Source: Epibacterium ulvae
GTDB lineage: Bacteria > Pseudomonadota > Alphaproteobacteria > Rhodobacterales > Rhodobacteraceae
Direction: 5' to 3'
DNA: 64,000 nucleotides
NCBI RefSeq assembly: GCF_900102795.1
Contig: NZ_FMWG01000011.1
Location: 1 to 64,000 of the forward strand
Made by a program: the position numbers and the translations under genes. This document shows, in pieces, positions 1-64,000 of the stretch. The notes under the pieces were generated by a model. The model did no database searches, was not told the DNA's origin, and saw only the letters and a program-made list of their open reading frames with translations. Positions within the stretch are counted from its first letter, which is position 1. Every line of letters starts with the position of its first letter.

Positions 1-421
1 GGTTGGCATCATAGATATCGTGGTTCACACCGTAAACGATGTTGGCAGCTTCGTCTTCTTTGACAGGCGCAGAGACGACAACCTTTTTGACGCCAGCGTC
101 AAAGTAAGGTTGCAGTTTTTCTGCGGTTTTAAAGACGCCGGTGCAGTCGATGATCACATCAATACCATCAAGCGGCAGCCCGTCGATGGTGGAGGATTGA
201 TGTACGGGCAGGCGATTGCCATCGATGGTGATGCTGTCGGCGTCATGGGAAAATTCCGCGTCCCAACGTCCGTGCACGGTGTCAAATTGCAGCAGATGCG
301 CGTGCATTTCAGGATCACCCACAGCGTCGTTGATCCAAGCGATTTTTGCGCCTTTTTCCAACAGGGGTTTCAGCGCCAGTTTGCCCATACGGCCCAGGCC
401 GTTTAATGCGTAAGTTGTCAT
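1..421 (-). CDS. Glyceraldehyde-3-phosphate dehydrogenase, arsenic-operon type (partial; C-terminal part outside window)
   Basis: The first 140 codons of a GAPDH-like protein start at an ATG at 421 and run off the left edge without a stop. The N-terminal Rossmann motif (GLGRMGKLAL, residues 8-17) and the blocks VIIDCTGVF and KKVVVSAP are typical of the NAD-binding half; the catalytic cysteine would lie beyond the edge. It sits 18 bp downstream of an ArsR-arsenate reductase fusion. In ars operons such a GAPDH makes 1-arseno-3-phosphoglycerate, which the permease ArsJ exports (established for the ArsJ system). I infer this role from context; arsJ would be just outside the window. A housekeeping gap gene is the alternative but is unlikely beside arsR. 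Confidence 0.85.
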   Translation of the reverse strand, partial: MTTYALNGLGRMGKLALKPLLEKGAKIAWINDAVGDPEMHAHLLQFDTVHGRWDAEFSHDADSITIDGNRLPVHQSSTIDGLPLDGIDVIIDCTGVFKTAEKLQPYFDAGVKKVVVSAPVKEDEAANIVYGVNHDIYDAN

Positions 422-439
422 AAGAGATCCTTTTGCGGG

Positions 440-1282
440 TCAGTGTGCCAGTTCATCGACGGCTTTTTGAAGAGAGATACGATCCAGTTCACCTAAAGGG
501 AGCGCGGCGAAGGCGTGAATGCGGGTGCGCAGGGTGTCATAGGCCGTTTGAAACGCTTTTGAGATCGCTGCGTCGCTGCCTGTGGTTGCGACGGGATCCT
601 CTATACCCCAATGGGCGCTGATCGGTTGGCCAGTCCAAGGGGGGCTGTCTTGGTTGGCGGCGTTGTCACAAACGGTAAAGACAAAATCCATCACCGGCGC
701 CTGTGTGCCGCGAAAATCATCAATGTGCTGAGATTTCAGCGTGCTGACGTCGTGGCCTTTGGCTTGCAGCTGCGCAAGCGCATGGGGGTTGAGCGTAGAA
801 AACGGTTTGGTGCCGGCGGAATAGACATGGAAGTGATCGCCGCCTGCATCGCGTAGCAGGGTTTCGGCAAAGATTGAGCGCGCAGAATTACCAGTGCACA
901 CAAAGAGCACGTTCAATTTTTCAGATGTCTTTGCAAGGGCTTGATCGGGTGTGCACAGTTCGGGGCGACCGCGGCAGCAATCAAACAACAGCACATCAAA
1001 GGTGCCGCGCACGGCTGCAAGGTCGATTGTGTAGCGCACCGACGTGCCTTCGCGCGATTGCAGGATCAATCCAGCTTGTACCAGCGTCGATAGATGGGAT
1101 GACAAAGTGCTGGGGCGCAGATTGAGCGCCGCGCTGATGTCACCGGCTGGCACGCAATCGGGATAGCGCCGCATCAGCAGGCGAAAGACCGCAAGGCGTG
1201 TTGTGTGTCCAAGGGCGCTGAGGCGCTGGGGGATTAATTCTTCCATATTTCGGGAATTATCGAAATATGGTGAGTCGATCAA
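440..1282 (-). CDS. ArsR repressor fused to arsenate reductase (low-molecular-weight phosphatase type)
   Basis: A 280-residue fusion. Residues about 13-100 form an ArsR-family winged helix (recognition segment around RPSTLSSHLSTL). The cysteine cluster Cys102, Cys103, Cys110 just after it suits an As(III)-sensing site of the C-terminal type. Residues 122-275 are a low-Mr phosphatase-fold arsenate reductase with the P-loop C129-TGNSA-R135 (CX5R). One polypeptide would thus sense arsenite and reduce arsenate. The listed start is a TTG preceded by AAGGGGA; an ATG at 1246 (codon 13) is an alternative. A perfect inverted repeat covers codons 5-14 and suggests autoregulation. The GAPDH gene follows after 18 bp. 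Confidence 0.9.
   Translation of the reverse strand: MIDSPYFDNSRNMEELIPQRLSALGHTTRLAVFRLLMRRYPDCVPAGDISAALNLRPSTLSSHLSTLVQAGLILQSREGTSVRYTIDLAAVRGTFDVLLFDCCRGRPELCTPDQALAKTSEKLNVLFVCTGNSARSIFAETLLRDAGGDHFHVYSAGTKPFSTLNPHALAQLQAKGHDVSTLKSQHIDDFRGTQAPVMDFVFTVCDNAANQDSPPWTGQPISAHWGIEDPVATTGSDAAISKAFQTAYDTLRTRIHAFAALPLGELDRISLQKAVDELAH
1243..1270. promoter_or_regulatory. Candidate ArsR operator: perfect 10-bp inverted repeat
   Basis: Arms CCATATTTCG (1243-1252) and CGAAATATGG (1261-1270) are exact reverse complements around an 8-bp spacer. The repeat overlaps the 5' end of the arsR-arsC fusion, including the alternative ATG at 1246. An AT-rich palindrome beside the regulator's own start is what ArsR autorepression requires. 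Binding is inferred. Confidence 0.65.
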
Positions 1283-1321
1283 GGGAAATGTCCCCTTGGG
1301 GGCTCCAAGGGGTGTGTGGCG

Positions 1322-2203
1322 TTAGAGTTTGTTGACCGGCGTTTTCAACATCATGTTGCCGTCTTTGTCGGCGGGTACTTCTCCGCCGCGCATATTGACC
1401 TGCAGGGAAGGCAGGATCAGTTTGGGCACGGCCAGCTGTGCGTCCCGTTCGGTGCGAAATTTGATGAAATCTTCGCGGGTTTTGCCACCGCCGACATGGA
1501 TATTGTTTTCTTTTTGCTCGGCAACGGTGGTTTCCCAGGCAATTGCCCGCCCGCCGGGGCCATAGTCATGGCACATGAACAGACGCAGATCGTCAGGCAG
1601 CGAGAGTACGCGCTGAATAGAATCGTAAAGCTGGCCGGCATCGCCGCCGGGAAAATCAGCCCGCGCAGAGCCGCCATCCGGCATAAAGAGCGTGTCCCCT
1701 GCAAAACCCGCATTGCCCATGACATGGACCATACAGGCCGGGGTATGGCCGGGCGTGTGCAGGGCGAAACAGGACATTGCGCCCACCTGATAGGTGTCGC
1801 CATCTTCAAACAATGCATCAAATTGCGAACCATCGCGCTGGAATTCAGTGCCTTCGTTAAAGATTTTCCCAAAGGTGTCCTGGACGGTCTGCACATGTTT
1901 GCCGATGCCGATTTTGCCGCCTAAATGTTCCTGTATATAAGGTGCGCCCGAAAGGTGATCGGCGTGCACATGGGTTTCAATAACCCATTCAAGTTGCAGG
2001 TTCTTTTCTTGAATGAAGGCGATCATCTGATCTGCGCTATCATGGGTGAGACGTCCGGACGCCTGATCAAATTCCATCACCGGGTCTATGATGGCACAGG
2101 CTGCGCTGTCGGGGTCCTGAACGATATAGCTGATGGTGTTTGAGCTTTCGTCAAAGAACCCGGTGACTGTGGGAATGGTGCTAAGATCAACGGTTGCGGG
2201 CAT
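1322..2203 (-). CDS. Metallo-beta-lactamase-fold hydrolase, persulfide dioxygenase/glyoxalase II-like
   Basis: A 293-residue protein. The frame stays open to 2452, but the ATG at 2203 is chosen because a strong AGGAGGTGAGA precedes it. Metal-binding motifs are complete: THVHADH (77-83), HTPGH (149-153), GD170 and a late CH(212)DYGP. The TFDESSNTxSYIVxD-like N-terminus and CHDYGP resemble ETHE1/Blh persulfide dioxygenase-like proteins, which oxidise sulfane sulfur. Glyoxalase II-type activity cannot be excluded. It ends 39 bp upstream of the arsR fusion on the same strand, so the ars promoter probably lies partly inside its 3' end. Confidence 0.8.
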   Translation of the reverse strand: MPATVDLSTIPTVTGFFDESSNTISYIVQDPDSAACAIIDPVMEFDQASGRLTHDSADQMIAFIQEKNLQLEWVIETHVHADHLSGAPYIQEHLGGKIGIGKHVQTVQDTFGKIFNEGTEFQRDGSQFDALFEDGDTYQVGAMSCFALHTPGHTPACMVHVMGNAGFAGDTLFMPDGGSARADFPGGDAGQLYDSIQRVLSLPDDLRLFMCHDYGPGGRAIAWETTVAEQKENNIHVGGGKTREDFIKFRTERDAQLAVPKLILPSLQVNMRGGEVPADKDGNMMLKTPVNKL

Positions 2204-2420
2204 TCTCACCTCCTGTGTGGCCTGTCTTTTATCTGGGGATCCGTGGCGCGGTTTCCAAATCAAATCGACGTGGGGGACGATTGTCACTGTGGTTGTGCCT
2301 GTTGCGCGCCGTCTATTGGGGCCGCGGCTTGTGGTTGCGACCCAGAAATTACCCCCTATCGCGGAGCGCGGGCAAAAGGCAGGGCGGTCTTCGCGCCGTT
2401 TTGGGCGAAGACCGGGGTGA

Positions 2421-2909
2421 TCAGTCGTCTGCCTGATCTGCAGAGTCTGCATTCAGCGCGCCGTAATTTGCAGCGCCGATTTCATCAAAGAGACCGATCT
2501 GTGTTTCAAGGAAGTCGATATGGCCCTGCTCATCCAGAATGAGCTCTTCGAACAGTTTCATAGATGCGTAATCACCCGCATCGTTGCAGTATTTGCGGGC
2601 TTCATTGTAAAGCGCAACTGCTTCCATTTCGGCGTCCAGATCACATGTTAGAGTTTCGCGGACGTTTTCGCCGATGCGCAGTGGATCCAGTGTTTGCAGG
2701 TTGGGGTGGCCTTCGAGGAAGATGATGCGGTCAATCAGCTTGTCCGCGTGCTCCATCTCTTCGATGCTTTCCTCGCGCATCTTTTTCGCGAGCTTGCCGT
2801 AACCCCAGTCTTTTTGCAGGCGGTAATGCAGCCAGAATTGGCTGACGGCGGTCAGTTCAACCCGCAGCGCCTTGTTTAGATATTCGATGACCTTTTTGTC
2901 GCCCTTCAT
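2421..2909 (-). CDS. bfr: Bacterioferritin
   Basis: A 162-residue iron-storage protein of normal family length. All ferroxidase ligands fall at the same positions as in E. coli Bfr: Glu18, Glu51, His54, Glu94, Glu127, His130. Met52, the inter-subunit haem ligand, is present too. The ATG at 2909 has AAGGAGA at proper distance, so the longer open frame to 2939 is not used. The protein should form a 24-mer shell that oxidises Fe(II) and stores ferric mineral. It lies directly downstream of, and overlaps, the bfd gene needed for iron release. Confidence 0.95.
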
Positions 2910-3144
2910 GGGGTAGTCTCCTTTGTGAGCGTAATCCACGTAATTCCATGGGTACTTCTAAATTAGGATTTGCCCGCATAGATGCAACAAAGAGTTTCAT
3001 ACATCCCCCGCAATCCGGGGTTTTACCCAAGGCGCGGTAGATCTTGCCGGGGGTGATGATTGTGCGCTGATCTGCGGCGCGTATCCAATCAATCGCCGCG
3101 TGGATATCTTTGTCGCTGATGGCGTTGCAGCTGCAGATAATCAT
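2857..3144 (-). CDS. bfd: Bacterioferritin-associated ferredoxin (Bfd)
   Basis: A small [2Fe-2S] protein with cysteines Cys4, Cys6, Cys45 and Cys48 (CxC ... CxxC), the Bfd pattern. Known Bfd reduces the ferric core of bacterioferritin to release iron. The ATG at 3144 follows GAGGTGATC; a GTG two codons upstream is possible. The frame does not stop after the usual 60-70 residues. It runs 53 bp into bfr, giving 95 residues whose last 25 or so are basic and unrelated to the family. The overlap implies translational coupling with bfr. Confidence 0.85.
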
Positions 3145-3211
3145 GATCACCTCGTCTTGTTGTGAGGTATATACGAGTGAAAAAGTCAGAAATCAATGTC
3201 CGATTGTTTTA

Positions 3212-4117
3212 CTAAGATAAAGTCGGATCTGTATTGAATGTGCGTTTGTAATAATCGCGCATCGTGTCCACAAAGCAGACAGATTTTGCGACACGATATT
3301 TTGACGGTGGATACTGGGCGTAGATCCCTGAATTTGCTAAGGACCAATCAGGCAGAAGGCGCTGTAAACGCCCGGCTTTCAGATCATCGGCCACCTGAAA
3401 ATCTGACATGATCGCGACCCCAATCCCGTTCAGGACGGCGGCTTGCATGGCCTCGGTGGTATCCGTGCGTAACACGGGGGTGAGCGCAACTGTTGCGGTT
3501 TCATCAGCGCGTGAGAATGTATGTTCTACCCGTTTTTCTGAGAGTGCAAAGGATATGGCGGGTAGTTTTGTAAGCGCGCGCGGATGATCAAGCGGTTGTG
3601 AAAGCGCAGGCGTTGCGACAGGAAAGCGCCGGACATCAGCGATTTTACGCATGATATTGCTGGAGTCTTTGGGCCATCCGACCCTGATTGAAAGGTCGAA
3701 ATTGTCGGTGATCAGATCGCTGATGTGATCCGCCAATGACAGGTCTACTTTCATATGCGGGTAGCGTTGCAGGTAATCTTTGATCGAAGGCACGACGACC
3801 CTTGTGCCAAAGTGAACAGGGGCGGTGATCCGCAGAACGCCGGTCGGGGCCTGATAATTCTGGTTTAGATCGGCTGCGGCCTGTGCTGCTTCGCGCAAGA
3901 GGTCTGAGATTTTTTGATAGAACTGTGCCCCTTCTTTGGTTGGCGTGACATTGCGGGTGGTGCGTAGCAGAAGCGTGGCAGAGAGCTCTTTTTCAAGGGC
4001 TGCGACCTGATGGCTGACAACATTCTTGGCCACGCCGAGGCTTTGGGCGGCTTCGGTGAAAGATCCGCATTCGACAACGGAGGCAAAATACTGCAGGCGA
4101 TCTAGTGAAAACGACAT
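3212..4117 (-). CDS. LysR-family transcriptional regulator
   Basis: A 301-residue protein with an N-terminal winged helix (residues 1-60: FASVVECGSFTEAAQSLGVAKNVVSHQVAALE) and a periplasmic-binding-like effector domain (GVLRITAPVHFG onward). The pattern fits the large LysR group that controls a divergent gene. The divergent gene is an MdaB-type quinone reductase at 4255, with a perfect 18-bp palindrome between them, so it probably responds to quinones or other electrophiles and controls mdaB. The effector is not readable from sequence. Confidence 0.9.
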   Translation of the reverse strand: MSFSLDRLQYFASVVECGSFTEAAQSLGVAKNVVSHQVAALEKELSATLLLRTTRNVTPTKEGAQFYQKISDLLREAAQAAADLNQNYQAPTGVLRITAPVHFGTRVVVPSIKDYLQRYPHMKVDLSLADHISDLITDNFDLSIRVGWPKDSSNIMRKIADVRRFPVATPALSQPLDHPRALTKLPAISFALSEKRVEHTFSRADETATVALTPVLRTDTTEAMQAAVLNGIGVAIMSDFQVADDLKAGRLQRLLPDWSLANSGIYAQYPPSKYRVAKSVCFVDTMRDYYKRTFNTDPTLS

Positions 4118-4143
4118 ATCTTCAAATTGTCCGATTTAATCAG

Positions 4144-4161
4144 ACAGATCAATTGATCTGT
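4144..4161. promoter_or_regulatory. Perfect 18-bp palindrome, candidate LysR operator
   Basis: ACAGATCAATTGATCTGT is a perfect palindrome in the 137-bp gap between the LysR gene and divergent mdaB. Its position, 26 bp upstream of the LysR start, suits an autorepression and activation site. Confidence 0.55.
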
Positions 4162-4254
4162 GGTCTCTAATTTACACAATCGCTCTGAGCTAACTCTGAC
4201 GCATAGATTTATCGCAAAGCCGTTGGGACGACGGTCACAAGAGGAGTTCGTGCT

Positions 4255-4842
4255 GTGAGCAATGTTTTTATCCTAAATGGGCATCAGCCTTCTGATTTCA
4301 CCAAGGGTGAATTAAACAAATCACTGGTGGAACGTGCAGAGCGGCTGCTGAGCGCAGAGGGTCATCAGGTGCGCCACACGGCTATCGCCTCGGGCTATGA
4401 TGTGAATGCTGAGGCGGATAATTATGTTTGGGCAGATGTGGTAGTGCTGCAGTTCCCGGTGAATTGGATGGGGGTGCCTTGGTCTTTTAAAAAGTACATG
4501 GATGAAGTGTACACGGTTGGCGGATATGATGGCCGGTTGAGCAATGGTGATGGGCGCACAGCTGAAAAGCCTAAGGAAAATTATGGTCTTGGTGGAACGC
4601 GTGCGGATACGAAATACATGCTGTCCGCCACGTTGAATGCACCGCGAGACGCCTTTGACAATCCACAGGACGGCTTTTTCAAAGGGCTGTCGCTGGATGA
4701 ATTGCTGGCTCCGGTTCATTATACTATGAAGTTTTTTGGCATGACGGCTTTGCCGACGTTCGCTGCGCATGATGTGGCGAAAAATCCAGAGGTGGAGTCT
4801 GATTTCGCGCGGTTTGATGCCCATCTGAAGGCGCATTTCTAA
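4255..4842 (+). CDS. mdaB: MdaB-type NAD(P)H quinone reductase (flavodoxin-like fold)
   Basis: A 195-residue flavodoxin-fold protein starting at GTG, preceded by AGAGGAG. The motifs LQFPVNWMGVPWSFKKYMDEV and YMLSATLNAPRDAF match the NQO1/MdaB family, which uses FAD or FMN to reduce quinones by two electrons in the cytoplasm and so protects against redox cycling. Length equals E. coli MdaB. It is transcribed divergently from a LysR gene and followed by a clear hairpin terminator, so it is probably a single-gene unit. Confidence 0.88.
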   Translation: MSNVFILNGHQPSDFTKGELNKSLVERAERLLSAEGHQVRHTAIASGYDVNAEADNYVWADVVVLQFPVNWMGVPWSFKKYMDEVYTVGGYDGRLSNGDGRTAEKPKENYGLGGTRADTKYMLSATLNAPRDAFDNPQDGFFKGLSLDELLAPVHYTMKFFGMTALPTFAAHDVAKNPEVESDFARFDAHLKAHF

Positions 4843-4856
4843 GAGGCATTGCCAAG

Positions 4857-4898
4857 AAAGCCTTCCCCGGTTTGGGATGCATCGTGGAAGGCTTTTGG
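4857..4898 (+). terminator. Rho-independent terminator after mdaB
   Basis: Stem AAAGCCTTCC (4857-4866) and GGAAGGCTTT (4886-4895) is a perfect 10-bp inverted repeat followed by TGGTTT. It lies 15 bp past the mdaB stop and just before the end of the convergent esterase gene, so it may serve both directions. Confidence 0.7.
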
Positions 4899-4899
4899 T

Positions 4900-5736
4900 T
4901 TATCCGGTCGCCAGGCGGGCTTCGAACCAATCTAATACGCGCGGTGCCCAATCTGCGGGAGAGCCATGACCACCGGGATGTAGCATGAGATCAATGCGCC
5001 CGGCGGCGCAGTCTTCCCAATGGCGGAACCAGCGGTCGTCTTCCAGTGTGGAGCGGGTGGGCTGGCGTGCTGTGCAGCCATTGGCGCGGCGCAGAATTTG
5101 CAAGCTTTCCCAGACATCGCCTTGTGCGATTGCTCCGTCCCATAAGGGGCGCCCTTCCAGTGGGACGGTGCGATCATTCCAGCCGTGTGTGTGAAACAGA
5201 TCAACAGGACCTATGCAGGCTTCGGGTAGGGTGTCCCAAAAAGCCCCGGCCGAAGGGGCATAGGCGCGGGCGAGATCTGGATTGAAACAAGCCACATCCC
5301 AGACCATTGAGCCGCCCCGTGAAAATCCGGCCAGCAGCATGTTTTCGCGGGCGACATCGTAAGTGTCAGCGACATGATCCATGACGTCGCCGAGAAAGGC
5401 GATATCGTCTTTTTCATGGCCGAAATTGTCTGCACGCACAGCCCAATTATTAGGAAAGCGTGCCGCGGGGTGTTCGCCATTTGGAGCGACAAATACAAAG
5501 CCACGTTCCAGTGACAGCCGGGCGATGTTGGAATTCAACAGGCTGCGCCCTTTGCCGCCGCCACCATGGAGCATGAGGACCGCGCCTTTTGCCGGGCTTT
5601 CAGGATGCAGGATATGGTAGGTGCCGCTGTCGATTGTGCAGGGAGTTTCAGCATCCCCGCAGGTTTGAGCCTGAGCGGCCGTGCTTGTGAAAAGCGCGCA
5701 TATGCCAAGGGCAATTGCTTTGACAAAAGGGGGCAT
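4900..5736 (-). CDS. Secreted alpha/beta-hydrolase esterase (LpqC / PHB-depolymerase-like)
   Basis: A 278-residue protein with a Sec signal peptide (residues 1-23, ending AQA) and an alpha/beta-hydrolase core. Visible elements are the oxyanion HGGGGKG (57-63), nucleophile GFSRG with Ser139, acid Asp188 (HGWNDRTVP) and His257 (HPGGHG). This set fits the LpqC/esterase PHB-depolymerase group, which cleaves short polyesters, feruloyl or acetyl esters. The substrate is unknown. It starts 3 bp after a LysR gene on the same strand and is probably cotranscribed with it. Confidence 0.85.
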   Translation of the reverse strand: MPPFVKAIALGICALFTSTAAQAQTCGDAETPCTIDSGTYHILHPESPAKGAVLMLHGGGGKGRSLLNSNIARLSLERGFVFVAPNGEHPAARFPNNWAVRADNFGHEKDDIAFLGDVMDHVADTYDVARENMLLAGFSRGGSMVWDVACFNPDLARAYAPSAGAFWDTLPEACIGPVDLFHTHGWNDRTVPLEGRPLWDGAIAQGDVWESLQILRRANGCTARQPTRSTLEDDRWFRHWEDCAAGRIDLMLHPGGHGSPADWAPRVLDWFEARLATG

Positions 5737-5739
5737 GGG

Positions 5740-6633
5740 TTAAAGCTCCGTTGCTGTTTGCACTGGTTGCAGTCCGGCGAAAATAGAAGGGAAACTGCTG
5801 CGCTCTTGCTGTGTTGGTTTCCACACGGCGTGAAAATCGAGAGAGACCACCTGACCACTGCGATTGCTAAGATGGCGCGCGTAATCCAGATTTTGGACTT
5901 TTGAAGCCGGGAGAAGGGTTGAGCCGATGCCAAGCTGTGTCCATTTTTCGAGAACATGGTAGCTGAGCGCGCGCCCCTCGTATTCTTTGAGAGAAATCTG
6001 ATGTTCGATAAACAGTTTGCGGACCGCATTTGCCAGACCGCAGGCATCATCCACCATGAGCATCATCTGGCCCTCAAGCGCATCAAGGGTGATCGGGCTT
6101 GAGGGGGCTGTTTGCATATTGCCGGACAAAAAGAGAAGCGGTTCGGAATAGATCTGATGGGAAATCATGTCATCGCTGTGGGGCGGTGGAGATGGGACAA
6201 GACCAAAATCAATCAATCCGGCCTCAAGGCCTGGCCCGATGTCGCCTTTGTTCATCTCGCTGAGCACAAGTGTCAGCTGGTTGTCGGACCTGCGCACGCG
6301 AGACATCAGATTGCTGACGAATTCATCGCTGACCAGTGGTGACATGCCGATGCGCACGGATTGTGTGTCTTGTTCTAATAGGTCTGAGGCCTGCCGGTAC
6401 AGCCTGTCGCGGGCTTTGCCGATGTCACGCATTTCCTCCATCAGCTTCTGACCAAATGTGGTCAGTGTGACAGAGCGTGTTGTGCGTTTGAACAACTGTG
6501 CGCCTAGTTCGTCCTCAAGCTGGGCCACCGCATTCGAAAGCGCAGGTTGGGTGACACAACACAGATCCGCGGCTTTTGTAAAAGATCCGGTGTCTGCCAC
6601 CGCAACTGCAAATTTGAGCTGTTGAAAATTCAT
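5740..6633 (-). CDS. LysR-family transcriptional regulator
   Basis: A 297-residue LysR protein. The N-terminal helix-turn-helix (VADTGSFTKAADLCCVTQPALSNAVAQLED, about 11-40) is canonical, and the effector domain (VRIGMSPLVSDEF onward) resembles the OxyR/CysB-like subgroup. It is the first gene of a two-gene unit with the secreted esterase and is divergent from the MAPEG-like gene at 6817 (183-bp gap), so either could be its target. Confidence 0.88.
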   Translation of the reverse strand: MNFQQLKFAVAVADTGSFTKAADLCCVTQPALSNAVAQLEDELGAQLFKRTTRSVTLTTFGQKLMEEMRDIGKARDRLYRQASDLLEQDTQSVRIGMSPLVSDEFVSNLMSRVRRSDNQLTLVLSEMNKGDIGPGLEAGLIDFGLVPSPPPHSDDMISHQIYSEPLLFLSGNMQTAPSSPITLDALEGQMMLMVDDACGLANAVRKLFIEHQISLKEYEGRALSYHVLEKWTQLGIGSTLLPASKVQNLDYARHLSNRSGQVVSLDFHAVWKPTQQERSSFPSIFAGLQPVQTATEL

Positions 6634-6816
6634 GAACGAAGCCTCGGACCACTTGCGCTTTGACTGTGTAGCAGGATGGGTATCAAAGTATTAGTTTCTT
6701 TCACGAATAGAGCCATTCACAGAAAGAATTTCAGTTCACAGATTGCTTTTCGCACTTTGGTTTTCAAGAGCTGCCACACAAGAGGGTGGCGCTTATCTTG
6801 CATAAGAGGAAAGACG

Positions 6817-7212
6817 ATGTCTGAAATTCATTGGATGGCTGCAACTGGTCTGATGACCGCGCTGTTTTGGTTGGTCTATGTGTTAAATCGGTTTGCTGTG
6901 GTTGGAATCCCGGCGACGCTTGGCAATCCGAGCGCTGATGCTCCGCCCTTGTCGGATTGGGCCCAACGCGCAGTCGCTGCGCACAACAATGCGATCGAGA
7001 ATTTCGTGATTTTTGCGGCGCTGGCCTTGGGTGTTGTTGCTTTGGAATTGTCCTCTGCGCTCACGGTGAGCATGGCCATGCTCTACTTCTTTGCACGTTT
7101 GGCGCATTTTGTCGTTTATGTGATGGGCATTCCTGTGGCGCGTACATTGGCGTTTGCGGCGGGTTGGGCGGCACAGATTGTGCTGGCGCTTGTTATTTTG
7201 GGTGTGTTGTAA
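6817..7212 (+). CDS. MAPEG-family-like small membrane protein
   Basis: A 131-residue protein with four predicted membrane segments (about 8-28, 52-75, 80-97, 107-130). The pattern WAQRAVAAHNNAIENFVIF followed by LYFFARLAHFVVYVMGIPVARTLAF is typical of bacterial MAPEG proteins, relatives of membrane glutathione transferases. The ATG at 6817 follows AAGAGGAAAGACG, so the longer open frame from 6676 is not used. Catalytic activity of bacterial members is poorly defined. A neighbouring LysR gene is divergent. Confidence 0.82.
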   Translation: MSEIHWMAATGLMTALFWLVYVLNRFAVVGIPATLGNPSADAPPLSDWAQRAVAAHNNAIENFVIFAALALGVVALELSSALTVSMAMLYFFARLAHFVVYVMGIPVARTLAFAAGWAAQIVLALVILGVL

Positions 7213-7235
7213 GCCGTTTAGTGACGCTTATTTTT

Positions 7236-7268
7236 GACCACCTTGCCATAAAGGGATGGCAGGTGGTC
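7236..7268 (+). terminator. Strong stem-loop after the MAPEG-like gene
   Basis: The arms 7236-7249 (GACCACCTTGCCAT) and 7256-7268 (ATGGCAGGTGGTC) pair along their whole length with one bulged base and a 6-nt loop. No T-run follows, so this is a terminator-like or mRNA-protecting hairpin and not a textbook intrinsic terminator. Confidence 0.45.
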
Positions 7269-7357
7269 GTTGCTATTGATACTTAAGAGAGACGTAAAAG
7301 AGTGCCGTATTTAAGCCATGGCATCTTTTATGGTTCAACAATCCCAGAGGTGAAAAT

Positions 7358-8038
7358 ATGACAGATCAATCTCTTGCATTGGTTGCTGGCGCAGGAACTG
7401 GCCTTGGTCAGGCTTTGGTGCAGAAATTCCAAGATAAGGGGATGAAGGCGGTTGGTTTGAGCCGGTCCCCGTCTGAGGCGGAAGGGTTGGATATCCGTAC
7501 CTGTGATCTGACAGATCGGGATGCGGTGAATGCAACTGTTGCACCGCTGATCACCGAATTTGGTGCGCCGAAAATTGTTGTGCACAATCCTGCGCATCTG
7601 GTGATTGCGGGTTTTCTGGATACATCATTAGAAGATATCGAAGCGTGCTGGCGCAATATGGTGCTGAGCTGTGCCACACTGGCGCAATGTACACTGCAAC
7701 CAATGGTGCGTGCTGGTGGCGGCACCTTTATTGTGTCTGGTGCAACGGCCAGCCTGCGTGGTGGGGGTAAGTTTTCCGCCTTTGCCTCGGCCAAATTTGC
7801 CCTACGGGGGATGACGCAATCATTGGCGCGTGAATTCCAGCCGAGCGGCGTTCATGTCGTGCATACGATTTTGGACGGGATCATTGATACGCCGCGCAGT
7901 CGGGAGCTACACAGTCTGGACCCTTCTAAAATGATGAAAGTTGATGATTTGGCAGAGGCCTACTGGCAGGTTTCGCAACAGCCTAAATCCGTGTGGACCC
8001 ATGAATTGGATCTGCGTCCGCAGTCTGAAGGGTTTTAA
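7358..8038 (+). CDS. Short-chain dehydrogenase-like protein lacking the catalytic tyrosine
   Basis: A 226-residue Rossmann protein with the cofactor loop GAGTGLG (11-17) and a possible catalytic Ser127. The active-site YxxxK appears as Phe142-ASA-Lys146 (FASAKFALRG), so the proton-donating tyrosine is absent; the usual NNAG is HNPA. It belongs to an atypical SDR subgroup whose chemistry is unclear. The stop is 1 bp before the start of an FAD amine-oxidase-like gene, so the two are cotranscribed and probably act together. Confidence 0.8.
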   Translation: MTDQSLALVAGAGTGLGQALVQKFQDKGMKAVGLSRSPSEAEGLDIRTCDLTDRDAVNATVAPLITEFGAPKIVVHNPAHLVIAGFLDTSLEDIEACWRNMVLSCATLAQCTLQPMVRAGGGTFIVSGATASLRGGGKFSAFASAKFALRGMTQSLAREFQPSGVHVVHTILDGIIDTPRSRELHSLDPSKMMKVDDLAEAYWQVSQQPKSVWTHELDLRPQSEGF

Positions 8039-8039
8039 A

Positions 8040-9083
8040 ATGCAGTGCGATATTGCCATTGTTGGGGGCGGCCTTGCGGGGTTGGCCCTTGCGGATCATC
8101 TGGCACGAGCGGGCGCGGATTTTCAGGTGTTTGAAGCACGTAACCATCTTGGCGGGCGTGTTGTGTCACATCATGTGGAAGATTTTGCTTTTGATCTTGG
8201 CCCGTCATGGTTTTGGCCGGGACAGCACCGAATGGCAGCATTGTGCAAGCGGTTTGGGATCACATGGTTTGATCAGCATTCTGCGGGCAGTTTTTTGCTG
8301 GAGACAGAGACCGGCGATGTAAAGCGCGATATGGGATTGGCCACGATGCAGGCCTCATGGCGCATCGAGGGCGGGAGCGCCGCCGTGGTGGAAGCTTTGG
8401 CTGTAAGTCTGCCGAAAGAGCGGTTGCATTTAGGGCAGGTGGTGCGTTCTATGTCGCAGGCGCATGGCATTACCTTTGCCGATGGCAGCCAGTGTTATGC
8501 GCAAAAGATTGTTTTGGCCGTGCCCCCACGGGTTGCGGCGCAGCTTTCGTTTGCACCTGTTTTGTCAGAGCGACAACAGACGGCGCTGGACACCATCCCG
8601 ACATGGATGGCAGCGCATGCAAAATTCTTTGCGGTTTATGATCGCCCTTTCTGGCGCGCGGCTGGTTTATCTGGGGATGCGATCAGTCGCAAAGGGCCTT
8701 TGGCGGAAATCCATGATGCGTCTGCAGCGGATGGGACGCCCGCAGCCCTATTGGGATTTGTTGGCGTGCCTGCGACGGTACGCCAGACCGATGAGGGGGG
8801 ATTGAAATCCGCAGCTGTTGCGCAGCTTGTGGCGCTATTTGGGCCGGAGGCAGCAGCCCCCCGAGAGATCATCCTGAAAGACTGGGCGTTTGAAACCCTG
8901 ACAGCGGGTGAAGCAGATCGGGTGCCACCGTCACATCACCCAACCTATGGGTTGCCAGAGGCCCTGACGGATCTTTGGGACGGAGGCCTGCATTTTTGTG
9001 TGACCGAAACCGCGCCAATCTGTGGGGGGTTCATGGAAGGGGCATTGGCAGCGGCGGAAGATGTTGCTGCAAAACTGCTGTGA
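8040..9083 (+). CDS. FAD-dependent amine oxidase-family protein
   Basis: A 347-residue flavoprotein. The dinucleotide-binding motif IVGGGLAGLALADHL with the acidic FEAR end (residues 6-40) is followed by GGR, as in monoamine oxidase/phytoene desaturase-type enzymes, and a C-terminal FAD contact (GFMEGALAAAEDVA). The ATG at 8040 directly follows the SDR stop; the open frame reaches back to 7941 within the SDR. Substrate is unknown; oxidation of an amine or saturated C-C bond is the family chemistry. A close paralogue lies at 52571-53629, sharing DLGPxWFWxGQ and GLSGDAxSRxGPxxEIHDAS. Confidence 0.85.
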   Translation: MQCDIAIVGGGLAGLALADHLARAGADFQVFEARNHLGGRVVSHHVEDFAFDLGPSWFWPGQHRMAALCKRFGITWFDQHSAGSFLLETETGDVKRDMGLATMQASWRIEGGSAAVVEALAVSLPKERLHLGQVVRSMSQAHGITFADGSQCYAQKIVLAVPPRVAAQLSFAPVLSERQQTALDTIPTWMAAHAKFFAVYDRPFWRAAGLSGDAISRKGPLAEIHDASAADGTPAALLGFVGVPATVRQTDEGGLKSAAVAQLVALFGPEAAAPREIILKDWAFETLTAGEADRVPPSHHPTYGLPEALTDLWDGGLHFCVTETAPICGGFMEGALAAAEDVAAKLL

Positions 9084-9098
9084 CCCGCTGACCTTTGA

Positions 9099-10082
9099 TC
9101 AGACAGATGGGGTGTTTGGCGTGTCGAGGACGGTGAACTCCCCATCCAGCCAGGGCGCTTTTTCAATCATGCTGTCGACAAAGTTTCGCGCGATCAAAGT
9201 GCGCAACGTGCTTGCCACCACTTCTGCCATGCCCGGTGGAAAGACATCTGTGATGAACAAGGACATGTGCCGCGCAAAGCCTTTGGTGGGAAACGGCAAC
9301 AGGTTGACCCGGTCGTGATAGCGTTTGGCGCGATAAAAGCTTGTTGGGGTGGTGATGGCCCAACCACTGCCATCTGCGACCAACCCCATGAGCGAGTGAT
9401 TGCTTTCAAGCTCGATTCGGCTGGGCAGCTGAATTTTTAATCGCCGCAGGTGAATTTCGATCATACTGCCAATAATCTGGTGTCGGGAATACCGCATGAA
9501 GGGCAGGGCAGATTGTCCTAATAAGAGATCCTCTGGCGCTGCGGTAAAGTCTGCGGGCACCGCAATCACAAAGGGATCGCGCAGCAAGCGAAATTCCATC
9601 AAACCGGGCATGGGTTCAAGCGGTGGCGTGGCCACGGCAGCATCAAGTTTCATATCAACGAGCAGTTTGAGAATCTCGTGACTGGGGCGCGAGTAGTGCA
9701 CAAAGCGGCTTTTGGGGAGCGCGCTGGCCAGCAATTGAGCGAGCTCTGGCGCCACTTCGGCGTCAAAATCATCGACGATCCCGATTCTAAGATCCTGCGC
9801 ATCGGACCAGTTACCGGTTTTCAGTTCGGTTTCACCTCGCCTGATAAGGCGCACACCTTCTTTGACGTGCCGCGCAAAAATTGCCCCCGCTGGTGTGAGT
9901 TCCATTGGTCTTTTGCTGTGGTCTAACAGGTTGACACCAAGGTGTTTTTCCAAGTTCAGCAGGTGCTGTGAGACAGTGCTTGCTGACAGGCCGCTTTCTG
10001 CGGATGTGTCCTGAATCGATCCGCTGCGTGCTGTCATCAAAAAGACTTCCAACCAGCGTAGACTTAATTTTGAACGTTCCAT
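9099..10082 (-). CDS. LysR-family transcriptional regulator
   Basis: A 327-residue LysR protein. The ATG at 10082 is preferred over a GTG two codons upstream because AGGA sits 9 bp before it. The N-terminal helix-turn-helix (SIQDTSAESGLSASTVSQHLLNLEKHLG) differs from the usual LysR wording but is alignable. It is divergent from the TauABC-type operon at 10293 and is the obvious candidate regulator. The gap contains the palindrome AAACTAGTTT (10162-10171). It is convergent with the FAD oxidase gene, 15 bp away. Confidence 0.85.
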   Translation of the reverse strand: MERSKLSLRWLEVFLMTARSGSIQDTSAESGLSASTVSQHLLNLEKHLGVNLLDHSKRPMELTPAGAIFARHVKEGVRLIRRGETELKTGNWSDAQDLRIGIVDDFDAEVAPELAQLLASALPKSRFVHYSRPSHEILKLLVDMKLDAAVATPPLEPMPGLMEFRLLRDPFVIAVPADFTAAPEDLLLGQSALPFMRYSRHQIIGSMIEIHLRRLKIQLPSRIELESNHSLMGLVADGSGWAITTPTSFYRAKRYHDRVNLLPFPTKGFARHMSLFITDVFPPGMAEVVASTLRTLIARNFVDSMIEKAPWLDGEFTVLDTPNTPSV

Positions 10083-10292
10083 GGGCACTTGTCCTAGTTA
10101 GTCAGCAGATTGAAAAACACAGTTTCGGTTTTTTCACTATCATATTCCGCCTTTTTCGACGAAACTAGTTTTCATAAGCTTCGCAGAAAAGCTGGGATAG
10201 CCTTTACATCGGATACTGTCCAAACTGCATTGAACCATAATGGTAGCGTAAACTGCCAAGTAACCACATGATGACAACGACAGGGTGAGATT

Positions 10293-11294
10293 ATGAAGCC
10301 AACCAAAATGAAGTCACTTTTTGCCTCTGCAACTGCTGCAGTAGCTTTGCTATCTGCCAGCCAAGCTGCGGCACTGGAAGAACTGACGGTTGCGTATTTC
10401 CTAGAATGGCCAATGCCATTTCAATATGCCAAAGCAAATGGCACCTATGATGAAGAGCTGGGCGTAAAGGTAAACTGGGTCTCTTTTGACACCGGTACTG
10501 CGATGTCCGCTGCGATGGCATCGGGTGATGTACATATCGCGCTGAGCCAAGGTGTCCCTCCATTTGTGGTTGCAACATCTGCGGGCCAAGATCTGCAAGT
10601 TGTTGATGTGGCTGTTAGCTATTCTGAAAACGACAACTGCGTTGTTGCTGAAGCGCTGGAAATTGACAAAACCAATGCAGCTGAGCTGAATGGTAAAAAG
10701 GTTGCGATCCCAATCGGCACTGCTGCGCACTACGGCTTCCTGGAGCAGATGAACCATTTCGGCGTGGACATCAGCAGCATGGAAGTTGTTGACATGGCGC
10801 CTGCGGATGGTGCGGTTGCGATTTCGCAAGGTAACGTAGATATGGCATGTGGTTTCGGTGGCGGTCTGCGTCGCATGAAAGAGCACGGCAATGTTCTGCT
10901 GACCGGTGCGGAAAAAGAAGAGCTGGGTATTCTGGTTTTTGACGTGACTAGCGCGCCATCAAGCTTTGTCAGTGAAGAAAGTGAATTGCTGTCAAACTTC
11001 CTGAAAATTACCGCAGAAGCAAACGCACAGTGGAACGCTGGTGACAATCAGGAAGAAATGATTGCAGTGATCGCAAAAGACGCGGGCATGGATCTGGCAG
11101 ATGCCAAGGCGACAATCGCGACCTTCTCATTCCCATCTGTCGATGAGCAATTGTCTGACAAATGGCTGGGCGGTGGCGCTGCTACTTTCATGAAAGGCGT
11201 TGCAAACGTCTTTGTTGGTGCGGGCAGCATCGAAGCGTCTTTGGACTCATACGAGGGTGCTGTTGAAGCAGCACCATTGGCAGCCGCTAAATAA
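10293..11294 (+). CDS. tauA: Taurine-type ABC transporter substrate-binding protein
   Basis: A 333-residue periplasmic binding protein with a Sec signal peptide (residues 1 to about 26). The sequence (LTVAYFLEWPMPFQYA, AAMASGDVHIALSQGVPPFVVATSAG, DMACGFGGGLRRMKEHG) follows the nitrate/sulfonate/taurine binding-protein family and is TauA-like. It should bind a sulfonate or related solute and deliver it to the permease at 12190. A stable stem-loop separates it from the ATPase gene, which would allow higher expression of this subunit. Taurine specificity is inferred; no taurine catabolic gene is nearby. Confidence 0.82.
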   Translation: MKPTKMKSLFASATAAVALLSASQAAALEELTVAYFLEWPMPFQYAKANGTYDEELGVKVNWVSFDTGTAMSAAMASGDVHIALSQGVPPFVVATSAGQDLQVVDVAVSYSENDNCVVAEALEIDKTNAAELNGKKVAIPIGTAAHYGFLEQMNHFGVDISSMEVVDMAPADGAVAISQGNVDMACGFGGGLRRMKEHGNVLLTGAEKEELGILVFDVTSAPSSFVSEESELLSNFLKITAEANAQWNAGDNQEEMIAVIAKDAGMDLADAKATIATFSFPSVDEQLSDKWLGGGAATFMKGVANVFVGAGSIEASLDSYEGAVEAAPLAAAK

Positions 11295-11319
11295 GGCTTT
11301 TAAAACAATTACATCGTTG

Positions 11320-11354
11320 GTAAGCGGCCCCCAAATATATGAGGGGCCGTTTAC
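11320..11354 (+). other. Intra-operon stem-loop between binding protein and ATPase
   Basis: Arms GTAAGCGGCCCC (11320-11331) and GGGGCCGTTTAC (11343-11354) pair over 12 bp with one G-T pair and an 11-nt loop. There is no T-run and the next gene starts 30 bp on. Such hairpins commonly protect the 3' end of the binding-protein mRNA or partly attenuate transcription. Confidence 0.6.
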
Positions 11355-11383
11355 ACAGATGCTCTTAGCTGGAAGGAAATTGG

Positions 11384-12193
11384 ATGTCGTCTGATCTAGA
11401 CATCAAAAAGGTGTCTATGCGCTTTGATCTGCCAAATGGCAGTTCGGTGCAGGCCCTAAAGGACGTTTCGCTGAATCTTAAAGCGGGCGAACTTTTGTCT
11501 GTTCTCGGCCCATCAGGGTGCGGGAAAACAACGCTGCTGAATATTTTGGCAGGATTTCTGGCGCCCACAGAAGGTGGGATCGAGCTGAATGGACATATGG
11601 TACAGGGTCCTGATGCTGAACGCGGCATGGTGTTTCAGAAAGGGGCGCTGTTTGAGTGGATGAATGTCCGCGAAAATGTGGAATTTGGCCCGCGTATGAA
11701 AAACGTTTCAAAGGCCGAACGTGAGAAAATGTCTGATCACCTGTTGGAGATCGTCGGTCTGCAGGACTTTAAAGAAAAGGCCGTTTACGAACTGTCTGGT
11801 GGTATGCAGCAACGTGTTGCGCTGGCGCGCTGTCTGGCGAATGAACCCGATGTGATCCTGATGGATGAACCTTTGGGTGCTTTGGACGCGCTGACGCGTG
11901 AAAAAATGCAAGGCCTTGTTCTGAAGCTTTGGAAAGAGACCGGTAAGACAATCATTCTGATCACCCACTCGGTGGAAGAAGCCTTGTTGCTGGGCGAGCG
12001 TTTGCTGGTGATGGCACCGCGCCCTGGCCGTATCCACAAAGAATATCGCCTTCCGTTCGCAGAACGCGGCGTAAATGCGGATCTGCGCGATGTGAAAAAG
12101 TCGGAAGGCTTTGCTGAGACCCGCGATGAGATTCTCTCGATGATCTGGGAAATGGAAGAAGAAATCATGGGTCGCACGGAGGATGCAGGATGA
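11384..12193 (+). CDS. tauB: Taurine-type ABC transporter ATP-binding protein
   Basis: A 269-residue ABC ATPase with Walker A GPSGCGKTT (42-50), Q-loop Gln85, signature LSGGMQQR (137-144) and Walker B ILMDEP (158-163). The ATG at 11384 follows GGAAGGAAATTGG. Its length and sequence place it with the nitrate/sulfonate/taurine ATPases. It overlaps the permease start by ATGA, so the two are translationally coupled. Confidence 0.9.
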   Translation: MSSDLDIKKVSMRFDLPNGSSVQALKDVSLNLKAGELLSVLGPSGCGKTTLLNILAGFLAPTEGGIELNGHMVQGPDAERGMVFQKGALFEWMNVRENVEFGPRMKNVSKAEREKMSDHLLEIVGLQDFKEKAVYELSGGMQQRVALARCLANEPDVILMDEPLGALDALTREKMQGLVLKLWKETGKTIILITHSVEEALLLGERLLVMAPRPGRIHKEYRLPFAERGVNADLRDVKKSEGFAETRDEILSMIWEMEEEIMGRTEDAG

Positions 12194-13455
12194 TCGTACT
12201 TCTGTTCTATGTGGCGCTCTTTGTTGGTGCCTATGTAATGGTTAAGGTTGTGCGTGGCGGTATGGCCAAGGCGCAGAATTTTAACAGCTTGAAAACAGTG
12301 ACGTTTGGCGACGAAAGCGCGGTTACACCGGACCGGGCTGCATCGATCATTTCGGTTGTGATGATCTTTGTGATCTGGGGTGCGTTCACGGGTTCAAAAA
12401 TCATGCCTTTGCATGTGCCTGGCCCATTTAGTGGTGAAACTGAGTTCACATACACTGTACAGGGATCTGATGGTCAGCAGGATGACGCAACTGTCACTGT
12501 GCGTGTTGCTGGTTTTGGTGAGAAAGCTGAAAAGTTTGAGATCGAAGGTGGCGAAGGTGCCGCGCAAAACGATGCTGTTGCTGTTGCGGCTTCACGTTCA
12601 GCGACGATCCTGTTTGACAAGAACGATGACCTGAAGCGTGCGGATGGTGCAAAAGTTGTCGCGATCAATGGCAATGCAATTGATGCTGATGGCGAAGTTA
12701 CCACCGACACAGGTGTTGTGACGCTCAGCAGCAAGGGCGCAATCGTCTTTACGCCTGAGCAAGGCATGCAGATGAACCCAATCTGGCTGCCTGCACCTGA
12801 AACAGTTGTTGCGCGTTTCTTTGAGATTGCAAGCCAAGGCTATCAGAACTTCTCTCTTTGGGAGCACTTGGGCTGGTCACTGATCCGTGTTGTGCTGGGC
12901 TTCTTCTTTGGTGCGCTTGTGGGTATTCCACTGGGATATGCGATGGGTCTGTCTGGATGGTTCCGTGGTTGGTTTGATCCGATTGTTGAATTCATGCGTC
13001 CGGTTCCACCGCTTGCGTTGATCCCGCTGGTGATCATCTGGTTTGGCATCTGGGAGACCGGTAAAATCGTTCTGCTGTTCCTTGCCGCACTTTGGATCAT
13101 GACAATTGCAGCACGGGCTGGCGTATCAGGTGTCAACATCACCAAAATCCATGCCGCCTACTCGCTGGGTGCGTCCAAGTTCCAGATCATGCGTCATGTG
13201 ATTGTGCCGAACTCTTTGCCTGAGATCTTCACCGGTGCACGTGTTGCGATGGGTGTTTGCTGGGGAACTGTTGTTGCGGCCGAACTGGTTGCAGCACAAA
13301 AAGGGGCTGGCATGATGATCATCGCTGCGTCCAAATTCCAGCTGACGGATATCGTTATCCTAGGTATCGTGCTGATTGGTATCATTGGCTACGGCATCGA
13401 TATCTTGATGCGCAAAGCAGAAGACTGGCTGGTGCCATGGAAAGGCCGCAGCTGA
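12190..13455 (+). CDS. tauC: Taurine-type ABC transporter permease with inserted extracytoplasmic Ig/VCBS-like domain
   Basis: A 421-residue permease, about 150 residues longer than a typical TauC/SsuC. Two N-terminal hydrophobic segments (about 1-20 and 52-72) are followed by about 125 hydrophilic residues (75-200) before the normal permease core starts at WLPAPETVVARFF. The core has the EAA loop region (AAYSLGASKFQIMRHVIVPNSLPEIFTG). The insert reads like a VCBS/cadherin-like beta domain: TEFTYTVQGSDGQ, TVTVRVAG, NGNAIDADGEV, GAIVFTPEQG. It should face the periplasm and might contact the binding protein or substrate. A rho-independent terminator follows. Confidence 0.85.
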   Translation: MIVLLFYVALFVGAYVMVKVVRGGMAKAQNFNSLKTVTFGDESAVTPDRAASIISVVMIFVIWGAFTGSKIMPLHVPGPFSGETEFTYTVQGSDGQQDDATVTVRVAGFGEKAEKFEIEGGEGAAQNDAVAVAASRSATILFDKNDDLKRADGAKVVAINGNAIDADGEVTTDTGVVTLSSKGAIVFTPEQGMQMNPIWLPAPETVVARFFEIASQGYQNFSLWEHLGWSLIRVVLGFFFGALVGIPLGYAMGLSGWFRGWFDPIVEFMRPVPPLALIPLVIIWFGIWETGKIVLLFLAALWIMTIAARAGVSGVNITKIHAAYSLGASKFQIMRHVIVPNSLPEIFTGARVAMGVCWGTVVAAELVAAQKGAGMMIIAASKFQLTDIVILGIVLIGIIGYGIDILMRKAEDWLVPWKGRS

Positions 13456-13484
13456 TACGGTTCAGTTGAGCATTCGAAAACCTG

Positions 13485-13520
13485 ACCTCCGCCAAATAAA
13501 CCTTTGGCGGAGGTTTTTTA
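13485..13520 (+). terminator. Rho-independent terminator after tauC
   Basis: Perfect 12-bp stem ACCTCCGCCAAA (13485-13496) and TTTGGCGGAGGT (13503-13514) with a 6-nt loop, followed by a run of T. It ends the tauABC transcript 30 bp after the stop codon. Confidence 0.88.
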
Positions 13521-13596
13521 TTTCATGAAAGGCTGTGTCTGATTTGAACCTTGGTTTCCGGGTTTGTTGCCAGAACTGGGTGTAGGCTTTTCAGGC

Positions 13597-13977
13597 CTAC
13601 GCCATGGTTTCCAGCAAGTCCGTATACCTTGGAAAGCGGGTAAAGTGGTTTTTGATACCCATTTGGTGCATCAAGTTTTCGATCCAGCTTGGATTGATGT
13701 TTGCGACTGCGCCAAAGCCCAATCCGAAACGTTGGGCAAGGTCGTGCAGTTCTTGCAGACCTTGCACACTGGCGCGGCTGCAGGGATCAAACAAGACCAA
13801 TACAAAGGACCAGTTGCTACTTTTTAATTGCGCTTCATAGGGCTCGCTGTTGAGCGCCAAGGACATACCAGGTTCAAGCACTGGCATGTCAATCTGTACG
13901 TCAGCATCAATTGGAATGTGGTTTACAATCAAAATCTGCTGCAAGGCAGGCGGGGTTAAATCTGTCATGTTGGCCAT
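13597..13977 (-). CDS. Small protein of unknown function, possibly STAS-like
   Basis: A 126-residue soluble protein with no signal peptide or membrane segment. A hydrophobic strand FVLVLFDPCSRASVQGLQELHDLAQRFG (about 67-94) followed by GFGAVANINPSWIENLMHQMGIKNHF resembles the strand-helix rhythm of STAS/anti-anti-sigma domains, though without their usual Ser/Thr motif. The ATG at 13977 has AAGGGGA before it. It overlaps the upstream gene by 13 bp, so the two small proteins are coupled and probably act together. Function unknown. Confidence 0.65.
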   Translation of the reverse strand: MANMTDLTPPALQQILIVNHIPIDADVQIDMPVLEPGMSLALNSEPYEAQLKSSNWSFVLVLFDPCSRASVQGLQELHDLAQRFGLGFGAVANINPSWIENLMHQMGIKNHFTRFPRYTDLLETMA

Positions 13978-14285
13978 GATCGTCCCCTTAATTGATCTAT
14001 ATCGTTTGCGGCTGGGTACAGGTCATTTGCGAGTTGTAGGACACGTTCAGCCAGCAGGCTAAACTCTACAACTTTCATACCGGGGTTGGTTTGCATCAGG
14101 TTTTCAGCAGTGGCATCTATCAGTTCACTTGCCACGACAAGCAAAAGATAAGAGCGCAGTTGGGGGGTAGCACGATCAGTCAATTGTCCAAACAGGTCCT
14201 TAATCATCAACAACTCGGATTCGTTGAAGGGAGGATTTGTGAGGGGAGACAGTGCCTCTGAGGGGGTGGGGGAATTATCTGTCAT
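13965..14285 (-). CDS. Small hypothetical protein
   Basis: A 106-residue protein with a low-complexity, Pro/Ser/Thr-rich N-terminus (1-20) and a predicted all-helical remainder (LLMIKDLFGQLTDRATPQLRSYLLLVVASELIDATAENL). I do not recognise a family. It overlaps the STAS-like gene by 13 bp and lies downstream of the TPR membrane protein on the same strand, behind an 18-bp palindrome. Helical regulators with partner proteins are common in such pairs, but no function can be assigned. Confidence 0.6.
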   Translation of the reverse strand: MTDNSPTPSEALSPLTNPPFNESELLMIKDLFGQLTDRATPQLRSYLLLVVASELIDATAENLMQTNPGMKVVEFSLLAERVLQLANDLYPAANDIDQLRGRSWPT

Positions 14286-14357
14286 GTGATACCTGCCTTC
14301 AAATGAATGAAGGCCTGTGATCTATGACTTTTTTGGGAGAAACTAGAGTAACTGGGG

Positions 14358-14375
14358 TTTGTAACATGTTACAAA
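14358..14375. promoter_or_regulatory. Perfect 18-bp palindrome TTTGTAACATGTTACAAA
   Basis: A perfect palindrome in the 117-bp gap between the TPR protein gene and the two small genes on the same strand. The form TGTAAC-AT-GTTACA suits a dimeric helix-turn-helix repressor (TetR-like symmetry). It lacks the T-run expected of a terminator. Confidence 0.5.
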
Positions 14376-14402
14376 ATAGTTTTTCTGTTTTGAATCAGAA
14401 CC

Positions 14403-16064
14403 TTAATCTTTTCCTAAAGCTTCCTTAAGTGCGACGTAGGGTTCGATAAAAAGCTCAGGTTTCGGGTTTTCTGAACAGAGCCTTGGGATCGTGTTGTCAA
14501 CGTAGTAGCTGGAAGAAAACTTTGACCAACTGATGTCATGCTGTTCAATCACCTGTGCGGCGTCTTCAGGACGTCCTAATTTATTCAGGACCATTGCGCG
14601 GCGCATAAAGGTGTAGGGAATTTGAAAAATCAGGGCGGCCTGTTCTTCGACTGCGAGGGCTTTTTCCCATTCTTGGCGATAACTGTGGAGCCAGCCCGTC
14701 CACGTGAGTGTCAACCATCGGATAGGATTATCAGGCGACAGTGCAGCATCAAAAGCGATTGCAGCCTCCACAACAGAATCGGGTGCCGTTTCGCATGTGT
14801 AAGGCACCACCAAATGTAAGAAGCGCGCTAAATCATGAGAACTATCCAGTTCAATAACGCGGCGCATTGTGGCGTGACTTTCGGCGATACGACCGCTGTG
14901 CCAATGAGATTGCGCAACATTGAAAACCACATCTGGATCAAGGGGGGAGAGCTCCATTGCACGCCGGGCGTGATACTCTGCCGCCTGTCGATTCTCGGCT
15001 GTGTCAGCGGGGCCATACACGTTTGACAGATATGCAAGCTTGTCCGCCAATACAGAGTGCGCCGCGCCGAAATTGGGATCTTTTTCGAGCGCCAATCGTG
15101 CCAGATGAATACGCTCTTCTTCCCAATCGATGCTAGATTGCGCAGGTCCAGGCACCCAGGTTGAAAGGACAAACAAGGCTTCGGGTGACATATCCTCTAG
15201 CGCCATGGTTTCAAGAACGCTTTTTGAAGCGCCAAATAATCGGACACGCAATTCGCGAGCGATACGTGTCTCGGCGAGGTCTAACTGCTCTTGCATGTCT
15301 GATGAGAAAAAGCTTTTGCCCCAGATGACGCGTGTTGTATCGGCGTCTCTCAACTCAACCAATGTGCGGAATCCGTGGGTGTCTTCAAACATCTGTAAAG
15401 ACAATAAAAAAGTTGTTGCGGACCTCGTGGCGATTGCCTCTTCCATATTATCCACCACACGGATGGTATCGGAACGTGATAACGATTGTGCAAGCAGGCT
15501 GCGCACCGCTTGCCCATGCGCGGTTTCATGATCCGATTGGGGCAGGGCTACTGTTAATGTTGCTTCTGATGGCCGGGTTTGTTCGACGAGCTGGTACCAA
15601 ACGGACAAAACAATCGTCAGAACCGCGAGCAGGGCACCCAAAGCGAGCCACCACCGATTATTTGTCTTAGGCGGAGACTGCAAAACAGGGGTGGGGGTGC
15701 TTTGTTCTGGGGATGCAGTGGGGGTCGTGCGCAGGGATACTACAGGCCGGTAAGTCCCAAGAGGAATGTTTACTTCTATACGTGTCTCGGAAAAGTTGCT
15801 GGCCTCAAATAAGGCGATTGCTGCCCGTAAACGCCCCATTTCAACGCGCACAACGCTGTCAGTGGAAGGGTCAAATTGTTCTGGTTTGCCGAAAATATCA
15901 AGACCAATGGAATAGGCTTTGAGCCGCTCGCCTGCGCCTTCTTGTTCAGAGCGCAGCAAATGTTCCAGCAGGCGTTTGCGCCGCTTGCTCCGTCCTAGCA
16001 CGCCCGAAGCCTCGATCTGCGACATATATTCTAGAATATCATTGTCGCTAAACAGCTGTGCCAT
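14403..16064 (-). CDS. Membrane-anchored TPR protein with CadC/cyclase-like N-terminal domain
   Basis: A 553-residue protein. Residues 1-110 carry the conserved block KAYSIGLDIFGKPEQFDP, VVRVEMGRLRAAI and IPLGTYRP, seen at the N-terminus of a large alphaproteobacterial group of TPR proteins often labelled adenylate cyclase although no cyclase domain is present. A single membrane segment follows (about 138-160). The rest is extracytoplasmic or cytoplasmic TPR-like helices (HARRAMELSPLDPDVVFNVAQSHWHSGRIAES, about 365-400). It looks like a one-component membrane sensor or scaffold. Whether the N-terminal domain binds DNA is unproven. Two small genes follow downstream. Confidence 0.75.
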   Translation of the reverse strand: MAQLFSDNDILEYMSQIEASGVLGRSKRRKRLLEHLLRSEQEGAGERLKAYSIGLDIFGKPEQFDPSTDSVVRVEMGRLRAAIALFEASNFSETRIEVNIPLGTYRPVVSLRTTPTASPEQSTPTPVLQSPPKTNNRWWLALGALLAVLTIVLSVWYQLVEQTRPSEATLTVALPQSDHETAHGQAVRSLLAQSLSRSDTIRVVDNMEEAIATRSATTFLLSLQMFEDTHGFRTLVELRDADTTRVIWGKSFFSSDMQEQLDLAETRIARELRVRLFGASKSVLETMALEDMSPEALFVLSTWVPGPAQSSIDWEEERIHLARLALEKDPNFGAAHSVLADKLAYLSNVYGPADTAENRQAAEYHARRAMELSPLDPDVVFNVAQSHWHSGRIAESHATMRRVIELDSSHDLARFLHLVVPYTCETAPDSVVEAAIAFDAALSPDNPIRWLTLTWTGWLHSYRQEWEKALAVEEQAALIFQIPYTFMRRAMVLNKLGRPEDAAQVIEQHDISWSKFSSSYYVDNTIPRLCSENPKPELFIEPYVALKEALGKD

Positions 16065-16501
16065 TCATCGGACCTTTCGCGCTTTCGGTTGCTTTGGAAG
16101 ATAGTTACATTTTTCCTCTCTTGCGCCAATGTATGTTTGCGTTGGTTTTTGAAATGACCCTATGCAAGGGATCGCTACGATAGATATTTGTCTCGTTTGG
16201 ACCTGGGCTGATCAATACCTGTATTGATTTGCGCTGCGGGATCAAACGAACCTGTCTTTTTTGTTGTCAGGTTCTAGAGGACGGGAGACATGTTTATAAC
16301 TGGCAGCTAAATATCTGCGATTTGTGCGGAAATGCCGTTCCTATTCAATCCGGAATTTCGAATATATATAACAATATTAAGAGGTTAGAGATGTTAGTCC
16401 AATTTTCTGCGTTGCTTTCAGAATAATTACGGAGGCTCAGACGTTTTCAATAGGCCAGCCGCGATTTTGTATTTTGCCTGGTTAAATGGAAAGGAGCCGG
16501 T
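16065..16501. other. 437-bp intergenic control region of the 16.5-27 kb cluster
   Basis: This lies between the divergent TPR gene and the cluster. It holds a perfect 8-bp inverted repeat with 2-bp spacer (16211-16228) and a second inverted repeat GAACCTG/CAGGTTC (16248-16254 and 16268-16274, 13-nt loop). A possible 11-codon ORF at 16391-16426 is preceded by AAGAGG. The cluster start at 16502 has a good AAAGGAG. Nothing else is recognisable. Confidence 0.6.
16211..16228. promoter_or_regulatory. Inverted repeat ATCAATAC-CT-GTATTGAT, candidate operator
   Basis: Two perfect 8-bp arms with a 2-bp spacer, 274 bp upstream of the first gene of the 16.5-27 kb cluster and 147 bp upstream of the divergent TPR gene. 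It is a plausible binding site for a dimeric regulator of either gene. The protein is unknown. Confidence 0.5.
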
Positions 16502-17230
16502 ATGGGGATTGTCACACAAGAAAGCGTCAAGGCTGTTCCACCGTCGCCAGTCCGGTCTTTTCTTTGGGCGGCTCTTTTGGGGGGGATGTGTCTGGTAGGC
16601 CTGAGCTGGGTGTTTATTCAAGCGCAACTGCTGTCTTTGATATTGGGTTTGCTCTTTTATATGGCAGTCGCCGCGTGGATGGCGATGCGCATGCAGCAGT
16701 TTTATCCGCATACTGTGTTGGGCTTGTGCAATCTGGTGACGTTAGCGCGCCTTGTTTTGGTTGCGGTTCTGTTTGTGGGGCTGATCGCTGCGGAGCCGGT
16801 GAGCTGGGCAGGGTTCTGCCTTGCGTTTGTTGCGCTTTCACTCGATGGAATTGATGGCTGGCTTGCCCGAAAACAGGGCCTGTCCTCAACGTTTGGAGCA
16901 GCCTTTGATATGCAGGTGGACGCATTGCTTGGGCTGGTGCTTGCGCTTTCGGCGGCCTTAAACGCGGGAGCGGGTGTGGCGGTGATCTTTTTGGGGCTGC
17001 CCTATTATCTGTTTGTGCTGGCAGGTGTGTTTCTGCCCTGGCTGAATGCCCCCCTGCCGGACAGGTTCAGCCGCAAGGCGGTTTGTGTAGCCCAGATCGC
17101 GGTGCTGATATTTCTGCAAATGCCAGTCTTTGCCAATGGGACTTTGGATGTTCTGGTGATGCTCGTCGTCTGTGCTTTGATCTGGTCGTTTGGACGTGAT
17201 ATTTTGTGGCTGAAGCGAGCACAGCCATGA
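16502..17230 (+). CDS. CDP-alcohol phosphatidyltransferase
   Basis: A 242-residue integral membrane enzyme with about six hydrophobic segments. The family signature is complete: DGIDGWLAR ... G132 ... D136 ... D140, starting at Asp115 (DGx2ARx8Gx3Dx3D). Such enzymes transfer the phosphatidyl or related group from a CDP-linked alcohol to an acceptor alcohol. The acceptor (glycerol phosphate, inositol phosphate, or other) cannot be read. It opens the cluster and overlaps the next gene by ATGA. Housekeeping pgsA or pssA would not be expected in this company. Confidence 0.88.
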   Translation: MGIVTQESVKAVPPSPVRSFLWAALLGGMCLVGLSWVFIQAQLLSLILGLLFYMAVAAWMAMRMQQFYPHTVLGLCNLVTLARLVLVAVLFVGLIAAEPVSWAGFCLAFVALSLDGIDGWLARKQGLSSTFGAAFDMQVDALLGLVLALSAALNAGAGVAVIFLGLPYYLFVLAGVFLPWLNAPLPDRFSRKAVCVAQIAVLIFLQMPVFANGTLDVLVMLVVCALIWSFGRDILWLKRAQP

Positions 17231-18867
17231 GCACGCAGGTAAAACCGGTGACGCGTGCGAGAGTTGTGTCTGTGCTCTTGTCAGCTTTGCTGCTGCATCT
17301 TGTGCTTGTCTTACCAAACTATCCACCTGCTCTGACTTGGGGGCGTTTGGTTTTGGCTCCGCTTGAGCTGCCGTTGGTTTTGTGCGTGTTGCTTGCGATG
17401 CCACGCTGGCAGGTTTTGCGCGTGTTTCTGGTGGCGCTGCTGTCGTTGATTGTGGTCATGAAACTGGCCGATCTGGGAATGTTCACGGCGTTAAACCGGC
17501 CCTTTAATCCTGTTGCTGATTATCCCTTGCTTGGCTCTTTGGTTGATCTGGGGGCTGGAGCGTTTGGGCGGGGCGCTGCCTGGGCTGCGGTTGCGCTTTG
17601 CATCTGCGCATTGATTGCTCTGATCTGGAGTTTGTGGTGTAGCACCGGATATTGGATGCGCCTGTCGCGTCCCCGCTGGAGTGCATATGTTTTTGGTGTG
17701 ATTGCAACCGGGCTGTTTGGCCTGATTGTTATGGACGTGGGCGCGCAGAAGAAGCTTTGGGAAGCACCTTTTGCGATCTTTGGCACCAGCAGCACAACGC
17801 GCTTTACGGTCAATCGAGTACAGACGGTTCATCGCACTTTGACCGAATGGCAGGTGTTTAAAGCGGCTGTTGCAAATGATCCCCTGTTGGATCAGCCAGA
17901 TTTATTGGCCGGGATCGATCGCGATGTTTTGGTCATCTTTGTGGAAAGCTATGGTCGTACCAGTCTGGACACGCCTTATTACGCTGAACTGCATCGCCGC
18001 ACATTGGAAGAGGCCGAAGACCGGCTGGGTGCCTTGGGTCTGTCGATGGCGTCAACAATCCTGACATCTCCGACGCGGGGTGGGCAAAGTTGGCTGGCGC
18101 ATTCGACGTTTTCGAATGGGCTTTGGATTGATGATCAAATTCGTTACCGGGCGGCCTTGACCAGCGGGCGGCAGACCTTGTTTCATTTGGCGCAACGGGC
18201 GGGATTACAAACCGGAGCCGTGATGCCGCAGATTACATTGGACTGGCCCGAAGCGCAGTTTATGGGGTTTGATACTGTGCTTGCAGCCAAGGATCTGGGG
18301 TATGCCGGGAAACCCTTTAACTGGGTTACGATGCCGGATCAGTTTACTTTCGCAGCGATGGATCGCCTGTTGCGCGCGCCCAATCGGGACGGACCGATGA
18401 TGATCCAGATGGCGCTAGGTTCGTCCCATGCGCCGTGGGTGCCGGTGCCTGAACTGGTGGCGTGGGAGACGATTGGCGATGGTCGGATCTATGATCCGGT
18501 GGTCGAAGCGGGTGCGACGCCGCGTGAGGTTTGGAAAGATCACGATCGGGTGCGCGCGCAGTATAAGCGGGCGGTTGATTATGCGTTACAAACGGTTATG
18601 GCCTATGCCGAACTTCATGCCAAAGATCCGCCTTTGATGATTATTGTCGGGGATCATCAGGCTGCTGGCTTTGTCGCGCTGGAAGAGCGCGCAGATGTTC
18701 CGATGCATGTGGTTGGTCCAAAACATTTGGTTGATGCAATTGCGGATGTACAATTTTATCAAGGCCTTACGCCTCCTGCAGCAGCTGAACCACGTTTGAT
18801 GGATGAAATGCGCGCACATCTTGTGCAGGCGCTTTCTTTTGTTGGAACAGGGGCGCTTGTACGATGA
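17227..18867 (+). CDS. Sulfatase/alkaline phosphatase-superfamily membrane enzyme (LtaS- or EptA-like)
   Basis: A 546-residue protein. Four to five membrane segments fill residues 10-175, followed by a periplasmic alkaline-phosphatase-fold domain. Metal-site motifs are visible: VIFVESYGRTS and the late IVGDHQAAG. This layout is shared by lipoteichoic acid synthases, phosphoethanolamine transferases and related enzymes that move phospho-head groups onto acceptors outside the membrane. The start at 17227 overlaps the preceding stop by ATGA. Its partner genes suggest it transfers a head group made with the phosphatidyltransferase. Donor and acceptor are unknown. Confidence 0.8.
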   Translation: MSTQVKPVTRARVVSVLLSALLLHLVLVLPNYPPALTWGRLVLAPLELPLVLCVLLAMPRWQVLRVFLVALLSLIVVMKLADLGMFTALNRPFNPVADYPLLGSLVDLGAGAFGRGAAWAAVALCICALIALIWSLWCSTGYWMRLSRPRWSAYVFGVIATGLFGLIVMDVGAQKKLWEAPFAIFGTSSTTRFTVNRVQTVHRTLTEWQVFKAAVANDPLLDQPDLLAGIDRDVLVIFVESYGRTSLDTPYYAELHRRTLEEAEDRLGALGLSMASTILTSPTRGGQSWLAHSTFSNGLWIDDQIRYRAALTSGRQTLFHLAQRAGLQTGAVMPQITLDWPEAQFMGFDTVLAAKDLGYAGKPFNWVTMPDQFTFAAMDRLLRAPNRDGPMMIQMALGSSHAPWVPVPELVAWETIGDGRIYDPVVEAGATPREVWKDHDRVRAQYKRAVDYALQTVMAYAELHAKDPPLMIIVGDHQAAGFVALEERADVPMHVVGPKHLVDAIADVQFYQGLTPPAAAEPRLMDEMRAHLVQALSFVGTGALVR

Positions 18868-19790
18868 ATGTGATGGCTTCTGTCAAAGGGGTCTTTGCAG
18901 CGCCCTGGATGAAAATTGCTGTTGCTGTCGCGATCTTGGCGCTGTTGTGGCGCAATACAGATGGGGTGGCCATCAGCCGGGCTGTGGCGCAGGCGGATCT
19001 GGGTTGGCTCACCTTTGCGGTGGTTTTATTGATTGCACAAACGCTGCTTTCTGCGGTGCGTTGGCAGGTCACTGCGGCAGCTTTGGGGCAAGTGTTTCCT
19101 TATCCTTACGCCGTGCGAGAATATTTTCTGTCGCAGGTTATCAATCAGGCTGTACCCGGAGCTGTTGTCGGCGATGCCACTCGTGCGGTGCGTGCTGGAC
19201 ATCAGACAGGTTTAGGTTTGTCTGGCGTGGCTGTGGCGCTTGAACGTTTGGCTGGGCAGATCGCAATGTTTTTCACGTTGGCGATTGGGTTTGGACTGTC
19301 TTTACTGATCGACACGCCGTTGATCTGGCCGAGCGGAACACGCGCTCTTGTGGGGTTGATTATTTGCGCCATTTTTGCGGGGCTGATGGTCTGGGTTGCG
19401 TTGACCTATAGGTATGGTGCAGGGCAGGGACGTTTTGCAAGCGTTGTGCAAAGCGTCAGACAGGCCTTTGGGACACAACAGGTGATCCGGGCGCAGGTTG
19501 CCTTGGGGGGGATGATCACCTTGTGTAACATTGGTGCGTTTGCTGCCTGCGTTGCTGCTGTTGGTGGTGTTTTGCCGATGTTGGCCGTGCTTATTTTGGT
19601 GCCTTTGGTTCTATTTGCCATGCTTGTGCCGCTGACCATCAGCGGATGGGGTCTGCGTGAAGGTGCCGCAGCCGCGGTGTTGCCGATCGCAGGGATCAGC
19701 GTGATTGAGGCAATCGCCGCAAGCATCCTGTTTGGGGTGGCGATCCTTATCGCTGCAATCCCAGGTTTATTCACAATAGGAAAATCATGA
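18864..19790 (+). CDS. Lysylphosphatidylglycerol synthase-type transmembrane (flippase-like) protein
   Basis: A 308-residue protein with about eight membrane segments matching the LPG_synthase_TM/UPF0104 family (LLSAVRWQVTAAALG, YFLSQVINQAVPGAVVGDATRAVRA, GWGLREGAAAAVLP). Members flip or shelter lipid-linked intermediates. It has no aminoacyl-transferase domain, so it is the membrane part only. The start overlaps the previous stop by ATGA. In this operon it may translocate a lipid-linked product. Confidence 0.85.
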   Translation: MNVMASVKGVFAAPWMKIAVAVAILALLWRNTDGVAISRAVAQADLGWLTFAVVLLIAQTLLSAVRWQVTAAALGQVFPYPYAVREYFLSQVINQAVPGAVVGDATRAVRAGHQTGLGLSGVAVALERLAGQIAMFFTLAIGFGLSLLIDTPLIWPSGTRALVGLIICAIFAGLMVWVALTYRYGAGQGRFASVVQSVRQAFGTQQVIRAQVALGGMITLCNIGAFAACVAAVGGVLPMLAVLILVPLVLFAMLVPLTISGWGLREGAAAAVLPIAGISVIEAIAASILFGVAILIAAIPGLFTIGKS

Positions 19791-20866
19791 AATTTCAGCG
19801 TGTTGCCTTTGCCGTTCCCGGTGATCTGACCACAAAAACCGGGGGATACATCTATGACCGTCGCCTGATTGATGAATTGCGCGTATTGGGTTGGGAGGTT
19901 GATCATATTGCATTGCCTGATGGGTTTCCCAATCCGACGTCTGAGCAGATGGCAGAGGCGTTTTCGCAGCTTTGCGCTATTGCTCCAGATTGCCCGGTCA
20001 TCATCGACGGGCTTGCCTTTGGCGCATTGGATCCAGAGCGTGTTGCGCAGATCAAAGCGCCAATCGTAGCACTGGTTCATCATCCGCTTGCAAAGGAAAG
20101 CGGCCTTGCTTCTGATCTGGCGCGCGCATTTCATGACACGGAGCGCCGCAATTTGGGGCAGGTGCAGCATGTTCTTGTGCCAAGCCGACATACGGCAGAG
20201 ATCCTGATGAACGAATATGCGATTGCGTCAGATAAGATCGCAATCGCAGCACCCGGATTGGATCACCCATGTGATCCCCCGCAATCGCAAGACCCGCCTT
20301 TGATCCTGTCTGTTGGCATTCAATTGCCACGAAAAGGGCATGATACGTTGCTGCGGGCCCTTGCGCAGATCACGGATCTGAATTGGCAGGCCGTTATTGT
20401 GGGCGCGCCCCTTGATACGGCTTATGCCCAAGATCTGCAGGCGCTGCGGGGCGCGCTGGGGCTTGAAGAGCGTGTTAATTTTGCAGGGCTGATCGAACGT
20501 TCGGATCTGGAACGGTATTATCGACAGGCCAGCCTTTTTGCGCTTGCGACGCGTTACGAAGGCTATGGGATGGTCTTTGACGAAGCCCTGATCAATGGTT
20601 TGCCAATTGTGAGCTGCGATACCGGGGCCGTTCCTGATACCGTGCCACAAGATGCAGGATTTCTGGTCCCGCCGGATCGGCCAGAGGCCTTTGCAGAGGC
20701 CTTGCGCCGTCTTCTGACCAAGCCCGAATTGCGGGAAGAACTGCATAAGGCGGCCCAAGATCACGGTCTGCGGCGTCAACTTTGGGCCGAGACAGCGCAA
20801 AGTGTAGAAGCAGCGTTGCAGCCCGTTTTTGCGGTGGCCCAATCCCAAAAGAGGGCTGTGATATGA
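19787..20866 (+). CDS. Glycosyltransferase family 4
   Basis: A 359-residue GT-B glycosyltransferase. The C-terminal donor domain has the E-x7-E motif (RYEGYGMVFDEALINGLP) and VSCDTGAVPDTV; the N-terminus has the TGGYIYDRRLIDELRVLGWEV acceptor-side pattern. It should transfer a sugar from an activated donor to an acceptor in the cytoplasm. The start overlaps the flippase gene by ATGA. Donor and acceptor are not deducible. Confidence 0.9.
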   Translation: MKFQRVAFAVPGDLTTKTGGYIYDRRLIDELRVLGWEVDHIALPDGFPNPTSEQMAEAFSQLCAIAPDCPVIIDGLAFGALDPERVAQIKAPIVALVHHPLAKESGLASDLARAFHDTERRNLGQVQHVLVPSRHTAEILMNEYAIASDKIAIAAPGLDHPCDPPQSQDPPLILSVGIQLPRKGHDTLLRALAQITDLNWQAVIVGAPLDTAYAQDLQALRGALGLEERVNFAGLIERSDLERYYRQASLFALATRYEGYGMVFDEALINGLPIVSCDTGAVPDTVPQDAGFLVPPDRPEAFAEALRRLLTKPELREELHKAAQDHGLRRQLWAETAQSVEAALQPVFAVAQSQKRAVI

Positions 20867-21627
20867 CGCGGGCGACATTGTTAAAGCGCTCCTTTGATGT
20901 TTATTACCGTGATCCTGTGCGCCGTGCGCGGATGGATCAGCTGAACGCGTTATGTGTGCCTAAAGGTGGTCTTGCCTTTGATATTGGTGCGCATGTCGGG
21001 GATCGAACTGGCAGTTTCTTGCGGCTTGGAGCGCGGGTGGTCGCGCTTGAGCCGCAACCGCGGGTCTTTCGTGCGTTGCGTCTGATTTATGGCCGCCAGC
21101 CAAAGATCACGCTTGAGCGCAAAGCTGTTGGTGCAAGCGTCGGCACGGTGCCTTTTTTTGTGAATTCAGCCAATCCGACCATTAGTACGGCTTCAACTGA
21201 ATTAATCGATGCAGCCCAGGCTGCACGGGGCTGGCAGGGGCAAGACTGGGATCACCAGATTGATGTGTCTGTGATTCGGCTGGATGATTTGATCGCCAAA
21301 TATGGCATCCCAGATTTTATTAAGATTGATGTAGAAGGATATGAAGCCGATGTGCTGCGCGGGTTGAGCCATCCTGTGCCGCTGTTGTCCTTTGAGTTCA
21401 CTACAATTCAGCCAAAGATTACAATCCAGTGCCTTCAAATTCTGTCCGCGCTGGGGGCGTATGAATTCAACTACAGTCTGGGCGAAGAGCACCGGTTAGA
21501 GCACGCGTGCTGGCAGGATCTGGAGAGCCTGCAGAGCGAATTGCTGGCTTTGCCTGAGGTGGCAAATTCGGGTGATGTTTTTGCCCGCCTGCGCCCGGGT
21601 GAAAAAAATGCAGAACCGCGGGAATAA
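20863..21627 (+). CDS. FkbM-family methyltransferase
   Basis: A 254-residue SAM-dependent methyltransferase with motif I FDIGAHVGDRTGSFLRLGARVVALEPQP (about 34-61) and the FkbM block DFIKIDVEGYEADVLRGL. The ATG at 20863 overlaps the glycosyltransferase stop (ATGA), so the longer frame from 20782 is not used. FkbM proteins methylate hydroxyl groups, often on sugars, which fits the preceding glycosyltransferase. Confidence 0.9.
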   Translation: MTRATLLKRSFDVYYRDPVRRARMDQLNALCVPKGGLAFDIGAHVGDRTGSFLRLGARVVALEPQPRVFRALRLIYGRQPKITLERKAVGASVGTVPFFVNSANPTISTASTELIDAAQAARGWQGQDWDHQIDVSVIRLDDLIAKYGIPDFIKIDVEGYEADVLRGLSHPVPLLSFEFTTIQPKITIQCLQILSALGAYEFNYSLGEEHRLEHACWQDLESLQSELLALPEVANSGDVFARLRPGEKNAEPRE

Positions 21628-21685
21628 TCTGCGCGCCTGAAACGTTTCCTATCTGAACGCCTTTGTTGATTGGGGGAGCCACGCG

Positions 21686-22231
21686 ATGCCAGAGAGTAAG
21701 AAACACCGTCCGTTTGCACGGTTTATGCATTGGGGCATGGCGATTTTGGTTGTTGGAATGATCGCGATTGGTTTTGTGATGATCCAAAAGGGCTTGCCAC
21801 GTCCAGTGCAGAATTTCCTGTTTATCACCCATAAAAATCTGGGCGTGTTGATGCTGGTTTTGATTGTGGTGCGAATGGCCTATCGCTGGCTGCGCCCACC
21901 TGAGCTGGCACCAGTTGCGCTGCCACCTGTGCAACGCATGGCGGCGCATCTCAGCCATCTGGGGCTTTATCTGCTGCTGCTTATCATGCCGCTGGCGGGG
22001 TATATTCGTGTGCGCGCAGGAGGGTTCCCGATCGAGTTTCTGGATCAATTGGACCTACCGACGCTGGTGCCACGTTCCAAAGAGTTAGCGGCTGCGGCAA
22101 AAGCAGTTCACTATTACGGATCTTATGCGCTGGCGGGGCTTGTCCTGTTGCATATTGCGGCGGCTGCCTATCATGGGCTGATCAAACGCGACGGTGTGAT
22201 GTCACGCATGTGGCCCCCGATCGGCAAGTAA
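21686..22231 (+). CDS. Cytochrome b561
   Basis: A 181-residue membrane cytochrome with four hydrophobic segments (about 15-32, 46-64, 87-106, 145-165). Histidines in RFMHWG, THKNLG, HLSHLG and VLLHIAAAAYHG suit haem b coordination in the bacterial CybB-like family. These proteins move electrons between quinols and periplasmic or cytoplasmic acceptors, including superoxide. It sits 58 bp after the FkbM gene on the same strand, and its place in a biosynthetic cluster suggests a redox step. Confidence 0.85.
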   Translation: MPESKKHRPFARFMHWGMAILVVGMIAIGFVMIQKGLPRPVQNFLFITHKNLGVLMLVLIVVRMAYRWLRPPELAPVALPPVQRMAAHLSHLGLYLLLLIMPLAGYIRVRAGGFPIEFLDQLDLPTLVPRSKELAAAAKAVHYYGSYALAGLVLLHIAAAAYHGLIKRDGVMSRMWPPIGK

Positions 22232-22283
22232 CCCTCATAAAATAAACGATAGGCCATGTGCCTCACTTCATCTGGAGAAGAAT

Positions 22284-22679
22284 ATGTTTGCTGTAGAAGT
22301 TCGGGATCACATTATGATTGCTCACTCTCTGCCCTCCCCCGTTTTTGGCCCGGCTCAGGGCATGCATGGTGCGACCTTTGTGGTCGATGCGGCCTTTTTC
22401 ACTGACAGTCTGGATGACAACGGGCTGGTGGTTGATATGGGGCTTGCGCTTGATGCTTTGGCTGAGGCTCTGGCCCCGTTGAAATATGCCAATCTGGATG
22501 AGGTACCTGAATTCAAAGGGAAAATAACCACAACAGAATTTTTGTGTCACCACATCTGGCAACAACTGCGTGACGCGGTAAAGACCACGGGCCTTGGGGC
22601 AGGGGACCGGGTGCGCCGGATCAAGGTTTCATTACATGAAAGCCACACAGCCCGTGGTTGGTATGAGGCAGATATCTGA
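22284..22679 (+). CDS. PTPS/QueD-like pterin enzyme, divergent active site
   Basis: A 131-residue T-fold protein related to 6-pyruvoyl-tetrahydropterin and 6-carboxytetrahydropterin synthases. His14 and His28 match two zinc ligands. The usual HGH triplet is His28-Gly-Ala (GMHGATF), so the third zinc ligand is missing, and the family's catalytic cysteine about four residues earlier is absent as well. The VVDMG aspartate and late LHESHTA glutamate/histidine remain. It probably binds a pterin or pyrimidine but may do different chemistry from QueD. The start follows GGAGAAG; the stop overlaps the next start as TGATG. Confidence 0.8.
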   Translation: MFAVEVRDHIMIAHSLPSPVFGPAQGMHGATFVVDAAFFTDSLDDNGLVVDMGLALDALAEALAPLKYANLDEVPEFKGKITTTEFLCHHIWQQLRDAVKTTGLGAGDRVRRIKVSLHESHTARGWYEADI

Positions 22680-23455
22680 TGGGGTTTTCCTCTGAATGGC
22701 TCGCTTTGCGGGAACCTGCAGATCATGCTGCGCGGGATGCATCCTTGTTGCAGCGGGTTGCAGATTTTGTGGGGCCGCAAGCAACGGTTTTGGATCTGGG
22801 CAGCGGGACCGGGTCCACGGTGCGGGCGTTTCAGGGGGTTGATATTGGCCAGTGGCGCTGGCGGTTTGTGGACAGTGATCCTGTGCTTCTTGCAGAGGCA
22901 ACATCCCGTCATACAAGGGCTGAAGCCCATATGATGAATTTGCAGGATCTTGAGGATCTTCCGCTGAATGGGGTCTCTTTGGTGACTGCTTCGGCGCTGC
23001 TGGACCTGATGCCGGACCGTTGGATTGCGGCATTGGCCCAGCGATTGGCCGCGGCGCAGATCCCCTTTTATGCGGCGCTGAATTATAACGGTGACATGCG
23101 CTGGTCGCCGGGTCTGACACAAGACAAGGCGATCCGGGATGCCTTTAACAGGCACCAAAACACGGACAAAGGCATCGGTGCCGCGACCGGTGCCGCGTCA
23201 GCGCAGGTGACACAATCACGTTTTGAGGAACATGGATTTCAGGTGCATCTCGCAGAGAGCCCCTGGGTGCTTGACCCTAAGGAACAAGCGTTGCAGCGCG
23301 ACTTATTGGGCGGAATTGCGCAAGCGGCGGATGAGATGGGTGCCGCGGCTGCGTCACACTGGTTTGAAGAGCGTCAGGCGAGCCTTGCAACCGGTCAAAC
23401 AGTGATCGGCCATACGGATGTCTTGGCGCTTCCCTGCGTTCAGAGTTTGAACTGA
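22679..23455 (+). CDS. Class I SAM-dependent methyltransferase
   Basis: A 258-residue Rossmann methyltransferase with motif I VLDLGSGTGSTVRAF (37-51) and an acidic VDSDPVLLAEA segment. The sequence is not assignable to a known substrate class. It overlaps the PTPS-like stop by one base (TGATG), so the two are translationally coupled. Methylation of the pterin- or pyrimidine-like product is a reasonable inference. Confidence 0.85.
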   Translation: MGFSSEWLALREPADHAARDASLLQRVADFVGPQATVLDLGSGTGSTVRAFQGVDIGQWRWRFVDSDPVLLAEATSRHTRAEAHMMNLQDLEDLPLNGVSLVTASALLDLMPDRWIAALAQRLAAAQIPFYAALNYNGDMRWSPGLTQDKAIRDAFNRHQNTDKGIGAATGAASAQVTQSRFEEHGFQVHLAESPWVLDPKEQALQRDLLGGIAQAADEMGAAAASHWFEERQASLATGQTVIGHTDVLALPCVQSLN

Positions 23456-23506
23456 ATGCCAAGATCACGACCCGAACTTTGCCCGAGATCCTGAAGGAGC
23501 AACAGA

Positions 23507-24307
23507 ATGCAAAATGTCGATGTCAGCGCGCGGGTCTGGTCGCATCTTCTTGCGCTCAAAGAGGGTGCGAATGGCACGCCAGATGTGACGTGGACCGAAG
23601 GTGAAGCGCAGGCCTTGGCGCTGTATGGCCCGCTGGCGGCCCCGGTTGATGATGTGATGATTGTTGCGCAGATTGGACAGTCTTTGGATGGGCGGATCGC
23701 CACCGAAAGCGGAGATGCGCAGGATATTTCAGGGCCAGAAGGTCTGGCGCATTTACATCGTTTGCGGGCGCTGGCGGATGCGGTGGTGGTGGGGGTGAAA
23801 ACCGCGCTGCATGATGATCCGCAGCTGACAGTGCGTTTGGCTTATGGGGAGAGCCCGGCGCGTGTTGTGATCGATCCCAAAGGGCGGTTGTGTAATTCCG
23901 CGCGATTGCTGCAGGATACTTCGACACGCCGTATCGTGGTGCAAAGTTGCGAAACTGATCGCCCGGCTGGTGTTGAAACCCTGATATTGCCGCGCACGGA
24001 CTGGATCTGCGCGCATGAGATGATCATGGCGCTGCGGGAACTTGGCTTTCGCAGGATCCTGATCGAAGGCGGTGGGGTCACGATTGCCCAATTCCTAGAG
24101 GCGGGTCTGTTGCATCGTTTGCATGTAGCTGTTGCGCCCTTGTTGATCGGGTCCGGTCCACAATCCCTGACAACCAACCCTGTGCCCACATTGGCCGAGG
24201 CGTTACGACCTGAAACGCGATTCTACAATCTTGGCAGTGATGTGCTGTTTGATTGTGCCTTAAATCCACATATCGCTGGTGAGAAAGAGAGAGTTTTCAA
24301 TGTTTGA
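23507..24307 (+). CDS. RibD C-terminal-type (dihydrofolate reductase-fold) reductase
   Basis: A 266-residue protein. Residues about 50-230 match the RibD reductase domain: QSLDGRIATESG, HRLRALADAVVVGVKTALHDDPQLTVR and RRILIEGGGVTIAQFLEAGLLHRLHVAVAPLLIGSG. RibD reductase reduces the ribosyl side chain of the pyrimidine made from GTP by RibA. The N-terminal deaminase domain of full RibD is missing, replaced by about 50 unrelated residues. The stop overlaps the ribA start by 8 bp. Either a standalone riboflavin-type step or a dedicated variant. Confidence 0.85.
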   Translation: MQNVDVSARVWSHLLALKEGANGTPDVTWTEGEAQALALYGPLAAPVDDVMIVAQIGQSLDGRIATESGDAQDISGPEGLAHLHRLRALADAVVVGVKTALHDDPQLTVRLAYGESPARVVIDPKGRLCNSARLLQDTSTRRIVVQSCETDRPAGVETLILPRTDWICAHEMIMALRELGFRRILIEGGGVTIAQFLEAGLLHRLHVAVAPLLIGSGPQSLTTNPVPTLAEALRPETRFYNLGSDVLFDCALNPHIAGEKERVFNV

Positions 24308-25421
24308 CCCTTTTGCCTCTCTTGGGCTTTCCGTTACCGAACAATTGGAACGCGCACGGACCGATTTACGTATGGGGTTGCCCTGCCTGCTGTTAGATCG
24401 GGCGCAATCTGGTGTAATGGTCGCGCTTGAGACGGTTTCGCCCCAACGTTTCAATGCTTTGCGTGATATGTTGGGAGAACCAGAGCTGGTTCTGACAGCG
24501 CATCGGGTGCGTGCGATCTCTACCGACGCGGTTGCGGCGGGTGTGCAGGGGCAGATTCTGCGGGTTCGTCCACCAGAACAGGCTGATCTGGACTGGTTCA
24601 GATCTCTTTCGGATCCTGATTTGGATGATCTCAATACGCCAATTGGCCCTTTGCATATTCTTCGGGATGCGGTGCCATCGTTACATTCGGTTGCAATTGA
24701 TTTGGTGAAATCAGCAGAGCTGTTGCCTGCTGCTGCGGTTTTTCCGGTGCTTCAAGAGGGTGATTTGCAGCGTGTAAAAGCGGTGTTGTCGGCGCTGGAT
24801 GTAGACGAAATGGCGGCGACGCTTGCTGCAGGGGCTGCCATGATGCCTGTGTCTGCTGCATTCTTACCATTGGAAAGCCACGAAAACAGCAAGCTGCATG
24901 TTTTTCGCGACCCTGAAGGCGGGCAAGAGCACTATGCGATTGAAATTGGCGCGCCGGATCGGAACAAGCCCGTTTTATCCCGGTTGCATTCTGCCTGTTT
25001 TACCGGGGATGTTCTTGGATCACTGAAATGCGATTGCGGACCTCAATTGCGCGCGGCGCTGGAACAGATGGGTGCCGAAGGGGCTGGGGTTCTTTTGTAT
25101 CTAAACCAAGAAGGGCGCGGCATTGGGCTGGCCAATAAAATGCGGGTATATGCGCTGCAATCCAAAGGGTTGGATACTGTAGAGGCCAATCATCGGCTTG
25201 GATATGAAGATGATGAACGTGATTTTCGCACAGCAGCCTGGATGCTGCGAGAACTTGGTTTTGATGCGGTGCGCCTGTTGACCAACAATCCTGCCAAAGT
25301 TGAAAGCTTTCAGAATTCTGGCATCAACATTGTTGAGCGCCTGCCGCTGCGCGTTGGAAAAAGTTTACATAATCAACATTATCTATCGGTGAAAGCATTG
25401 AAATCGGGGCACCAGCTATGA
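24300..25421 (+). CDS. ribA: GTP cyclohydrolase II (RibA) with non-canonical N-terminal domain
   Basis: A 373-residue protein. Residues about 195-370 are a complete GTP cyclohydrolase II: zinc cysteines Cys233, Cys244, Cys246 (HSACFTGDVLGSLKCDC), LNQEGRGIGL, and TVEANHRLGYEDDERDFRTA. It opens GTP to a diaminopyrimidine ribotide. The first 190 residues are not a recognisable DHBP synthase, so it is not a RibBA bifunctional enzyme. The ATG at 24300 is used (GAGAGAG upstream); it overlaps the reductase gene by 8 bp and the MDR gene by ATGA. Confidence 0.9.
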   Translation: MFDPFASLGLSVTEQLERARTDLRMGLPCLLLDRAQSGVMVALETVSPQRFNALRDMLGEPELVLTAHRVRAISTDAVAAGVQGQILRVRPPEQADLDWFRSLSDPDLDDLNTPIGPLHILRDAVPSLHSVAIDLVKSAELLPAAAVFPVLQEGDLQRVKAVLSALDVDEMAATLAAGAAMMPVSAAFLPLESHENSKLHVFRDPEGGQEHYAIEIGAPDRNKPVLSRLHSACFTGDVLGSLKCDCGPQLRAALEQMGAEGAGVLLYLNQEGRGIGLANKMRVYALQSKGLDTVEANHRLGYEDDERDFRTAAWMLRELGFDAVRLLTNNPAKVESFQNSGINIVERLPLRVGKSLHNQHYLSVKALKSGHQL

Positions 25422-26386
25422 CGGCTTTAAACACGTCAGAGGCGCTTTGGATCACGGCGCCAGAGATGGCCGATTTTGCACCGGGTGCCGTGATGACTGG
25501 CCCCAATACCCTAAGCGTTCAAACGCTTTATTCTGGCATCAGTCGTGGGACTGAGCAGCTGGTGTTCAAAGGAAACGTGCCACAGGGTGAACACGACACT
25601 ATGCGGGCCCCCTTTCAGGAAGGCGTTTTTTCTTTTCCTGTCAAATATGGCTATAGCGCAGTTGGACGCATCGAAACTGGAGCGCGCCAAGGTGAAACAG
25701 TATTTGCCCTGTTCCCCCATCAACGCCGCTTTGCGCTAGAGAGCACGGCACTTATTCCGGTGCCCGCTGATGTCACCGCCGCGCGGGCGGTTTTGGCGGC
25801 GAATATGGAAACCGCGCTGAATATCACCTGGGATGCTGCAATTGGCATTGGCGATCGTGTGGTTGTTGTTGGTGGCGGTGTGGTTGGCGCGCTGGTGGCT
25901 TATCTGGCGACACGGGTCGCGGGCACATCGGTCACTTTGGTTGATATTAATCCAGCGCGACAGAAGCTTGCCACGGCATTTGGGTGTGCCTTTTCCCTGC
26001 CACAGGATGCGCCAAATGATGCTGATGTTGTTATACATACATCCGCAACTGCGGCTGGTCTTGCGACCGCCATTCAGGCGGCTGGGGTCGAAGCGGTTGT
26101 GATCGAAGCCAGCTGGTATGGCAATCAATCTGTGCCTGCGCCACTGGGAGGGCGGTTTCATCAACGTCGCCTAAAACTGGTGAGTTCGCAGGTTGGCCGT
26201 ATCCCGGCAGTCCGGGCTGCGCGGTGGACGTATCAGCGGCGGCTTTCGCAGGCGCTCTCGCTTCTTGCAGATCCTGTATTGGATGATCTTATTTCGGGTG
26301 AGACATCTTTTGATAACCTTGCAACGGAATATGCAGGAATTCTGAGCAATCCACACACATTATGCCATCGGGTGCGGTATGACTGA
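25418..26386 (+). CDS. Medium-chain dehydrogenase/reductase (zinc-type alcohol dehydrogenase-like)
   Basis: A 322-residue MDR-family protein with a Rossmann glycine motif VVVVGGGVVGALVAYLA and acidic DINPARQKLA. The N-terminal half (YSGISRGTEQLVFKG, GYSAVGRIETG) is of the type seen in bacteriochlorophyllide and sugar-type oxidoreductases. The usual GHE zinc motif is absent, so it may not need catalytic zinc. It overlaps both neighbours (ATGA with ribA and 8 bp with the phosphatase gene), so it is fixed in this operon. Substrate unknown. Confidence 0.85.
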   Translation: MTALNTSEALWITAPEMADFAPGAVMTGPNTLSVQTLYSGISRGTEQLVFKGNVPQGEHDTMRAPFQEGVFSFPVKYGYSAVGRIETGARQGETVFALFPHQRRFALESTALIPVPADVTAARAVLAANMETALNITWDAAIGIGDRVVVVGGGVVGALVAYLATRVAGTSVTLVDINPARQKLATAFGCAFSLPQDAPNDADVVIHTSATAAGLATAIQAAGVEAVVIEASWYGNQSVPAPLGGRFHQRRLKLVSSQVGRIPAVRAARWTYQRRLSQALSLLADPVLDDLISGETSFDNLATEYAGILSNPHTLCHRVRYD

Positions 26387-27212
26387 TGCTTTCGCTTCTT
26401 CTAACGCCTCTCTACCGGCTTCAGCCTCGCCTTTGTTGCGGGATATGGCGCATGTGGCCTATCTGGCGGGTGAAGCACTTGTTGGCTTTGCGAAAGATCG
26501 CAGTGCTTTGACGTTGCAAGAAAAAACAGCGGGTGATTTCGTCAGCTCTGCGGATCTGAAATCAGAAGCAATCATCGCCGATTGGCTGAAAACACGCTAT
26601 CCAGATTTTGGCTGGGTGGGCGAAGAGACAGGCGCGCAGATTACCGGTTTCGATGAACCCTATTGGGTTGTTGACCCTTTGGATGGTACCAGTAATTTTC
26701 TGAAAGGATTACCGCATTGGGCTGTGTCCATCGCCTTGTGCAAAGGGGACGCCCCCATAGCGGCGATCGTTTATGATCCTGTAAAGGAAGAACTTTTCTC
26801 GGCAGAACGCGGATGTGGTGCGTTTTTGAATGGCGCCCGGATATGGGTCAATTCAGATATCAGCCTCAGCACGGCCATATTGGCGACGGGGGTGCCTGCG
26901 GGGGGACGTGTGACCTACCTGTCTGATTGTCTTATGGATTTGGAACAGCTCATGCCCAAAAGCGCGGGTATACGGCGCTGGGGCGCAGCTGCGCTGGATC
27001 TTGCATATGTTGCCGCGGGGCGTCTGGATGCCTATTGGGAACGCAATCTCGGGCCGTGGGATATCGCGGCTGGGTGGTTGCTGGTTCAGGAAGCAGGCGG
27101 CTGCGTCGAGCCGCTTTGGAGCGGGGAGCCAATATTGAAATCGGGGTCGTTTTTGGCGGGCGACGCTGCCTTGTTGCGACAAGTCCACCCCTATCTAACG
27201 CCGAAACATTAG
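26379..27212 (+). CDS. Inositol monophosphatase-family phosphatase
   Basis: A 277-residue phosphatase of the IMPase/CysQ/HisN superfamily. Metal-binding motifs are complete: GEETG (81-85), VVDPLDGTSNF (97-107; Asp99, Asp102) and the C-terminal GPWDIAAGWLLVQEAGG. It should remove a phosphate monoester from a small cytoplasmic substrate. In an operon starting from a GTP-derived ribotide, removal of the 5'-phosphate, which the riboflavin pathway also needs, is an attractive role but unproven. The last gene of the overlapping run. Confidence 0.88.
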   Translation: MTDAFASSNASLPASASPLLRDMAHVAYLAGEALVGFAKDRSALTLQEKTAGDFVSSADLKSEAIIADWLKTRYPDFGWVGEETGAQITGFDEPYWVVDPLDGTSNFLKGLPHWAVSIALCKGDAPIAAIVYDPVKEELFSAERGCGAFLNGARIWVNSDISLSTAILATGVPAGGRVTYLSDCLMDLEQLMPKSAGIRRWGAAALDLAYVAAGRLDAYWERNLGPWDIAAGWLLVQEAGGCVEPLWSGEPILKSGSFLAGDAALLRQVHPYLTPKH

Positions 27213-27276
27213 CGACATGAGGTGAAATGCTCCTTGTGATGTGAGAGAGCGTTGCCGATCAAGAGGTTGAAGGTTG

Positions 27277-27846
27277 ATGACTTTTGCGTCAAACATGATC
27301 ATCTATTTGCGCCCTACGCTCTGGAAACGGCTGGAAACACTTGTGTCTGCATTGATGAAAAAGGACTTGATAGCGCTTCTTCCGCGCTTGCGTCGTTTCG
27401 CCTGTTCTTTGACCCTGTCCGTATCTGATGCTGATGATCTTGTGCAAGAAGCCTGTCTGCGCGCGCTGAGCCGATCTGATCAGTGGAAGCCTGACCAACC
27501 CTTTGATTTCTGGATGTTTCGCCTGACACGGAACCTATGGATTTCAGAAATTCGCAAGCAGAAGGTTCGTTTTGGAAAAGGGCAGATCCCCGCAGAAGAA
27601 AGTGCAGAACTTGTTCAACATGACACTGGTGAAGATCGGTTGGCTGCTGTTCAACTGTTAGGCCGGGTTGGTGCGTTGCCGTCAGAGCTTGCAGTGGTGT
27701 TGGTTGCGGTTTCAGTCGAGGGCTACAGCTATAGTGAAACCGCGGAGTTGCTTGATATTCCGATTGGAACGGTCATGAGCAGAGTCCATCGTGCGCGCAA
27801 GATGCTGGCGCATCAGATTGCGGCTCAGGCGGAGGGTGTCGAATGA
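27277..27846 (+). CDS. ECF-type RNA polymerase sigma factor
   Basis: A 189-residue sigma factor with region 2 (DADDLVQEACLRAL ... FDFWMFRLTRNLWISEIRKQK) and region 4 (ALPSELAVVLVAVSVEGYSYSETAELLDIPIGTVMSRVHRARKML). The ATG at 27277 has AAGAGG and AAGG upstream; an ATG at 27355, starting MKKDLIALLPRL, gives a more standard N-terminus and may be the true start. Its stop overlaps the next gene by ATGA, an anti-sigma factor. It lies 64 bp after the phosphatase gene. Confidence 0.9.
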   Translation: MTFASNMIIYLRPTLWKRLETLVSALMKKDLIALLPRLRRFACSLTLSVSDADDLVQEACLRALSRSDQWKPDQPFDFWMFRLTRNLWISEIRKQKVRFGKGQIPAEESAELVQHDTGEDRLAAVQLLGRVGALPSELAVVLVAVSVEGYSYSETAELLDIPIGTVMSRVHRARKMLAHQIAAQAEGVE

Positions 27847-28631
27847 GTTTTGATCCCGTAAAGCTGAGTGCTTATCTTGATGGTGAGCTGAGTGCAGTTG
27901 AAACCGCTGAAATTGAAACCGCATTGCAACAGGATCAGGCGCTCCAGGGCGAACTGGAGATGTTGATACAAGGGCAAGAGATTGGATTGGCAGATCTTAA
28001 TGCGGCGTTGGAAGCTCCGGTTCCCGAAGGTCTGATCGCCGCGATTGAGACCGCGCCTGTTCCAGAGGTTGCAAATTCGCCTTTGCCGCCTCAGCGTTTC
28101 GCATTGGTTGCGGCGACAGTTCTTGCGGCGTTTGTGGGAGTTTCTAGCGGTTATTTTCTTGGCGCGTCACAACCAAACACGCAGGTCGCAAACGTGGCAG
28201 GTGGTGAACTACTCCCGGAATGGGTGTCAGACGTGGCGGATTATCATCGTGTTTATGCCAAAGAAGGTCGGCACTTGGTTGAAGTGGGTGCGGATGAGCA
28301 GGAGCATCTGGAAACCTGGCTGACCAAAGTTGTTGGAGCGGAAGTGATTGCACCAGATCTTAGCCATCATGGGCTCACGTTTGAAGGTGGTCGGCTTTTG
28401 GTTGCAGCTGGAAAACCTGTGGCTCAGCTGATGTATACAGATGCCACGCAAAGAGTGGTGGCGCTGTGTCTGTTGCAAACCGACACCCCTGCTGCCCAAG
28501 TGGAAACCCGGTCATTACATGAGTTTGAGATGGTGACCTGGGGTGATACAAATAGGAATTTTATCGTGATCGGGGATGAAGACCGTCAGGATCTTGGCGC
28601 GATTGCAGAAACTGTTGCGCAAGAGGTTTGA
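27843..28631 (+). CDS. Anti-sigma factor, single-pass membrane protein
   Basis: A 262-residue protein. The N-terminus SAYLDGELSAVETAEIETAL (8-27) is the anti-sigma zinc-finger-like helical region without zinc ligands. One membrane segment follows (about 86-108) and then a periplasmic domain of about 150 residues. It is coupled to the sigma gene (ATGA) and should hold it at the membrane until an envelope signal acts. The signal and the target promoters are unknown. Confidence 0.85.
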   Translation: MSFDPVKLSAYLDGELSAVETAEIETALQQDQALQGELEMLIQGQEIGLADLNAALEAPVPEGLIAAIETAPVPEVANSPLPPQRFALVAATVLAAFVGVSSGYFLGASQPNTQVANVAGGELLPEWVSDVADYHRVYAKEGRHLVEVGADEQEHLETWLTKVVGAEVIAPDLSHHGLTFEGGRLLVAAGKPVAQLMYTDATQRVVALCLLQTDTPAAQVETRSLHEFEMVTWGDTNRNFIVIGDEDRQDLGAIAETVAQEV

Positions 28632-28786
28632 TCTCGCAGAGTTGACGCGTCATGGCCAATGTTGCGAAGGTTCAAAGAGCTTGAATCCACAACGAATAAA
28701 ATATCGGCGTCTTTATCGGCGAAAGTATTGATAAAAATTTGGATCTTCTCTCTGCGAACGCAATTTTCGACAAAAGGGTTCATTTG

Positions 28787-29503
28787 ATGCCACTTTCGAG
28801 ACTGCGTCTTACTTCAATAGCCATACTCATTGTGCTTGGGTTTTTTCAAATACCAGTCGCGCCTGATACGTTGGAGTTTGATCCGGCTTTGAATAGGATC
28901 CTGAAGTGGTTGTTTATGTTTGCACCACTTATTCCACTTGCGGTCGTTTTGATCAAATCACTGACCGCGAGGCCGTGGCCACCGCTGTTTGTCTTTGGCA
29001 TGGCCAGTCTCACCGCTATTTTTGGACTACTTATGAGTGTGTTGCACATCATTTTTGGTTCGTCTCTTGCTTTTATGCACACACTTTCACTGACTATCGC
29101 CATTGTTGCTTTTCTTTCGGTACTGAACACTGGCTCGATCAGTGGGCTGTGGTCCAAACTCATTATCATTCCTGTAGTTGTGGCGGTTTGGTCGATAAGC
29201 ACTATTGCTGTCATAGCTTTTCAAGCGAACAAGATTTCAGGCGGCGATCCATTTTGTCTTGCTGCTCACAAAACCAACGGAGAGATCACAAACTTTGCAC
29301 AACTGCGCGGCTTGTCTTTTTATGCGCCTTTACGGGGAAAAAATGCACTGCAATGGGATTTTCACGGTCTGTTGATCGTTGAGACAGATGAGGGGCCAGT
29401 GGTTTATAACTGGTCACCACGCTGGGCGCGCTTTGACGTTATTGCGCAGCCAGCGCTATATTTAGTCGACCCTTTGGCTGCCTGTGTCCCAAAAGCGGAC
29501 TAG
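28787..29503 (+). CDS. Membrane protein of unknown function
   Basis: A 238-residue protein with about five hydrophobic segments (about 5-25, 42-58, 66-90, 94-115, 125-148) and a soluble C-terminal tail (GGDPFCLAAHK ... FHGLLIVETDEGPVVYNWSPRW). The ATG at 28787 follows AAAAGGG; a TTG at 28739 opens the frame earlier. I recognise no family. Its 3' end is overlapped by the start of a degraded binding-protein remnant. Confidence 0.65.
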   Translation: MPLSRLRLTSIAILIVLGFFQIPVAPDTLEFDPALNRILKWLFMFAPLIPLAVVLIKSLTARPWPPLFVFGMASLTAIFGLLMSVLHIIFGSSLAFMHTLSLTIAIVAFLSVLNTGSISGLWSKLIIIPVVVAVWSISTIAVIAFQANKISGGDPFCLAAHKTNGEITNFAQLRGLSFYAPLRGKNALQWDFHGLLIVETDEGPVVYNWSPRWARFDVIAQPALYLVDPLAACVPKAD

Positions 29504-29514
29504 TAATCTCAGCT

Positions 29515-29740
29515 ATTGCACGAGAATTCAAAACTTTCCGTCGTCCGGTTCTGTCGGGCTAGATTTTACCCATGTCAGTTATGATGTTGCAACGTTGATT
29601 GCTGAAGATTTAGGAGTGGCGCTGAAATTGAAACCAATCACTTCAAAACAACGCGCGCCCTTTCTGACTGCGGGGATGGTTGATCTAGTTGTCTCATCAG
29701 CTGGTGCGCCACCCTTGAATGCGTTGAATTATCCTTTTGA
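29515..29740 (+). pseudogene. Remnant of an amino-acid-type ABC transporter substrate-binding protein
   Basis: In one frame this segment reads GLDFTHVSYDVATLIAEDL, GVALKLKPITSKQRAPFL and TAGMVDLVVSSAGAPP, which is the start of a type 2 periplasmic binding protein (family pattern GxDVDxAxxIAxxLG ... TxxxRxPxLxxGxVDLVIS). Signal peptide and C-terminal domain are missing, and the reading runs into the antisense 3' end of the hpsN-like gene. Best explained as a deletion relic; an intact gene cannot be recovered in any frame. Confidence 0.6.
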
Positions 29741-31036
29741 GGTCAGATCGAAATGTTCGTCCGGGAAATATTTGGCGAGTCTTACATCTGCCGATCGTGC
29801 ATGACCTTCCATCCCTTCCAGACGCGAAATACGGGCGGTGGCTTCGGCCACAGGTTTTGATCCTTCACGTGTTGCACGCTGCCAAGTGACAATTTTCATG
29901 TATTTATGGACGGACAAGCCACCCGTATACCGCGCTGCGCCTGATGTTGGCAGGACGTGGTTGGTTCCTGTCGCCTTATCGCCATAAGAAACTGTCGTCT
30001 CTTCGCCCAGAAACAGTGAACCATAACACGTTAAACGGTTCAGCCACCACGACAGGTCTTCAGCTTGAACTGTCAGATGCTCGGGGGCATATTCATCTGA
30101 CACGCTGGCCATTTCTTCGCGATCCGCACAGAGGATGACTTCTGCATAGTCGCGCCATGCAGCCGCAGCATTGTCACGGTTCAGCTCTGGCAGAGCAGCG
30201 ATCAGCGCCGGAACCCACTCCATAACATCTTTTGCGAGCCCCTCGTCATCTGTGACCAGCCAGACGGGAGAATTGTAGCCATGTTCAGCCTGACTCACCA
30301 AATCGGTGGCAACGATATGAGGATCGGCGCGACCATCGGCAAGGATCAGACTGTCTGTCGGGCCTGCAATCATATCAATGCCAACACGACCAAACAGGAT
30401 GCGTTTTGCTTCAGCCACAAACTGATTGCCCGGCCCCACCAGAATGTTTGCAGCTGGTAAACCAAACAACCCGTAGGTCATTGCTGCCACCCCTTGCACG
30501 CCGCCCATGGCCATGATCCTGTCCGCGCCGCAAATATGCGCAGCGTATATGATCGCCGAGGCGACGCCAGCATCTGCGCGGGGCGGTGAACAGGCCGTAA
30601 TGTGTTTGCAGCCTGCAACTTTGGCCGTTGTGACCGTCATGATCGCACTGGCGATATGGCTGTAGCGCCCACCCGGCACGTAACAGCCCGCCGCGTCTAC
30701 GGGAATGGCTTTCTGTCCTGCGATAAAACCCGGAACCACTTCGTATTCGACATCTTGCAAAGTCGCTTTCTGAGCTTGGGCAAAGCGTTTCACATTGTCA
30801 TGGGCAAATCGAATATCAGCTTTTAACTTTTCAGGAACTTTCGCGCAGGCAGTTTTGATGTCTGCTTCACTCAGCAGAACTGGACCTGTGTATTTATCAA
30901 ACTTAGCCGCATAGTCCAATGCAGCCTGATCACCACCAGCTTCAATATCTTCTAAGATTTTCACAACAGTGTCATGCACGTCTGACGCGTGCGAAGTCGA
31001 TGTGAGCGTTGCTTTTTTCAGATACGTTCGCGCCAT
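29729..31036 (-). CDS. hpsN: Sulfopropanediol 3-dehydrogenase-type (HpsN / HisD-like) enzyme
   Basis: A 435-residue member of the histidinol dehydrogenase fold. GCYVPGGRY, GPGNQFVAEAK, AGPTDSLILAD and GGLSVHKYMKIVTWQRAT match the HpsN subgroup, which oxidises (R)-2,3-dihydroxypropane-1-sulfonate to sulfolactate with NAD and zinc, rather than true HisD (AGPSEVLVIAD). SQAEH and DEYAPEHL carry zinc-site residues. The ATG at 31036 follows GGAG. It is the last gene after a PotABCD-type transporter, so that transporter may import the sulfonate. Alternative: oxidation of another diol. Confidence 0.8.
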   Translation of the reverse strand: MARTYLKKATLTSTSHASDVHDTVVKILEDIEAGGDQAALDYAAKFDKYTGPVLLSEADIKTACAKVPEKLKADIRFAHDNVKRFAQAQKATLQDVEYEVVPGFIAGQKAIPVDAAGCYVPGGRYSHIASAIMTVTTAKVAGCKHITACSPPRADAGVASAIIYAAHICGADRIMAMGGVQGVAAMTYGLFGLPAANILVGPGNQFVAEAKRILFGRVGIDMIAGPTDSLILADGRADPHIVATDLVSQAEHGYNSPVWLVTDDEGLAKDVMEWVPALIAALPELNRDNAAAAWRDYAEVILCADREEMASVSDEYAPEHLTVQAEDLSWWLNRLTCYGSLFLGEETTVSYGDKATGTNHVLPTSGAARYTGGLSVHKYMKIVTWQRATREGSKPVAEATARISRLEGMEGHARSADVRLAKYFPDEHFDLTSKG

Positions 31037-31149
31037 CAATAATCTCCAGAAAAGGGTGCATCACAGGCCTTGGCCAACTATGTGCGTTCTTGATGCTAGA
31101 GGAGGAGATTTGAAAAAATCAAGGATTACTTTGGATCGTCCGCCGCATC

Positions 31150-31977
31150 CTAGCTGCCAAATCCTTTGCCAAAGGCCTCCTCGCGGATGAACCGTTCGCT
31201 TAGAAGTAAGAGTAAAACGCCGGGAATTGTGACCACCAGTGCAATACCCGCTGCGGATGCATCTAGCGTGCCTCCGGAAATTTTGGAAAATAACAAGGTG
31301 GGCAAAGTGATGATTTTTCCCTGCCCCATAAAGAACGTCAGCAAAAAGATATTGCTGGACACCAAAAAGGTAAATAAAGCGCCAGCAATCACTCCGGGCA
31401 TCAGCATCGGCAGCGTCACCAGACGCAACACTTGCCAGCGGGAGGCGCCAAGCACCATGGCCTGTTCTTCAAATTCAGCGCCAAGCCCTTGATAGACGGC
31501 GGTTAGCATACGGATCATATAGGGAATGGTGGGGATCAGATGTACAATGATGATCCCCAGATAGCTTCCGGCAAGGCCCAGTTTGATAAAGACCATTAAA
31601 AGTGAAATGCCTATTGCGGCTTCGGGTACGATCAAAGGCAGGGCTAGGAAAAATTCAAAGGCGTGTTTACCGGGAAATGTCTCTCGCGCCAGAACACGGG
31701 CGGCTGGCAGGCAAATCACTAAGGCCAGTGCCGTGACAACGATTCCGATCAAAATTGTATTTAATGTTGCTTCCAAAATCCGGCTGTAAGGAGAGAGCAC
31801 ATAATCCCAGGCAAGCGGTAACAGCGACTTTTCGCGCTGTTCCAGCCACCATGTGGATGGCAACAAGTCTGGCCAGCCCCAGCGAAACGCAAAGCTTTGG
31901 ATCATCAGTGGCACGAAAGGGCCCAGCACAAAGACCGCAACCAATATCAATGCACTGCGATGGAGGCGGAGAAACAT
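31150..31977 (-). CDS. ABC transporter permease, PotC-like
   Basis: A 275-residue inner-membrane permease with six predicted segments. The EAA loop (EEQAMVLGASRWQVLRLVTLPMLMPGVIAG) is of the spermidine/putrescine/thiamine/iron family. The start overlaps the upstream permease stop by TGATG. It pairs with the permease at 31977-32855. A 113-bp gap precedes the HpsN-type gene. Confidence 0.9.
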   Translation of the reverse strand: MFLRLHRSALILVAVFVLGPFVPLMIQSFAFRWGWPDLLPSTWWLEQREKSLLPLAWDYVLSPYSRILEATLNTILIGIVVTALALVICLPAARVLARETFPGKHAFEFFLALPLIVPEAAIGISLLMVFIKLGLAGSYLGIIIVHLIPTIPYMIRMLTAVYQGLGAEFEEQAMVLGASRWQVLRLVTLPMLMPGVIAGALFTFLVSSNIFLLTFFMGQGKIITLPTLLFSKISGGTLDASAAGIALVVTIPGVLLLLLSERFIREEAFGKGFGS

Positions 31978-32855
31978 CAGCTGCGCCCCCGTTTGCGTTC
32001 AAATCGGCGATAGGTGCCGAGATAGGCAAAAAGCACAACACCAGAAACGATTGCAAGCGTTACCACCACGGCCATTCCGCGCAATTGCAGGGTATAGTCG
32101 GCGTCGTTGAAATAGCGCCATGCCACAACAGGGAGTGTATCCGGAAACCCGCCTCCCAGAATAAATGGTGCTTCAAACGCACCGATATTAAATGCGGTGA
32201 TGATGAGTGATGAGGACACAATGGCCGGCAGGATCTGTGGTAACGTGACATGCCAAAACACCTGCCAGCGATGTGCGCCCAACACTTTTGCGGCTTCTTC
32301 TGTTTCGCGCCCGAGCCCCAACAGCACCGCATAGACGGTAAGCGCAACAAACGGCAGCTGTTTCCAGACATAAACTGCAATGATGCCCCATCCCGCATGC
32401 GTTTTCAAAATCTGCGGAAATTGAGACGGGTCATCAATCACGCCGACAAACGCCATCATCCGTGACGCCATTCCCCCATTGCCGAGCAAGAGCACTGCAA
32501 GCGCAATGCCGACCGCATAGGGGATCATCAGCGGCAATTTATAGATATATTTGAACAGGGTTTTTCCGGCAAAGCTCTCTCGCAAGGCCAAAGCCAGCAA
32601 TACGCCAAAGACAACCGCCAGTCCTGTAGCGACGAAGGCATAATACAGGGTGAACCCCAAAGAGCGCCAGAATACAGGATCTGACCAGAGCGCAGCAAAA
32701 TGGCTGGTGTCTGGAAAGGTGTTCACGCCAAACCACGGCGCGAACCCCAAGGCCTGTGCCACGCCTAAAAGAAGCGCACCGCCAAAGAGCACTGTTAAAA
32801 CCAGCATCACTGGCAAAAGCTGCATCAACAGCCAGATCTGTCTCTTTGGCGGCAT
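31977..32855 (-). CDS. ABC transporter permease, PotB-like
   Basis: A 292-residue permease with six or so membrane segments and the coupling loop EEAAKVLGAHRWQVFWHVTLPQILPAIVSS. The family imports polyamines, thiamine, Fe3+ or organophosphonates. It starts 11 bp after the binding-protein gene. The substrate cannot be read from the sequence; the HpsN-type enzyme downstream suggests a C3 sulfonate or diol. Confidence 0.9.
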   Translation of the reverse strand: MPPKRQIWLLMQLLPVMLVLTVLFGGALLLGVAQALGFAPWFGVNTFPDTSHFAALWSDPVFWRSLGFTLYYAFVATGLAVVFGVLLALALRESFAGKTLFKYIYKLPLMIPYAVGIALAVLLLGNGGMASRMMAFVGVIDDPSQFPQILKTHAGWGIIAVYVWKQLPFVALTVYAVLLGLGRETEEAAKVLGAHRWQVFWHVTLPQILPAIVSSSLIITAFNIGAFEAPFILGGGFPDTLPVVAWRYFNDADYTLQLRGMAVVVTLAIVSGVVLFAYLGTYRRFERKRGRS

Positions 32856-32866
32856 CGGATTGTGCC

Positions 32867-34210
32867 TTAGTTTGACAGGTTGCTCACGGCGCGGGCGACG
32901 ATCACATCAAACGGATCTGCGCTGCCGCGTTCAATATAATCAAGCCAGACTGCTTCGATCACATCCACAAGGGTTGCGTTGGTGTCAGGGGCGGTGTTTG
33001 CGTCCAGTTCCGCCTGCGTCACCCCAATATACCCCGGTGCCGCCGCTGAAAGCGTTTCGGCTTCATCTGTTGTCAAAGTCCATGGATCAATACCGGCAGG
33101 CATGCCCGTGAATTGCAGCTTTGACGCCTGTGCTGCAACCGATGACATATAATCAGCCAAGACAAGAGCCGCCGCTGGATGAGGCGCATTTGACGGGATC
33201 GCCAGATAATTCTTGTTTTTGATCATGTTCCCTTCTGGAAAGATGAAAGACTGTGCCCCTTCAGGGAAGGTTCCATTGGCCAGATTGGTTGCCACAGCAT
33301 AAAGGCCAAACTGGCAGGCAAAATCGATCTCACCGTTTAAAAACAAGCCATTCAAGGCAGCCCCATCTTCGGGATAGCGGATATTTCCAGACTGGGCCCC
33401 TAGTAACAGTGGTTCAATTGATTTCAAATATTCAAAGCCGGGTTGGATCAAACGTGCCAGCTCTGCGGCGCCAAGGCTTTCGAGTGTTTCCTGAAAAGGA
33501 GTGGCACCGCTGCCATCCGGGTTATGTGCATAAAGCGCGGCCTGAACAAAAGTATTGCCCAGCCAATGGGGGGGCTTCACATAAGAAAACTTGCCCGGAT
33601 GGGCTTCTAAATATGTGCGCAGCTCGGCGAATGTCGTGGGGGCTGCGGCATGTTCAACACGGCCTGTGTTGACCGCACAAACATATTGCTCACCAGACCA
33701 TGGCACCTCAGCTGCTTCGGTCGCAAGGCCAAAATCGCGCAAATTCAACAAGGCACGCGGGTCTGTTTCATCCCATTCAAAATGCGCGCTGTTTGGCAAT
33801 TTATCGGCAAAACTGCCAAATAGCGCATCTTGGCGTTTGAGCGTGGCAAAGTTTTCACCATTGACCCAGATCGCATCCACACTGCCCGCACCCAACGCCT
33901 TACCTGCGCCTTTTTCTGCCAGGACAAGATCAATTGCATCTTTGGTGCCCGTAATACGCACCGGGTTCAATGTGACGCCTAGTTTCGCCAGATCGGGGGT
34001 CACGACCTGATCCATCCAAATGTTCAACGGATCACTGCCACCCCAGTAGTAGAGGTTGACGGTGCCTTCGTCTGCTGCGCGTTTCGTCACGGTCTCCCAT
34101 GGTGCCGCTCCGCTTAGAAAATTTTCGCGAAAGCCTGCGGCGTCTTCAGCAAGCGCGGAGGTTGCAAGCAGGCTTGCAGCCAACGTCATGCGCAAGAGGG
34201 TTATAGTCAT
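32867..34210 (-). CDS. PotD-type ABC transporter substrate-binding protein
   Basis: A 447-residue extracytoplasmic binding protein. The ATG at 34210 (GGGAG upstream) starts a clear signal peptide MTITLLRMTLAASLLATSALA; the open frame to 34387 is not coding. The body (VNLYYWGGSDPLNIWMD, SVDAIWVNGENFATL, YLAIPSNAPHPAAALVLADYM) belongs to the YnjB-like group of type 2 binding proteins, longer than classical PotD. It follows the ATPase gene in the operon. Confidence 0.88.
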   Translation of the reverse strand: MTITLLRMTLAASLLATSALAEDAAGFRENFLSGAAPWETVTKRAADEGTVNLYYWGGSDPLNIWMDQVVTPDLAKLGVTLNPVRITGTKDAIDLVLAEKGAGKALGAGSVDAIWVNGENFATLKRQDALFGSFADKLPNSAHFEWDETDPRALLNLRDFGLATEAAEVPWSGEQYVCAVNTGRVEHAAAPTTFAELRTYLEAHPGKFSYVKPPHWLGNTFVQAALYAHNPDGSGATPFQETLESLGAAELARLIQPGFEYLKSIEPLLLGAQSGNIRYPEDGAALNGLFLNGEIDFACQFGLYAVATNLANGTFPEGAQSFIFPEGNMIKNKNYLAIPSNAPHPAAALVLADYMSSVAAQASKLQFTGMPAGIDPWTLTTDEAETLSAAAPGYIGVTQAELDANTAPDTNATLVDVIEAVWLDYIERGSADPFDVIVARAVSNLSN

Positions 34211-34244
34211 GAAAGGTCTCCCGTGAGTGTGGTGAAGAAGAGGT

Positions 34245-35294
34245 TTAAGATGGCTGTAAAACCCAGATATGTTCGGGCTTGATCGTAAGGTAGGCCAAGG
34301 TGCCTTCCTCAATACGGCGGCGGGAATGCTCCTGCACGGTGAGCTGAACGTCGTTGCAGAGCAATGTGTAGCGTGTCGCTGCACCAAAATATTCTCGTGT
34401 CAGGATCTTTGCAGTGAATGTGTTTTCACTGTCCGCTGGCGGTGTCAGATGCAGATCAAACGCTTCTGCCCGCAACAGAATATGGCCTTGTCCTTCGACC
34501 GCACCCACTGCGGGATCATAGTGCAATGTGCCAAGCGCACACTCTGCCAGGCCGTCGCGTTTGAGCGTTGCAGGAAAGAGATTGGTTGCGCCCATGAATT
34601 TGGCCACAGCTGGGGTCTTGGGCCGTTGATAGAGGGTATCTGGCGGGTCAAACTGTAGGATTCTCCCCTCTGCCATGACCGCGACGCGGTCGGCAAGTTC
34701 CATCGCTTCGACCTGATCATGGGTCACAAAAATTGTGGTAATCCCCAATCGACGCTGCAGCTGGCGAATAAATCGGCGCATTTCACCGCGCAGTTTTGTA
34801 TCAAGGTTGGCAAGGGGTTCGTCCATCATCAGGACATCGGGTTCGGTGATCAGCGTGCGGGCAATGGCCACCCGCTGCATCTGTCCACCTGACAGCTGTG
34901 CGGGAAAACGATCTCGAAAGGCACGCAATTGTACCACATCCAGCATTTCATCCACGGCTTCAGTGATCTGTGCAGCCGTTTGTCCGCGTACTTTCAGACC
35001 AAAAGCAATATTCTTTTCGACTGTCATATGCGGAAATAGGGCATAGCGCTGAAACACCAATCCGACGTTGCGCGACTGTACTGCAACATCCGAGACCTCT
35101 TTCCCGTCAAACAAGATCTGGCCCGAGGTTGGCGTTTCAAGTCCCGCGATCATCCGCAACGTGGTGGTTTTCCCACAGCCAGATGGCCCCAACAGGGCGA
35201 CCAGCTCTCCTGACTGGATAGAGAGATCACATTCCGAAAGAGCAATCGTCCCAGAATAACTCTTGGCAATTTGCTTTAACTGGACCTGTGTCAC
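34245..35294 (-). CDS. ABC transporter ATP-binding protein, PotA-like
   Basis: A 349-residue ATPase beginning at GTG after AGGAGACCAGG. Walker A GPSGCGKTT (36-44), signature LSGGQMQR and Walker B VLMMDEP are complete, and a C-terminal TOBE-like domain (about 240-349) is present. It is the first gene of the minus-strand transporter operon ending with the HpsN-type gene. Three inverted repeats lie just upstream. Confidence 0.92.
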   Translation of the reverse strand: MTQVQLKQIAKSYSGTIALSECDLSIQSGELVALLGPSGCGKTTTLRMIAGLETPTSGQILFDGKEVSDVAVQSRNVGLVFQRYALFPHMTVEKNIAFGLKVRGQTAAQITEAVDEMLDVVQLRAFRDRFPAQLSGGQMQRVAIARTLITEPDVLMMDEPLANLDTKLRGEMRRFIRQLQRRLGITTIFVTHDQVEAMELADRVAVMAEGRILQFDPPDTLYQRPKTPAVAKFMGATNLFPATLKRDGLAECALGTLHYDPAVGAVEGQGHILLRAEAFDLHLTPPADSENTFTAKILTREYFGAATRYTLLCNDVQLTVQEHSRRRIEEGTLAYLTIKPEHIWVLQPS

Positions 35295-35320
35295 CCTGGT
35301 CTCCTGCGCGTGTCCTCGTG

Positions 35321-35416
35321 CCCCTGATTTAGGGGAACGTAGCTGTGTTTAGCTACGCTTGAGGCGCATATGACACCAGTCTGCAACAAACCACCAGCCT
35401 ACACATTCTTGTGTAG
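35321..35416. promoter_or_regulatory. Three inverted repeats in the leader of the PotA-type operon
   Basis: Upstream of the GTG at 35294 lie CCCCT/AGGGG (35321-35335), CGTAGCT/AGCTACG (35338-35344 and 35351-35357, 6-nt loop) and CTACACA/TGTGTAG (35399-35405 and 35410-35416, 4-bp spacer). The first two would form adjacent hairpins in a leader RNA. The third looks more like an operator. No regulator gene adjoins. Confidence 0.4.
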
Positions 35417-35490
35417 AGCACTGACAGAGCATCACAACTTTTTGCGGTATGAAAGGTGCGAACACGGCACCGTTCAAAAATCAGATGTGT

Positions 35491-37017
35491 TTAATGCCAC
35501 CCAACCCGAGGTGCGACAGGAATTTGGTCTTGTGGTCGTGATCTAATCATATCAAGCAGTTCAGTCTTCACCGTCGCGCGAGAGGGATCATCAAACAGGT
35601 TGATCATCTCTTCAGGATCTTCCTGCATGTCATACAGCTCACCCGTCTCTGTATACATATCGATAGACATGCGGTAGCGTGTGCTGCGGACGGTTTGCAG
35701 ATCCATATCGACAGCAGATCGTTTGGCATCCACCTCGTATTCCGACAGTGCAAAATCGCGGCTGCCCCCGGTCCAGAGGTTGCGCCAGCTCTGGCCGTGG
35801 GTGTCTGGTGCAGAGATTTTTGCAAGATCTGCAGCGGTTGCAAAGGCATCAATTGTGCTGATCGGATCTGAAACCACTTGCGCTTTGGGAATCCCCGGAC
35901 CTTGGATCAGGCAAGGAACGCGCAGCAACCCATCATAGAGCATCGGGCCTTTCAATAAGAGGCCATGATCCCCCAGCCATTCTCCGTGGTCTGCAAGGAA
36001 AATTACGATGGTCTCGTCCAGTTTGCCGGCTTGTTCAAGCGCGGCCATGATCCGACCGACCTGATGATCCACACTTGTGATCATTCCAAAATAGATCGAC
36101 GTCAAATCGCGCAGCGCTGTTTTGGTCAGCTCTCCCTTTTGGCCCCAATCAATTCCACCTGCATTGTGCTCTTCGCCCAGTTTAATTGGTTTGGCCCGGT
36201 CATCTACAAATCGTTTGTGCCACCAGGGACGGTTTTCCAGATCCAGCTTGGGGTTTTTTGCGATCTCAACATCGCGCCCCTGATACATATCCCCCCAAGG
36301 GGCTGCCGCAAGAAAGGGGGGATGAGGGTCTGGAAAAGAAACCCAGGCCATAAAAGGTGTCTCATCCTGATTTTCGATCATCTCGATCGCTCGGTCCCCG
36401 ATCCATGGCGAGGAGTGCCATGGGTCTGGCAGGGCGGAACGCCAGCATTGAAAATGTGCCGTCTCGCGCCCTTTACGATCTTTCGCCAAATCCCAGCGCG
36501 CACGCCCCTGCCCGCCTTGATCCAGCCAATTTTCATAATGCAGTGTTTCAGGCGCATCATACCACTGTGTGTGGTGATGGGGCCGCAACATCAGCTGCAC
36601 CTTGTCAAACCCCATATATCCGCCTGTCCAGTCGGGTCCAAAGGATTGCGCGCTCTTGTAGCATTCTGGACGGCCTGTGGGTTCAAATGTCTGCTGCGAT
36701 GACAGATGTGCCTTGCCAATGAACTGCGTATCATATCCGGCTTTGCCAAACGTGCCGGCAAATCCGGCAGCACCTAGCGTTTCATCCAAATCACGGCCAT
36801 TGTCACGCACCCCATGTGAATAAGGTAGCAAACCCGTTAAAATAGAGGCACGGGCTGCCTGGCACATGGGATGCGGCGTGGTGCAGGTTGAAAATCGCAC
36901 ACCGTTCTGAGCGATTCTATCCAGATTAGGTGTGTTTACGCCGCGCCCCTCAGCTCCGATGCAATCGCCACGGTGCTGATCGGTGGTGATGAGCAGAATA
37001 TTTGGCCGTTTTTGCAT
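35491..37017 (-). CDS. Formylglycine-type sulfatase
   Basis: A 508-residue sulfatase without signal peptide. The modification motif is Cys52-QAAR (CQAARASILTG, the CxAxR variant) and Asp13 begins the metal site (LLITTDQHRGD); ADHGEWLGDHG and KGPMLYDGLLRVP complete it. Cytoplasmic location suggests desulfation of imported sugar sulfates or choline-like esters. It is divergent from a sugar ABC operon and shares two candidate GntR sites with it. No sulfatase-maturing enzyme is encoded in the window. It should need FGE or anSME elsewhere. Confidence 0.9.
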   Translation of the reverse strand: MQKRPNILLITTDQHRGDCIGAEGRGVNTPNLDRIAQNGVRFSTCTTPHPMCQAARASILTGLLPYSHGVRDNGRDLDETLGAAGFAGTFGKAGYDTQFIGKAHLSSQQTFEPTGRPECYKSAQSFGPDWTGGYMGFDKVQLMLRPHHHTQWYDAPETLHYENWLDQGGQGRARWDLAKDRKGRETAHFQCWRSALPDPWHSSPWIGDRAIEMIENQDETPFMAWVSFPDPHPPFLAAAPWGDMYQGRDVEIAKNPKLDLENRPWWHKRFVDDRAKPIKLGEEHNAGGIDWGQKGELTKTALRDLTSIYFGMITSVDHQVGRIMAALEQAGKLDETIVIFLADHGEWLGDHGLLLKGPMLYDGLLRVPCLIQGPGIPKAQVVSDPISTIDAFATAADLAKISAPDTHGQSWRNLWTGGSRDFALSEYEVDAKRSAVDMDLQTVRSTRYRMSIDMYTETGELYDMQEDPEEMINLFDDPSRATVKTELLDMIRSRPQDQIPVAPRVGWH

Positions 37018-37085
37018 GGAGGACCCCTCAATTTACTGAATGATGCGCGTACTTTCGATAAAATTACTCATGGTTATGCATGTTT

Positions 37086-37097
37086 TAGTGTACAATA
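37086..37097. promoter_or_regulatory. Candidate GntR operator site A
   Basis: TAGTGTACAATA, GTAC core at 37090-37093, in the divergent gap between the sulfatase and the sugar ABC operon. It matches three other sites near the GntR gene and cassette promoters (consensus TAATGTACRATA) and lies exactly 20 bp from site B, on the same helix face. Confidence 0.55.
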
Positions 37098-37105
37098 AAA
37101 GAAAA

Positions 37106-37117
37106 TAATGTACGATC
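37106..37117. promoter_or_regulatory. Candidate GntR operator site B
   Basis: TAATGTACGATC, core 37110-37113, 28 bp upstream of the sugar-binding protein start. It is 11/12 identical to site D read on the opposite strand. Confidence 0.55.
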
Positions 37118-37144
37118 TTTCTTGATCAAGGAGGAGCTCATTCA

Positions 37145-38368
37145 ATGAAACGGACTATAATCGGACAAACAGCCCTTGCTGTTATGATGGCCTCAACCGC
37201 AAGCGCCGCAACTGTGCTGGACGTTGTCGCCTGGAAAGGAAACGAAGCAGAGCCTGCTGGGATGCCCGAGCTGATTGAAAAGTTCGAATCCGAAAACCCT
37301 GACATTGATGTTGAACTGACCTTTGTCGCCCGAAAGGACGTCGACAAGGTTATTCCACCCCGTCTGCAAGCGGGCACGCCGCCAGATGTCACAATGGTCG
37401 ATGGGAAGCTTGTCGCGCTTTGGGGCGGCGCTGGCTTACTTGACGATCTAGGCACTTCAACAGAGTGGTACAATAACCTGATCCCCTCGGTGCGTGATAT
37501 CGTAACCTTGGATGACAAAGCCCTGTCTTACCCGCTTGAAGTGATCGGCATGGGCAATTTCGTCAATATGGACCTTCTTGCTAAAGTTGGGATTGATAAA
37601 GCCCCTGTGACAATTGACGCATTAAAAGCGAGCTGCAGTGCGCTGGCCGCGGCCGGCATCAGCCCGATGATTTTTGCAGGTGGCTTCCCCGCCATGCTGT
37701 TTGTTGGTGCAAATGGTATTGATCCTAAGGGCATTTCTCCAACGGAATACAGTTCAGGCGATCGTCAGTTTGTTGGTGATGACAATTTTAATCGGACCTT
37801 TGATCTGGTGCGAGAGCTTGTTGGCGCAGAATGTTTTGATCCTAAGCTGCAAGCGGGATTGGATCCATGGGCCACAGCTCCACAAGAATTCAAAGCTGGT
37901 AATGTTGCAATCCTTCCACAGGGCGCATGGAACATTGGACAGTTTAATGACGTAGAAGGCCTGAACTATCAGTTCGCGCCGATGCCTTCTGTCCACACCG
38001 ATTATGGCCTTGCGCTGGATCTGGTGGGACCTGGCTGGGCCATTCCAAAAGACGCCGCCCACAAAGAGGCTGCCGCAAAATGGATTGAATTCTTCTCAAG
38101 AGAAGAGAACCTGAATGTCTTCCTGAAGGCAGAGGGTGCCTACAGCCCGTATCAGGGAGGCAAGGCAACAATGCCTGATCTGGCCACCCCCTATACAGAT
38201 GCCCGCGCCAAAGGCAGCTTGATCCTGTGGCCTTTTTCCACGCAGGAATTCCCCAGCGCATTACAATCTGAATGGGAAGATAGCATCACAGGCTTTTTGC
38301 TGAACATCGATGCTGCCAACGAAAAAACGTTGCAGCGTTGGGACGATGTCATCGAAGACAACCTGTAA
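37145..38368 (+). CDS. Sugar ABC transporter substrate-binding protein
   Basis: A 407-residue periplasmic carbohydrate-binding protein with a signal peptide (residues 1-21, ending ASA). The body (VVAWKGNEAEPAGMPELIEKFESENPDIDVELTF, GTPPDVTMVDG, GNVAILPQGAWN) is of the MalE/UgpB family. The ATG at 37145 has a strong AAGGAGGAG. It is the first gene of a five-gene operon with two permeases, an SDR and an ATPase. A hairpin after it could raise its expression relative to the permeases. Confidence 0.92.
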   Translation: MKRTIIGQTALAVMMASTASAATVLDVVAWKGNEAEPAGMPELIEKFESENPDIDVELTFVARKDVDKVIPPRLQAGTPPDVTMVDGKLVALWGGAGLLDDLGTSTEWYNNLIPSVRDIVTLDDKALSYPLEVIGMGNFVNMDLLAKVGIDKAPVTIDALKASCSALAAAGISPMIFAGGFPAMLFVGANGIDPKGISPTEYSSGDRQFVGDDNFNRTFDLVRELVGAECFDPKLQAGLDPWATAPQEFKAGNVAILPQGAWNIGQFNDVEGLNYQFAPMPSVHTDYGLALDLVGPGWAIPKDAAHKEAAAKWIEFFSREENLNVFLKAEGAYSPYQGGKATMPDLATPYTDARAKGSLILWPFSTQEFPSALQSEWEDSITGFLLNIDAANEKTLQRWDDVIEDNL

Positions 38369-38380
38369 GCTCAACGTGAT

Positions 38381-38399
38381 CCGGCGTGTGAAACGCCGG
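38381..38399 (+). other. Intra-operon stem-loop after the sugar-binding protein gene
   Basis: CCGGCGT (38381-38387) and ACGCCGG (38393-38399) form a perfect 7-bp stem with a 5-nt loop, 12 bp after the stop codon and with no T-run. Placement matches the stem-loops after the other two binding-protein genes in this window. Confidence 0.5.
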
Positions 38400-38425
38400 G
38401 TCCGCTCTAGCAAGGTGAGACGGAC

Positions 38426-39295
38426 ATGCGCAGGCGTAACAGCTTATACATCTTCACAATCCCAGCGCTCCTCGTGCTGGCGCTTTTCTTTATCCACCCG
38501 GTTTTGCTGACCCTTGATATGAGCTTCACCAGCTACAAGGGCATCGGCGAAGCCAAAGATGTGGGCTGGCGGAACTATGATCGGATTTTCAGCCGGGAAC
38601 GCTACTACTCTGAAATTTGGCTGACACTCTGGTATACTGTAATCGTGGTCACGGCCCTGACAATTTTAGGGCTGTTTTTCGCGGCAATGCTGCATCGGTT
38701 GCCGCTGATCCGCAATTTTGCCCGCGCCGCTCTTTATACGCCAGCAATGATGTCGTTTGTTGTGGTCGGCTATGTCTGGCAGTTTTTATATTCACCGCTC
38801 AACGGTGGCATTAATGTTGCCTTACGTGACCTTGGTCTTGGCGCCTTAGAGCAAAACTGGCTTGGCGACCCTGCTTTGGCAATATATTCTGTCGCGTTCA
38901 CTCAGATCTGGATGTTCACAGGATTTACCTGCGCCATCTTTTTGGCCGGCTTTGCAGGTATTCCCGAAGAAATCAACGAAGCTGGCCGGCTTGAAGGTGC
39001 CAACAGTTGGCAGCGGTTCCGCTATCTAGAGCTGCCCTTGTTGGGGCCAGCGATCACAGTTTCTGTAACGCTAACGACCATTGGTACGCTGCGTACTTTT
39101 GAATTGCCTTTTATCCTCACCAAAGGGGGTCCGGATGGCGCAACGCGGCTTTTGTCGATTGAGATCATCGATAATCTCTTTGGACAATACAAATTCGGCT
39201 TCGCCTCGGCACTTTCAATTATAATGCTGATCATCGTGCTGACCGTGGCCTTTGTTCAAAACAAGATCCTGCGGGATCGAGAGGATGTGTCATGA
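38426..39295 (+). CDS. Sugar ABC transporter permease, MalF-like
   Basis: A 289-residue permease with six membrane segments. The EAA loop INEAGRLEGANSWQRFRYLELPLLGPAITVS is typical of the carbohydrate CUT1 family. The ATG follows AAGGTGAGACGGAC. The stop overlaps the next permease by ATGA. Confidence 0.93.
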   Translation: MRRRNSLYIFTIPALLVLALFFIHPVLLTLDMSFTSYKGIGEAKDVGWRNYDRIFSRERYYSEIWLTLWYTVIVVTALTILGLFFAAMLHRLPLIRNFARAALYTPAMMSFVVVGYVWQFLYSPLNGGINVALRDLGLGALEQNWLGDPALAIYSVAFTQIWMFTGFTCAIFLAGFAGIPEEINEAGRLEGANSWQRFRYLELPLLGPAITVSVTLTTIGTLRTFELPFILTKGGPDGATRLLSIEIIDNLFGQYKFGFASALSIIMLIIVLTVAFVQNKILRDREDVS

Positions 39296-40170
39296 GCGAT
39301 CTGACCCAAACCCTTCCACAGGTCAAAAGCGGCCCAGACTGGGTGCTGATCCGCAAACGCACGCGGTCTTTCATCGCCCATGCATTTGTACTGACACTTG
39401 TCGCAATCATGTTGTTGCCATTGTTTTACATGGTGATGATGTCTTTCAAGACCTCAACAGAAATCGCACAAGATCCGCTTGGTCTGCCAGAGAGCCTCTA
39501 TTGGGGGAATTACATGGCGGCGCTTAGCTCGATGGGCTATGTGCGCTCGGTTCTAAATTCCATCGGGATCACAATATCTGTGATTGTTGTTGTGGTTCTG
39601 ACCGGCGCCATGGCTGCCTATCCGCTGGCGCGCATGAACAATCGTATTTCCAAAACCATTGTCATGGTGATGGCATTGGGATTGGCGACACCTAATTTTG
39701 TGACGATCACACCAATCTACGTGATCTTTCGTGACCTTGGCCTTTTGGATAGCTATCTTGGCATTGTTCTGGCCTTTGCAGCGTTGAAGCTGCCTTTGGC
39801 AGTCTTCTTTTATACCGGCTTCATAGCCGCAATCCCAATGGATCTGGAAGAGGCCGCAAAATTAGACAATTGCAACAGCTGGCAGATTTTCTGGCATGTG
39901 ATCCGTCCATTGCTCGCACCAGTAACGGCAACATTGTCCTTGTTTATCATGATCATGGTCTGGAATGATTTCATCTATCCGCTGCTATTGCTGACAGATA
40001 AATCCAAACTGACCGTAATGATCGCCGTCTACAAATTTGTCGGCAACACTGGCATTGACCCCACAAAACTCTTCCCAGCGGCAGTTCTTGGATCCTTGCC
40101 TTTGTTGATCATGTTTGTGGCGTTCCAACGTAAAATCATGGCGGGTGCAACCGCAGGAGCCGTAAAATGA
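39292..40170 (+). CDS. Sugar ABC transporter permease, MalG-like
   Basis: A 292-residue CUT1 permease with the coupling loop LEEAAKLDNCNSWQIFWHVIRPLLAPVTATL and six membrane segments. Overlaps by ATGA at both ends tie it to the MalF-like permease and the SDR gene. Together with the binding protein and the ATPase at 40929 it forms a complete importer. Confidence 0.93.
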   Translation: MSDLTQTLPQVKSGPDWVLIRKRTRSFIAHAFVLTLVAIMLLPLFYMVMMSFKTSTEIAQDPLGLPESLYWGNYMAALSSMGYVRSVLNSIGITISVIVVVVLTGAMAAYPLARMNNRISKTIVMVMALGLATPNFVTITPIYVIFRDLGLLDSYLGIVLAFAALKLPLAVFFYTGFIAAIPMDLEEAAKLDNCNSWQIFWHVIRPLLAPVTATLSLFIMIMVWNDFIYPLLLLTDKSKLTVMIAVYKFVGNTGIDPTKLFPAAVLGSLPLLIMFVAFQRKIMAGATAGAVK

Positions 40171-40922
40171 ACCTCGAAAGTCGCCATATTATCGTCACCG
40201 GTGCAGGCGCAGGCATCGGGCTGGGGGTGGCACGCCAATGCGTGGCAGCGGGCGCCACTGTCACGGGCATGGACTGGAAAACCGATGGCAAGGATCAGCT
40301 CACCCGTCTTGGTGCACATTTTATGCAGGTCGATGTCATGAAGCCTGAGCAATTTCAAGAGGCTGTGGTGACTGCGCATGACCGGGTCGGCCGTCTGGAT
40401 GGGATGGTGAACAATGCAGGCACCACCATCAAACGCGACTTCCTTGAAATGTCTGTTGAAGACATGGATATGCTTTGGGAAGTCAACCAACGATCCGTTC
40501 TGGTCGGCACCCAAGCGGCTGCCCGTCTTATGGTTGGCAAAGGGGGGTCTATCGTCAATCTGGCTTCTGTTCACGCGACAACTTCAAACCCAGGTCATGA
40601 AGCCTATGCCGGCACCAAAGGTGCGATCAAGGCAATGACCCGGTCGATGGCTTGGTCTTTGGGGCCGCGTGGTGTTCGCGTCAACACGTTGAGCCCGGCA
40701 ATGACGCAGACGGAAATCGTTATCGACGCGATGAAAGACCCTGAAAACGCAGAAACCTTTCGGTCCTGGGGCGCCGACCATGAAGTCAGCACTGTCGATG
40801 AAATTGGAGCTGCGGCCGTGTTTCTTTTGTCGAATGCGGCAAGCGCACTGAATGGCACCGATCTTGTTGCGGATCGTGCGATGACGGCACTGTTGTGGCC
40901 ACAACTGGAAAAAGCAGGATAA
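40167..40922 (+). CDS. Short-chain dehydrogenase, probable sugar dehydrogenase
   Basis: A 251-residue classical SDR with the cofactor loop TGAGAGIG, NNAG and intact YAGTK active site with upstream SVHA serine. It is embedded between transporter genes by ATGA coupling. In sugar-acid cassettes such enzymes oxidise the sugar C1 to the lactone, and an SMP-30 lactonase is nearby. Reaction direction and sugar are inferred. Confidence 0.88.
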   Translation: MNLESRHIIVTGAGAGIGLGVARQCVAAGATVTGMDWKTDGKDQLTRLGAHFMQVDVMKPEQFQEAVVTAHDRVGRLDGMVNNAGTTIKRDFLEMSVEDMDMLWEVNQRSVLVGTQAAARLMVGKGGSIVNLASVHATTSNPGHEAYAGTKGAIKAMTRSMAWSLGPRGVRVNTLSPAMTQTEIVIDAMKDPENAETFRSWGADHEVSTVDEIGAAAVFLLSNAASALNGTDLVADRAMTALLWPQLEKAG

Positions 40923-40928
40923 GAACAG

Positions 40929-42011
40929 ATGGCTGAACTCAGCATGAATAAGGTGGTCAAACGCTATGGAGCGACGCAGGTTGTCCATGGGGTCGATCTG
41001 GATATCAAAGATGGCGAATTTTGTGTCTTTGTTGGCCCGTCTGGCTGTGGGAAATCCACGTTGTTGCGGATGATCGCTGGGCTTGAAGAAACCTCTGAAG
41101 GGCGGATGACCATTGGCCCGAAAGATGTAACACATTTCGATCCTGCTGAGCGTGGCGTGGCGATGGTGTTTCAGACCTACGCCCTTTACCCGCATATGAC
41201 CGTGCGCGAAAATATGAGCTTTGGCCTGAAAATCAGCGGCGAAGACAAGACTGTCATCAAGGAAAAGGTTGATAAAGCCGGGCAAATTCTAAAACTCGCT
41301 GACTATATGGATCGCAAACCAAAAGCGCTTTCAGGCGGGCAACGCCAACGTGTTGCTATTGGTCGGGCGATTGTACGCCAACCAGATGTCTTTCTGTTTG
41401 ATGAACCTCTGTCAAATCTGGACGCTGAATTGCGGGTCGAGATGCGGGTCGAGATTGCGCGATTGCACAAACAGCTGGGTGCAACAATGATCTATGTGAC
41501 CCATGATCAGGTGGAAGCCATGACCATGGCCGACAAGATCGTGGTATTGCGCGCAGGTCGTATTGAACAGGTCGGCGCACCGGTTGAACTCTATGAAAAC
41601 CCGGACAATCTCTTTGTTGCAGGATTTATTGGCTCACCTCGGATGAATTTCTTTGATGGGGAAGTCATAGAATTGGGTTTTCATCAGGTAATGGTGACTG
41701 TGCCTCGTCTGGGCAATGTGGTTGTGCCTGTTGCGGTGCAAAGTGAACTCCGCCTTGGACAGCCTGTCACGCTTGGTCTGCGCCCGGAGCACTTTGATCC
41801 TAAAGGGGATGTCAAAGTAACCTTGCCAATCGACGTTCACGAAAATCTAGGCGGCGTTTCTTACGTGTATTCTAACAGCGATGAAGCAGACCTGCCCATT
41901 ATCGTAGAATTGCGTGGACAACGGCCCCCGGTCGGCAGCGATCTTGAAATTGGCCTCAATCCTGAATTTGCGCTGCTCTTTGATCCACAGTCAGAAGAGC
42001 GTATCCGATAA
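40929..42011 (+). CDS. Sugar ABC transporter ATP-binding protein, MalK/UgpC-like
   Basis: A 360-residue ATPase with Walker A GPSGCGKST, LSGGQRQR signature, Walker B VFLFDEP and a C-terminal MalK regulatory/TOBE region (about 235-360). It starts 6 bp after the SDR gene and ends the operon before a clear terminator. It powers import of the sugar bound by the protein at 37145. Confidence 0.93.
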   Translation: MAELSMNKVVKRYGATQVVHGVDLDIKDGEFCVFVGPSGCGKSTLLRMIAGLEETSEGRMTIGPKDVTHFDPAERGVAMVFQTYALYPHMTVRENMSFGLKISGEDKTVIKEKVDKAGQILKLADYMDRKPKALSGGQRQRVAIGRAIVRQPDVFLFDEPLSNLDAELRVEMRVEIARLHKQLGATMIYVTHDQVEAMTMADKIVVLRAGRIEQVGAPVELYENPDNLFVAGFIGSPRMNFFDGEVIELGFHQVMVTVPRLGNVVVPVAVQSELRLGQPVTLGLRPEHFDPKGDVKVTLPIDVHENLGGVSYVYSNSDEADLPIIVELRGQRPPVGSDLEIGLNPEFALLFDPQSEERIR

Positions 42012-42065
42012 AGCATAGGTTTACCTCTCGCAGGAGTTTCCTCCCTCCGCGACAGAGAGGTCAGC

Positions 42066-42100
42066 AAAAGGCGCAAGGAAGATCCCTCGCGCCTTTTTGA
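42066..42100 (+). terminator. Rho-independent terminator of the sugar ABC operon
   Basis: AAAAGGCGC (42066-42074) pairs with GCGCCTTTT (42089-42097) over 9 bp, and TTGATTT follows. It lies 55 bp after the ATPase stop, before the convergent SMP-30 gene. Confidence 0.75.
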
Positions 42101-42109
42101 TTTATTGCC

Positions 42110-42970
42110 TCAATCGATCATCGGAGTTGACGCCACAAAGGGCTGACGACCAGGCACATCCATTTGAATTGCAAAAAGTCCCCCTGACTCGGGGTTTTGG
42201 GCTATATCTTCTGCGCTCAGGTCGAATGTTCCCGTTGTGACATATAACGTTTGCAGATCTTCCCCGCCAAAAGCGCAATTGGTGACGGTTCGGCAGGGAA
42301 TTTCAATCGTTTCAATGATCTGACCATCCGGCGACAAGCCTAAGACACGCCCCTGATTGCAAATCGCCACCCAAATCGTACCCGCGCTGTCCACGCATAA
42401 TCCATCGGGGCGGCCAAAATCCTCGTCACAGGTACGTAGCACCTGCCAGTCATCCGCTTTGCGCAGCCATATCCGACCCGGAACACTGTCGATGAAATAA
42501 AAGCGTTCACCATCCGGGCTCCAATCCAGCCCATTTGAAATGGTTGTATCTTTCATCATCAACGTGCGCCCAGTGGCATCATAACGATACAGTGCGCCCG
42601 TTGTGCCCTTGGCACCTTCTGACATCGTGCCTAGCCAGAGCGCTCCATCAGGTGCAACAGCCATATCATTTGGGCGATTGCCGGGCAGATCTGGTTCTGG
42701 ACAATCGAGTAGTGTGATGGTGCCCGTCTCAGGATTAACCCAGCCAAGGCCCGATTTTGTGGCGATCAGCAATTTGCCGCTGTCATGCAATGCCACTGCG
42801 CTGATCAGATCCGGCATCGGCAACTTTGTGCAACGCCCTGTTGCAGGCGCGTAGCTGTGTAAAAATCGATGTGCAATGTCCACCCACCATAGTACCCCTG
42901 CGGCGTGATCCCACAAAAGCCCTTCACCACAGCTCGCAGCGGCACGGTCCACACATTTTACGTCTCTCAT
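42110..42970 (-). CDS. SMP-30/gluconolactonase-family lactonase
   Basis: A 286-residue six-bladed beta-propeller. Likely metal ligands are Glu16 (CGEGLLW), Asn in RPNDMAVAPDG, Asn in SNGLDWSPDG and Asp in RPDGLCVD. The ATG at 42970 follows AGGAT; an upstream in-frame ATG at 43027-43030 would add 20 residues that cover a candidate operator. Members hydrolyse sugar lactones, here probably the product of the SDR. It is divergent from the GntR regulator gene. Confidence 0.88.
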   Translation of the reverse strand: MRDVKCVDRAAASCGEGLLWDHAAGVLWWVDIAHRFLHSYAPATGRCTKLPMPDLISAVALHDSGKLLIATKSGLGWVNPETGTITLLDCPEPDLPGNRPNDMAVAPDGALWLGTMSEGAKGTTGALYRYDATGRTLMMKDTTISNGLDWSPDGERFYFIDSVPGRIWLRKADDWQVLRTCDEDFGRPDGLCVDSAGTIWVAICNQGRVLGLSPDGQIIETIEIPCRTVTNCAFGGEDLQTLYVTTGTFDLSAEDIAQNPESGGLFAIQMDVPGRQPFVASTPMID

Positions 42971-42989
42971 TTTTGCTGTTATCCTACTA

Positions 42990-43001
42990 AAATGTACAAT
43001 G
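42990..43001. promoter_or_regulatory. Candidate GntR operator site C
   Basis: AAATGTACAATG with core GTAC 42994-42997, in the 94-bp divergent gap between the lactonase and the GntR gene. This is where an autoregulator would bind. It matches sites A, B and D. Confidence 0.55.
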
Positions 43002-43064
43002 TTCTTGTTTTTAAGTGCGAAATCCATCACCTATGGAAAAGCCCCAACACAGGGAGACACACTT

Positions 43065-43769
43065 ATGAGTACGCCGGGACCGATCGCTATTTCCGCTGGG
43101 AAAGAAACCGCCGAAAACACTTCGAACCTGATCTATGAATGTATCCGCGATGATATTTTGTCTGGTACCTTGAAAGCAAACACCCGGTTGAAAATCTCCC
43201 AACTTGCACGGCAGCATAATACCTCGACCAATCCGGTTCGCGAGGCCTTGCAGCAGTTGCGGGGAGAAGGTCTGGTCTTGTTCACACCAAACCAGGGCGC
43301 ACGGGTCCGGCCCATCAATATGGAATTCGTGCGCGACGTTGCCGAGGTGGGCAACCTGTTGGAACCTTATCTGCTGCAGCTGTTTGTCGAAACCGCCAGC
43401 GCCGAAGACATTGCGGAACTGGAACGTTTGCAAGATGAAATCGAGGCGCTGAATTTTGAAGACAAAGACCGCCACACCGATCTGAATAATACGTTCCATC
43501 AGACGATGTATGAACGTCATTATAATCGTGTGGCTGTCGGTGTTTGGAAACAGCACCGCGAAATTATGAATGCGATCAGCAAACGCATTCCCATCGCACT
43601 TGGTCGTCAGGAAGCTATTTTGAAAGAACATCGGGCACTGATTGACGCGATCCGCAAGCAAGACGTGAAAGCAGCCCAAGAGGTTTTGGCACAACATATC
43701 GGAGACGCGGGGAAACATCTGGTTGATCAATTGCGGATTGAAGAAGCGCGCGCAGAGCAAAAAACCTAA
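43065..43769 (+). CDS. GntR-family (FadR/FCD-type) transcriptional regulator
   Basis: A 234-residue regulator. The winged helix (LIYECIRDDILSGTLKANTRLKISQLARQHNTSTNPVREALQQLRGEGLV, about 22-72) is followed by an all-helical FCD effector domain. The ATG at 43065 has AGGGAG upstream. FCD-GntR proteins usually sense organic or sugar acids. Candidate sites in front of all cassette promoters make it the likely common repressor. Confidence 0.9.
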   Translation: MSTPGPIAISAGKETAENTSNLIYECIRDDILSGTLKANTRLKISQLARQHNTSTNPVREALQQLRGEGLVLFTPNQGARVRPINMEFVRDVAEVGNLLEPYLLQLFVETASAEDIAELERLQDEIEALNFEDKDRHTDLNNTFHQTMYERHYNRVAVGVWKQHREIMNAISKRIPIALGRQEAILKEHRALIDAIRKQDVKAAQEVLAQHIGDAGKHLVDQLRIEEARAEQKT

Positions 43770-43779
43770 AGTACTTTTG

Positions 43780-43803
43780 AACCTGCGCATTAATTCGCAG
43801 GTT
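43780..43803 (+). terminator. Hairpin between gntR and dgoK 3' ends
   Basis: AACCTGCG (43780-43787) and CGCAGGTT (43796-43803) form a perfect 8-bp stem, overlapping the dgoK stop codon. No T-run, so termination strength is uncertain; it is placed to serve both convergent genes. Confidence 0.4.
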
Positions 43804-44695
43804 GTACCAAAGCCGTAAACCCTGCGCGCAGTCCCGCGAGTGTAAGCGTTTCGGCATTCAGGCGACGCACGCGCCCGCCAAGGTAGGTCAGCGCCTGATC
43901 ATAACATTGCGCAAGCTCTGACGCCCCAATTAGAAATGTGATCTCATCACTCCAATAAGATTGAGTCGCCATCAGCTCTGCTCCAATCAAAAGTCCAGAC
44001 AGATAAGCGCGAGACCAGCCCGGATTGTGATCTTCAAGCAATGCACCTGCCCGTACTTCGAACAATGAAGTACTGAATTGCGCAGGCTGTGTGCGCATTC
44101 GATCCAGTCCAGCTAGAAATCCTGCATCATCCCAATCTGACCCGGTGCAAACTGCCCCCAGAACGGAGTTTTGGCTCAAAAGTGCAAACTGCTCACCCGT
44201 TAATGCAGTGTCGAAATGCTTGATCCGCCCATTGGCGACACGCACCCATTTGCTATGTGTGCCGGGCAAACAGACGACGCAATCTGTGGAATTGGTCTGT
44301 TTTAAAAACCCCAATATTTGGGTCTCTTCACCACGCATTACATTTGCAGGCTGCGCCTGAGCAACACCGGGTAAAATCCATACGCGCCGACGTCCCGAGG
44401 TTAAAGAAACCGCACTTTCGTAGACCTCGTGCAACGGCTGGGTGTTGGTCACATAAGGTGCTTCGATCCATCCTCCCCTGGCCCCAGCCATGCCGCAAAT
44501 TATGACGGGAATGTTTGTGTTGATGGCCAAGCTCGACAGCAAACGTTCGAGCATCGCCGGGTATTCCACAGGCGATAGCGTTTGCATCCCAAAAGGACCG
44601 CTTTCCTGTGCCAAAACTTTACCACCTGAACCAATCACCCATAGCCGAAAGCTACTTGTTCCCCAATCAATCGCGACAAAGTCTGGCTGCGTCAT
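43790..44695 (-). CDS. dgoK: 2-dehydro-3-deoxygalactonokinase
   Basis: A 301-residue kinase of the DgoK family (VAIDWGTSSFRLWVI ATP site; CGMAGARGGWIEAPYV; CLPGTHSKWV). It phosphorylates 2-keto-3-deoxygalactonate at C6. The ATG at 44695 follows AGGAG. It starts 16 bp after the enolase-superfamily gene, in an operon with the aldehyde dehydrogenase and the galactonate-dehydratase-like gene. The partner aldolase DgoA, which would split the product, is not in the window. Confidence 0.9.
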   Translation of the reverse strand: MTQPDFVAIDWGTSSFRLWVIGSGGKVLAQESGPFGMQTLSPVEYPAMLERLLSSLAINTNIPVIICGMAGARGGWIEAPYVTNTQPLHEVYESAVSLTSGRRRVWILPGVAQAQPANVMRGEETQILGFLKQTNSTDCVVCLPGTHSKWVRVANGRIKHFDTALTGEQFALLSQNSVLGAVCTGSDWDDAGFLAGLDRMRTQPAQFSTSLFEVRAGALLEDHNPGWSRAYLSGLLIGAELMATQSYWSDEITFLIGASELAQCYDQALTYLGGRVRRLNAETLTLAGLRAGFTALVQPAN

Positions 44696-44710
44696 CACAC
44701 ACTCCTGCGT

Positions 44711-45874
44711 TTACTGGATCTCATAGGTCTTGATGAAGTCTGGATCAGGCGTCACGCCAAGGCCCGGACCTTCAGGAATTTTCACCCGACCCCCGTTGCG
44801 TTTAACCTGCCCCTGAATATCCAATGGGTCCGTCAGCAAATGGTCACGAAACCGATTTTCAGTTGTGTCAAATTCCAGCATCGGCTCCCACGGATACAAT
44901 CCCCCCGGCATCGGAGGCATCGCCGCCAAAAGCTGTAGATTGGTCGCAACTGCAATTGCGCTGCCCCAAACATGATTGATCACGGGGGTGAAATGCGCAT
45001 GACACAGCGCCAAAACGCGCAGATATTCGGTGATCCCACCCAAGGCACAGACCTCGGGCTGCGCAATATCAAGACCGCGATTTTCAAGGATCTGACGCCA
45101 GCCCCAGCGGGCAAATTCAGCCTCTCCGCCTGAAATATTAGTGCTGAGCCCTGCTCTGAGCTCGCGGTAGCCATCATGGTCTTCGGGCGCCACAGGCTCT
45201 TCAAACCAGTAAGCCCCCATTTCATCCAGTGCCCGCCCCACATAAAAGGCGTCCGATGTGGTGTAGCAATGGTTTGCATCTACCATAAATTTTGCGTCTC
45301 CCACCGACTCAGCAACAGCCGCGCACAGCTTTACATCATCACGTGGACCTAGCCCGGTCTTCATTTTGGTGGCACCAAACCCCATCCCAATGATTGAAGC
45401 CGCCTCATCTTTAAAACGGGCCACATGATCTGCGACGCTTTCCCGTTTCAGCATCATACCATAGCCATATACGGCAACATCTTTGCGATGGGCACCGCCG
45501 ATCAGCTTGTGAATGGGCAGATTTGCCGCCTTCCCCGCGATATCCCAAAGGGCAATATCAACGCCCGAAAGCGATTGAATGGGCATCCCTTTCTGGCCGT
45601 GGTCCCGCAGCAGATTATAAACCTTGTGCCAGATCACATCCCGATCCAGCGCATCCATGCCAACCACCATAGGGGCGATCACGCGTTCGACGATTGTTTT
45701 GTTGGCCAGAGCGACATTGCCAGGACCAAAACACTCTCCCCAGCCTGTGATGCCTTCGTCCGTTTCCACCCGAACCAGATGTGCCGTGCGTTTGTCGTAA
45801 TACTGCTGTGAATAGCCAAGCTCGGTTGGCATGTCACATTGCAAGACATGTGATGTGATCGAGATAATTTTCAT
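44711..45874 (-). CDS. Mandelate racemase/muconate lactonizing enzyme-family protein
   Basis: A 387-residue enolase-superfamily enzyme. Candidate catalytic residues: Lys170-Met-Lys172 (base), metal ligands Asp199, Glu225 or Glu226, Glu251, and His301 (NHVWGS). The sequence (VDANHCY, WFEEPVAPEDHDGYRELR, GGEAEF) resembles the D-galactarolactone cycloisomerase/galactonate dehydratase-like group. Overlaps the aldehyde dehydrogenase stop by ATGA. Acts on a sugar acid or lactone, specificity undetermined. Confidence 0.85.
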   Translation of the reverse strand: MKIISITSHVLQCDMPTELGYSQQYYDKRTAHLVRVETDEGITGWGECFGPGNVALANKTIVERVIAPMVVGMDALDRDVIWHKVYNLLRDHGQKGMPIQSLSGVDIALWDIAGKAANLPIHKLIGGAHRKDVAVYGYGMMLKRESVADHVARFKDEAASIIGMGFGATKMKTGLGPRDDVKLCAAVAESVGDAKFMVDANHCYTTSDAFYVGRALDEMGAYWFEEPVAPEDHDGYRELRAGLSTNISGGEAEFARWGWRQILENRGLDIAQPEVCALGGITEYLRVLALCHAHFTPVINHVWGSAIAVATNLQLLAAMPPMPGGLYPWEPMLEFDTTENRFRDHLLTDPLDIQGQVKRNGGRVKIPEGPGLGVTPDPDFIKTYEIQ

Positions 45875-47328
45875 GATACACCCAATGCACGGGTCACACG
45901 TTTCACGATCAAATAGTCATCTAATGCCAGTGTTGAGCAATCATGCCCAATCCCAGATTGCCCAATCCCCCCATGAGGCAGGTCGATATCGTATTTCACA
46001 CCGTTAATCTGGATCTCACCATAGCGCAGGATCTGGGCCCAATGCTCTGCCCGCGCAAGATCGCTGGTAAAGACATAGGCCGTCAGCCCCCCATCGTCAC
46101 AATCATTGGCCATTGCGGCCAGATCTGTATCCTTATCAAAGGGAATAATACTGATGATCGGACCAAAGTTTTCCTGTTGATAAAGACCCATTTGCGGCGT
46201 GATCCCCGTCAACACAGTTGGTGCAAGGAAAGACCCCGTTGGCAGATGTTCTGGGCGGTTGCCACCTGCAAGCAGCTCGGCCCCTTTTTCTGTCGCATCT
46301 GCGATCAGGCCCAGCATCCGCCCCCGCGCCCCTTCATCGACAACAGGACCGGTATGGATGGCGGCATTTTTGTCCCAGCCGATTGCAGTGTCATTTGCAA
46401 AAGCGACAGCACGCGCTTTGAAATCCTCATAGATATCGCGATGCACAAAGACCCGATTGGGCGAGACACAGATCTGTCCTGCATGGGCAAATTTCACGCC
46501 ACATAGGGTGCTGATCGCCAGATCCAGATCCGCGTCTGGAAAAACCAGCGCTGGCGCATTGCCGCCAAGCTCCATCGAATAGGATTTGATCGTCGTCGCA
46601 CCGGTCTTCATGATATGGCGACCCGTCGCAGTAGAGCCGATCAACGTCACCAGAGCAGGAATATCAGAGGCCGTCATATGATCTGCGACATCCGTCGTGG
46701 CTGAGGTCAAAATCTGTACGACACCTGCAGGCAAGCCGATCTGATGGCACAACTCCCCCACCGCATAAGCAGAAATCGGCGTCTTTTCAGAAGGGCGAAT
46801 GATAATAGGGCACCCCGCCGCCATGGCAGGACCGATTTTAAACGCCAGGTTCAAAAGTGGGAAGTTCCACGCCAGATAGGCCAGCGCGACGCCGACAGGT
46901 TCGTGCACCAGCCGGTGATCATGTGTGCCAGCGCGGTCCGGCAACGCGGTATCCGAAACCCGTGCAATTTCCTCTGCGTAAAAGGCCAAAGAATCCTTCA
47001 GGCTGTTAAAGTCTTCTTCGGTCGCCCCCCAGGGCTTGCCCAGTTCATAATGGATACAGTCGCGTAAATGCTCTTCATTTGCGATCACCGCATCGCGCAA
47101 TTTGTGCATCCAGCCCTGACGTTCGGCAATTGACGTCTTAGACCAGGCAGGGAATGCATCCTTGGCCGCCTGCAAGGCGCGATCTGCATCCCCAATCCCT
47201 GCGGCTGGTACTGTGGCCACAGGTAAATCGGTGGCCGGGTTGATCACCTCAACCTCGGTCTCGCCTTCTGTCAGCTCTCCAGCGATATACATCTTTTTGG
47301 TGAAGCGGGTCACATCAAGATCTTTCAT
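45871..47328 (-). CDS. NAD(P)-dependent aldehyde dehydrogenase
   Basis: A 485-residue ALDH with Asn155 (AWNFP), Glu253 (MELGGNAP) and nucleophile Cys287 (AGQICVSPNR). The ATG at 47328 follows AGGAAA; a TTG at 47361 would lengthen it. Within this cassette it may oxidise lactaldehyde, a 2,5-dioxovalerate-type semialdehyde or an aldose. Start is 26 bp past the upstream dehydratase stop. Confidence 0.9.
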   Translation of the reverse strand: MKDLDVTRFTKKMYIAGELTEGETEVEVINPATDLPVATVPAAGIGDADRALQAAKDAFPAWSKTSIAERQGWMHKLRDAVIANEEHLRDCIHYELGKPWGATEEDFNSLKDSLAFYAEEIARVSDTALPDRAGTHDHRLVHEPVGVALAYLAWNFPLLNLAFKIGPAMAAGCPIIIRPSEKTPISAYAVGELCHQIGLPAGVVQILTSATTDVADHMTASDIPALVTLIGSTATGRHIMKTGATTIKSYSMELGGNAPALVFPDADLDLAISTLCGVKFAHAGQICVSPNRVFVHRDIYEDFKARAVAFANDTAIGWDKNAAIHTGPVVDEGARGRMLGLIADATEKGAELLAGGNRPEHLPTGSFLAPTVLTGITPQMGLYQQENFGPIISIIPFDKDTDLAAMANDCDDGGLTAYVFTSDLARAEHWAQILRYGEIQINGVKYDIDLPHGGIGQSGIGHDCSTLALDDYLIVKRVTRALGVS

Positions 47329-47354
47329 CAGCACATTTCCTGTCTTCGCCGTCG

Positions 47355-48575
47355 TTACCAATTGGTCACCGACCCATCAGGCCGGGTGAGGTGTGGGCAT
47401 TCCACATGCACCGCTTCTGAGGCGCGCACAGCGTCTTCATTGATTTCGATGCCCAGCCCCGGCGCATCAGGCACAACATATGCGGGTCCCTGCATCTCTA
47501 TTTGTTTTGGGAAGATACTATCATCATGGAAGCCCAGGCTTTCCGTGGGGGCCTGACGTGTCTCTAACCATGACAAATTGGGCACTGCAGCGCTCATATG
47601 GACACTTGCTGCGGTGCACACAGGCCCCAAAGGATTGTGCGGCATCAGGTCCACGTAATGTTGTTCGCACCAGCCCGCGATCTTCATCGCTTCGGTAAAC
47701 CCGCCAATATTGCTGATATCAAACCGCATATATTGGGTCAGCCCTTGCTCTAGGAATGGTGCTGCCTGCCATTTTGAGGCAAATTCCTCACCCACCGCGA
47801 AGGGGATAGAGGTCATCTCACGCAGCATTTTATACGCATTGGGATTTTCTGATCGGATCGGCTCTTCCAGAAAATCCAAGGTGCCCGCAGGCATCATATT
47901 GGCAAAACTGGCAATCTCAGCAGGGGTGTAGCGGTGATGCAAATCAATCCCCAGACATAAGTCTCCACCAAATTCGCTTCGAATTGCCTTTAAGGTATCT
48001 GCTGTAAACCGCAAGGAAGCACGTGGATCAAAAACCTTGTCGTCAAAACCGCTGGGATAGATCCGCACACAATCCCACCCGGCATCCACCAAAATACGGG
48101 TATCGGCCAAGGATTGCTCAATCGTTTCAGCCATGAAACTTGCAAAAGTGGGCACACTGTCGCGCTGTTTGCCACCAAACAATTGATACACCGGCACCTG
48201 CAGGCGTTTTCCCAAGAGATCGTAAAGCGCAATATCAATCGCAGACATTGCTGCTGTTAGTACACGCCCGCCTTCAAAATACTGGCTGCGATAGGCCTCT
48301 TGCCAAATGCGCCCAATCTGACGGGAATCCTGCCCCACAAGGAACTGTGCAAAGTAATTGACCACAGCAATCACGGCATCTTCGCGAGAGGAAAGACCAC
48401 TTTCGCCCCAGCCCACCAGACCGTCCTGCGTCTCTACACGCACCAGCAACTGATTACGAAGACCAACCCGCGTCGGCAAAGCCTCTATTCTTACGATCTG
48501 TTCAGGTCGAGTCACCTGAACCCGTGTCGGCACCTCTAGGCTTTGCACCTTAATTTCTGACATCAGGCTGGACAC
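47355..48575 (-). CDS. D-galactonate dehydratase-type enolase-superfamily enzyme
   Basis: A 406-residue protein related to DgoD and mannonate/galactonate dehydratases. GIDLHHR, FLEEPI, VGEEFASKWQ and MPHNPLGPVCTAASVHM give metal ligands and the His/Asp dyad. The GTG at 48575 is preferred because GGAGGTCTAAAT precedes it; the ATG at 48563 has no ribosome-binding site. It opens the operon ending with dgoK and would produce the 2-keto-3-deoxy acid that DgoK phosphorylates. Confidence 0.88.
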   Translation of the reverse strand: MSSLMSEIKVQSLEVPTRVQVTRPEQIVRIEALPTRVGLRNQLLVRVETQDGLVGWGESGLSSREDAVIAVVNYFAQFLVGQDSRQIGRIWQEAYRSQYFEGGRVLTAAMSAIDIALYDLLGKRLQVPVYQLFGGKQRDSVPTFASFMAETIEQSLADTRILVDAGWDCVRIYPSGFDDKVFDPRASLRFTADTLKAIRSEFGGDLCLGIDLHHRYTPAEIASFANMMPAGTLDFLEEPIRSENPNAYKMLREMTSIPFAVGEEFASKWQAAPFLEQGLTQYMRFDISNIGGFTEAMKIAGWCEQHYVDLMPHNPLGPVCTAASVHMSAAVPNLSWLETRQAPTESLGFHDDSIFPKQIEMQGPAYVVPDAPGLGIEINEDAVRASEAVHVECPHLTRPDGSVTNW

Positions 48576-48628
48576 ATTTAGACCTCCGGCTTCGAATCTT
48601 GCGTCTATTTGATATCAGGAAATTCAAA

Positions 48629-48640
48629 TATCGTACATTA
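48629..48640. promoter_or_regulatory. Candidate GntR operator site D
   Basis: TATCGTACATTA (minus strand TAATGTACGATA), core 48633-48636, in the divergent gap between the dehydratase operon and the second sulfatase. Nearly identical to site B. Confidence 0.55.
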
Positions 48641-48719
48641 TATTTTTGTAATAACGTTTGATTTTGAACTTGGAAGGCCATAATCCCAAGATAACCCACC
48701 CAATCCGAGGACAGAATCC

Positions 48720-50132
48720 ATGGCCCAAGCGCGTAATATGATCTTGTTTGTGACTGACCAGTGGCGTTGGGACACATTGAACAAACCCGGACACCCTGCC
48801 CAGCTTCCGCATTTACGAGCTTTTGCAGAAGAGGCCACCAATTTCACAAATGCGTTTACGACAGTCCCCCTGTGCACCCCCGCACGCGGTAGTCTTTTTA
48901 CAGGTAAGCTGCCACATCAGCATGGAACCATGGACAATGTTCAGGGCCGGTCCTTCTACCCACATGGAAAACTTCACCCCAGTCAGACCACCTATTTGGA
49001 ACGGCTTGCCCAAGAAGGCTATGATGTGTCCTTCATCGGAAAGTGGCATTTGGGGGATGGCACATTGCTTGATCGCGGTATCGAAGACACTTCGCTCAGC
49101 GATGGCGGCAATACAGAGTTGATGAACACAGCAAGCGTTCAATTTGAGGGGCCGGAGAAATCACCTTATTATGCAACTGTTGCGGATGGTGTCCCATTGG
49201 ATGAACAACGGGTCAATCTTGCAATTGAAAAACTAGCGGTTCTGGGAAAGGGCACACGCCCGTTTTGTCTGGTCGTCTGTCTGCATGGTCCGCATTTCCC
49301 CCATCACGTGCCAAAACGCTTTGTTGACCTCTACAAAGACCTCCCCGAGGACTACATGCCGGAAAACTGGTGTGAACAATTCAGCGAAAGCGGCAAGCCC
49401 GAAGCCCAAAACGCGTTCTATTGGCCCTGCCAAGACACCTCCCACATGTCTCAACAAGACTGGCGGCGCACCGCCCAACATTATTGGGGGTTTTGCTCAT
49501 ATATTGACGATATGTTCGGAAAATTACGCCAAGCTGTTTCAGAGCAGGGGCGCGACAAAGATACCATTCTGGCCTTCACCGCAGACCATGGCGAGATGCT
49601 AGGGGCACATGGTTGGTTTGACAAAGGCCCATTCTTTTATGAAGAGATCATGCGCATCCCCATGTTGATCCGTGATCCTGAACAACCTGCTGGCACACGC
49701 AACAATTTTGTGAGCTTTCACCACCTGTTCCCGACCATTCTTTCAGGCACGCCCGTGGCTCAGACCCTCGGCGCAGAAGAACAGGCTAACAGTTTCTGGA
49801 CCAGTGACGAAAAACACGTCTTTTATGTCTATGACGCCTACCAAGGACGCCAATTCCGGTTCAGAGGTATCCGTGATGAGCGCTACAAATACGCATGGAG
49901 CCCACATGACATCGAGGAATTTTACGACCTCGAAGCGGACCCCGGCGAATGTCTTAATCTCGCTGGTACTGCAGACGTTGCGCAAGAACAAAAGCGCCTG
50001 AAAGCTGCACTCTTTCAATGGATGAAAACGCACAACGATTGGCTGGCGGGCCCAGGGCATCATCTCCCGGTTGGCAGTTACATTGATGGGCGCGACAAAA
50101 GCGAACAACATCTGCATCAGGGCTTCACTTAA
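48720..50132 (+). CDS. Formylglycine-type sulfatase
   Basis: A 470-residue sulfatase with the standard motif Cys52-TPAR (CTPARGSLFTG), metal-site start LFVTDQWRWDT and FTADHGEMLGAHGWFDKGPFFYEEIMRIPML. No signal peptide, so it is probably cytoplasmic. It differs from the first sulfatase (CQAAR) and shares only family features. Divergent from the galactonate-dehydratase operon across a candidate GntR site. Together they suggest intracellular desulfation before sugar-acid breakdown. Confidence 0.9.
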   Translation: MAQARNMILFVTDQWRWDTLNKPGHPAQLPHLRAFAEEATNFTNAFTTVPLCTPARGSLFTGKLPHQHGTMDNVQGRSFYPHGKLHPSQTTYLERLAQEGYDVSFIGKWHLGDGTLLDRGIEDTSLSDGGNTELMNTASVQFEGPEKSPYYATVADGVPLDEQRVNLAIEKLAVLGKGTRPFCLVVCLHGPHFPHHVPKRFVDLYKDLPEDYMPENWCEQFSESGKPEAQNAFYWPCQDTSHMSQQDWRRTAQHYWGFCSYIDDMFGKLRQAVSEQGRDKDTILAFTADHGEMLGAHGWFDKGPFFYEEIMRIPMLIRDPEQPAGTRNNFVSFHHLFPTILSGTPVAQTLGAEEQANSFWTSDEKHVFYVYDAYQGRQFRFRGIRDERYKYAWSPHDIEEFYDLEADPGECLNLAGTADVAQEQKRLKAALFQWMKTHNDWLAGPGHHLPVGSYIDGRDKSEQHLHQGFT

Positions 50133-50332
50133 GAACCGCAGAAAAACATGCAGTTTGTTCAAACACCAATTGGTATCGGACAAAAAACTAGGACAAATAA
50201 TATCAGGAGTCCGATGTTATTCGTCCTTATTCCGCTTCGTTTTAATTCTTCATTAGTTCGGTTCTGCCATCATGGGCAAGGCGTTGTTTTGCCGTAACTT
50301 AGTATAATGATTTACACGGAGTCATCAGTGGG

Positions 50333-52204
50333 ATGAGACATCTCAAAATCGGCGCGCGTCTTGCGATTAGCTTTACACTCTTACTCGCAATGATGATTGG
50401 CCTTACCACCGAATCCATTCTGGTTGTCAGCAGTGCGCAGGAAAACCTGACCCAGATCAATCAAGTAAACGGTCTCAAACAACGCTATGCGATCAATTAT
50501 CGCGGCAGCGTACATGACCGCGCTATCGCGATACGTGATCTTGTTCTTCTTGATGACGTACGTGATCGGGAGCTTGTCGTCGAGTTGATACAGAAACTCA
50601 ATGCAGCTTACGCAGAAAATGAAGTTCTGCTCCTTGAAATGTTAAACGATCCTACGACGTCATCAGCTGAAGAGCTTGAAATACATGGGCGGATCGAAGG
50701 GTTGCAGGCTCAAGCCGTTCCAATGACACAAGACATCATCAACCTGATGAACGAAGGCCAGCAGGATCGCGCAAAAATGATTCTCACTTTTGGCGCAAGC
50801 GAACAATTTGCGAATTGGCTGACAACAATTAACGAATTCATTGACCTGCAAGCCACCCGCAATCAAGCTGTGGAACAGCAGCTGACAGAAAATATTTCCA
50901 GCTATTCACGTTTGGCGCTCATCTTACTTGTTGCGTCTCTGACTATCGCGATTTTTGCGGCCTTCATGGTCACCCGGTCGATCACTGCCCCCCTCTTGTC
51001 CCTCAGCAACACGATCCGCGGCCTCGCCAGTGGGGACAGTAAAATTGACGAAAAGCTAAGTAACCGAAAAGATCAAATTGGTATGCTCGCACAAGCCACA
51101 ACAGAGCTTTGCGATGCCATTGAAGCGCGAAACAACACCGCACGAGCAGAGCAGGAAAAGAGCGCGCAAGAGGTGAAATCTGTTGTTTCAACGTTAAGTG
51201 GTGCGTTGGAACAGCTTTCAAGCGGCGACCTAAATGCCAAAATTGATCGTGAATTCCCACCTGAATATGAAAAATTACGACGTGATTTCAATGACCTGTC
51301 TGGTAGCCTTCTAAGCATAATCACGACCATTGGTGATGCAACATTCTCGATCCACAATGGATCCTCTGAAATTGCGCAATCCTCTAACGACCTAAGCAAT
51401 CGCACTGAGAGCCAAGCGGCAACTCTGGAAGAGACCGCTGCAGCTTTAGATGAGCTCACTACAAGCGTGTCATCTGCCGCAGAAAATGCGACAAATGTTG
51501 CAAAAATCGTGGCCGAAGCGCAGGATGAGGCAACCAGCAGCGGCCAAGTTGTTCAAAATGCGGTCGCCGCAATGACTGAGATCGAGCAAAGTTCAACCAG
51601 CATCACGCAAATTATTTCAGTCATTGATGATATTGCCTTCCAAACAAACCTACTCGCGCTCAATGCAGGTGTCGAAGCTGCGCGTGCGGGCGAGGCGGGG
51701 CGTGGCTTTGCGGTTGTTGCATCTGAGGTTCGCGCCCTTGCACAACGTTCCTCCGACGCGGCGATGGAAATTAAAACGCTGATCAGCACCAGTGGTGAAC
51801 AGGTGGAGCAAGGCGTTCAGCTTGTGGGTAAAGCGGGTGAAGCTCTGCAATCCATTGTAGATCGTGTTGGCCATATTTCGACACTCATCAATGATATTGC
51901 TACCGGTGCAGAGCAACAGTCTACTGGCCTTGGTGAAATCAATATCGGCATGACACAGCTGGACCAAGTCACGCAACAAAACGCAGCAATGGTTGAGCAA
52001 TCCACCGCAGCAAGTCACCTGTTGGAACAAGACGCAGTAAAACTTGCAGACACAATCAAACGATTTGATACCGGCGGACAAACGGCAGCTCCAACCCTTC
52101 CAGCACCCCAGGCGCAACAGGAAGAAGAACCAGATCCTTTTGAACAGAGCAACACGCCACCAATGGCGCAGGCCGCAAATGGCGACATCTGGCAGGAATT
52201 CTAA
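50333..52204 (+). CDS. Methyl-accepting chemotaxis protein
   Basis: A 623-residue chemoreceptor. Two membrane segments (about 12-33 and 189-212) flank a helical periplasmic 4HB-type sensor domain. A HAMP region follows (about 212-265), then the cytoplasmic signalling domain with tip [24 protein letters not shown]. The last residues IWQEF form the xWxxF pentapeptide that tethers CheR/CheB. No other che gene is nearby. The ligand is unknown; the neighbouring sugar and FAD-oxidase genes give no firm hint. Confidence 0.92.
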
Positions 52205-52570
52205 AAAGACATCTCCTTAAATGAGATGCTAGATCGGCCCGTGCAAACGGGCCGTTTTGCTATGTGCGATGTAAATGACCTACCTGTCGGGTACGAGCCA
52301 ACAGTGTGCCTGCATCCACAGCTAAAAAGAAAAGTTGCGCAACTTTCTGCGGATTTGCACCCAAATCGTCAATCCGTCAGCCGACAAAGTTTTGCCTGAA
52401 GCGTTTTTACGTCCATTGATGAAGATCTGTAACAGACTTGCACTGTACGACCATCACAGCAAACTTAGGGGTTTTCCGAGAAAAGGAGAAAGGTTTTGGT
52501 TTGAGTCAAAATTTGAATTGCAATTTTACCTATCAGTAGATAGATGAAAATATGCAAATAGGAGCTGCTC
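52205..52570. other. 366-bp intergenic region after the chemoreceptor
   Basis: It contains the chemoreceptor terminator (52235-52258) and a perfect 16-bp palindrome AAAGTTGCGCAACTTT (52331-52346), 225 bp upstream of the FAD oxidase. The rest is AT-rich near 52540, just before the AGGAG of the next gene. No gene is visible. Confidence 0.6.
52235..52258 (+). terminator. Rho-independent terminator after the chemoreceptor gene
   Basis: CGGCCCGT (52235-52242) and ACGGGCCG (52247-52254) form a perfect 8-bp stem with GCAA loop, followed by TTTT. Confidence 0.85.
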
Positions 52571-53629
52571 ATGAAAACTGATATTTTGATCGTCGGCGGC
52601 GGCCTGTCTGGCTTAGCGCTCGCGCAGGGCCTCACAGAACAGCAGCGCGACTTCCAATTGATCGAAGCGCGTGACCGATTTGGGGGGCGCATTCTAAGTA
52701 AGAACTTGGACAACGAAGCTTATGACCTTGGCCCTGCTTGGTTTTGGGAGGGACAACCTCGTATCGCTGCCCTAATTGCGAAACTTGGCCTGTCGCATTT
52801 CGAGCAATATGCAAAAGGCGCCTTAACTTATGAAGACGAAAATGGATATGTCGAACGCGGGCGCGGCTTTTCGTCTATGGCGGGATCATATCGGTTGCAA
52901 GGCGGGCTGAGTGCTCTGGTCTCGGCTCTTGTTGACGCGCTCGCTGCAGACAGGCTGCATCTTTTAACTTCGCTGAGCAAACTCATCAAAACGGAGACGG
53001 GAATAACGGCCCAGACGGCGACGGGAGAGAGCATCACTGCAAATCATGTCGTTCTCGCCCTTCCTCCACGGCTCGCCAGTCAGTTCACTTTCACCCCTGC
53101 CCTTCCGTCAACTGCTCATAAAGCCATGGACAAGATTGCCACCTGGATGGCTGGGCAGGCAAAGGCTGTGGCCGTATATGATACAGCATTCTGGCGTGAA
53201 GAAGGCCTTTCTGGTGATGCGATGAGCCGTCGTGGGCCCATGGTTGAAATTCACGATGCCTCAGGTTCTGCTGCCAAAGAGGATCATGCATTGTTTGGAT
53301 TTATCGGTGTTGCACCGCAGCATCGTACTGATCAAAGCGCGCTAAAAGATGCATTAATCCAGCAACTTACCCGTATTTTTGGTCCAAAAGCCGCCACGCC
53401 CAAAGCGCTTTTTCTGCAAGATTGGGCGTTCGATCCCAATACTTCCACCGCGCTTGACCTGCAGCCTCTTTATGCGCATCCGCATTATGGCATGCCCCCT
53501 GCGTTAGATAATCTTTGGGACGGCGCGTTGGTCTTTAGCGGGACTGAAACTGCGCAAGGGTTTGGTGGCTACATTGAAGGTGCTCTTGAAGCTGCCGAAA
53601 CAACACTTATTCGCCTTTCAGAAAATTAA
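52571..53629 (+). CDS. FAD-dependent amine oxidase-family protein (paralogue of the 8040 gene)
   Basis: A 352-residue flavoprotein with IVGGGLSGLALAQGL (residues 6-20) and FGGR. It is clearly homologous along its length to the protein at 8040-9083: DLGPxWFWxGQ, GLSGDAxSRxGPxxEIHDAS, LQDWAFD, HPHYGMPxAL and WDGALxFxxTETA are shared. It stands alone with its own AGGAG and a terminator, without the SDR partner. Amine or C-C desaturating oxidation is inferred; substrate unknown. Confidence 0.85.
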   Translation: MKTDILIVGGGLSGLALAQGLTEQQRDFQLIEARDRFGGRILSKNLDNEAYDLGPAWFWEGQPRIAALIAKLGLSHFEQYAKGALTYEDENGYVERGRGFSSMAGSYRLQGGLSALVSALVDALAADRLHLLTSLSKLIKTETGITAQTATGESITANHVVLALPPRLASQFTFTPALPSTAHKAMDKIATWMAGQAKAVAVYDTAFWREEGLSGDAMSRRGPMVEIHDASGSAAKEDHALFGFIGVAPQHRTDQSALKDALIQQLTRIFGPKAATPKALFLQDWAFDPNTSTALDLQPLYAHPHYGMPPALDNLWDGALVFSGTETAQGFGGYIEGALEAAETTLIRLSEN

Positions 53630-53653
53630 AAGAGGCCCCCATATGGGAGCCTC
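53624..53653 (-). terminator. Terminator of thiC (minus strand), shared with the convergent oxidase
   Basis: GAGGCTCCCATATGGGGGCCTC (minus strand, 53632-53653) folds into a stem with one mismatch, followed on the minus strand by TTTTAATTTT. It stands just past the thiC stop and between convergent genes. Confidence 0.75.
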
Positions 53654-53664
53654 TCAATGTTAGA

Positions 53665-55715
<2,051 letters not shown>

Positions 55716-55792
55716 TGCCCAAAGTGGTAAACAGGAGATGCCTTTCGGTCAAGCCTGTTAAAAAATTATTTAATAACAATGAAATACGAAAA

Positions 55793-55829
55793 AATAGCAA
55801 AGCCGGCCCCTTTAAAAGGAGCCGGCTTT
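55793..55829 (-). terminator. Terminator after the GMC oxidoreductase gene (minus strand)
   Basis: AAAGCCGGC (55799-55807) and GCCGGCTTT (55821-55829) form a 9-bp stem, followed on the minus strand by TTTGCTATTTTTT. It is 21 bp beyond the stop codon. Confidence 0.82.
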
Positions 55830-55850
55830 AAGCACATAACAGACCTGATA

Positions 55851-57446
55851 TTAGCCAGCAGCCAACATCAGATCGCTGGCCTTTTCACCAATCATGATGG
55901 CTGGAGCATTGGTATTACCCGAAACAATTTCGGGCATGATCGAACAATCTGCCACCCGCAGACCTTTAATCCCATGCACGCGCAGCTGTGCATCAACCAC
56001 TGCATCCTCCCCCTGACCCATCTTACAGGTCCCGGTGGGGTGATATATCGACGCGGTATTGTTGCGCGCCCAGTCCAGCGTCGCGTCATAATCATCCATC
56101 GGCAAATCTGCGTGTGGACGATACTCTTCTGAAATTTTGGACGTCAGCGGCGCATGGCGCGCAATATTACGTGCAATGTTCACACCGGCAACGATGGTCT
56201 GACAGTCCGTTTCGGTCGACAGATAATTCGGAATGATCTTGGGATAGGTACCCGGATCTTTGGAAACGATTCGGATCTCGCCCTTACTTTCCGGGCGCAG
56301 CTGGCACACCGACATTGTGAAAGCTGAAAACGGATCAGCACCCTTACCAGGATTTTCCGCAGAGAGAGGCTGGACGTGGAACTGAATATCCGGTGTTTCC
56401 AGGTCCTCACGGGTTTTCATGAACCCGGTGGCAAGACTTGCCGCCATCGTCATGGGCCCAGCCCGGAACAGCGCATATTTCAGCCCAATCTTCGCCTGTC
56501 CAAACAACGAGGAAACCTCATCATTCAACGTTGGCTCGTTACATTTGTAAACCAGACGCGCCTGCAGGTGGTCCTGCATATTTTTGCCAACACCGTAGAG
56601 ATCTTTTTTGACCTCAATACCGTTTTCCGCCAGCTGCTCTGCTTCACCAATGCCCGACATCATCAGAATCTGCGGAGAATTGATCGCTCCACCAGACAAG
56701 ACAACTTCGCGGTTCGCCTTGACGGTATGCTCATTGCCGCTGCGATCTTTATAGGTGACACCGGTGCAGCGCCCCTCTTCGATCTCAACCCGTTGTACCA
56801 TCGCATGGGTGATGATCTGAAGATTTTCGCGTTTTTTGATGGGATTCAGGTAAGCAACAGCTGAACTACACCGGCGCCCATTCTTGGCTGTCAGCTGGAA
56901 AAAGCCCACGCCTTCCTGACTTGCACCATTGTAATCAGGGTTAAACGGATAGCCTGCAGCTTGCGCAGCTGCGACCCAAGCATCCGTGATAGGCCGCTGG
57001 ATGCGCATGTTGGATACGGACAGCGGGCCGCCGGTGGAATGGAAATCATCGGCACCGCGTTCATTGTTTTCTGCCCGTTTAAAGAGTGGCAGGACATCAT
57101 CCCAGCCCCATCCTTCGTTGCCCATCTGCCGCCAGCGATCATAATCTTGTGATTGCCCGCGTACATACAACAAACCATTCAGCGACGAGGAACCTCCCAA
57201 TACCTTGCCGCGTGGCCATTCAATTGACCGCCCATTCAAACCCGGATCCGGCTCCGTTTTATAGCACCAATCCACCGAAGGATTGTGTATAGTCTTAAAA
57301 TATCCGACCGGAATATGAATCCATGGATTTAAATCACGTCCACCTGCTTCGAGCAGGATAACCTTGTTTTTTGGGTTCTCACTCAGACGATTCGCAAGCA
57401 CACAACCCGCAGAACCCGCTCCTACAACAATAAAATCTGCTTCCAA
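55851..57446 (-). CDS. GMC-family oxidoreductase (choline dehydrogenase-like)
   Basis: A 531-residue FAD enzyme with [15 protein letters not shown] (7-21), the second GMC signature [16 protein letters not shown], catalytic His in [13 protein letters not shown] (about 461-473) and the C-terminal [19 protein letters not shown]. It oxidises an alcohol or polyol to the carbonyl. It is divergent from a TRAP transporter across a 109-bp gap, so it probably acts on the imported solute. Choline dehydrogenase itself is possible but the bet regulators are absent. Confidence 0.85.
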
Positions 57447-57512
57447 ACCGCTTCCTCCCGTAGTTTCATTGAAAAATACCTATACAGCTCGGTTAAAACA
57501 TACTAGCATTTT

Positions 57513-57531
57513 TTGGAACGAAACGTCTCAA
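57513..57531. promoter_or_regulatory. Imperfect palindrome in the GMC/TRAP divergent promoter
   Basis: TTGGAAC-GAAAC-GTCTCAA pairs at 5 of 7 positions per arm. With the IclR gene at the end of the TRAP operon this is a candidate operator. A second small repeat TTTCATTGAAA lies at 57464-57474. Low certainty. Confidence 0.35.
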
Positions 57532-57555
57532 TAATTGCTATAGGGAGGATGCATA

Positions 57556-58788
57556 ATGGGACTCACTAATAAACTAAGCCAAATTTCACGCCGGGATTTG
57601 TTCCGCGTTGCAGGGACTTACGGGATGAGCTCAACGCTCATGGCCGCGGGAACCTTCGGCGGGGCTATGAGCCTCGGCAACTTGGCAGCAGCGGCAGAAT
57701 CAACCTACGAACGCCGCTTCTCCAAGCCAGCAAAGCACACGCTCAAGTTCGGCGCGTCTGGTTTTAACGCTCGTAACTTGTTGATTGAGCGTGCCGGTGC
57801 ACTCGAATTTGCACGTGACTTGGAAGCACGTACCGATGGTGAAATTCGCATCGAATTCATCGGCGACAACCAGATTTGTGGTCAGCTGTCCTGCGTCGAA
57901 AAGACACAGCAGGGCATCGTCGACATCTATGCGGCGTCAACACAGAACTCTGCAGGTGGTGCACCTTATCTGAACGTTCTGGACTATGCGTTCATGTTCC
58001 CAGGTCGTGCGTCACAGTACCACTTCCTGTACCACCCAAAGAGCCAGGAAATCCTGCGCGACCCGCTGGAAAAACGTCACGGTCTGAAATTCCTGTTCAG
58101 CCACTGTGAACTGCGCGGCATCCAGCTTGGTCTGAAATACAAAGATGCGCCTACCATCACCAAACTGGAACAGCTGTTTGGCACCAAGAACCGCGTAACG
58201 GGCACCCAGCTGGGCCGTATCGCAATGAAGGCTCTGAACCTGAACCCCGTTCCGGTTGCATGGGAAGAAACGCTTGATGGCCTGAAACAAGGTCTGATCG
58301 ACGGTGCGGAAACATGGGCATCTGCTGTGGCCTACGCAAACATGTCACCTGTTGTGTCACAGTCAGTTGACCTGAAGTTCTTCTGCGGCACCGAGCACAC
58401 GTCGATGTCCACTAAGTCTTTCGACAAGCTGGAAGGCTACCTGCAGGATGCGGTTCTCGAATCATCCTACTGGGCACAGACGCACGTTCAGGCTGCAAAC
58501 GAAGCGGCTTTGATCAAAACTGTTGGTTTCTCTGATCCACAGCTGCCGGGCACAATGTTCGTTGAAAACGACGTTCGCCCTGCATTCCTGCCAGACAGCG
58601 AAATCAAAATGGCTGAAGAAATGTGCTCACCTGAGTTCCAACCACAGCTGTGGGAACAGTGGCGTGATCGCCTGAACGGCTGGGCCGGTGGCATCGACAC
58701 CTATCAGGAAATCTACAACATCGCGCGCGAAGTTGACAAAGACATGAAGCCTGAAAATGTTGAGCCACGCCGCTGGTGGAAAGGCTAA
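57556..58788 (+). CDS. TRAP transporter substrate-binding protein (DctP type), Tat-signal-like
   Basis: A 410-residue extracytoplasmic binding protein. The N-terminus SRRDLFRVAG (residues 11-20) then a hydrophobic stretch is a Tat-type signal; export folded with a bound ligand or metal is possible. The body (FGASGFNARNLLIERAGALEFARDLEARTDGEIRIEF, QQGIVDIYAAS, ETWASAV) belongs to the DctP/TakP family. The ATG at 57556 has AGGGAGGATGCAT upstream. A strong hairpin separates it from the permeases. Confidence 0.9.
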   Translation: MGLTNKLSQISRRDLFRVAGTYGMSSTLMAAGTFGGAMSLGNLAAAAESTYERRFSKPAKHTLKFGASGFNARNLLIERAGALEFARDLEARTDGEIRIEFIGDNQICGQLSCVEKTQQGIVDIYAASTQNSAGGAPYLNVLDYAFMFPGRASQYHFLYHPKSQEILRDPLEKRHGLKFLFSHCELRGIQLGLKYKDAPTITKLEQLFGTKNRVTGTQLGRIAMKALNLNPVPVAWEETLDGLKQGLIDGAETWASAVAYANMSPVVSQSVDLKFFCGTEHTSMSTKSFDKLEGYLQDAVLESSYWAQTHVQAANEAALIKTVGFSDPQLPGTMFVENDVRPAFLPDSEIKMAEEMCSPEFQPQLWEQWRDRLNGWAGGIDTYQEIYNIAREVDKDMKPENVEPRRWWKG

Positions 58789-58812
58789 TCATCTGATAAA
58801 CTAAAAAAAATT

Positions 58813-58838
58813 GGGCCGATGCTATTTGGCATCGGCCC
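58813..58838 (+). other. Intra-operon stem-loop between TRAP binding protein and permeases
   Basis: GGGCCGATGC (58813-58822) and GCATCGGCCC (58829-58838), a perfect 10-bp stem with a 6-nt loop, 24 bp after the binding-protein stop. A T-poor tail follows, so it is more a stabilising hairpin or partial terminator than a full stop. Confidence 0.7.
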
Positions 58839-58882
58839 TAGTTGTCTGTTGCAAGCAACAGAATACGGGAGGAGAACTACAT

Positions 58883-59551
58883 ATGTCGATTGTGTCGGAC
58901 GCCGGTGCGATCTTTGCGGCCTTTGCGTCAAATGATGCCTGGGAAATCCGCAACGCGCTGGAAGCAGATGCGGCTTGGTATGTGGGGGCTGTTTTTACAG
59001 CTGTCGCAGGTCTTGCAGTATTGGCAATCTATCGCGCGATTCCACTATTGGATCGTCATCTAGAACGCACCATTATGGTGTCAAGCTATCTGGCCATCGC
59101 CTTCATTATTTTCTGGGGCGTGATTGACCGGTTTGTATTCAAGAATCAGCAACCTTGGTCCACCACCATTCCTCCGCTTCTGTTCATGATTATGGCATGG
59201 TTTGGTGCAGCCTTTAACGTGCGTCTGCGCACGCACCTTAGCTTTTCAGAATTCCGCACCATGATGCCAGCCACGGGTCAGCTTCTTTGCCTGATCCTTG
59301 ATGCCATTTTGTGGTTCACGTTTGCGGTGATTGTTCTGGTGACCACAAGCCGTGTCACCGCATTGTCAGCCTCTAACTTCCAGATCGTTTTGGGCACTGA
59401 CAATATTCTACAATGGTGGTTCCTGATTACCGCGCCGCTGGCTTTTGTCCTGATGTCTGCGCGGATTCTAGAGAACCTTTTCGAAGATATCGGCAACTAC
59501 CGTGCCGGCCGCCAGTTGATCAAACAGGCTGTAATCGGGGGGGACGTTTAA
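58883..59551 (+). CDS. TRAP transporter small permease (DctQ-type)
   Basis: A 222-residue membrane protein with four predicted segments. The central pattern is of the DctQ family (AFIIFWGVIDRFVFKNQQPW, FMIMAWFGAAFNVRLRTHLSFSEF). The ATG at 58883 follows GGGAGGAG. It lies 1 bp before the large permease and forms a heterodimer with it. Confidence 0.9.
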   Translation: MSIVSDAGAIFAAFASNDAWEIRNALEADAAWYVGAVFTAVAGLAVLAIYRAIPLLDRHLERTIMVSSYLAIAFIIFWGVIDRFVFKNQQPWSTTIPPLLFMIMAWFGAAFNVRLRTHLSFSEFRTMMPATGQLLCLILDAILWFTFAVIVLVTTSRVTALSASNFQIVLGTDNILQWWFLITAPLAFVLMSARILENLFEDIGNYRAGRQLIKQAVIGGDV

Positions 59552-60913
59552 ATGACAGATGCAAACTGGATCACGATCATCTCGCTTGGGGTGACGTTCC
59601 TGTTCATGCTCGGCGTGCCTGTGCTTTTGGTCATCGCATATTGGGTGATCGGATGTTCTTCTGTTCTGGGTCTGACCCTCGACAATATGGGCGCAGAACT
59701 TTTGAACGTATTTAACAAGGGCTTTGCCCTTCTTGCGATGCCACTCTTTATTCTGACGGGGGACCTGATTAACCAATCCGGCATTGCCCGACGATTATCG
59801 GATTTCGCCTATGCCTGTCTGGGCTGGATGCGCGGCGGTCTCGCCATGGCATCTTTGGGCGCATGTGGTCTTTTCGCTGCGATTTCAGGCTCTAACTCAG
59901 CAACAACCGCAACCATCGGTTCAATGCTGCACCCTGAAATGGTCAAAGGTGGCTATGATGAGCGTTTCTCAGCGGCAACTGCTGCTGCCGGCGGTACCGT
60001 TGGGATCATTATCCCTCCGTCGATCATCTTCATCGTCTATGGTTTCTTGATGAACCTGCCAATCTCTGACCTCTTTGTTGCGGGTATTCTGCCCGGCACA
60101 ATGATGGTTGTTGGCATGCAGCTCGCCTGCTGGATCATCTGTCGCCGCAACGGCTGGGGCTTCCTGATCCCACTGCAGCTGAACCGCGTTCTGAAAACCG
60201 CATTTGGTGCATGGCTTGGTTTCTTTGCCATCGGTCTGGTTCTTTGGGGTATTTACACTGGTAAGTTCTCACCAACCGAAGCGGCTGGCGTAACTGTGGG
60301 CTTTTGTGTGATTGCAGGTGTTCTGTCTTGGCTTGTCACCAAAATCGTGGGCAACCGTTCAGACAAAACATGGGAAGAAAAATCCTATGCTGAAATGCTG
60401 GTTGTTGAAGGTTTCACCATCCCACAGATCCCATCCATTGTTGTTCGCTCTGCACAGATCTCTGGTATTCTGGCACCGCTGATCGCAATCTCGGTTGTGA
60501 TGCAGCAGATCCTGTCGCTTCTGGGCGCACAGCAGGTTATCGGAGATTTCGTGACCGGCATGGGTGGCTATTACGCGGTTCTGTTGACCTCGATGGTTAT
60601 CGTGTTCTTCTCAGGCATGGTGTTGGAAAGCCTTCCAGTAACGATCATCCTTGCCCCCATCTTGGCGCCAATTGCAGCCTCTGTGGGTGTGGATCCGATC
60701 CACTTCTCGGTGATCTTCCTTGTGGGCGCGTCCATTGGTTTCATCACGCCACCCTACGGTCTAAACCTCTATGTGGCCTCCGGTGTAACAGGTGTTCCCT
60801 ATTTCCGTTTGCTTCGCTATACCGTGCCTTACTTGGCAGCGTTGATCGGAGTTTGGCTCTTGGTCTCGATGGTGCCAGAATTTGCACTTATCTTGTTGCC
60901 AAACGCACAATGA
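59552..60913 (+). CDS. TRAP transporter large permease (DctM-type)
   Basis: A 453-residue permease with about 12 membrane segments and DctM family blocks (ISGSNSATTATIGSMLHPEMVKGGYDERFSAATAAAGGTVGIIIPPSIIFIVYG; FITPPYGLNLYVASGV). It couples a sodium gradient to import of the solute bound by the protein at 57556. It starts directly after the small permease stop and is followed 8 bp later by an IclR regulator. Confidence 0.93.
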   Translation: MTDANWITIISLGVTFLFMLGVPVLLVIAYWVIGCSSVLGLTLDNMGAELLNVFNKGFALLAMPLFILTGDLINQSGIARRLSDFAYACLGWMRGGLAMASLGACGLFAAISGSNSATTATIGSMLHPEMVKGGYDERFSAATAAAGGTVGIIIPPSIIFIVYGFLMNLPISDLFVAGILPGTMMVVGMQLACWIICRRNGWGFLIPLQLNRVLKTAFGAWLGFFAIGLVLWGIYTGKFSPTEAAGVTVGFCVIAGVLSWLVTKIVGNRSDKTWEEKSYAEMLVVEGFTIPQIPSIVVRSAQISGILAPLIAISVVMQQILSLLGAQQVIGDFVTGMGGYYAVLLTSMVIVFFSGMVLESLPVTIILAPILAPIAASVGVDPIHFSVIFLVGASIGFITPPYGLNLYVASGVTGVPYFRLLRYTVPYLAALIGVWLLVSMVPEFALILLPNAQ

Positions 60914-60921
60914 GGGTTTGA

Positions 60922-61695
60922 ATGGCGGATGACGGACTGACCAAAAGACAGGGACAGATACCTACAAACCTGCGTCTGTTGCTGGTCATTGAGGAGGTCG
61001 CCAAAAGAGGCGTCGCCGTAAAACCGTCAGACATGGTGGAAAGCCTTGGCCTGCCCAAGGCGACCATCCACCGCCTTCTTCATACCTGCGAAACCGAAGG
61101 GTTTCTTCAGCGCGACCTTGACGGTCGCGCTTACGGCCCCGGCCCCCGACTGCGCAAGCTGGCCGCCGATACAATGTCATCAGAACATCTGCGCACTGCA
61201 CGTCTCACAGTTCTGAAAGCCGTCGCAGAAGAGCTGGGTGAGACCTGCAACCTCGCGACTCCAGATCGTGAAGGCATGATCTATCTGGACCGGGTCGAAA
61301 CACATTGGCCCCTGCGCATTCAAATGCCCATCGGTACCCAAGTTCCCTTTCACTGCACCGCCAGTGGGAAAATGTATCTCTCGACCCTACGTCCAAATAC
61401 GCTTGAAGCGATTTTGAATGTACGCACGCTTAAAGCTCATACCGATCGTTCAGAAACCAATCCAGCAGCTTTGATGCAAGAAATCGAAACAACACGCATC
61501 CGTGGCTATGCCACCGATGATCAGGAATTTATCGACGGAATGTGCGCCGTTGCCGTTCCGGTTCTGGATACGCAAGGACGGCTGATGGCGACGCTTTCGG
61601 TCCATACCCCAGTTCAGCGCCACACATTACAAGATGTGATCCAATTCCTGCCAATGTTGAAAACAGCGGCTCGGCAGCTTCAAAAACTGAACTGA
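60922..61695 (+). CDS. IclR-family transcriptional regulator
   Basis: A 257-residue regulator. The N-terminal winged helix (LLLVIEEVAKRGVAVKPSDMVESLGLPKATIHRLLHTCETEGFL, about 18-60) and the GAF-like effector domain (FHCTASGKMYL, DDQEFIDGMCAVAVPV) are complete. It is the last gene of the TRAP operon and is the likely regulator of the TRAP and GMC genes. Convergent with the aldolase gene, 12 bp apart. Confidence 0.92.
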   Translation: MADDGLTKRQGQIPTNLRLLLVIEEVAKRGVAVKPSDMVESLGLPKATIHRLLHTCETEGFLQRDLDGRAYGPGPRLRKLAADTMSSEHLRTARLTVLKAVAEELGETCNLATPDREGMIYLDRVETHWPLRIQMPIGTQVPFHCTASGKMYLSTLRPNTLEAILNVRTLKAHTDRSETNPAALMQEIETTRIRGYATDDQEFIDGMCAVAVPVLDTQGRLMATLSVHTPVQRHTLQDVIQFLPMLKTAARQLQKLN

Positions 61696-61707
61696 TACCT
61701 TCGTTTC

Positions 61708-62346
61708 TTACTTTGGAAACGCGGCTTGTATCTTTGCAACCTCACCAGATGTCAGCTTCGTTGGGTGAAATCTGTGCGTCAGAATTGCAAGTTTTGCAGT
61801 CTCTTCCAGCTCTTCCATCGCATAGACGGCAGACCATAAATCCTTGTCTGCAACCACAGGTCCGTGATTGGCCAACAACACGGCCGAGCGGCTTCCGCCC
61901 AGGGCACGCACCGCCTCTCCCATACCAGAATCCCCCGGTAAAAAGAATGGTAGCAGCTTTACCTGCCCCAATCGCATAATCGAATAAGGCGTCAACGGTG
62001 GTAGCACGTCGTCCGGATCAACATCAGGCAGCATCGACAGCGCAACCGAATAGCTAGAATGCAGGTGAACCACCGCGCCCGTGCCTGCGCGTGTGTCATA
62101 AAATGCCGTATGAAGCGGCAGTTCTTTGGTGGGCCGATCCCCTGACAACAGTGTTAGATCGCAATCTAAATGGCTGATACGCTCTGGTTCTAAAAACCCC
62201 ATGCAACTGCCAGTCGGAGTCATCAACAAAGTCCCATCGCTAAGCCGCGCCGATATATTCCCAGAAGAGCCACAGGTTAATCCGCGATCAAACAAAGATT
62301 TCGCCAGCAGGCAAATCTCCTTTCGCACTTTGACGATCTCGCTCAT
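61708..62346 (-). CDS. otnC: Class II aldolase/adducin-family protein, OtnC-like
   Basis: A 212-residue zinc enzyme. GSSGNISARL, VHLHSSYS (His-x-His) and ANHGP are the family metal and substrate motifs. In the OtnK/OtnC pair OtnC decarboxylates 3-oxo-tetronate 4-phosphate to dihydroxyacetone phosphate. The overlap with the OtnK gene (ATGA) supports this over fuculose-phosphate aldolase. Confidence 0.85.
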   Translation of the reverse strand: MSEIVKVRKEICLLAKSLFDRGLTCGSSGNISARLSDGTLLMTPTGSCMGFLEPERISHLDCDLTLLSGDRPTKELPLHTAFYDTRAGTGAVVHLHSSYSVALSMLPDVDPDDVLPPLTPYSIMRLGQVKLLPFFLPGDSGMGEAVRALGGSRSAVLLANHGPVVADKDLWSAVYAMEELEETAKLAILTHRFHPTKLTSGEVAKIQAAFPK

Positions 62347-63572
62347 TGTGCGATCTCCATGCGCTGCAACGCCTGCGCAAAGAAATCAGGCCCGCCAAAA
62401 TTTCCAGATTTGAGGGCAAGCGCGACTGGGCGCTCTTTCAACAAACGCAGCACAGGAACCCCCGCCGCAAGACGCGGCCCGATTTCCAATTGATACGCTT
62501 TCAATCCCTGCACGGCCGCCCCTGAGGTCTCTCCCCCCGCAACCACAATCCTTTGAACGCCTGCTTCCGCCAATTGTCCAGCCAACTCACGAAATACACC
62601 TTCGATAGCCTCAGCCGCCTGCCCTTGGCCATACTGAAGCTGGGCCGCGCGCACAATTTCTGGATCCGCCGAAGAATAGACCAGCGGAGCAACCTCTTGA
62701 TCTAAAATCCAATTCACAAGGTTCCCAATCCGGATCTCTCCCGACATTGCCTGCGCGGCGGTAATTTCAACAGAAGGTGCGATCATCTTGTATCGCTCAA
62801 CTTGCGCACGAGTCGCCTGACTGCACGAACCCGATAAAATAACCCCGGGGCCGGTGACCGCGGCCCAATGTGGGGTGCGCGCAGAGGCGCCGAAATTGGC
62901 AGGCAAGCCCAAAGCGATGCCCGATCCGCCACAAATCAGCGGCGCGCCCGCTGCAGCCCGCCCCAATATCTTCAAATCTTCGTCTTGGGTCGCATCCACA
63001 ATCACATGACCTGTTGGAGGAAGGGCCGCACGCAGGGCATCCGCACCCTGCTGAACAACTTGTGCCGAAACATGTGACACCTGACATTGTGATTGCGCCG
63101 CCAGAACACGACGCAAATCTGCATCCCGCATCGGCGTCAACGGATGGTCTTTCATACCGCTTTCGCTCAGCAGCATATCATTTACAAACAAATGTCCCTG
63201 ATAAACGCTACGCCCGTTTTCGGGAAATGCAGGACAGACCATCACTGGCCCTGCATTCAGCTGCGCACTCAGCGCATCCAAAACCGGACCAATATTGCCC
63301 TCGGCGGTACTGTCAAAGGTGGAACATACTTTGAAAACAATCTGCGCAGCGCCCTGCGCACGCAACCAGGCACAGGCTGCTAAACTGTCATCAACCGCTT
63401 CCTGCACCGAGGCAGTTCGTGATTTCAATGCAATCACAGCCGCGCCCAGATCAGGGTCAGCCTCCCCTTTGGGAACATCGATGAACTGATGCACCGTCAT
63501 CCCCGCTTCGGCCAGTGTTAGGGCAATATCTGAAGCCCCAGTGAAATCATCTGCGATGACACCAATTTTCAT
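62343..63572 (-). CDS. otnK: Four-carbon acid sugar kinase, OtnK-like
   Basis: A 409-residue DUF1537 kinase. The N-terminus IGVIADDFTGASDIALTLAEAGMTV and C-terminal VAGGETSGAAVQGL match the 3-oxo-tetronate 4-kinase family. It phosphorylates oxidised threonate or erythronate at C4. The expected upstream dehydrogenase (LtnD/DenD) and isomerase are not in the window but may lie past the right edge. Coupled to OtnC and to the MBL gene by ATGA overlaps. Confidence 0.88.
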   Translation of the reverse strand: MKIGVIADDFTGASDIALTLAEAGMTVHQFIDVPKGEADPDLGAAVIALKSRTASVQEAVDDSLAACAWLRAQGAAQIVFKVCSTFDSTAEGNIGPVLDALSAQLNAGPVMVCPAFPENGRSVYQGHLFVNDMLLSESGMKDHPLTPMRDADLRRVLAAQSQCQVSHVSAQVVQQGADALRAALPPTGHVIVDATQDEDLKILGRAAAGAPLICGGSGIALGLPANFGASARTPHWAAVTGPGVILSGSCSQATRAQVERYKMIAPSVEITAAQAMSGEIRIGNLVNWILDQEVAPLVYSSADPEIVRAAQLQYGQGQAAEAIEGVFRELAGQLAEAGVQRIVVAGGETSGAAVQGLKAYQLEIGPRLAAGVPVLRLLKERPVALALKSGNFGGPDFFAQALQRMEIAQ

Positions 63573-64000
63573 GGTTTGAAGCCTTTCAATAGATCTGTCC
63601 GCACCGGGCCTTGGTCAAGGCGAAAGATATGAGGCGCTGGCCCAACCGGGAACATCTGCCGCACCAACGGATCATGGCCCGGGATGATCAATTCGGGCTT
63701 GGAGGCGAGACGGCGCAGGGTTGAAAACCCTTGCAACATTTCCGGCAGATCAACCACAATCGGGAAGGGTTTATTGGCAAGAAAATTTTCATAGTAGTGC
63801 GCCGCGTCAGAGGCCAGCACCATCCACCCTGCCTGGGTGCGCACTTCCACACATTGAAGCCCCCGAGAATGGCCCCCAATGCAATGCACCCGCAGACCTT
63901 CGGCAATCTCGGCCGAGCCAGAATAGAAAACCAGTTTCCCGGCATACAGGCGTTTCACAGCTTCGCAGATATGATCCGCCGTAAACGGCGCACGCAACGT
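63569..64000 (-). CDS. Metallo-beta-lactamase-fold hydrolase, AHL-lactonase-like (partial, N-terminus beyond window)
   Basis: The last about 143 codons of an MBL-fold protein; the frame stays open to the edge, so the HxHxDH motif lies outside. Visible metal-site parts are GGHSRGLQCVEV, LASDAAHYYENF and PGHDP. It shows the N-acyl-homoserine lactonase-family layout. The stop overlaps the OtnK start (ATGA). In tetronate clusters such a lactonase could open tetronolactones; quorum quenching is the other option. Confidence 0.8.
   Translation of the reverse strand, partial: TLRAPFTADHICEAVKRLYAGKLVFYSGSAEIAEGLRVHCIGGHSRGLQCVEVRTQAGWMVLASDAAHYYENFLANKPFPIVVDLPEMLQGFSTLRRLASKPELIIPGHDPLVRQMFPVGPAPHIFRLDQGPVRTDLLKGFKP

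Follow-up and report, generated by a model that had tools for sequence, protein, structure and literature searches.

A run of genes at 16502–27212 of the window (the whole 64,000-nucleotide stretch that we analyzed) shares with the riboflavin pathway the first enzyme, RibA, and the reductase domain of RibD, and places both among lipid and glycan genes. This raises the question of whether the run serves the riboflavin route of the cell or makes a molecule of its own. We favor, at a probability of about 0.5, a single operon that builds an envelope molecule from GTP, apart from riboflavin.

In the ORF list of the window, the locus is a single tight run of 12 plus-strand ORFs (Table 1), as a sequence-only reading of this DNA had described, with junctions, based on the listed ORF starts, of −25, −4, −4, −4, 58, 52, −1, 51, −29, −4, and −8 bp in gene order. 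The tight spacing noted in that reading stands, but its tally of nine of 11 close junctions does not, as every one of the 11 is either an overlap or a gap of no more than 58 bp. It had also named the families of 11 genes correctly and left the twelfth, cytochrome b561, unnamed. No FMN, molybdopterin, or preQ1 riboswitch or RNA element was matched in Rfam at E ≤ 1 across 14000–30000, and motif scans returned 5 promoter-like sites (7.8 expected) and 20 terminator-like sites (17.8 expected), numbers too near expectation to be informative.

Table 1. Genes of the run, 5' to 3', with their profile matches.
Product	Coordinates	Strand	Profile match
CDP-alcohol phosphatidyltransferase, 242 aa	16502..17230	+	PF01066 (CDP-OH_P_transf), 50.8 bits
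Membrane alkaline-phosphatase-fold enzyme, 553 aa, alternative ATG at 17227	17206..18867	+	PF00884 (Sulfatase fold), 39.4 bits
LPG_synthase_TM flippase-like protein	18864..19790	+	PF03706, 111.6 bits
GT4 glycosyltransferase	19787..20866	+	PF00534, 116.6 bits
FkbM-family methyltransferase	20863..21627	+	PF05050, 66.2 bits
Cytochrome b561, loosely associated	21686..22231	+	PF01292, 103.8 bits
PTPS-IV (FGPAQ) T-fold protein, altered active site	22284..22679	+	PF01242, 76.8 bits
Class I SAM methyltransferase (MT)	22679..23455	+	PF13649, 30.1 bits
Stand-alone RibD_C pyrimidine reductase, without deaminase domain	23507..24307	+	PF01872, 128.4 bits
RibA, GTP cyclohydrolase II, degenerate N-terminal half, alternative ATG at 24300	24279..25421	+	PF00925 (GTP_cyclohydro2), 191.3 bits
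BchC-like MDR dehydrogenase, NAD-binding, without zinc motifs	25418..26386	+	TIGR01202 (bchC), 46 bits
Inositol-monophosphatase-family phosphatase (IMPase)	26379..27212	+	PF00459 (Inositol_P), 197.1 bits

Profile searches confirmed the earlier observation that the operon holds no intact RibB, lumazine or riboflavin synthase, or RibD deaminase, and in this it differs from a riboflavin operon. A genome search located ribD with its deaminase, ribE, ribBA, ribH, and a second ribA outside the operon, so that these are not the only rib genes of the genome, a possibility that the sequence-only reading had wanted checked. The queuosine genes QueD-QueE-QueC likewise sit elsewhere, and FolE is absent, whereas FolE2 is present. 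Because FolE2 covers normal pterin entry and the rib and que genes lie elsewhere, neither folate nor queuosine synthesis depends on the cluster. The idea that it substitutes for a missing GTP cyclohydrolase I was accordingly dropped as a need, FolE2 being present, and kept as chemistry. Further, neither MDR, GT4, MT, nor CDP-alcohol transferase was matched in the stretches of 11–17 kb around each of the genome's own QueD, RibBA, and second RibA (C21). With the gene set also linked in relatives (see below), these results support the proposal of a dedicated pathway, and we consider it very probable that the run is not the cell's riboflavin route.

The window RibA has the residues of a GTP cyclohydrolase II (C240, C251, C253, Y291, D312, and R314, at least 93% conserved among 52 sequences), whose roles as zinc cysteines, switch tyrosine, and catalytic Asp/Arg we assume from E. 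coli RibA. A profile search at E 0.001 found no DHBP-synthase domain in it, and its N-terminal half has no counterpart of DHEDRENEGDL, which is present in the genome's own RibBA, in agreement with the suggested lack of an intact RibB. The second full-length RibA at C21, 54% identical, is degenerate in the same manner. Met at the switch position is the mark of RibA enzymes of the formylated-product type, and S. coelicolor SCO6655, a GTP cyclohydrolase II homolog, reportedly forms a formylated product through such a Met. Among the 148 loci introduced below, the position could be aligned in 61 RibAs: Tyr occupies it in 59, as it does in the window, and Met in two, both from Streptomyces and both adjoining creatininase. 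Met and creatininase occur together in the clusters of S. fungicidicus and S. globisporus. In contrast, the window combines a Tyr switch with an operon that lacks creatininase, from which we expect the canonical product, deformylated. A creatininase-family enzyme is described in a passage of PMC9478397 as a proven deformylase of the formylated RibA-type product. We dropped creatininase as a marker of switched RibA, since its presence at 10 of 59 Tyr-type loci means that no strict rule applies.

The PTPS protein is altered, as the sequence-only reading had supposed. Its residues 21–25 are FGPAQ, the signature of subfamily PTPS-IV (COG0720); across 22 sequences, F21, G22, P23, and A24 were invariant and Q25 nearly so, and A24, A30, H14, H28, E85, and E119 were invariant in all 22. 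In alignment with the genome's own QueD, AQGMHGA stands opposite CTRVHGH, and the DH of the QueD stretch NFDHRHLND is replaced. The substrate glutamate is retained, whereas the catalytic residues and one zinc histidine are lost; the combination that typifies PTPS-I/II/III, a catalytic Cys or Glu before HGH plus three zinc histidines, is lacking. The sole PDB relative found was 3d7j (118 bits), which is SCO6650 of the S. coelicolor SCO6650–SCO6655 region (Spoonamore 2006). The association of RibA, RibD, and PTPS-IV is already in print: passages of the AGeNNT paper (2017, PMC5445326) name the FGPAQ signature and include PF00925 and PF01872 among PTPS-IV neighbors. Those passages take PF00925 as folate-related and PF01872 as riboflavin-related, unlike our reading, and they name no MDR, GT4, MT, CDP-alcohol transferase, flippase, or head-group transferase, all of which the window has. 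In openly licensed literature (CC0/CC BY/CC BY-SA), we found no print record of the whole gene set, the lipid half, or a product.

The hallmark of zinc-dependent alcohol dehydrogenases is a catalytic-zinc Cys and a GHE motif; at the corresponding places, the window MDR has conserved S42-R43-G44-T45-E46 (SRGTE) and Y77-G78-Y79 (YGY) and so does not belong to that group. It keeps G152, G154, G157, and D176 for NAD binding. MDRs without zinc frequently act as C=C reductases and not as alcohol dehydrogenases; structure comparison placed polyol dehydrogenases among the fold neighbors of the window protein. Its best NCBIfam match, the bacteriochlorophyll dehydrogenase BchC, scored 46 bits, far below the cut-off of 291.25. 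Annotated records carry the name zinc-dependent alcohol dehydrogenase.

Linkage was assessed at loci picked solely for holding a PTPS-IV gene. Sampling showed this marker in 45 of 385 genomes from the class and 27 of 398 from the phylum (own genome included in both), and it was present in at least 584 confirmed stretches of the species collection. Besides the window, the set comprised 38 of the class genomes, fetched with flanks (6 left out); 20 of the phylum genomes (4, namely our own, G176, G255, and G336, were already in the set, and 3 were left out); the best 80 of the at least 584 species-collection loci; and 9 of 12 plasmid records opened from 20. L087 (PTPS just outside the fetched stretch) and L228 (a near-duplicate) were dropped before counting. 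Of 148 loci, a total that includes the window, 28 had one flank shorter than 6 kb and were dropped from presence counts, leaving 120 complete neighborhoods. MDR was present in all 120 (within 2 kb of PTPS in 114), a figure that omits two known solitary cases, L192 and L198, in which PTPS-IV relatives occur without the cluster; these and L234, which has the cluster, are the plasmid records outside the counts. Two Streptomyces PTPS-IV relatives stand alone. MT was found in 113 of 120, GT4 in 110, and stand-alone RibD_C in 90, and the RibD deaminase in none, making MDR-PTPS-MT-GT4-RibD_C the most constant core. RibA was found in only 53 (54 without overlap filtering), so that the other loci must use another RibA or the substrate differs. 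The remaining genes were less frequent: CDP-alcohol transferase in 53, cytochrome b561 in 41, FkbM in 39, flippase in 34, head-group transferase in 33, and IMPase in 17.

The GTP and lipid halves, whose linkage in other Rhodobacterales the sequence-only reading had proposed to check, were found together in Rhodobacterales and Rhizobiales, in 11 genomes from other classes within the phylum, and in Actinomycetota. The dividing line it drew between them did not survive: the conserved core spans it, and GT4 goes with MDR-PTPS-MT. At all 11 out-of-class loci, PTPS was accompanied by CDP-alcohol transferase, MDR, GT4, and MT, with flippase and RibD at 10 each, creatininase at 5, and RibA at 4, and the gene order was that of two Streptomyces plasmids, one of which yielded a RibD match. 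CDP-alcohol transferase also lies within the cluster in Streptomyces, Microbacterium, Thiodictyon, Rhizobium, and Agrobacterium plasmids, and at Streptomyces L191 an LPG_synthase_TM family gene follows MT. Raw gene-family distances, which still include species phylogeny, correlated at rho 0.44–0.85, with cytochrome b561 the weakest at 0.20–0.32. CDP-alcohol transferase occurred alone in 47 of the 120 neighborhoods, an MdoH-like GT2 alone in 36, and both in 6; as mutual replacements the two were rejected, since a test confined to independent pairs showed no significance (median p 1). A conserved sigma-factor link was also rejected, as the downstream ECF sigma gene was matched at 3 of 120 loci (L068–L187) and an anti-sigma gene at none. 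YceI, response regulator, and EEP phosphatase ORFs lie near some clusters, sporadically and rarely.

CDP-alcohol phosphatidyltransferases carry the signature DxxDGxxARx8GxxxDxxxD, which is complete in the window protein from D115 to D140 (D115-G116-D118-G119-A122-R123-G132-D136-D140, at least 93% conserved among 47 relatives); its scores lie under every NCBIfam cut-off matched (e.g. PgsA, 33.3 versus 109.1). The sulfatase-like fold of the adjacent membrane enzyme was recognized correctly by the sequence-only reading, but the protein is better likened to head-group transferases such as MCR-1 and LtaS. Its predicted structure (pLDDT 88) had MCR-1, LtaP, and LtaS as top PDB folds, with PbgA, GacH, and EptC lower, and E247, S295, D483, and H484 were invariant in 20 sequences. 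It shares membrane helices and an alkaline-phosphatase-fold domain with MCR-1/EptA and LtaS/LtaP/GacH, although identity in the fold matches is just 11–15%, and the modeled structure indicates that it is probably a phospholipid head-group transferase. Distant PDB matches of the GT4 included inositol-phosphate mannosyltransferases, PI mannosyltransferases, and a BH4 glucosyltransferase. In Actinomycetota, PI mannoside assembly has a CDP-alcohol transferase, a phosphatase, and a GT4 work one after another on a head group that is a polyol phosphate. By family membership, the window has these three gene types plus a flippase and may resemble phosphatidylinositol-phosphate synthase and PI mannoside systems; it differs in that ring enzymes starting from GTP would supply the head group and in a PIPSynth score of 20.3 of 170 bits.

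Our best reading of the product, drawn from conserved residues and from the families and order of the genes, is a 2-amino-pyrimidine or pterin polyol within an envelope lipid or glycan; attachment to a lipid or glycan has roughly even odds. RibA would convert GTP to 2,5-diamino-6-ribosylamino-pyrimidinone 5'-phosphate, and RibD_C would reduce this to the ribityl-phosphate, the 2-amino group being retained, pterin-type rather than flavin-type, because the cluster has no deaminase. MDR might then oxidize a hydroxyl on the polyol chain, and PTPS-IV might bind the ring and help closure or rearrangement to a pterin or modified pyrimidine, a ring step that we regard as doubtful. MT would add a methyl. 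Following the logic from phosphatidylinositol-phosphate to phosphatidylinositol mannoside, the polyol phosphate would be the head-group alcohol for the CDP-alcohol transferase, IMPase would strip the phosphate, and GT4 would attach a sugar; after translocation through the membrane by the flippase, the LtaS/EptA-like enzyme would transfer the head group. A bolder version, which we rate as quite unlikely, is a new membrane-lipid class of Pseudomonadota and Actinomycetota with a GTP-derived pterin (or ribityl-pyrimidine) polyol head group, made without GTP-cyclohydrolase-I and displayed as a redox- or light-active glycophospholipid. RibA, the deaminase-free RibD reductase, the zinc-free polyol dehydrogenase, and PTPS-IV would then form the route (reduce C1', oxidize C2', ring closure), and CDP-alcohol transferase, phosphatase, GT4, flippase, and the LtaS/EptA-like enzyme would assemble and display the lipid.

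The lipid genes are not universal, with 31 of 120 neighborhoods having neither CDP-alcohol transferase nor MdoH-like GT2, and this counts against the envelope operon. The low counts of RibA and IMPase, the two solitary Streptomyces relatives, and the C=C reductase activity frequent among zinc-free MDRs weigh against it as well. A possible, though less favored, alternative is a secreted or diffusible pterin or pyrimidine glycoside (cofactor, pigment, or signal) made by RibA-RibD_C-MDR-PTPS-MT-GT4, the lipid genes being frequent neighbors or belonging to an unrelated glycolipid. The constancy of the core relative to CDP-alcohol transferase, the BH4 glucosyltransferase among the GT4 matches, and plasmid locus L201, which is MDR-PTPS-MT-RibD with zero lipid genes annotated or matched, all point that way; against it, CDP-alcohol transferase and flippase take matching positions in two phyla, so that chance neighbors are hard to invoke for them. 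The patchy distribution and the 20 plasmid records, which imply that the clusters move and can be rearranged, might raise the suspicion that unrelated genes piled up by chance or that the run is an artefact of assembly or ORF calling. We give this almost no credence: a gene set common to two phyla, MDR at every counted locus, and overlapping reading frames speak against it, and recurrence already rules out a pile-up.

An accessory riboflavin or flavin-secretion operon, in which RibA and RibD_C boost precursor supply, draws on the true family membership of both proteins and on a passage of PMC9478397 hypothesizing that S. meliloti RibBA serves secreted flavins. It is highly improbable given the full housekeeping set in the genome and the 120 neighborhoods, where RibE, RibH, and RibB appear once each, all at one locus (L071), and the deaminase never. 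Moreover, no role in riboflavin synthesis is known for MDR, PTPS-IV, GT4, or CDP-alcohol transferase. Equally improbable is deazaflavin F420, queuosine, or folate synthesis, suggested by the PTPS label and by one paper that calls PTPS-IV F420-related on unpublished grounds. A PPOX-class F420-dependent oxidoreductase does lie downstream of the S. fungicidicus cluster, but F420 gamma-glutamyl ligase had no match in the own genome in a search that picked up 3 of its 14 controls, each of them an archaeon. Against queuosine, besides the separate QueD-QueE-QueC genes, QueE and QueC were absent from all 120 neighborhoods, and the four QueD matches there were the PTPS-IV gene itself; the PTPS-I/II/III motifs are also missing.

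Overall, the envelope operon that we prefer gives PTPS-IV, which records commonly mis-annotate as 6-carboxytetrahydropterin synthase with a queuosine term, a concrete setting, in which this T-fold protein with its altered zinc site stands between the RibA/RibD pair and a machinery for phospholipid head groups. The gene set recurs in two phyla, with its marker in 45 of 385 class genomes, and has no product in the openly licensed literature searched. If the link between the two functions is true, bacterial envelopes would have a new decoration, on a head group or a glycan, that may be redox-active.

The run of twelve genes proposed by the sequence-only reading proved to be real, and Pfam and NCBIfam assign its open reading frames in the window to families. 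The 11 junctions of this operon measure -25, -4, -4, -4, 58, 52, -1, 51, -29, -4 and -8 bp, and because its G+C content is 55.0% compared with 52.3 and 52.1% on either side, the operon is not strikingly foreign. The Rfam search found no element around it. The reading frame of an ECF sigma factor (Sigma70_r2/r4_2), accompanied by a weak zf-HC2 anti-sigma candidate, starts 62 bp past the last base of the operon; sigma relatives occur in 3 and anti-sigma relatives in none of 120 related loci (L068-L187). At the 5' end, the operon adjoins a divergent gene for a 553-aa protein, which has weak TPR matches and might be a candidate regulator.

Coordinates of the operon and of features in its genome and in related loci
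Feature	Location	Strand	Basis or remark
Operon, twelve genes	window, 16502-27212	+	Pfam, NCBIfam
Genes 1-6, in order: CDP-alcohol phosphatidyltransferase; alkaline-phosphatase-fold membrane protein; LPG_synthase_TM flippase-like; GT4; FkbM methyltransferase; cytochrome b561		+	Pfam, NCBIfam
Genes 7-12, in order: PTPS-type; class I methyltransferase; RibD reductase domain; GTP cyclohydrolase II; BchC-like MDR; inositol-monophosphatase-family phosphatase		+	Pfam, NCBIfam
ECF sigma factor and anti-sigma candidate	window, 27274-28631	+	
553-aa protein	window, 14403-16064	-	
FolE2	G000:C18:159395-160192		same genome
MdoH-like GT2	L180:7009-8880		example of a gene often reversed beside MDR
MdoH-like GT2	L196:9079-10881		example of a gene often reversed beside MDR
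Solitary PTPS-IV relative	L192, 12001-12399		Streptomyces plasmid
Solitary PTPS-IV relative	L198, 12001-12426		Streptomyces plasmid
PfkB-family sugar kinase/ribokinase	L200, 11997-12887		Rhodobacterales plasmid
PfkB-family sugar kinase/ribokinase	L201, 7834-8754		Rhodobacterales plasmid

The genome contains 3 GTP cyclohydrolase II, 2 RibD_C (RibD reductase domain) and 2 PTPS matches in total. On contig 29 lie the genes for riboflavin synthase, lumazine synthase, a RibD that includes the deaminase and a RibBA whose DHBP-synthase domain is complete, and another RibA, sharing 54% identity with that of the operon, is on contig 21. Rib genes therefore exist outside the operon as well, which supports the earlier claim of a dedicated, non-riboflavin gene set. 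Contig 20 carries QueC-QueD-QueE. FolE (PF01227) gave no match in this genome in a search that was positive in 11 of 14 control genomes; FolE2 is present. No F420 ligase was found in the genome.

An even sample of 385 genomes of the class yielded operon-type PTPS relatives in 45 (E up to 1e-15), and a profile search of 398 sampled genomes of the phylum yielded them in 27 (E up to 1e-20), the genome itself being included both times; a species collection scan gave at least 584 confirmed stretches with such relatives, the best 80 of which were retained. The mapping of the window's 12 proteins covered 40 fetched loci, 80 named loci, loci on plasmids and another 20, of which 11 come from genomes placed outside the class and inside the phylum. 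After one near-duplicate and one stretch missing its PTPS gene were dropped, 148 loci remained, including the window, and presence (tblastn E up to 1e-5 inside the fetched stretch, conditional on the PTPS gene) was counted in the 120 that are flanked by 6 kb or more on each side. The label and reading frames of one locus, L128, from a MAG labelled Aquiluna sp., look doubtful because its cluster PTPS is 65% identical to that of the window and several of its genes appear in split tblastn pieces.

The core of the 120 neighbourhoods consists of the MDR (120, in 114 of them no more than 2 kb from the PTPS gene), the class I methyltransferase (113), GT4 (110, within 2 kb in 97) and RibD_C (90). RibA and the CDP-alcohol transferase were each found in 53 (RibA in 54 on a recount without the overlap filter, the others unchanged), followed by MdoH-like family-2 glycosyltransferase (GT2, 42), cytochrome b561 (41), FkbM (39), flippase (34), the "sulfatase"-labelled putative head-group transferase (33), the inositol-monophosphatase-family protein (17) and creatininase (16). 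In the recount, RibE, RibH and RibB each occurred once, all in locus L071, and a RibD deaminase in none of the 120, so the 2-amino group would be expected to stay. Ribokinase relatives occur in 5 of the set of 120 loci L068-L187; two Rhodobacterales plasmids have a sugar kinase or ribokinase beside the cluster.

The GTP-derived and lipid halves, as had been proposed, are linked in relatives. All 11 loci outside the class carry the CDP-alcohol transferase, MDR, GT4 and methyltransferase; the flippase and RibD are each present in 10 of them, a creatininase in 5 and RibA in 4. The order there is CDP-alcohol transferase (reverse), MDR-PTPS-GT4-MT-flippase, RibD (reverse), and RibA and creatininase where present. 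The same order occurs in Streptomyces fungicidicus (L191) and S. globisporus (L199), with RibD found only in the latter, and a mixed gene set also lies on plasmids of Microbacterium (Actinomycetota) and Candidatus Thiodictyon (Gammaproteobacteria). Xanthobacter autotrophicus DSM 432 (L175) has the cluster as well. Weighing against the linkage are PTPS-IV relatives without the cluster on two Streptomyces plasmids, and one Rhodobacteraceae plasmid with MDR-PTPS-MT-RibD and no lipid gene annotated or matched. The solitary Streptomyces genes have MEKHLA, cupin and MBL-fold genes nearby, a different PTPS-IV setting. The MdoH-like GT2, often reversed beside the MDR, lies in 36 of its 42 loci without a CDP-alcohol transferase, which suggests an alternative glycan acceptor; this either/or pattern was not significant once phylogeny was considered.

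An FGPAQ signature, named in PMC5445326, marks the operon PTPS protein as PTPS-IV, and PMC5041015 calls PTPS-IV function F420-related, as an unpublished result. A structure of this type of protein exists for SCO6650 (3d7j) of Streptomyces coelicolor. Compared with QueD of the same genome, Ala stands in place of the Cys of CTRVHGH and of the last His of HGH (the latter Ala is A30, unchanged in 22 of 22), and the QueD loop has lost its Asp-His pair, whereas H14, H28, E85 and E119 are retained. RibD_C is a reductase domain alone. The MDR keeps the Rossmann glycines and the acidic residue for NAD, and its zinc-ligand places read SRGTE and YGY. Among many other MDR folds, its model (mean pLDDT 94) is closest to polyol dehydrogenases at 13-18% identity: L-idonate 5-dehydrogenase and butanediol dehydrogenase come first, and the dehydrogenases of sorbitol, xylitol and arabinitol rank lower. 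The CDP-alcohol transferase has the full motif. The "sulfatase" model (pLDDT 88) best matches MCR-1, LtaP and LtaS, then PbgA, GacH and EptC, with true sulfatases ranked lower.

In the alignment, the operon RibA keeps the metal cysteines, a tyrosine at the place of E. coli Tyr105 and the Asp/Arg pair, whose catalytic and metal roles we take to be those of E. coli RibA. Among 61 RibAs of the 148 loci aligned at this switch position, 59 have Tyr and 2 have Met, the latter being the two Streptomyces loci with the cluster (LRAM, LQAM), where a creatininase gene adjoins RibA. Such an odd Streptomyces RibA has reportedly been described in print: SCO6655, with Met at the switch place, is said (Spoonamore, 2006) to yield a formylated product. 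In Sinorhizobium, according to PMC9478397, a creatininase-family enzyme deformylates the formylated RibA-type product. Because the two-gene swap has the same expected outcome, it points to the ring-opened GTP product as the true pathway entry point, but it is suggestive and not proof since creatininase also occurs in 10 of the 59 Tyr-type loci.

From this entry point, RibA and RibD_C would yield a diamino-pyrimidinone bearing a 5-phosphorylated ribityl chain. CDP-alcohol transferases use polyol phosphates or polyols such as glycerol-3-phosphate and inositol-phosphate. The phosphatase, GT4 and flippase-type protein may act next, much as in phosphatidylinositol mannoside assembly. The simplest joint reading is that the GTP-derived ring on its polyol would form a glycophospholipid head group, or that the LtaS/EptA-like enzyme would transfer the ring from lipid to glycan. 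As a guess compatible with the residues, the MDR might oxidise the chain while PTPS-IV holds the ring, which could allow ring closure to a pterin through the 5-amino group, independently of GTP cyclohydrolase I.

The association of PTPS-IV with RibA and RibD_C is already in print (PMC5445326); no description of the whole gene set or of its lipid half was found in the open-licence literature. There is a small chance that the product is a categorically new lipid class. Overall, the results support well a dedicated pathway separate from riboflavin.
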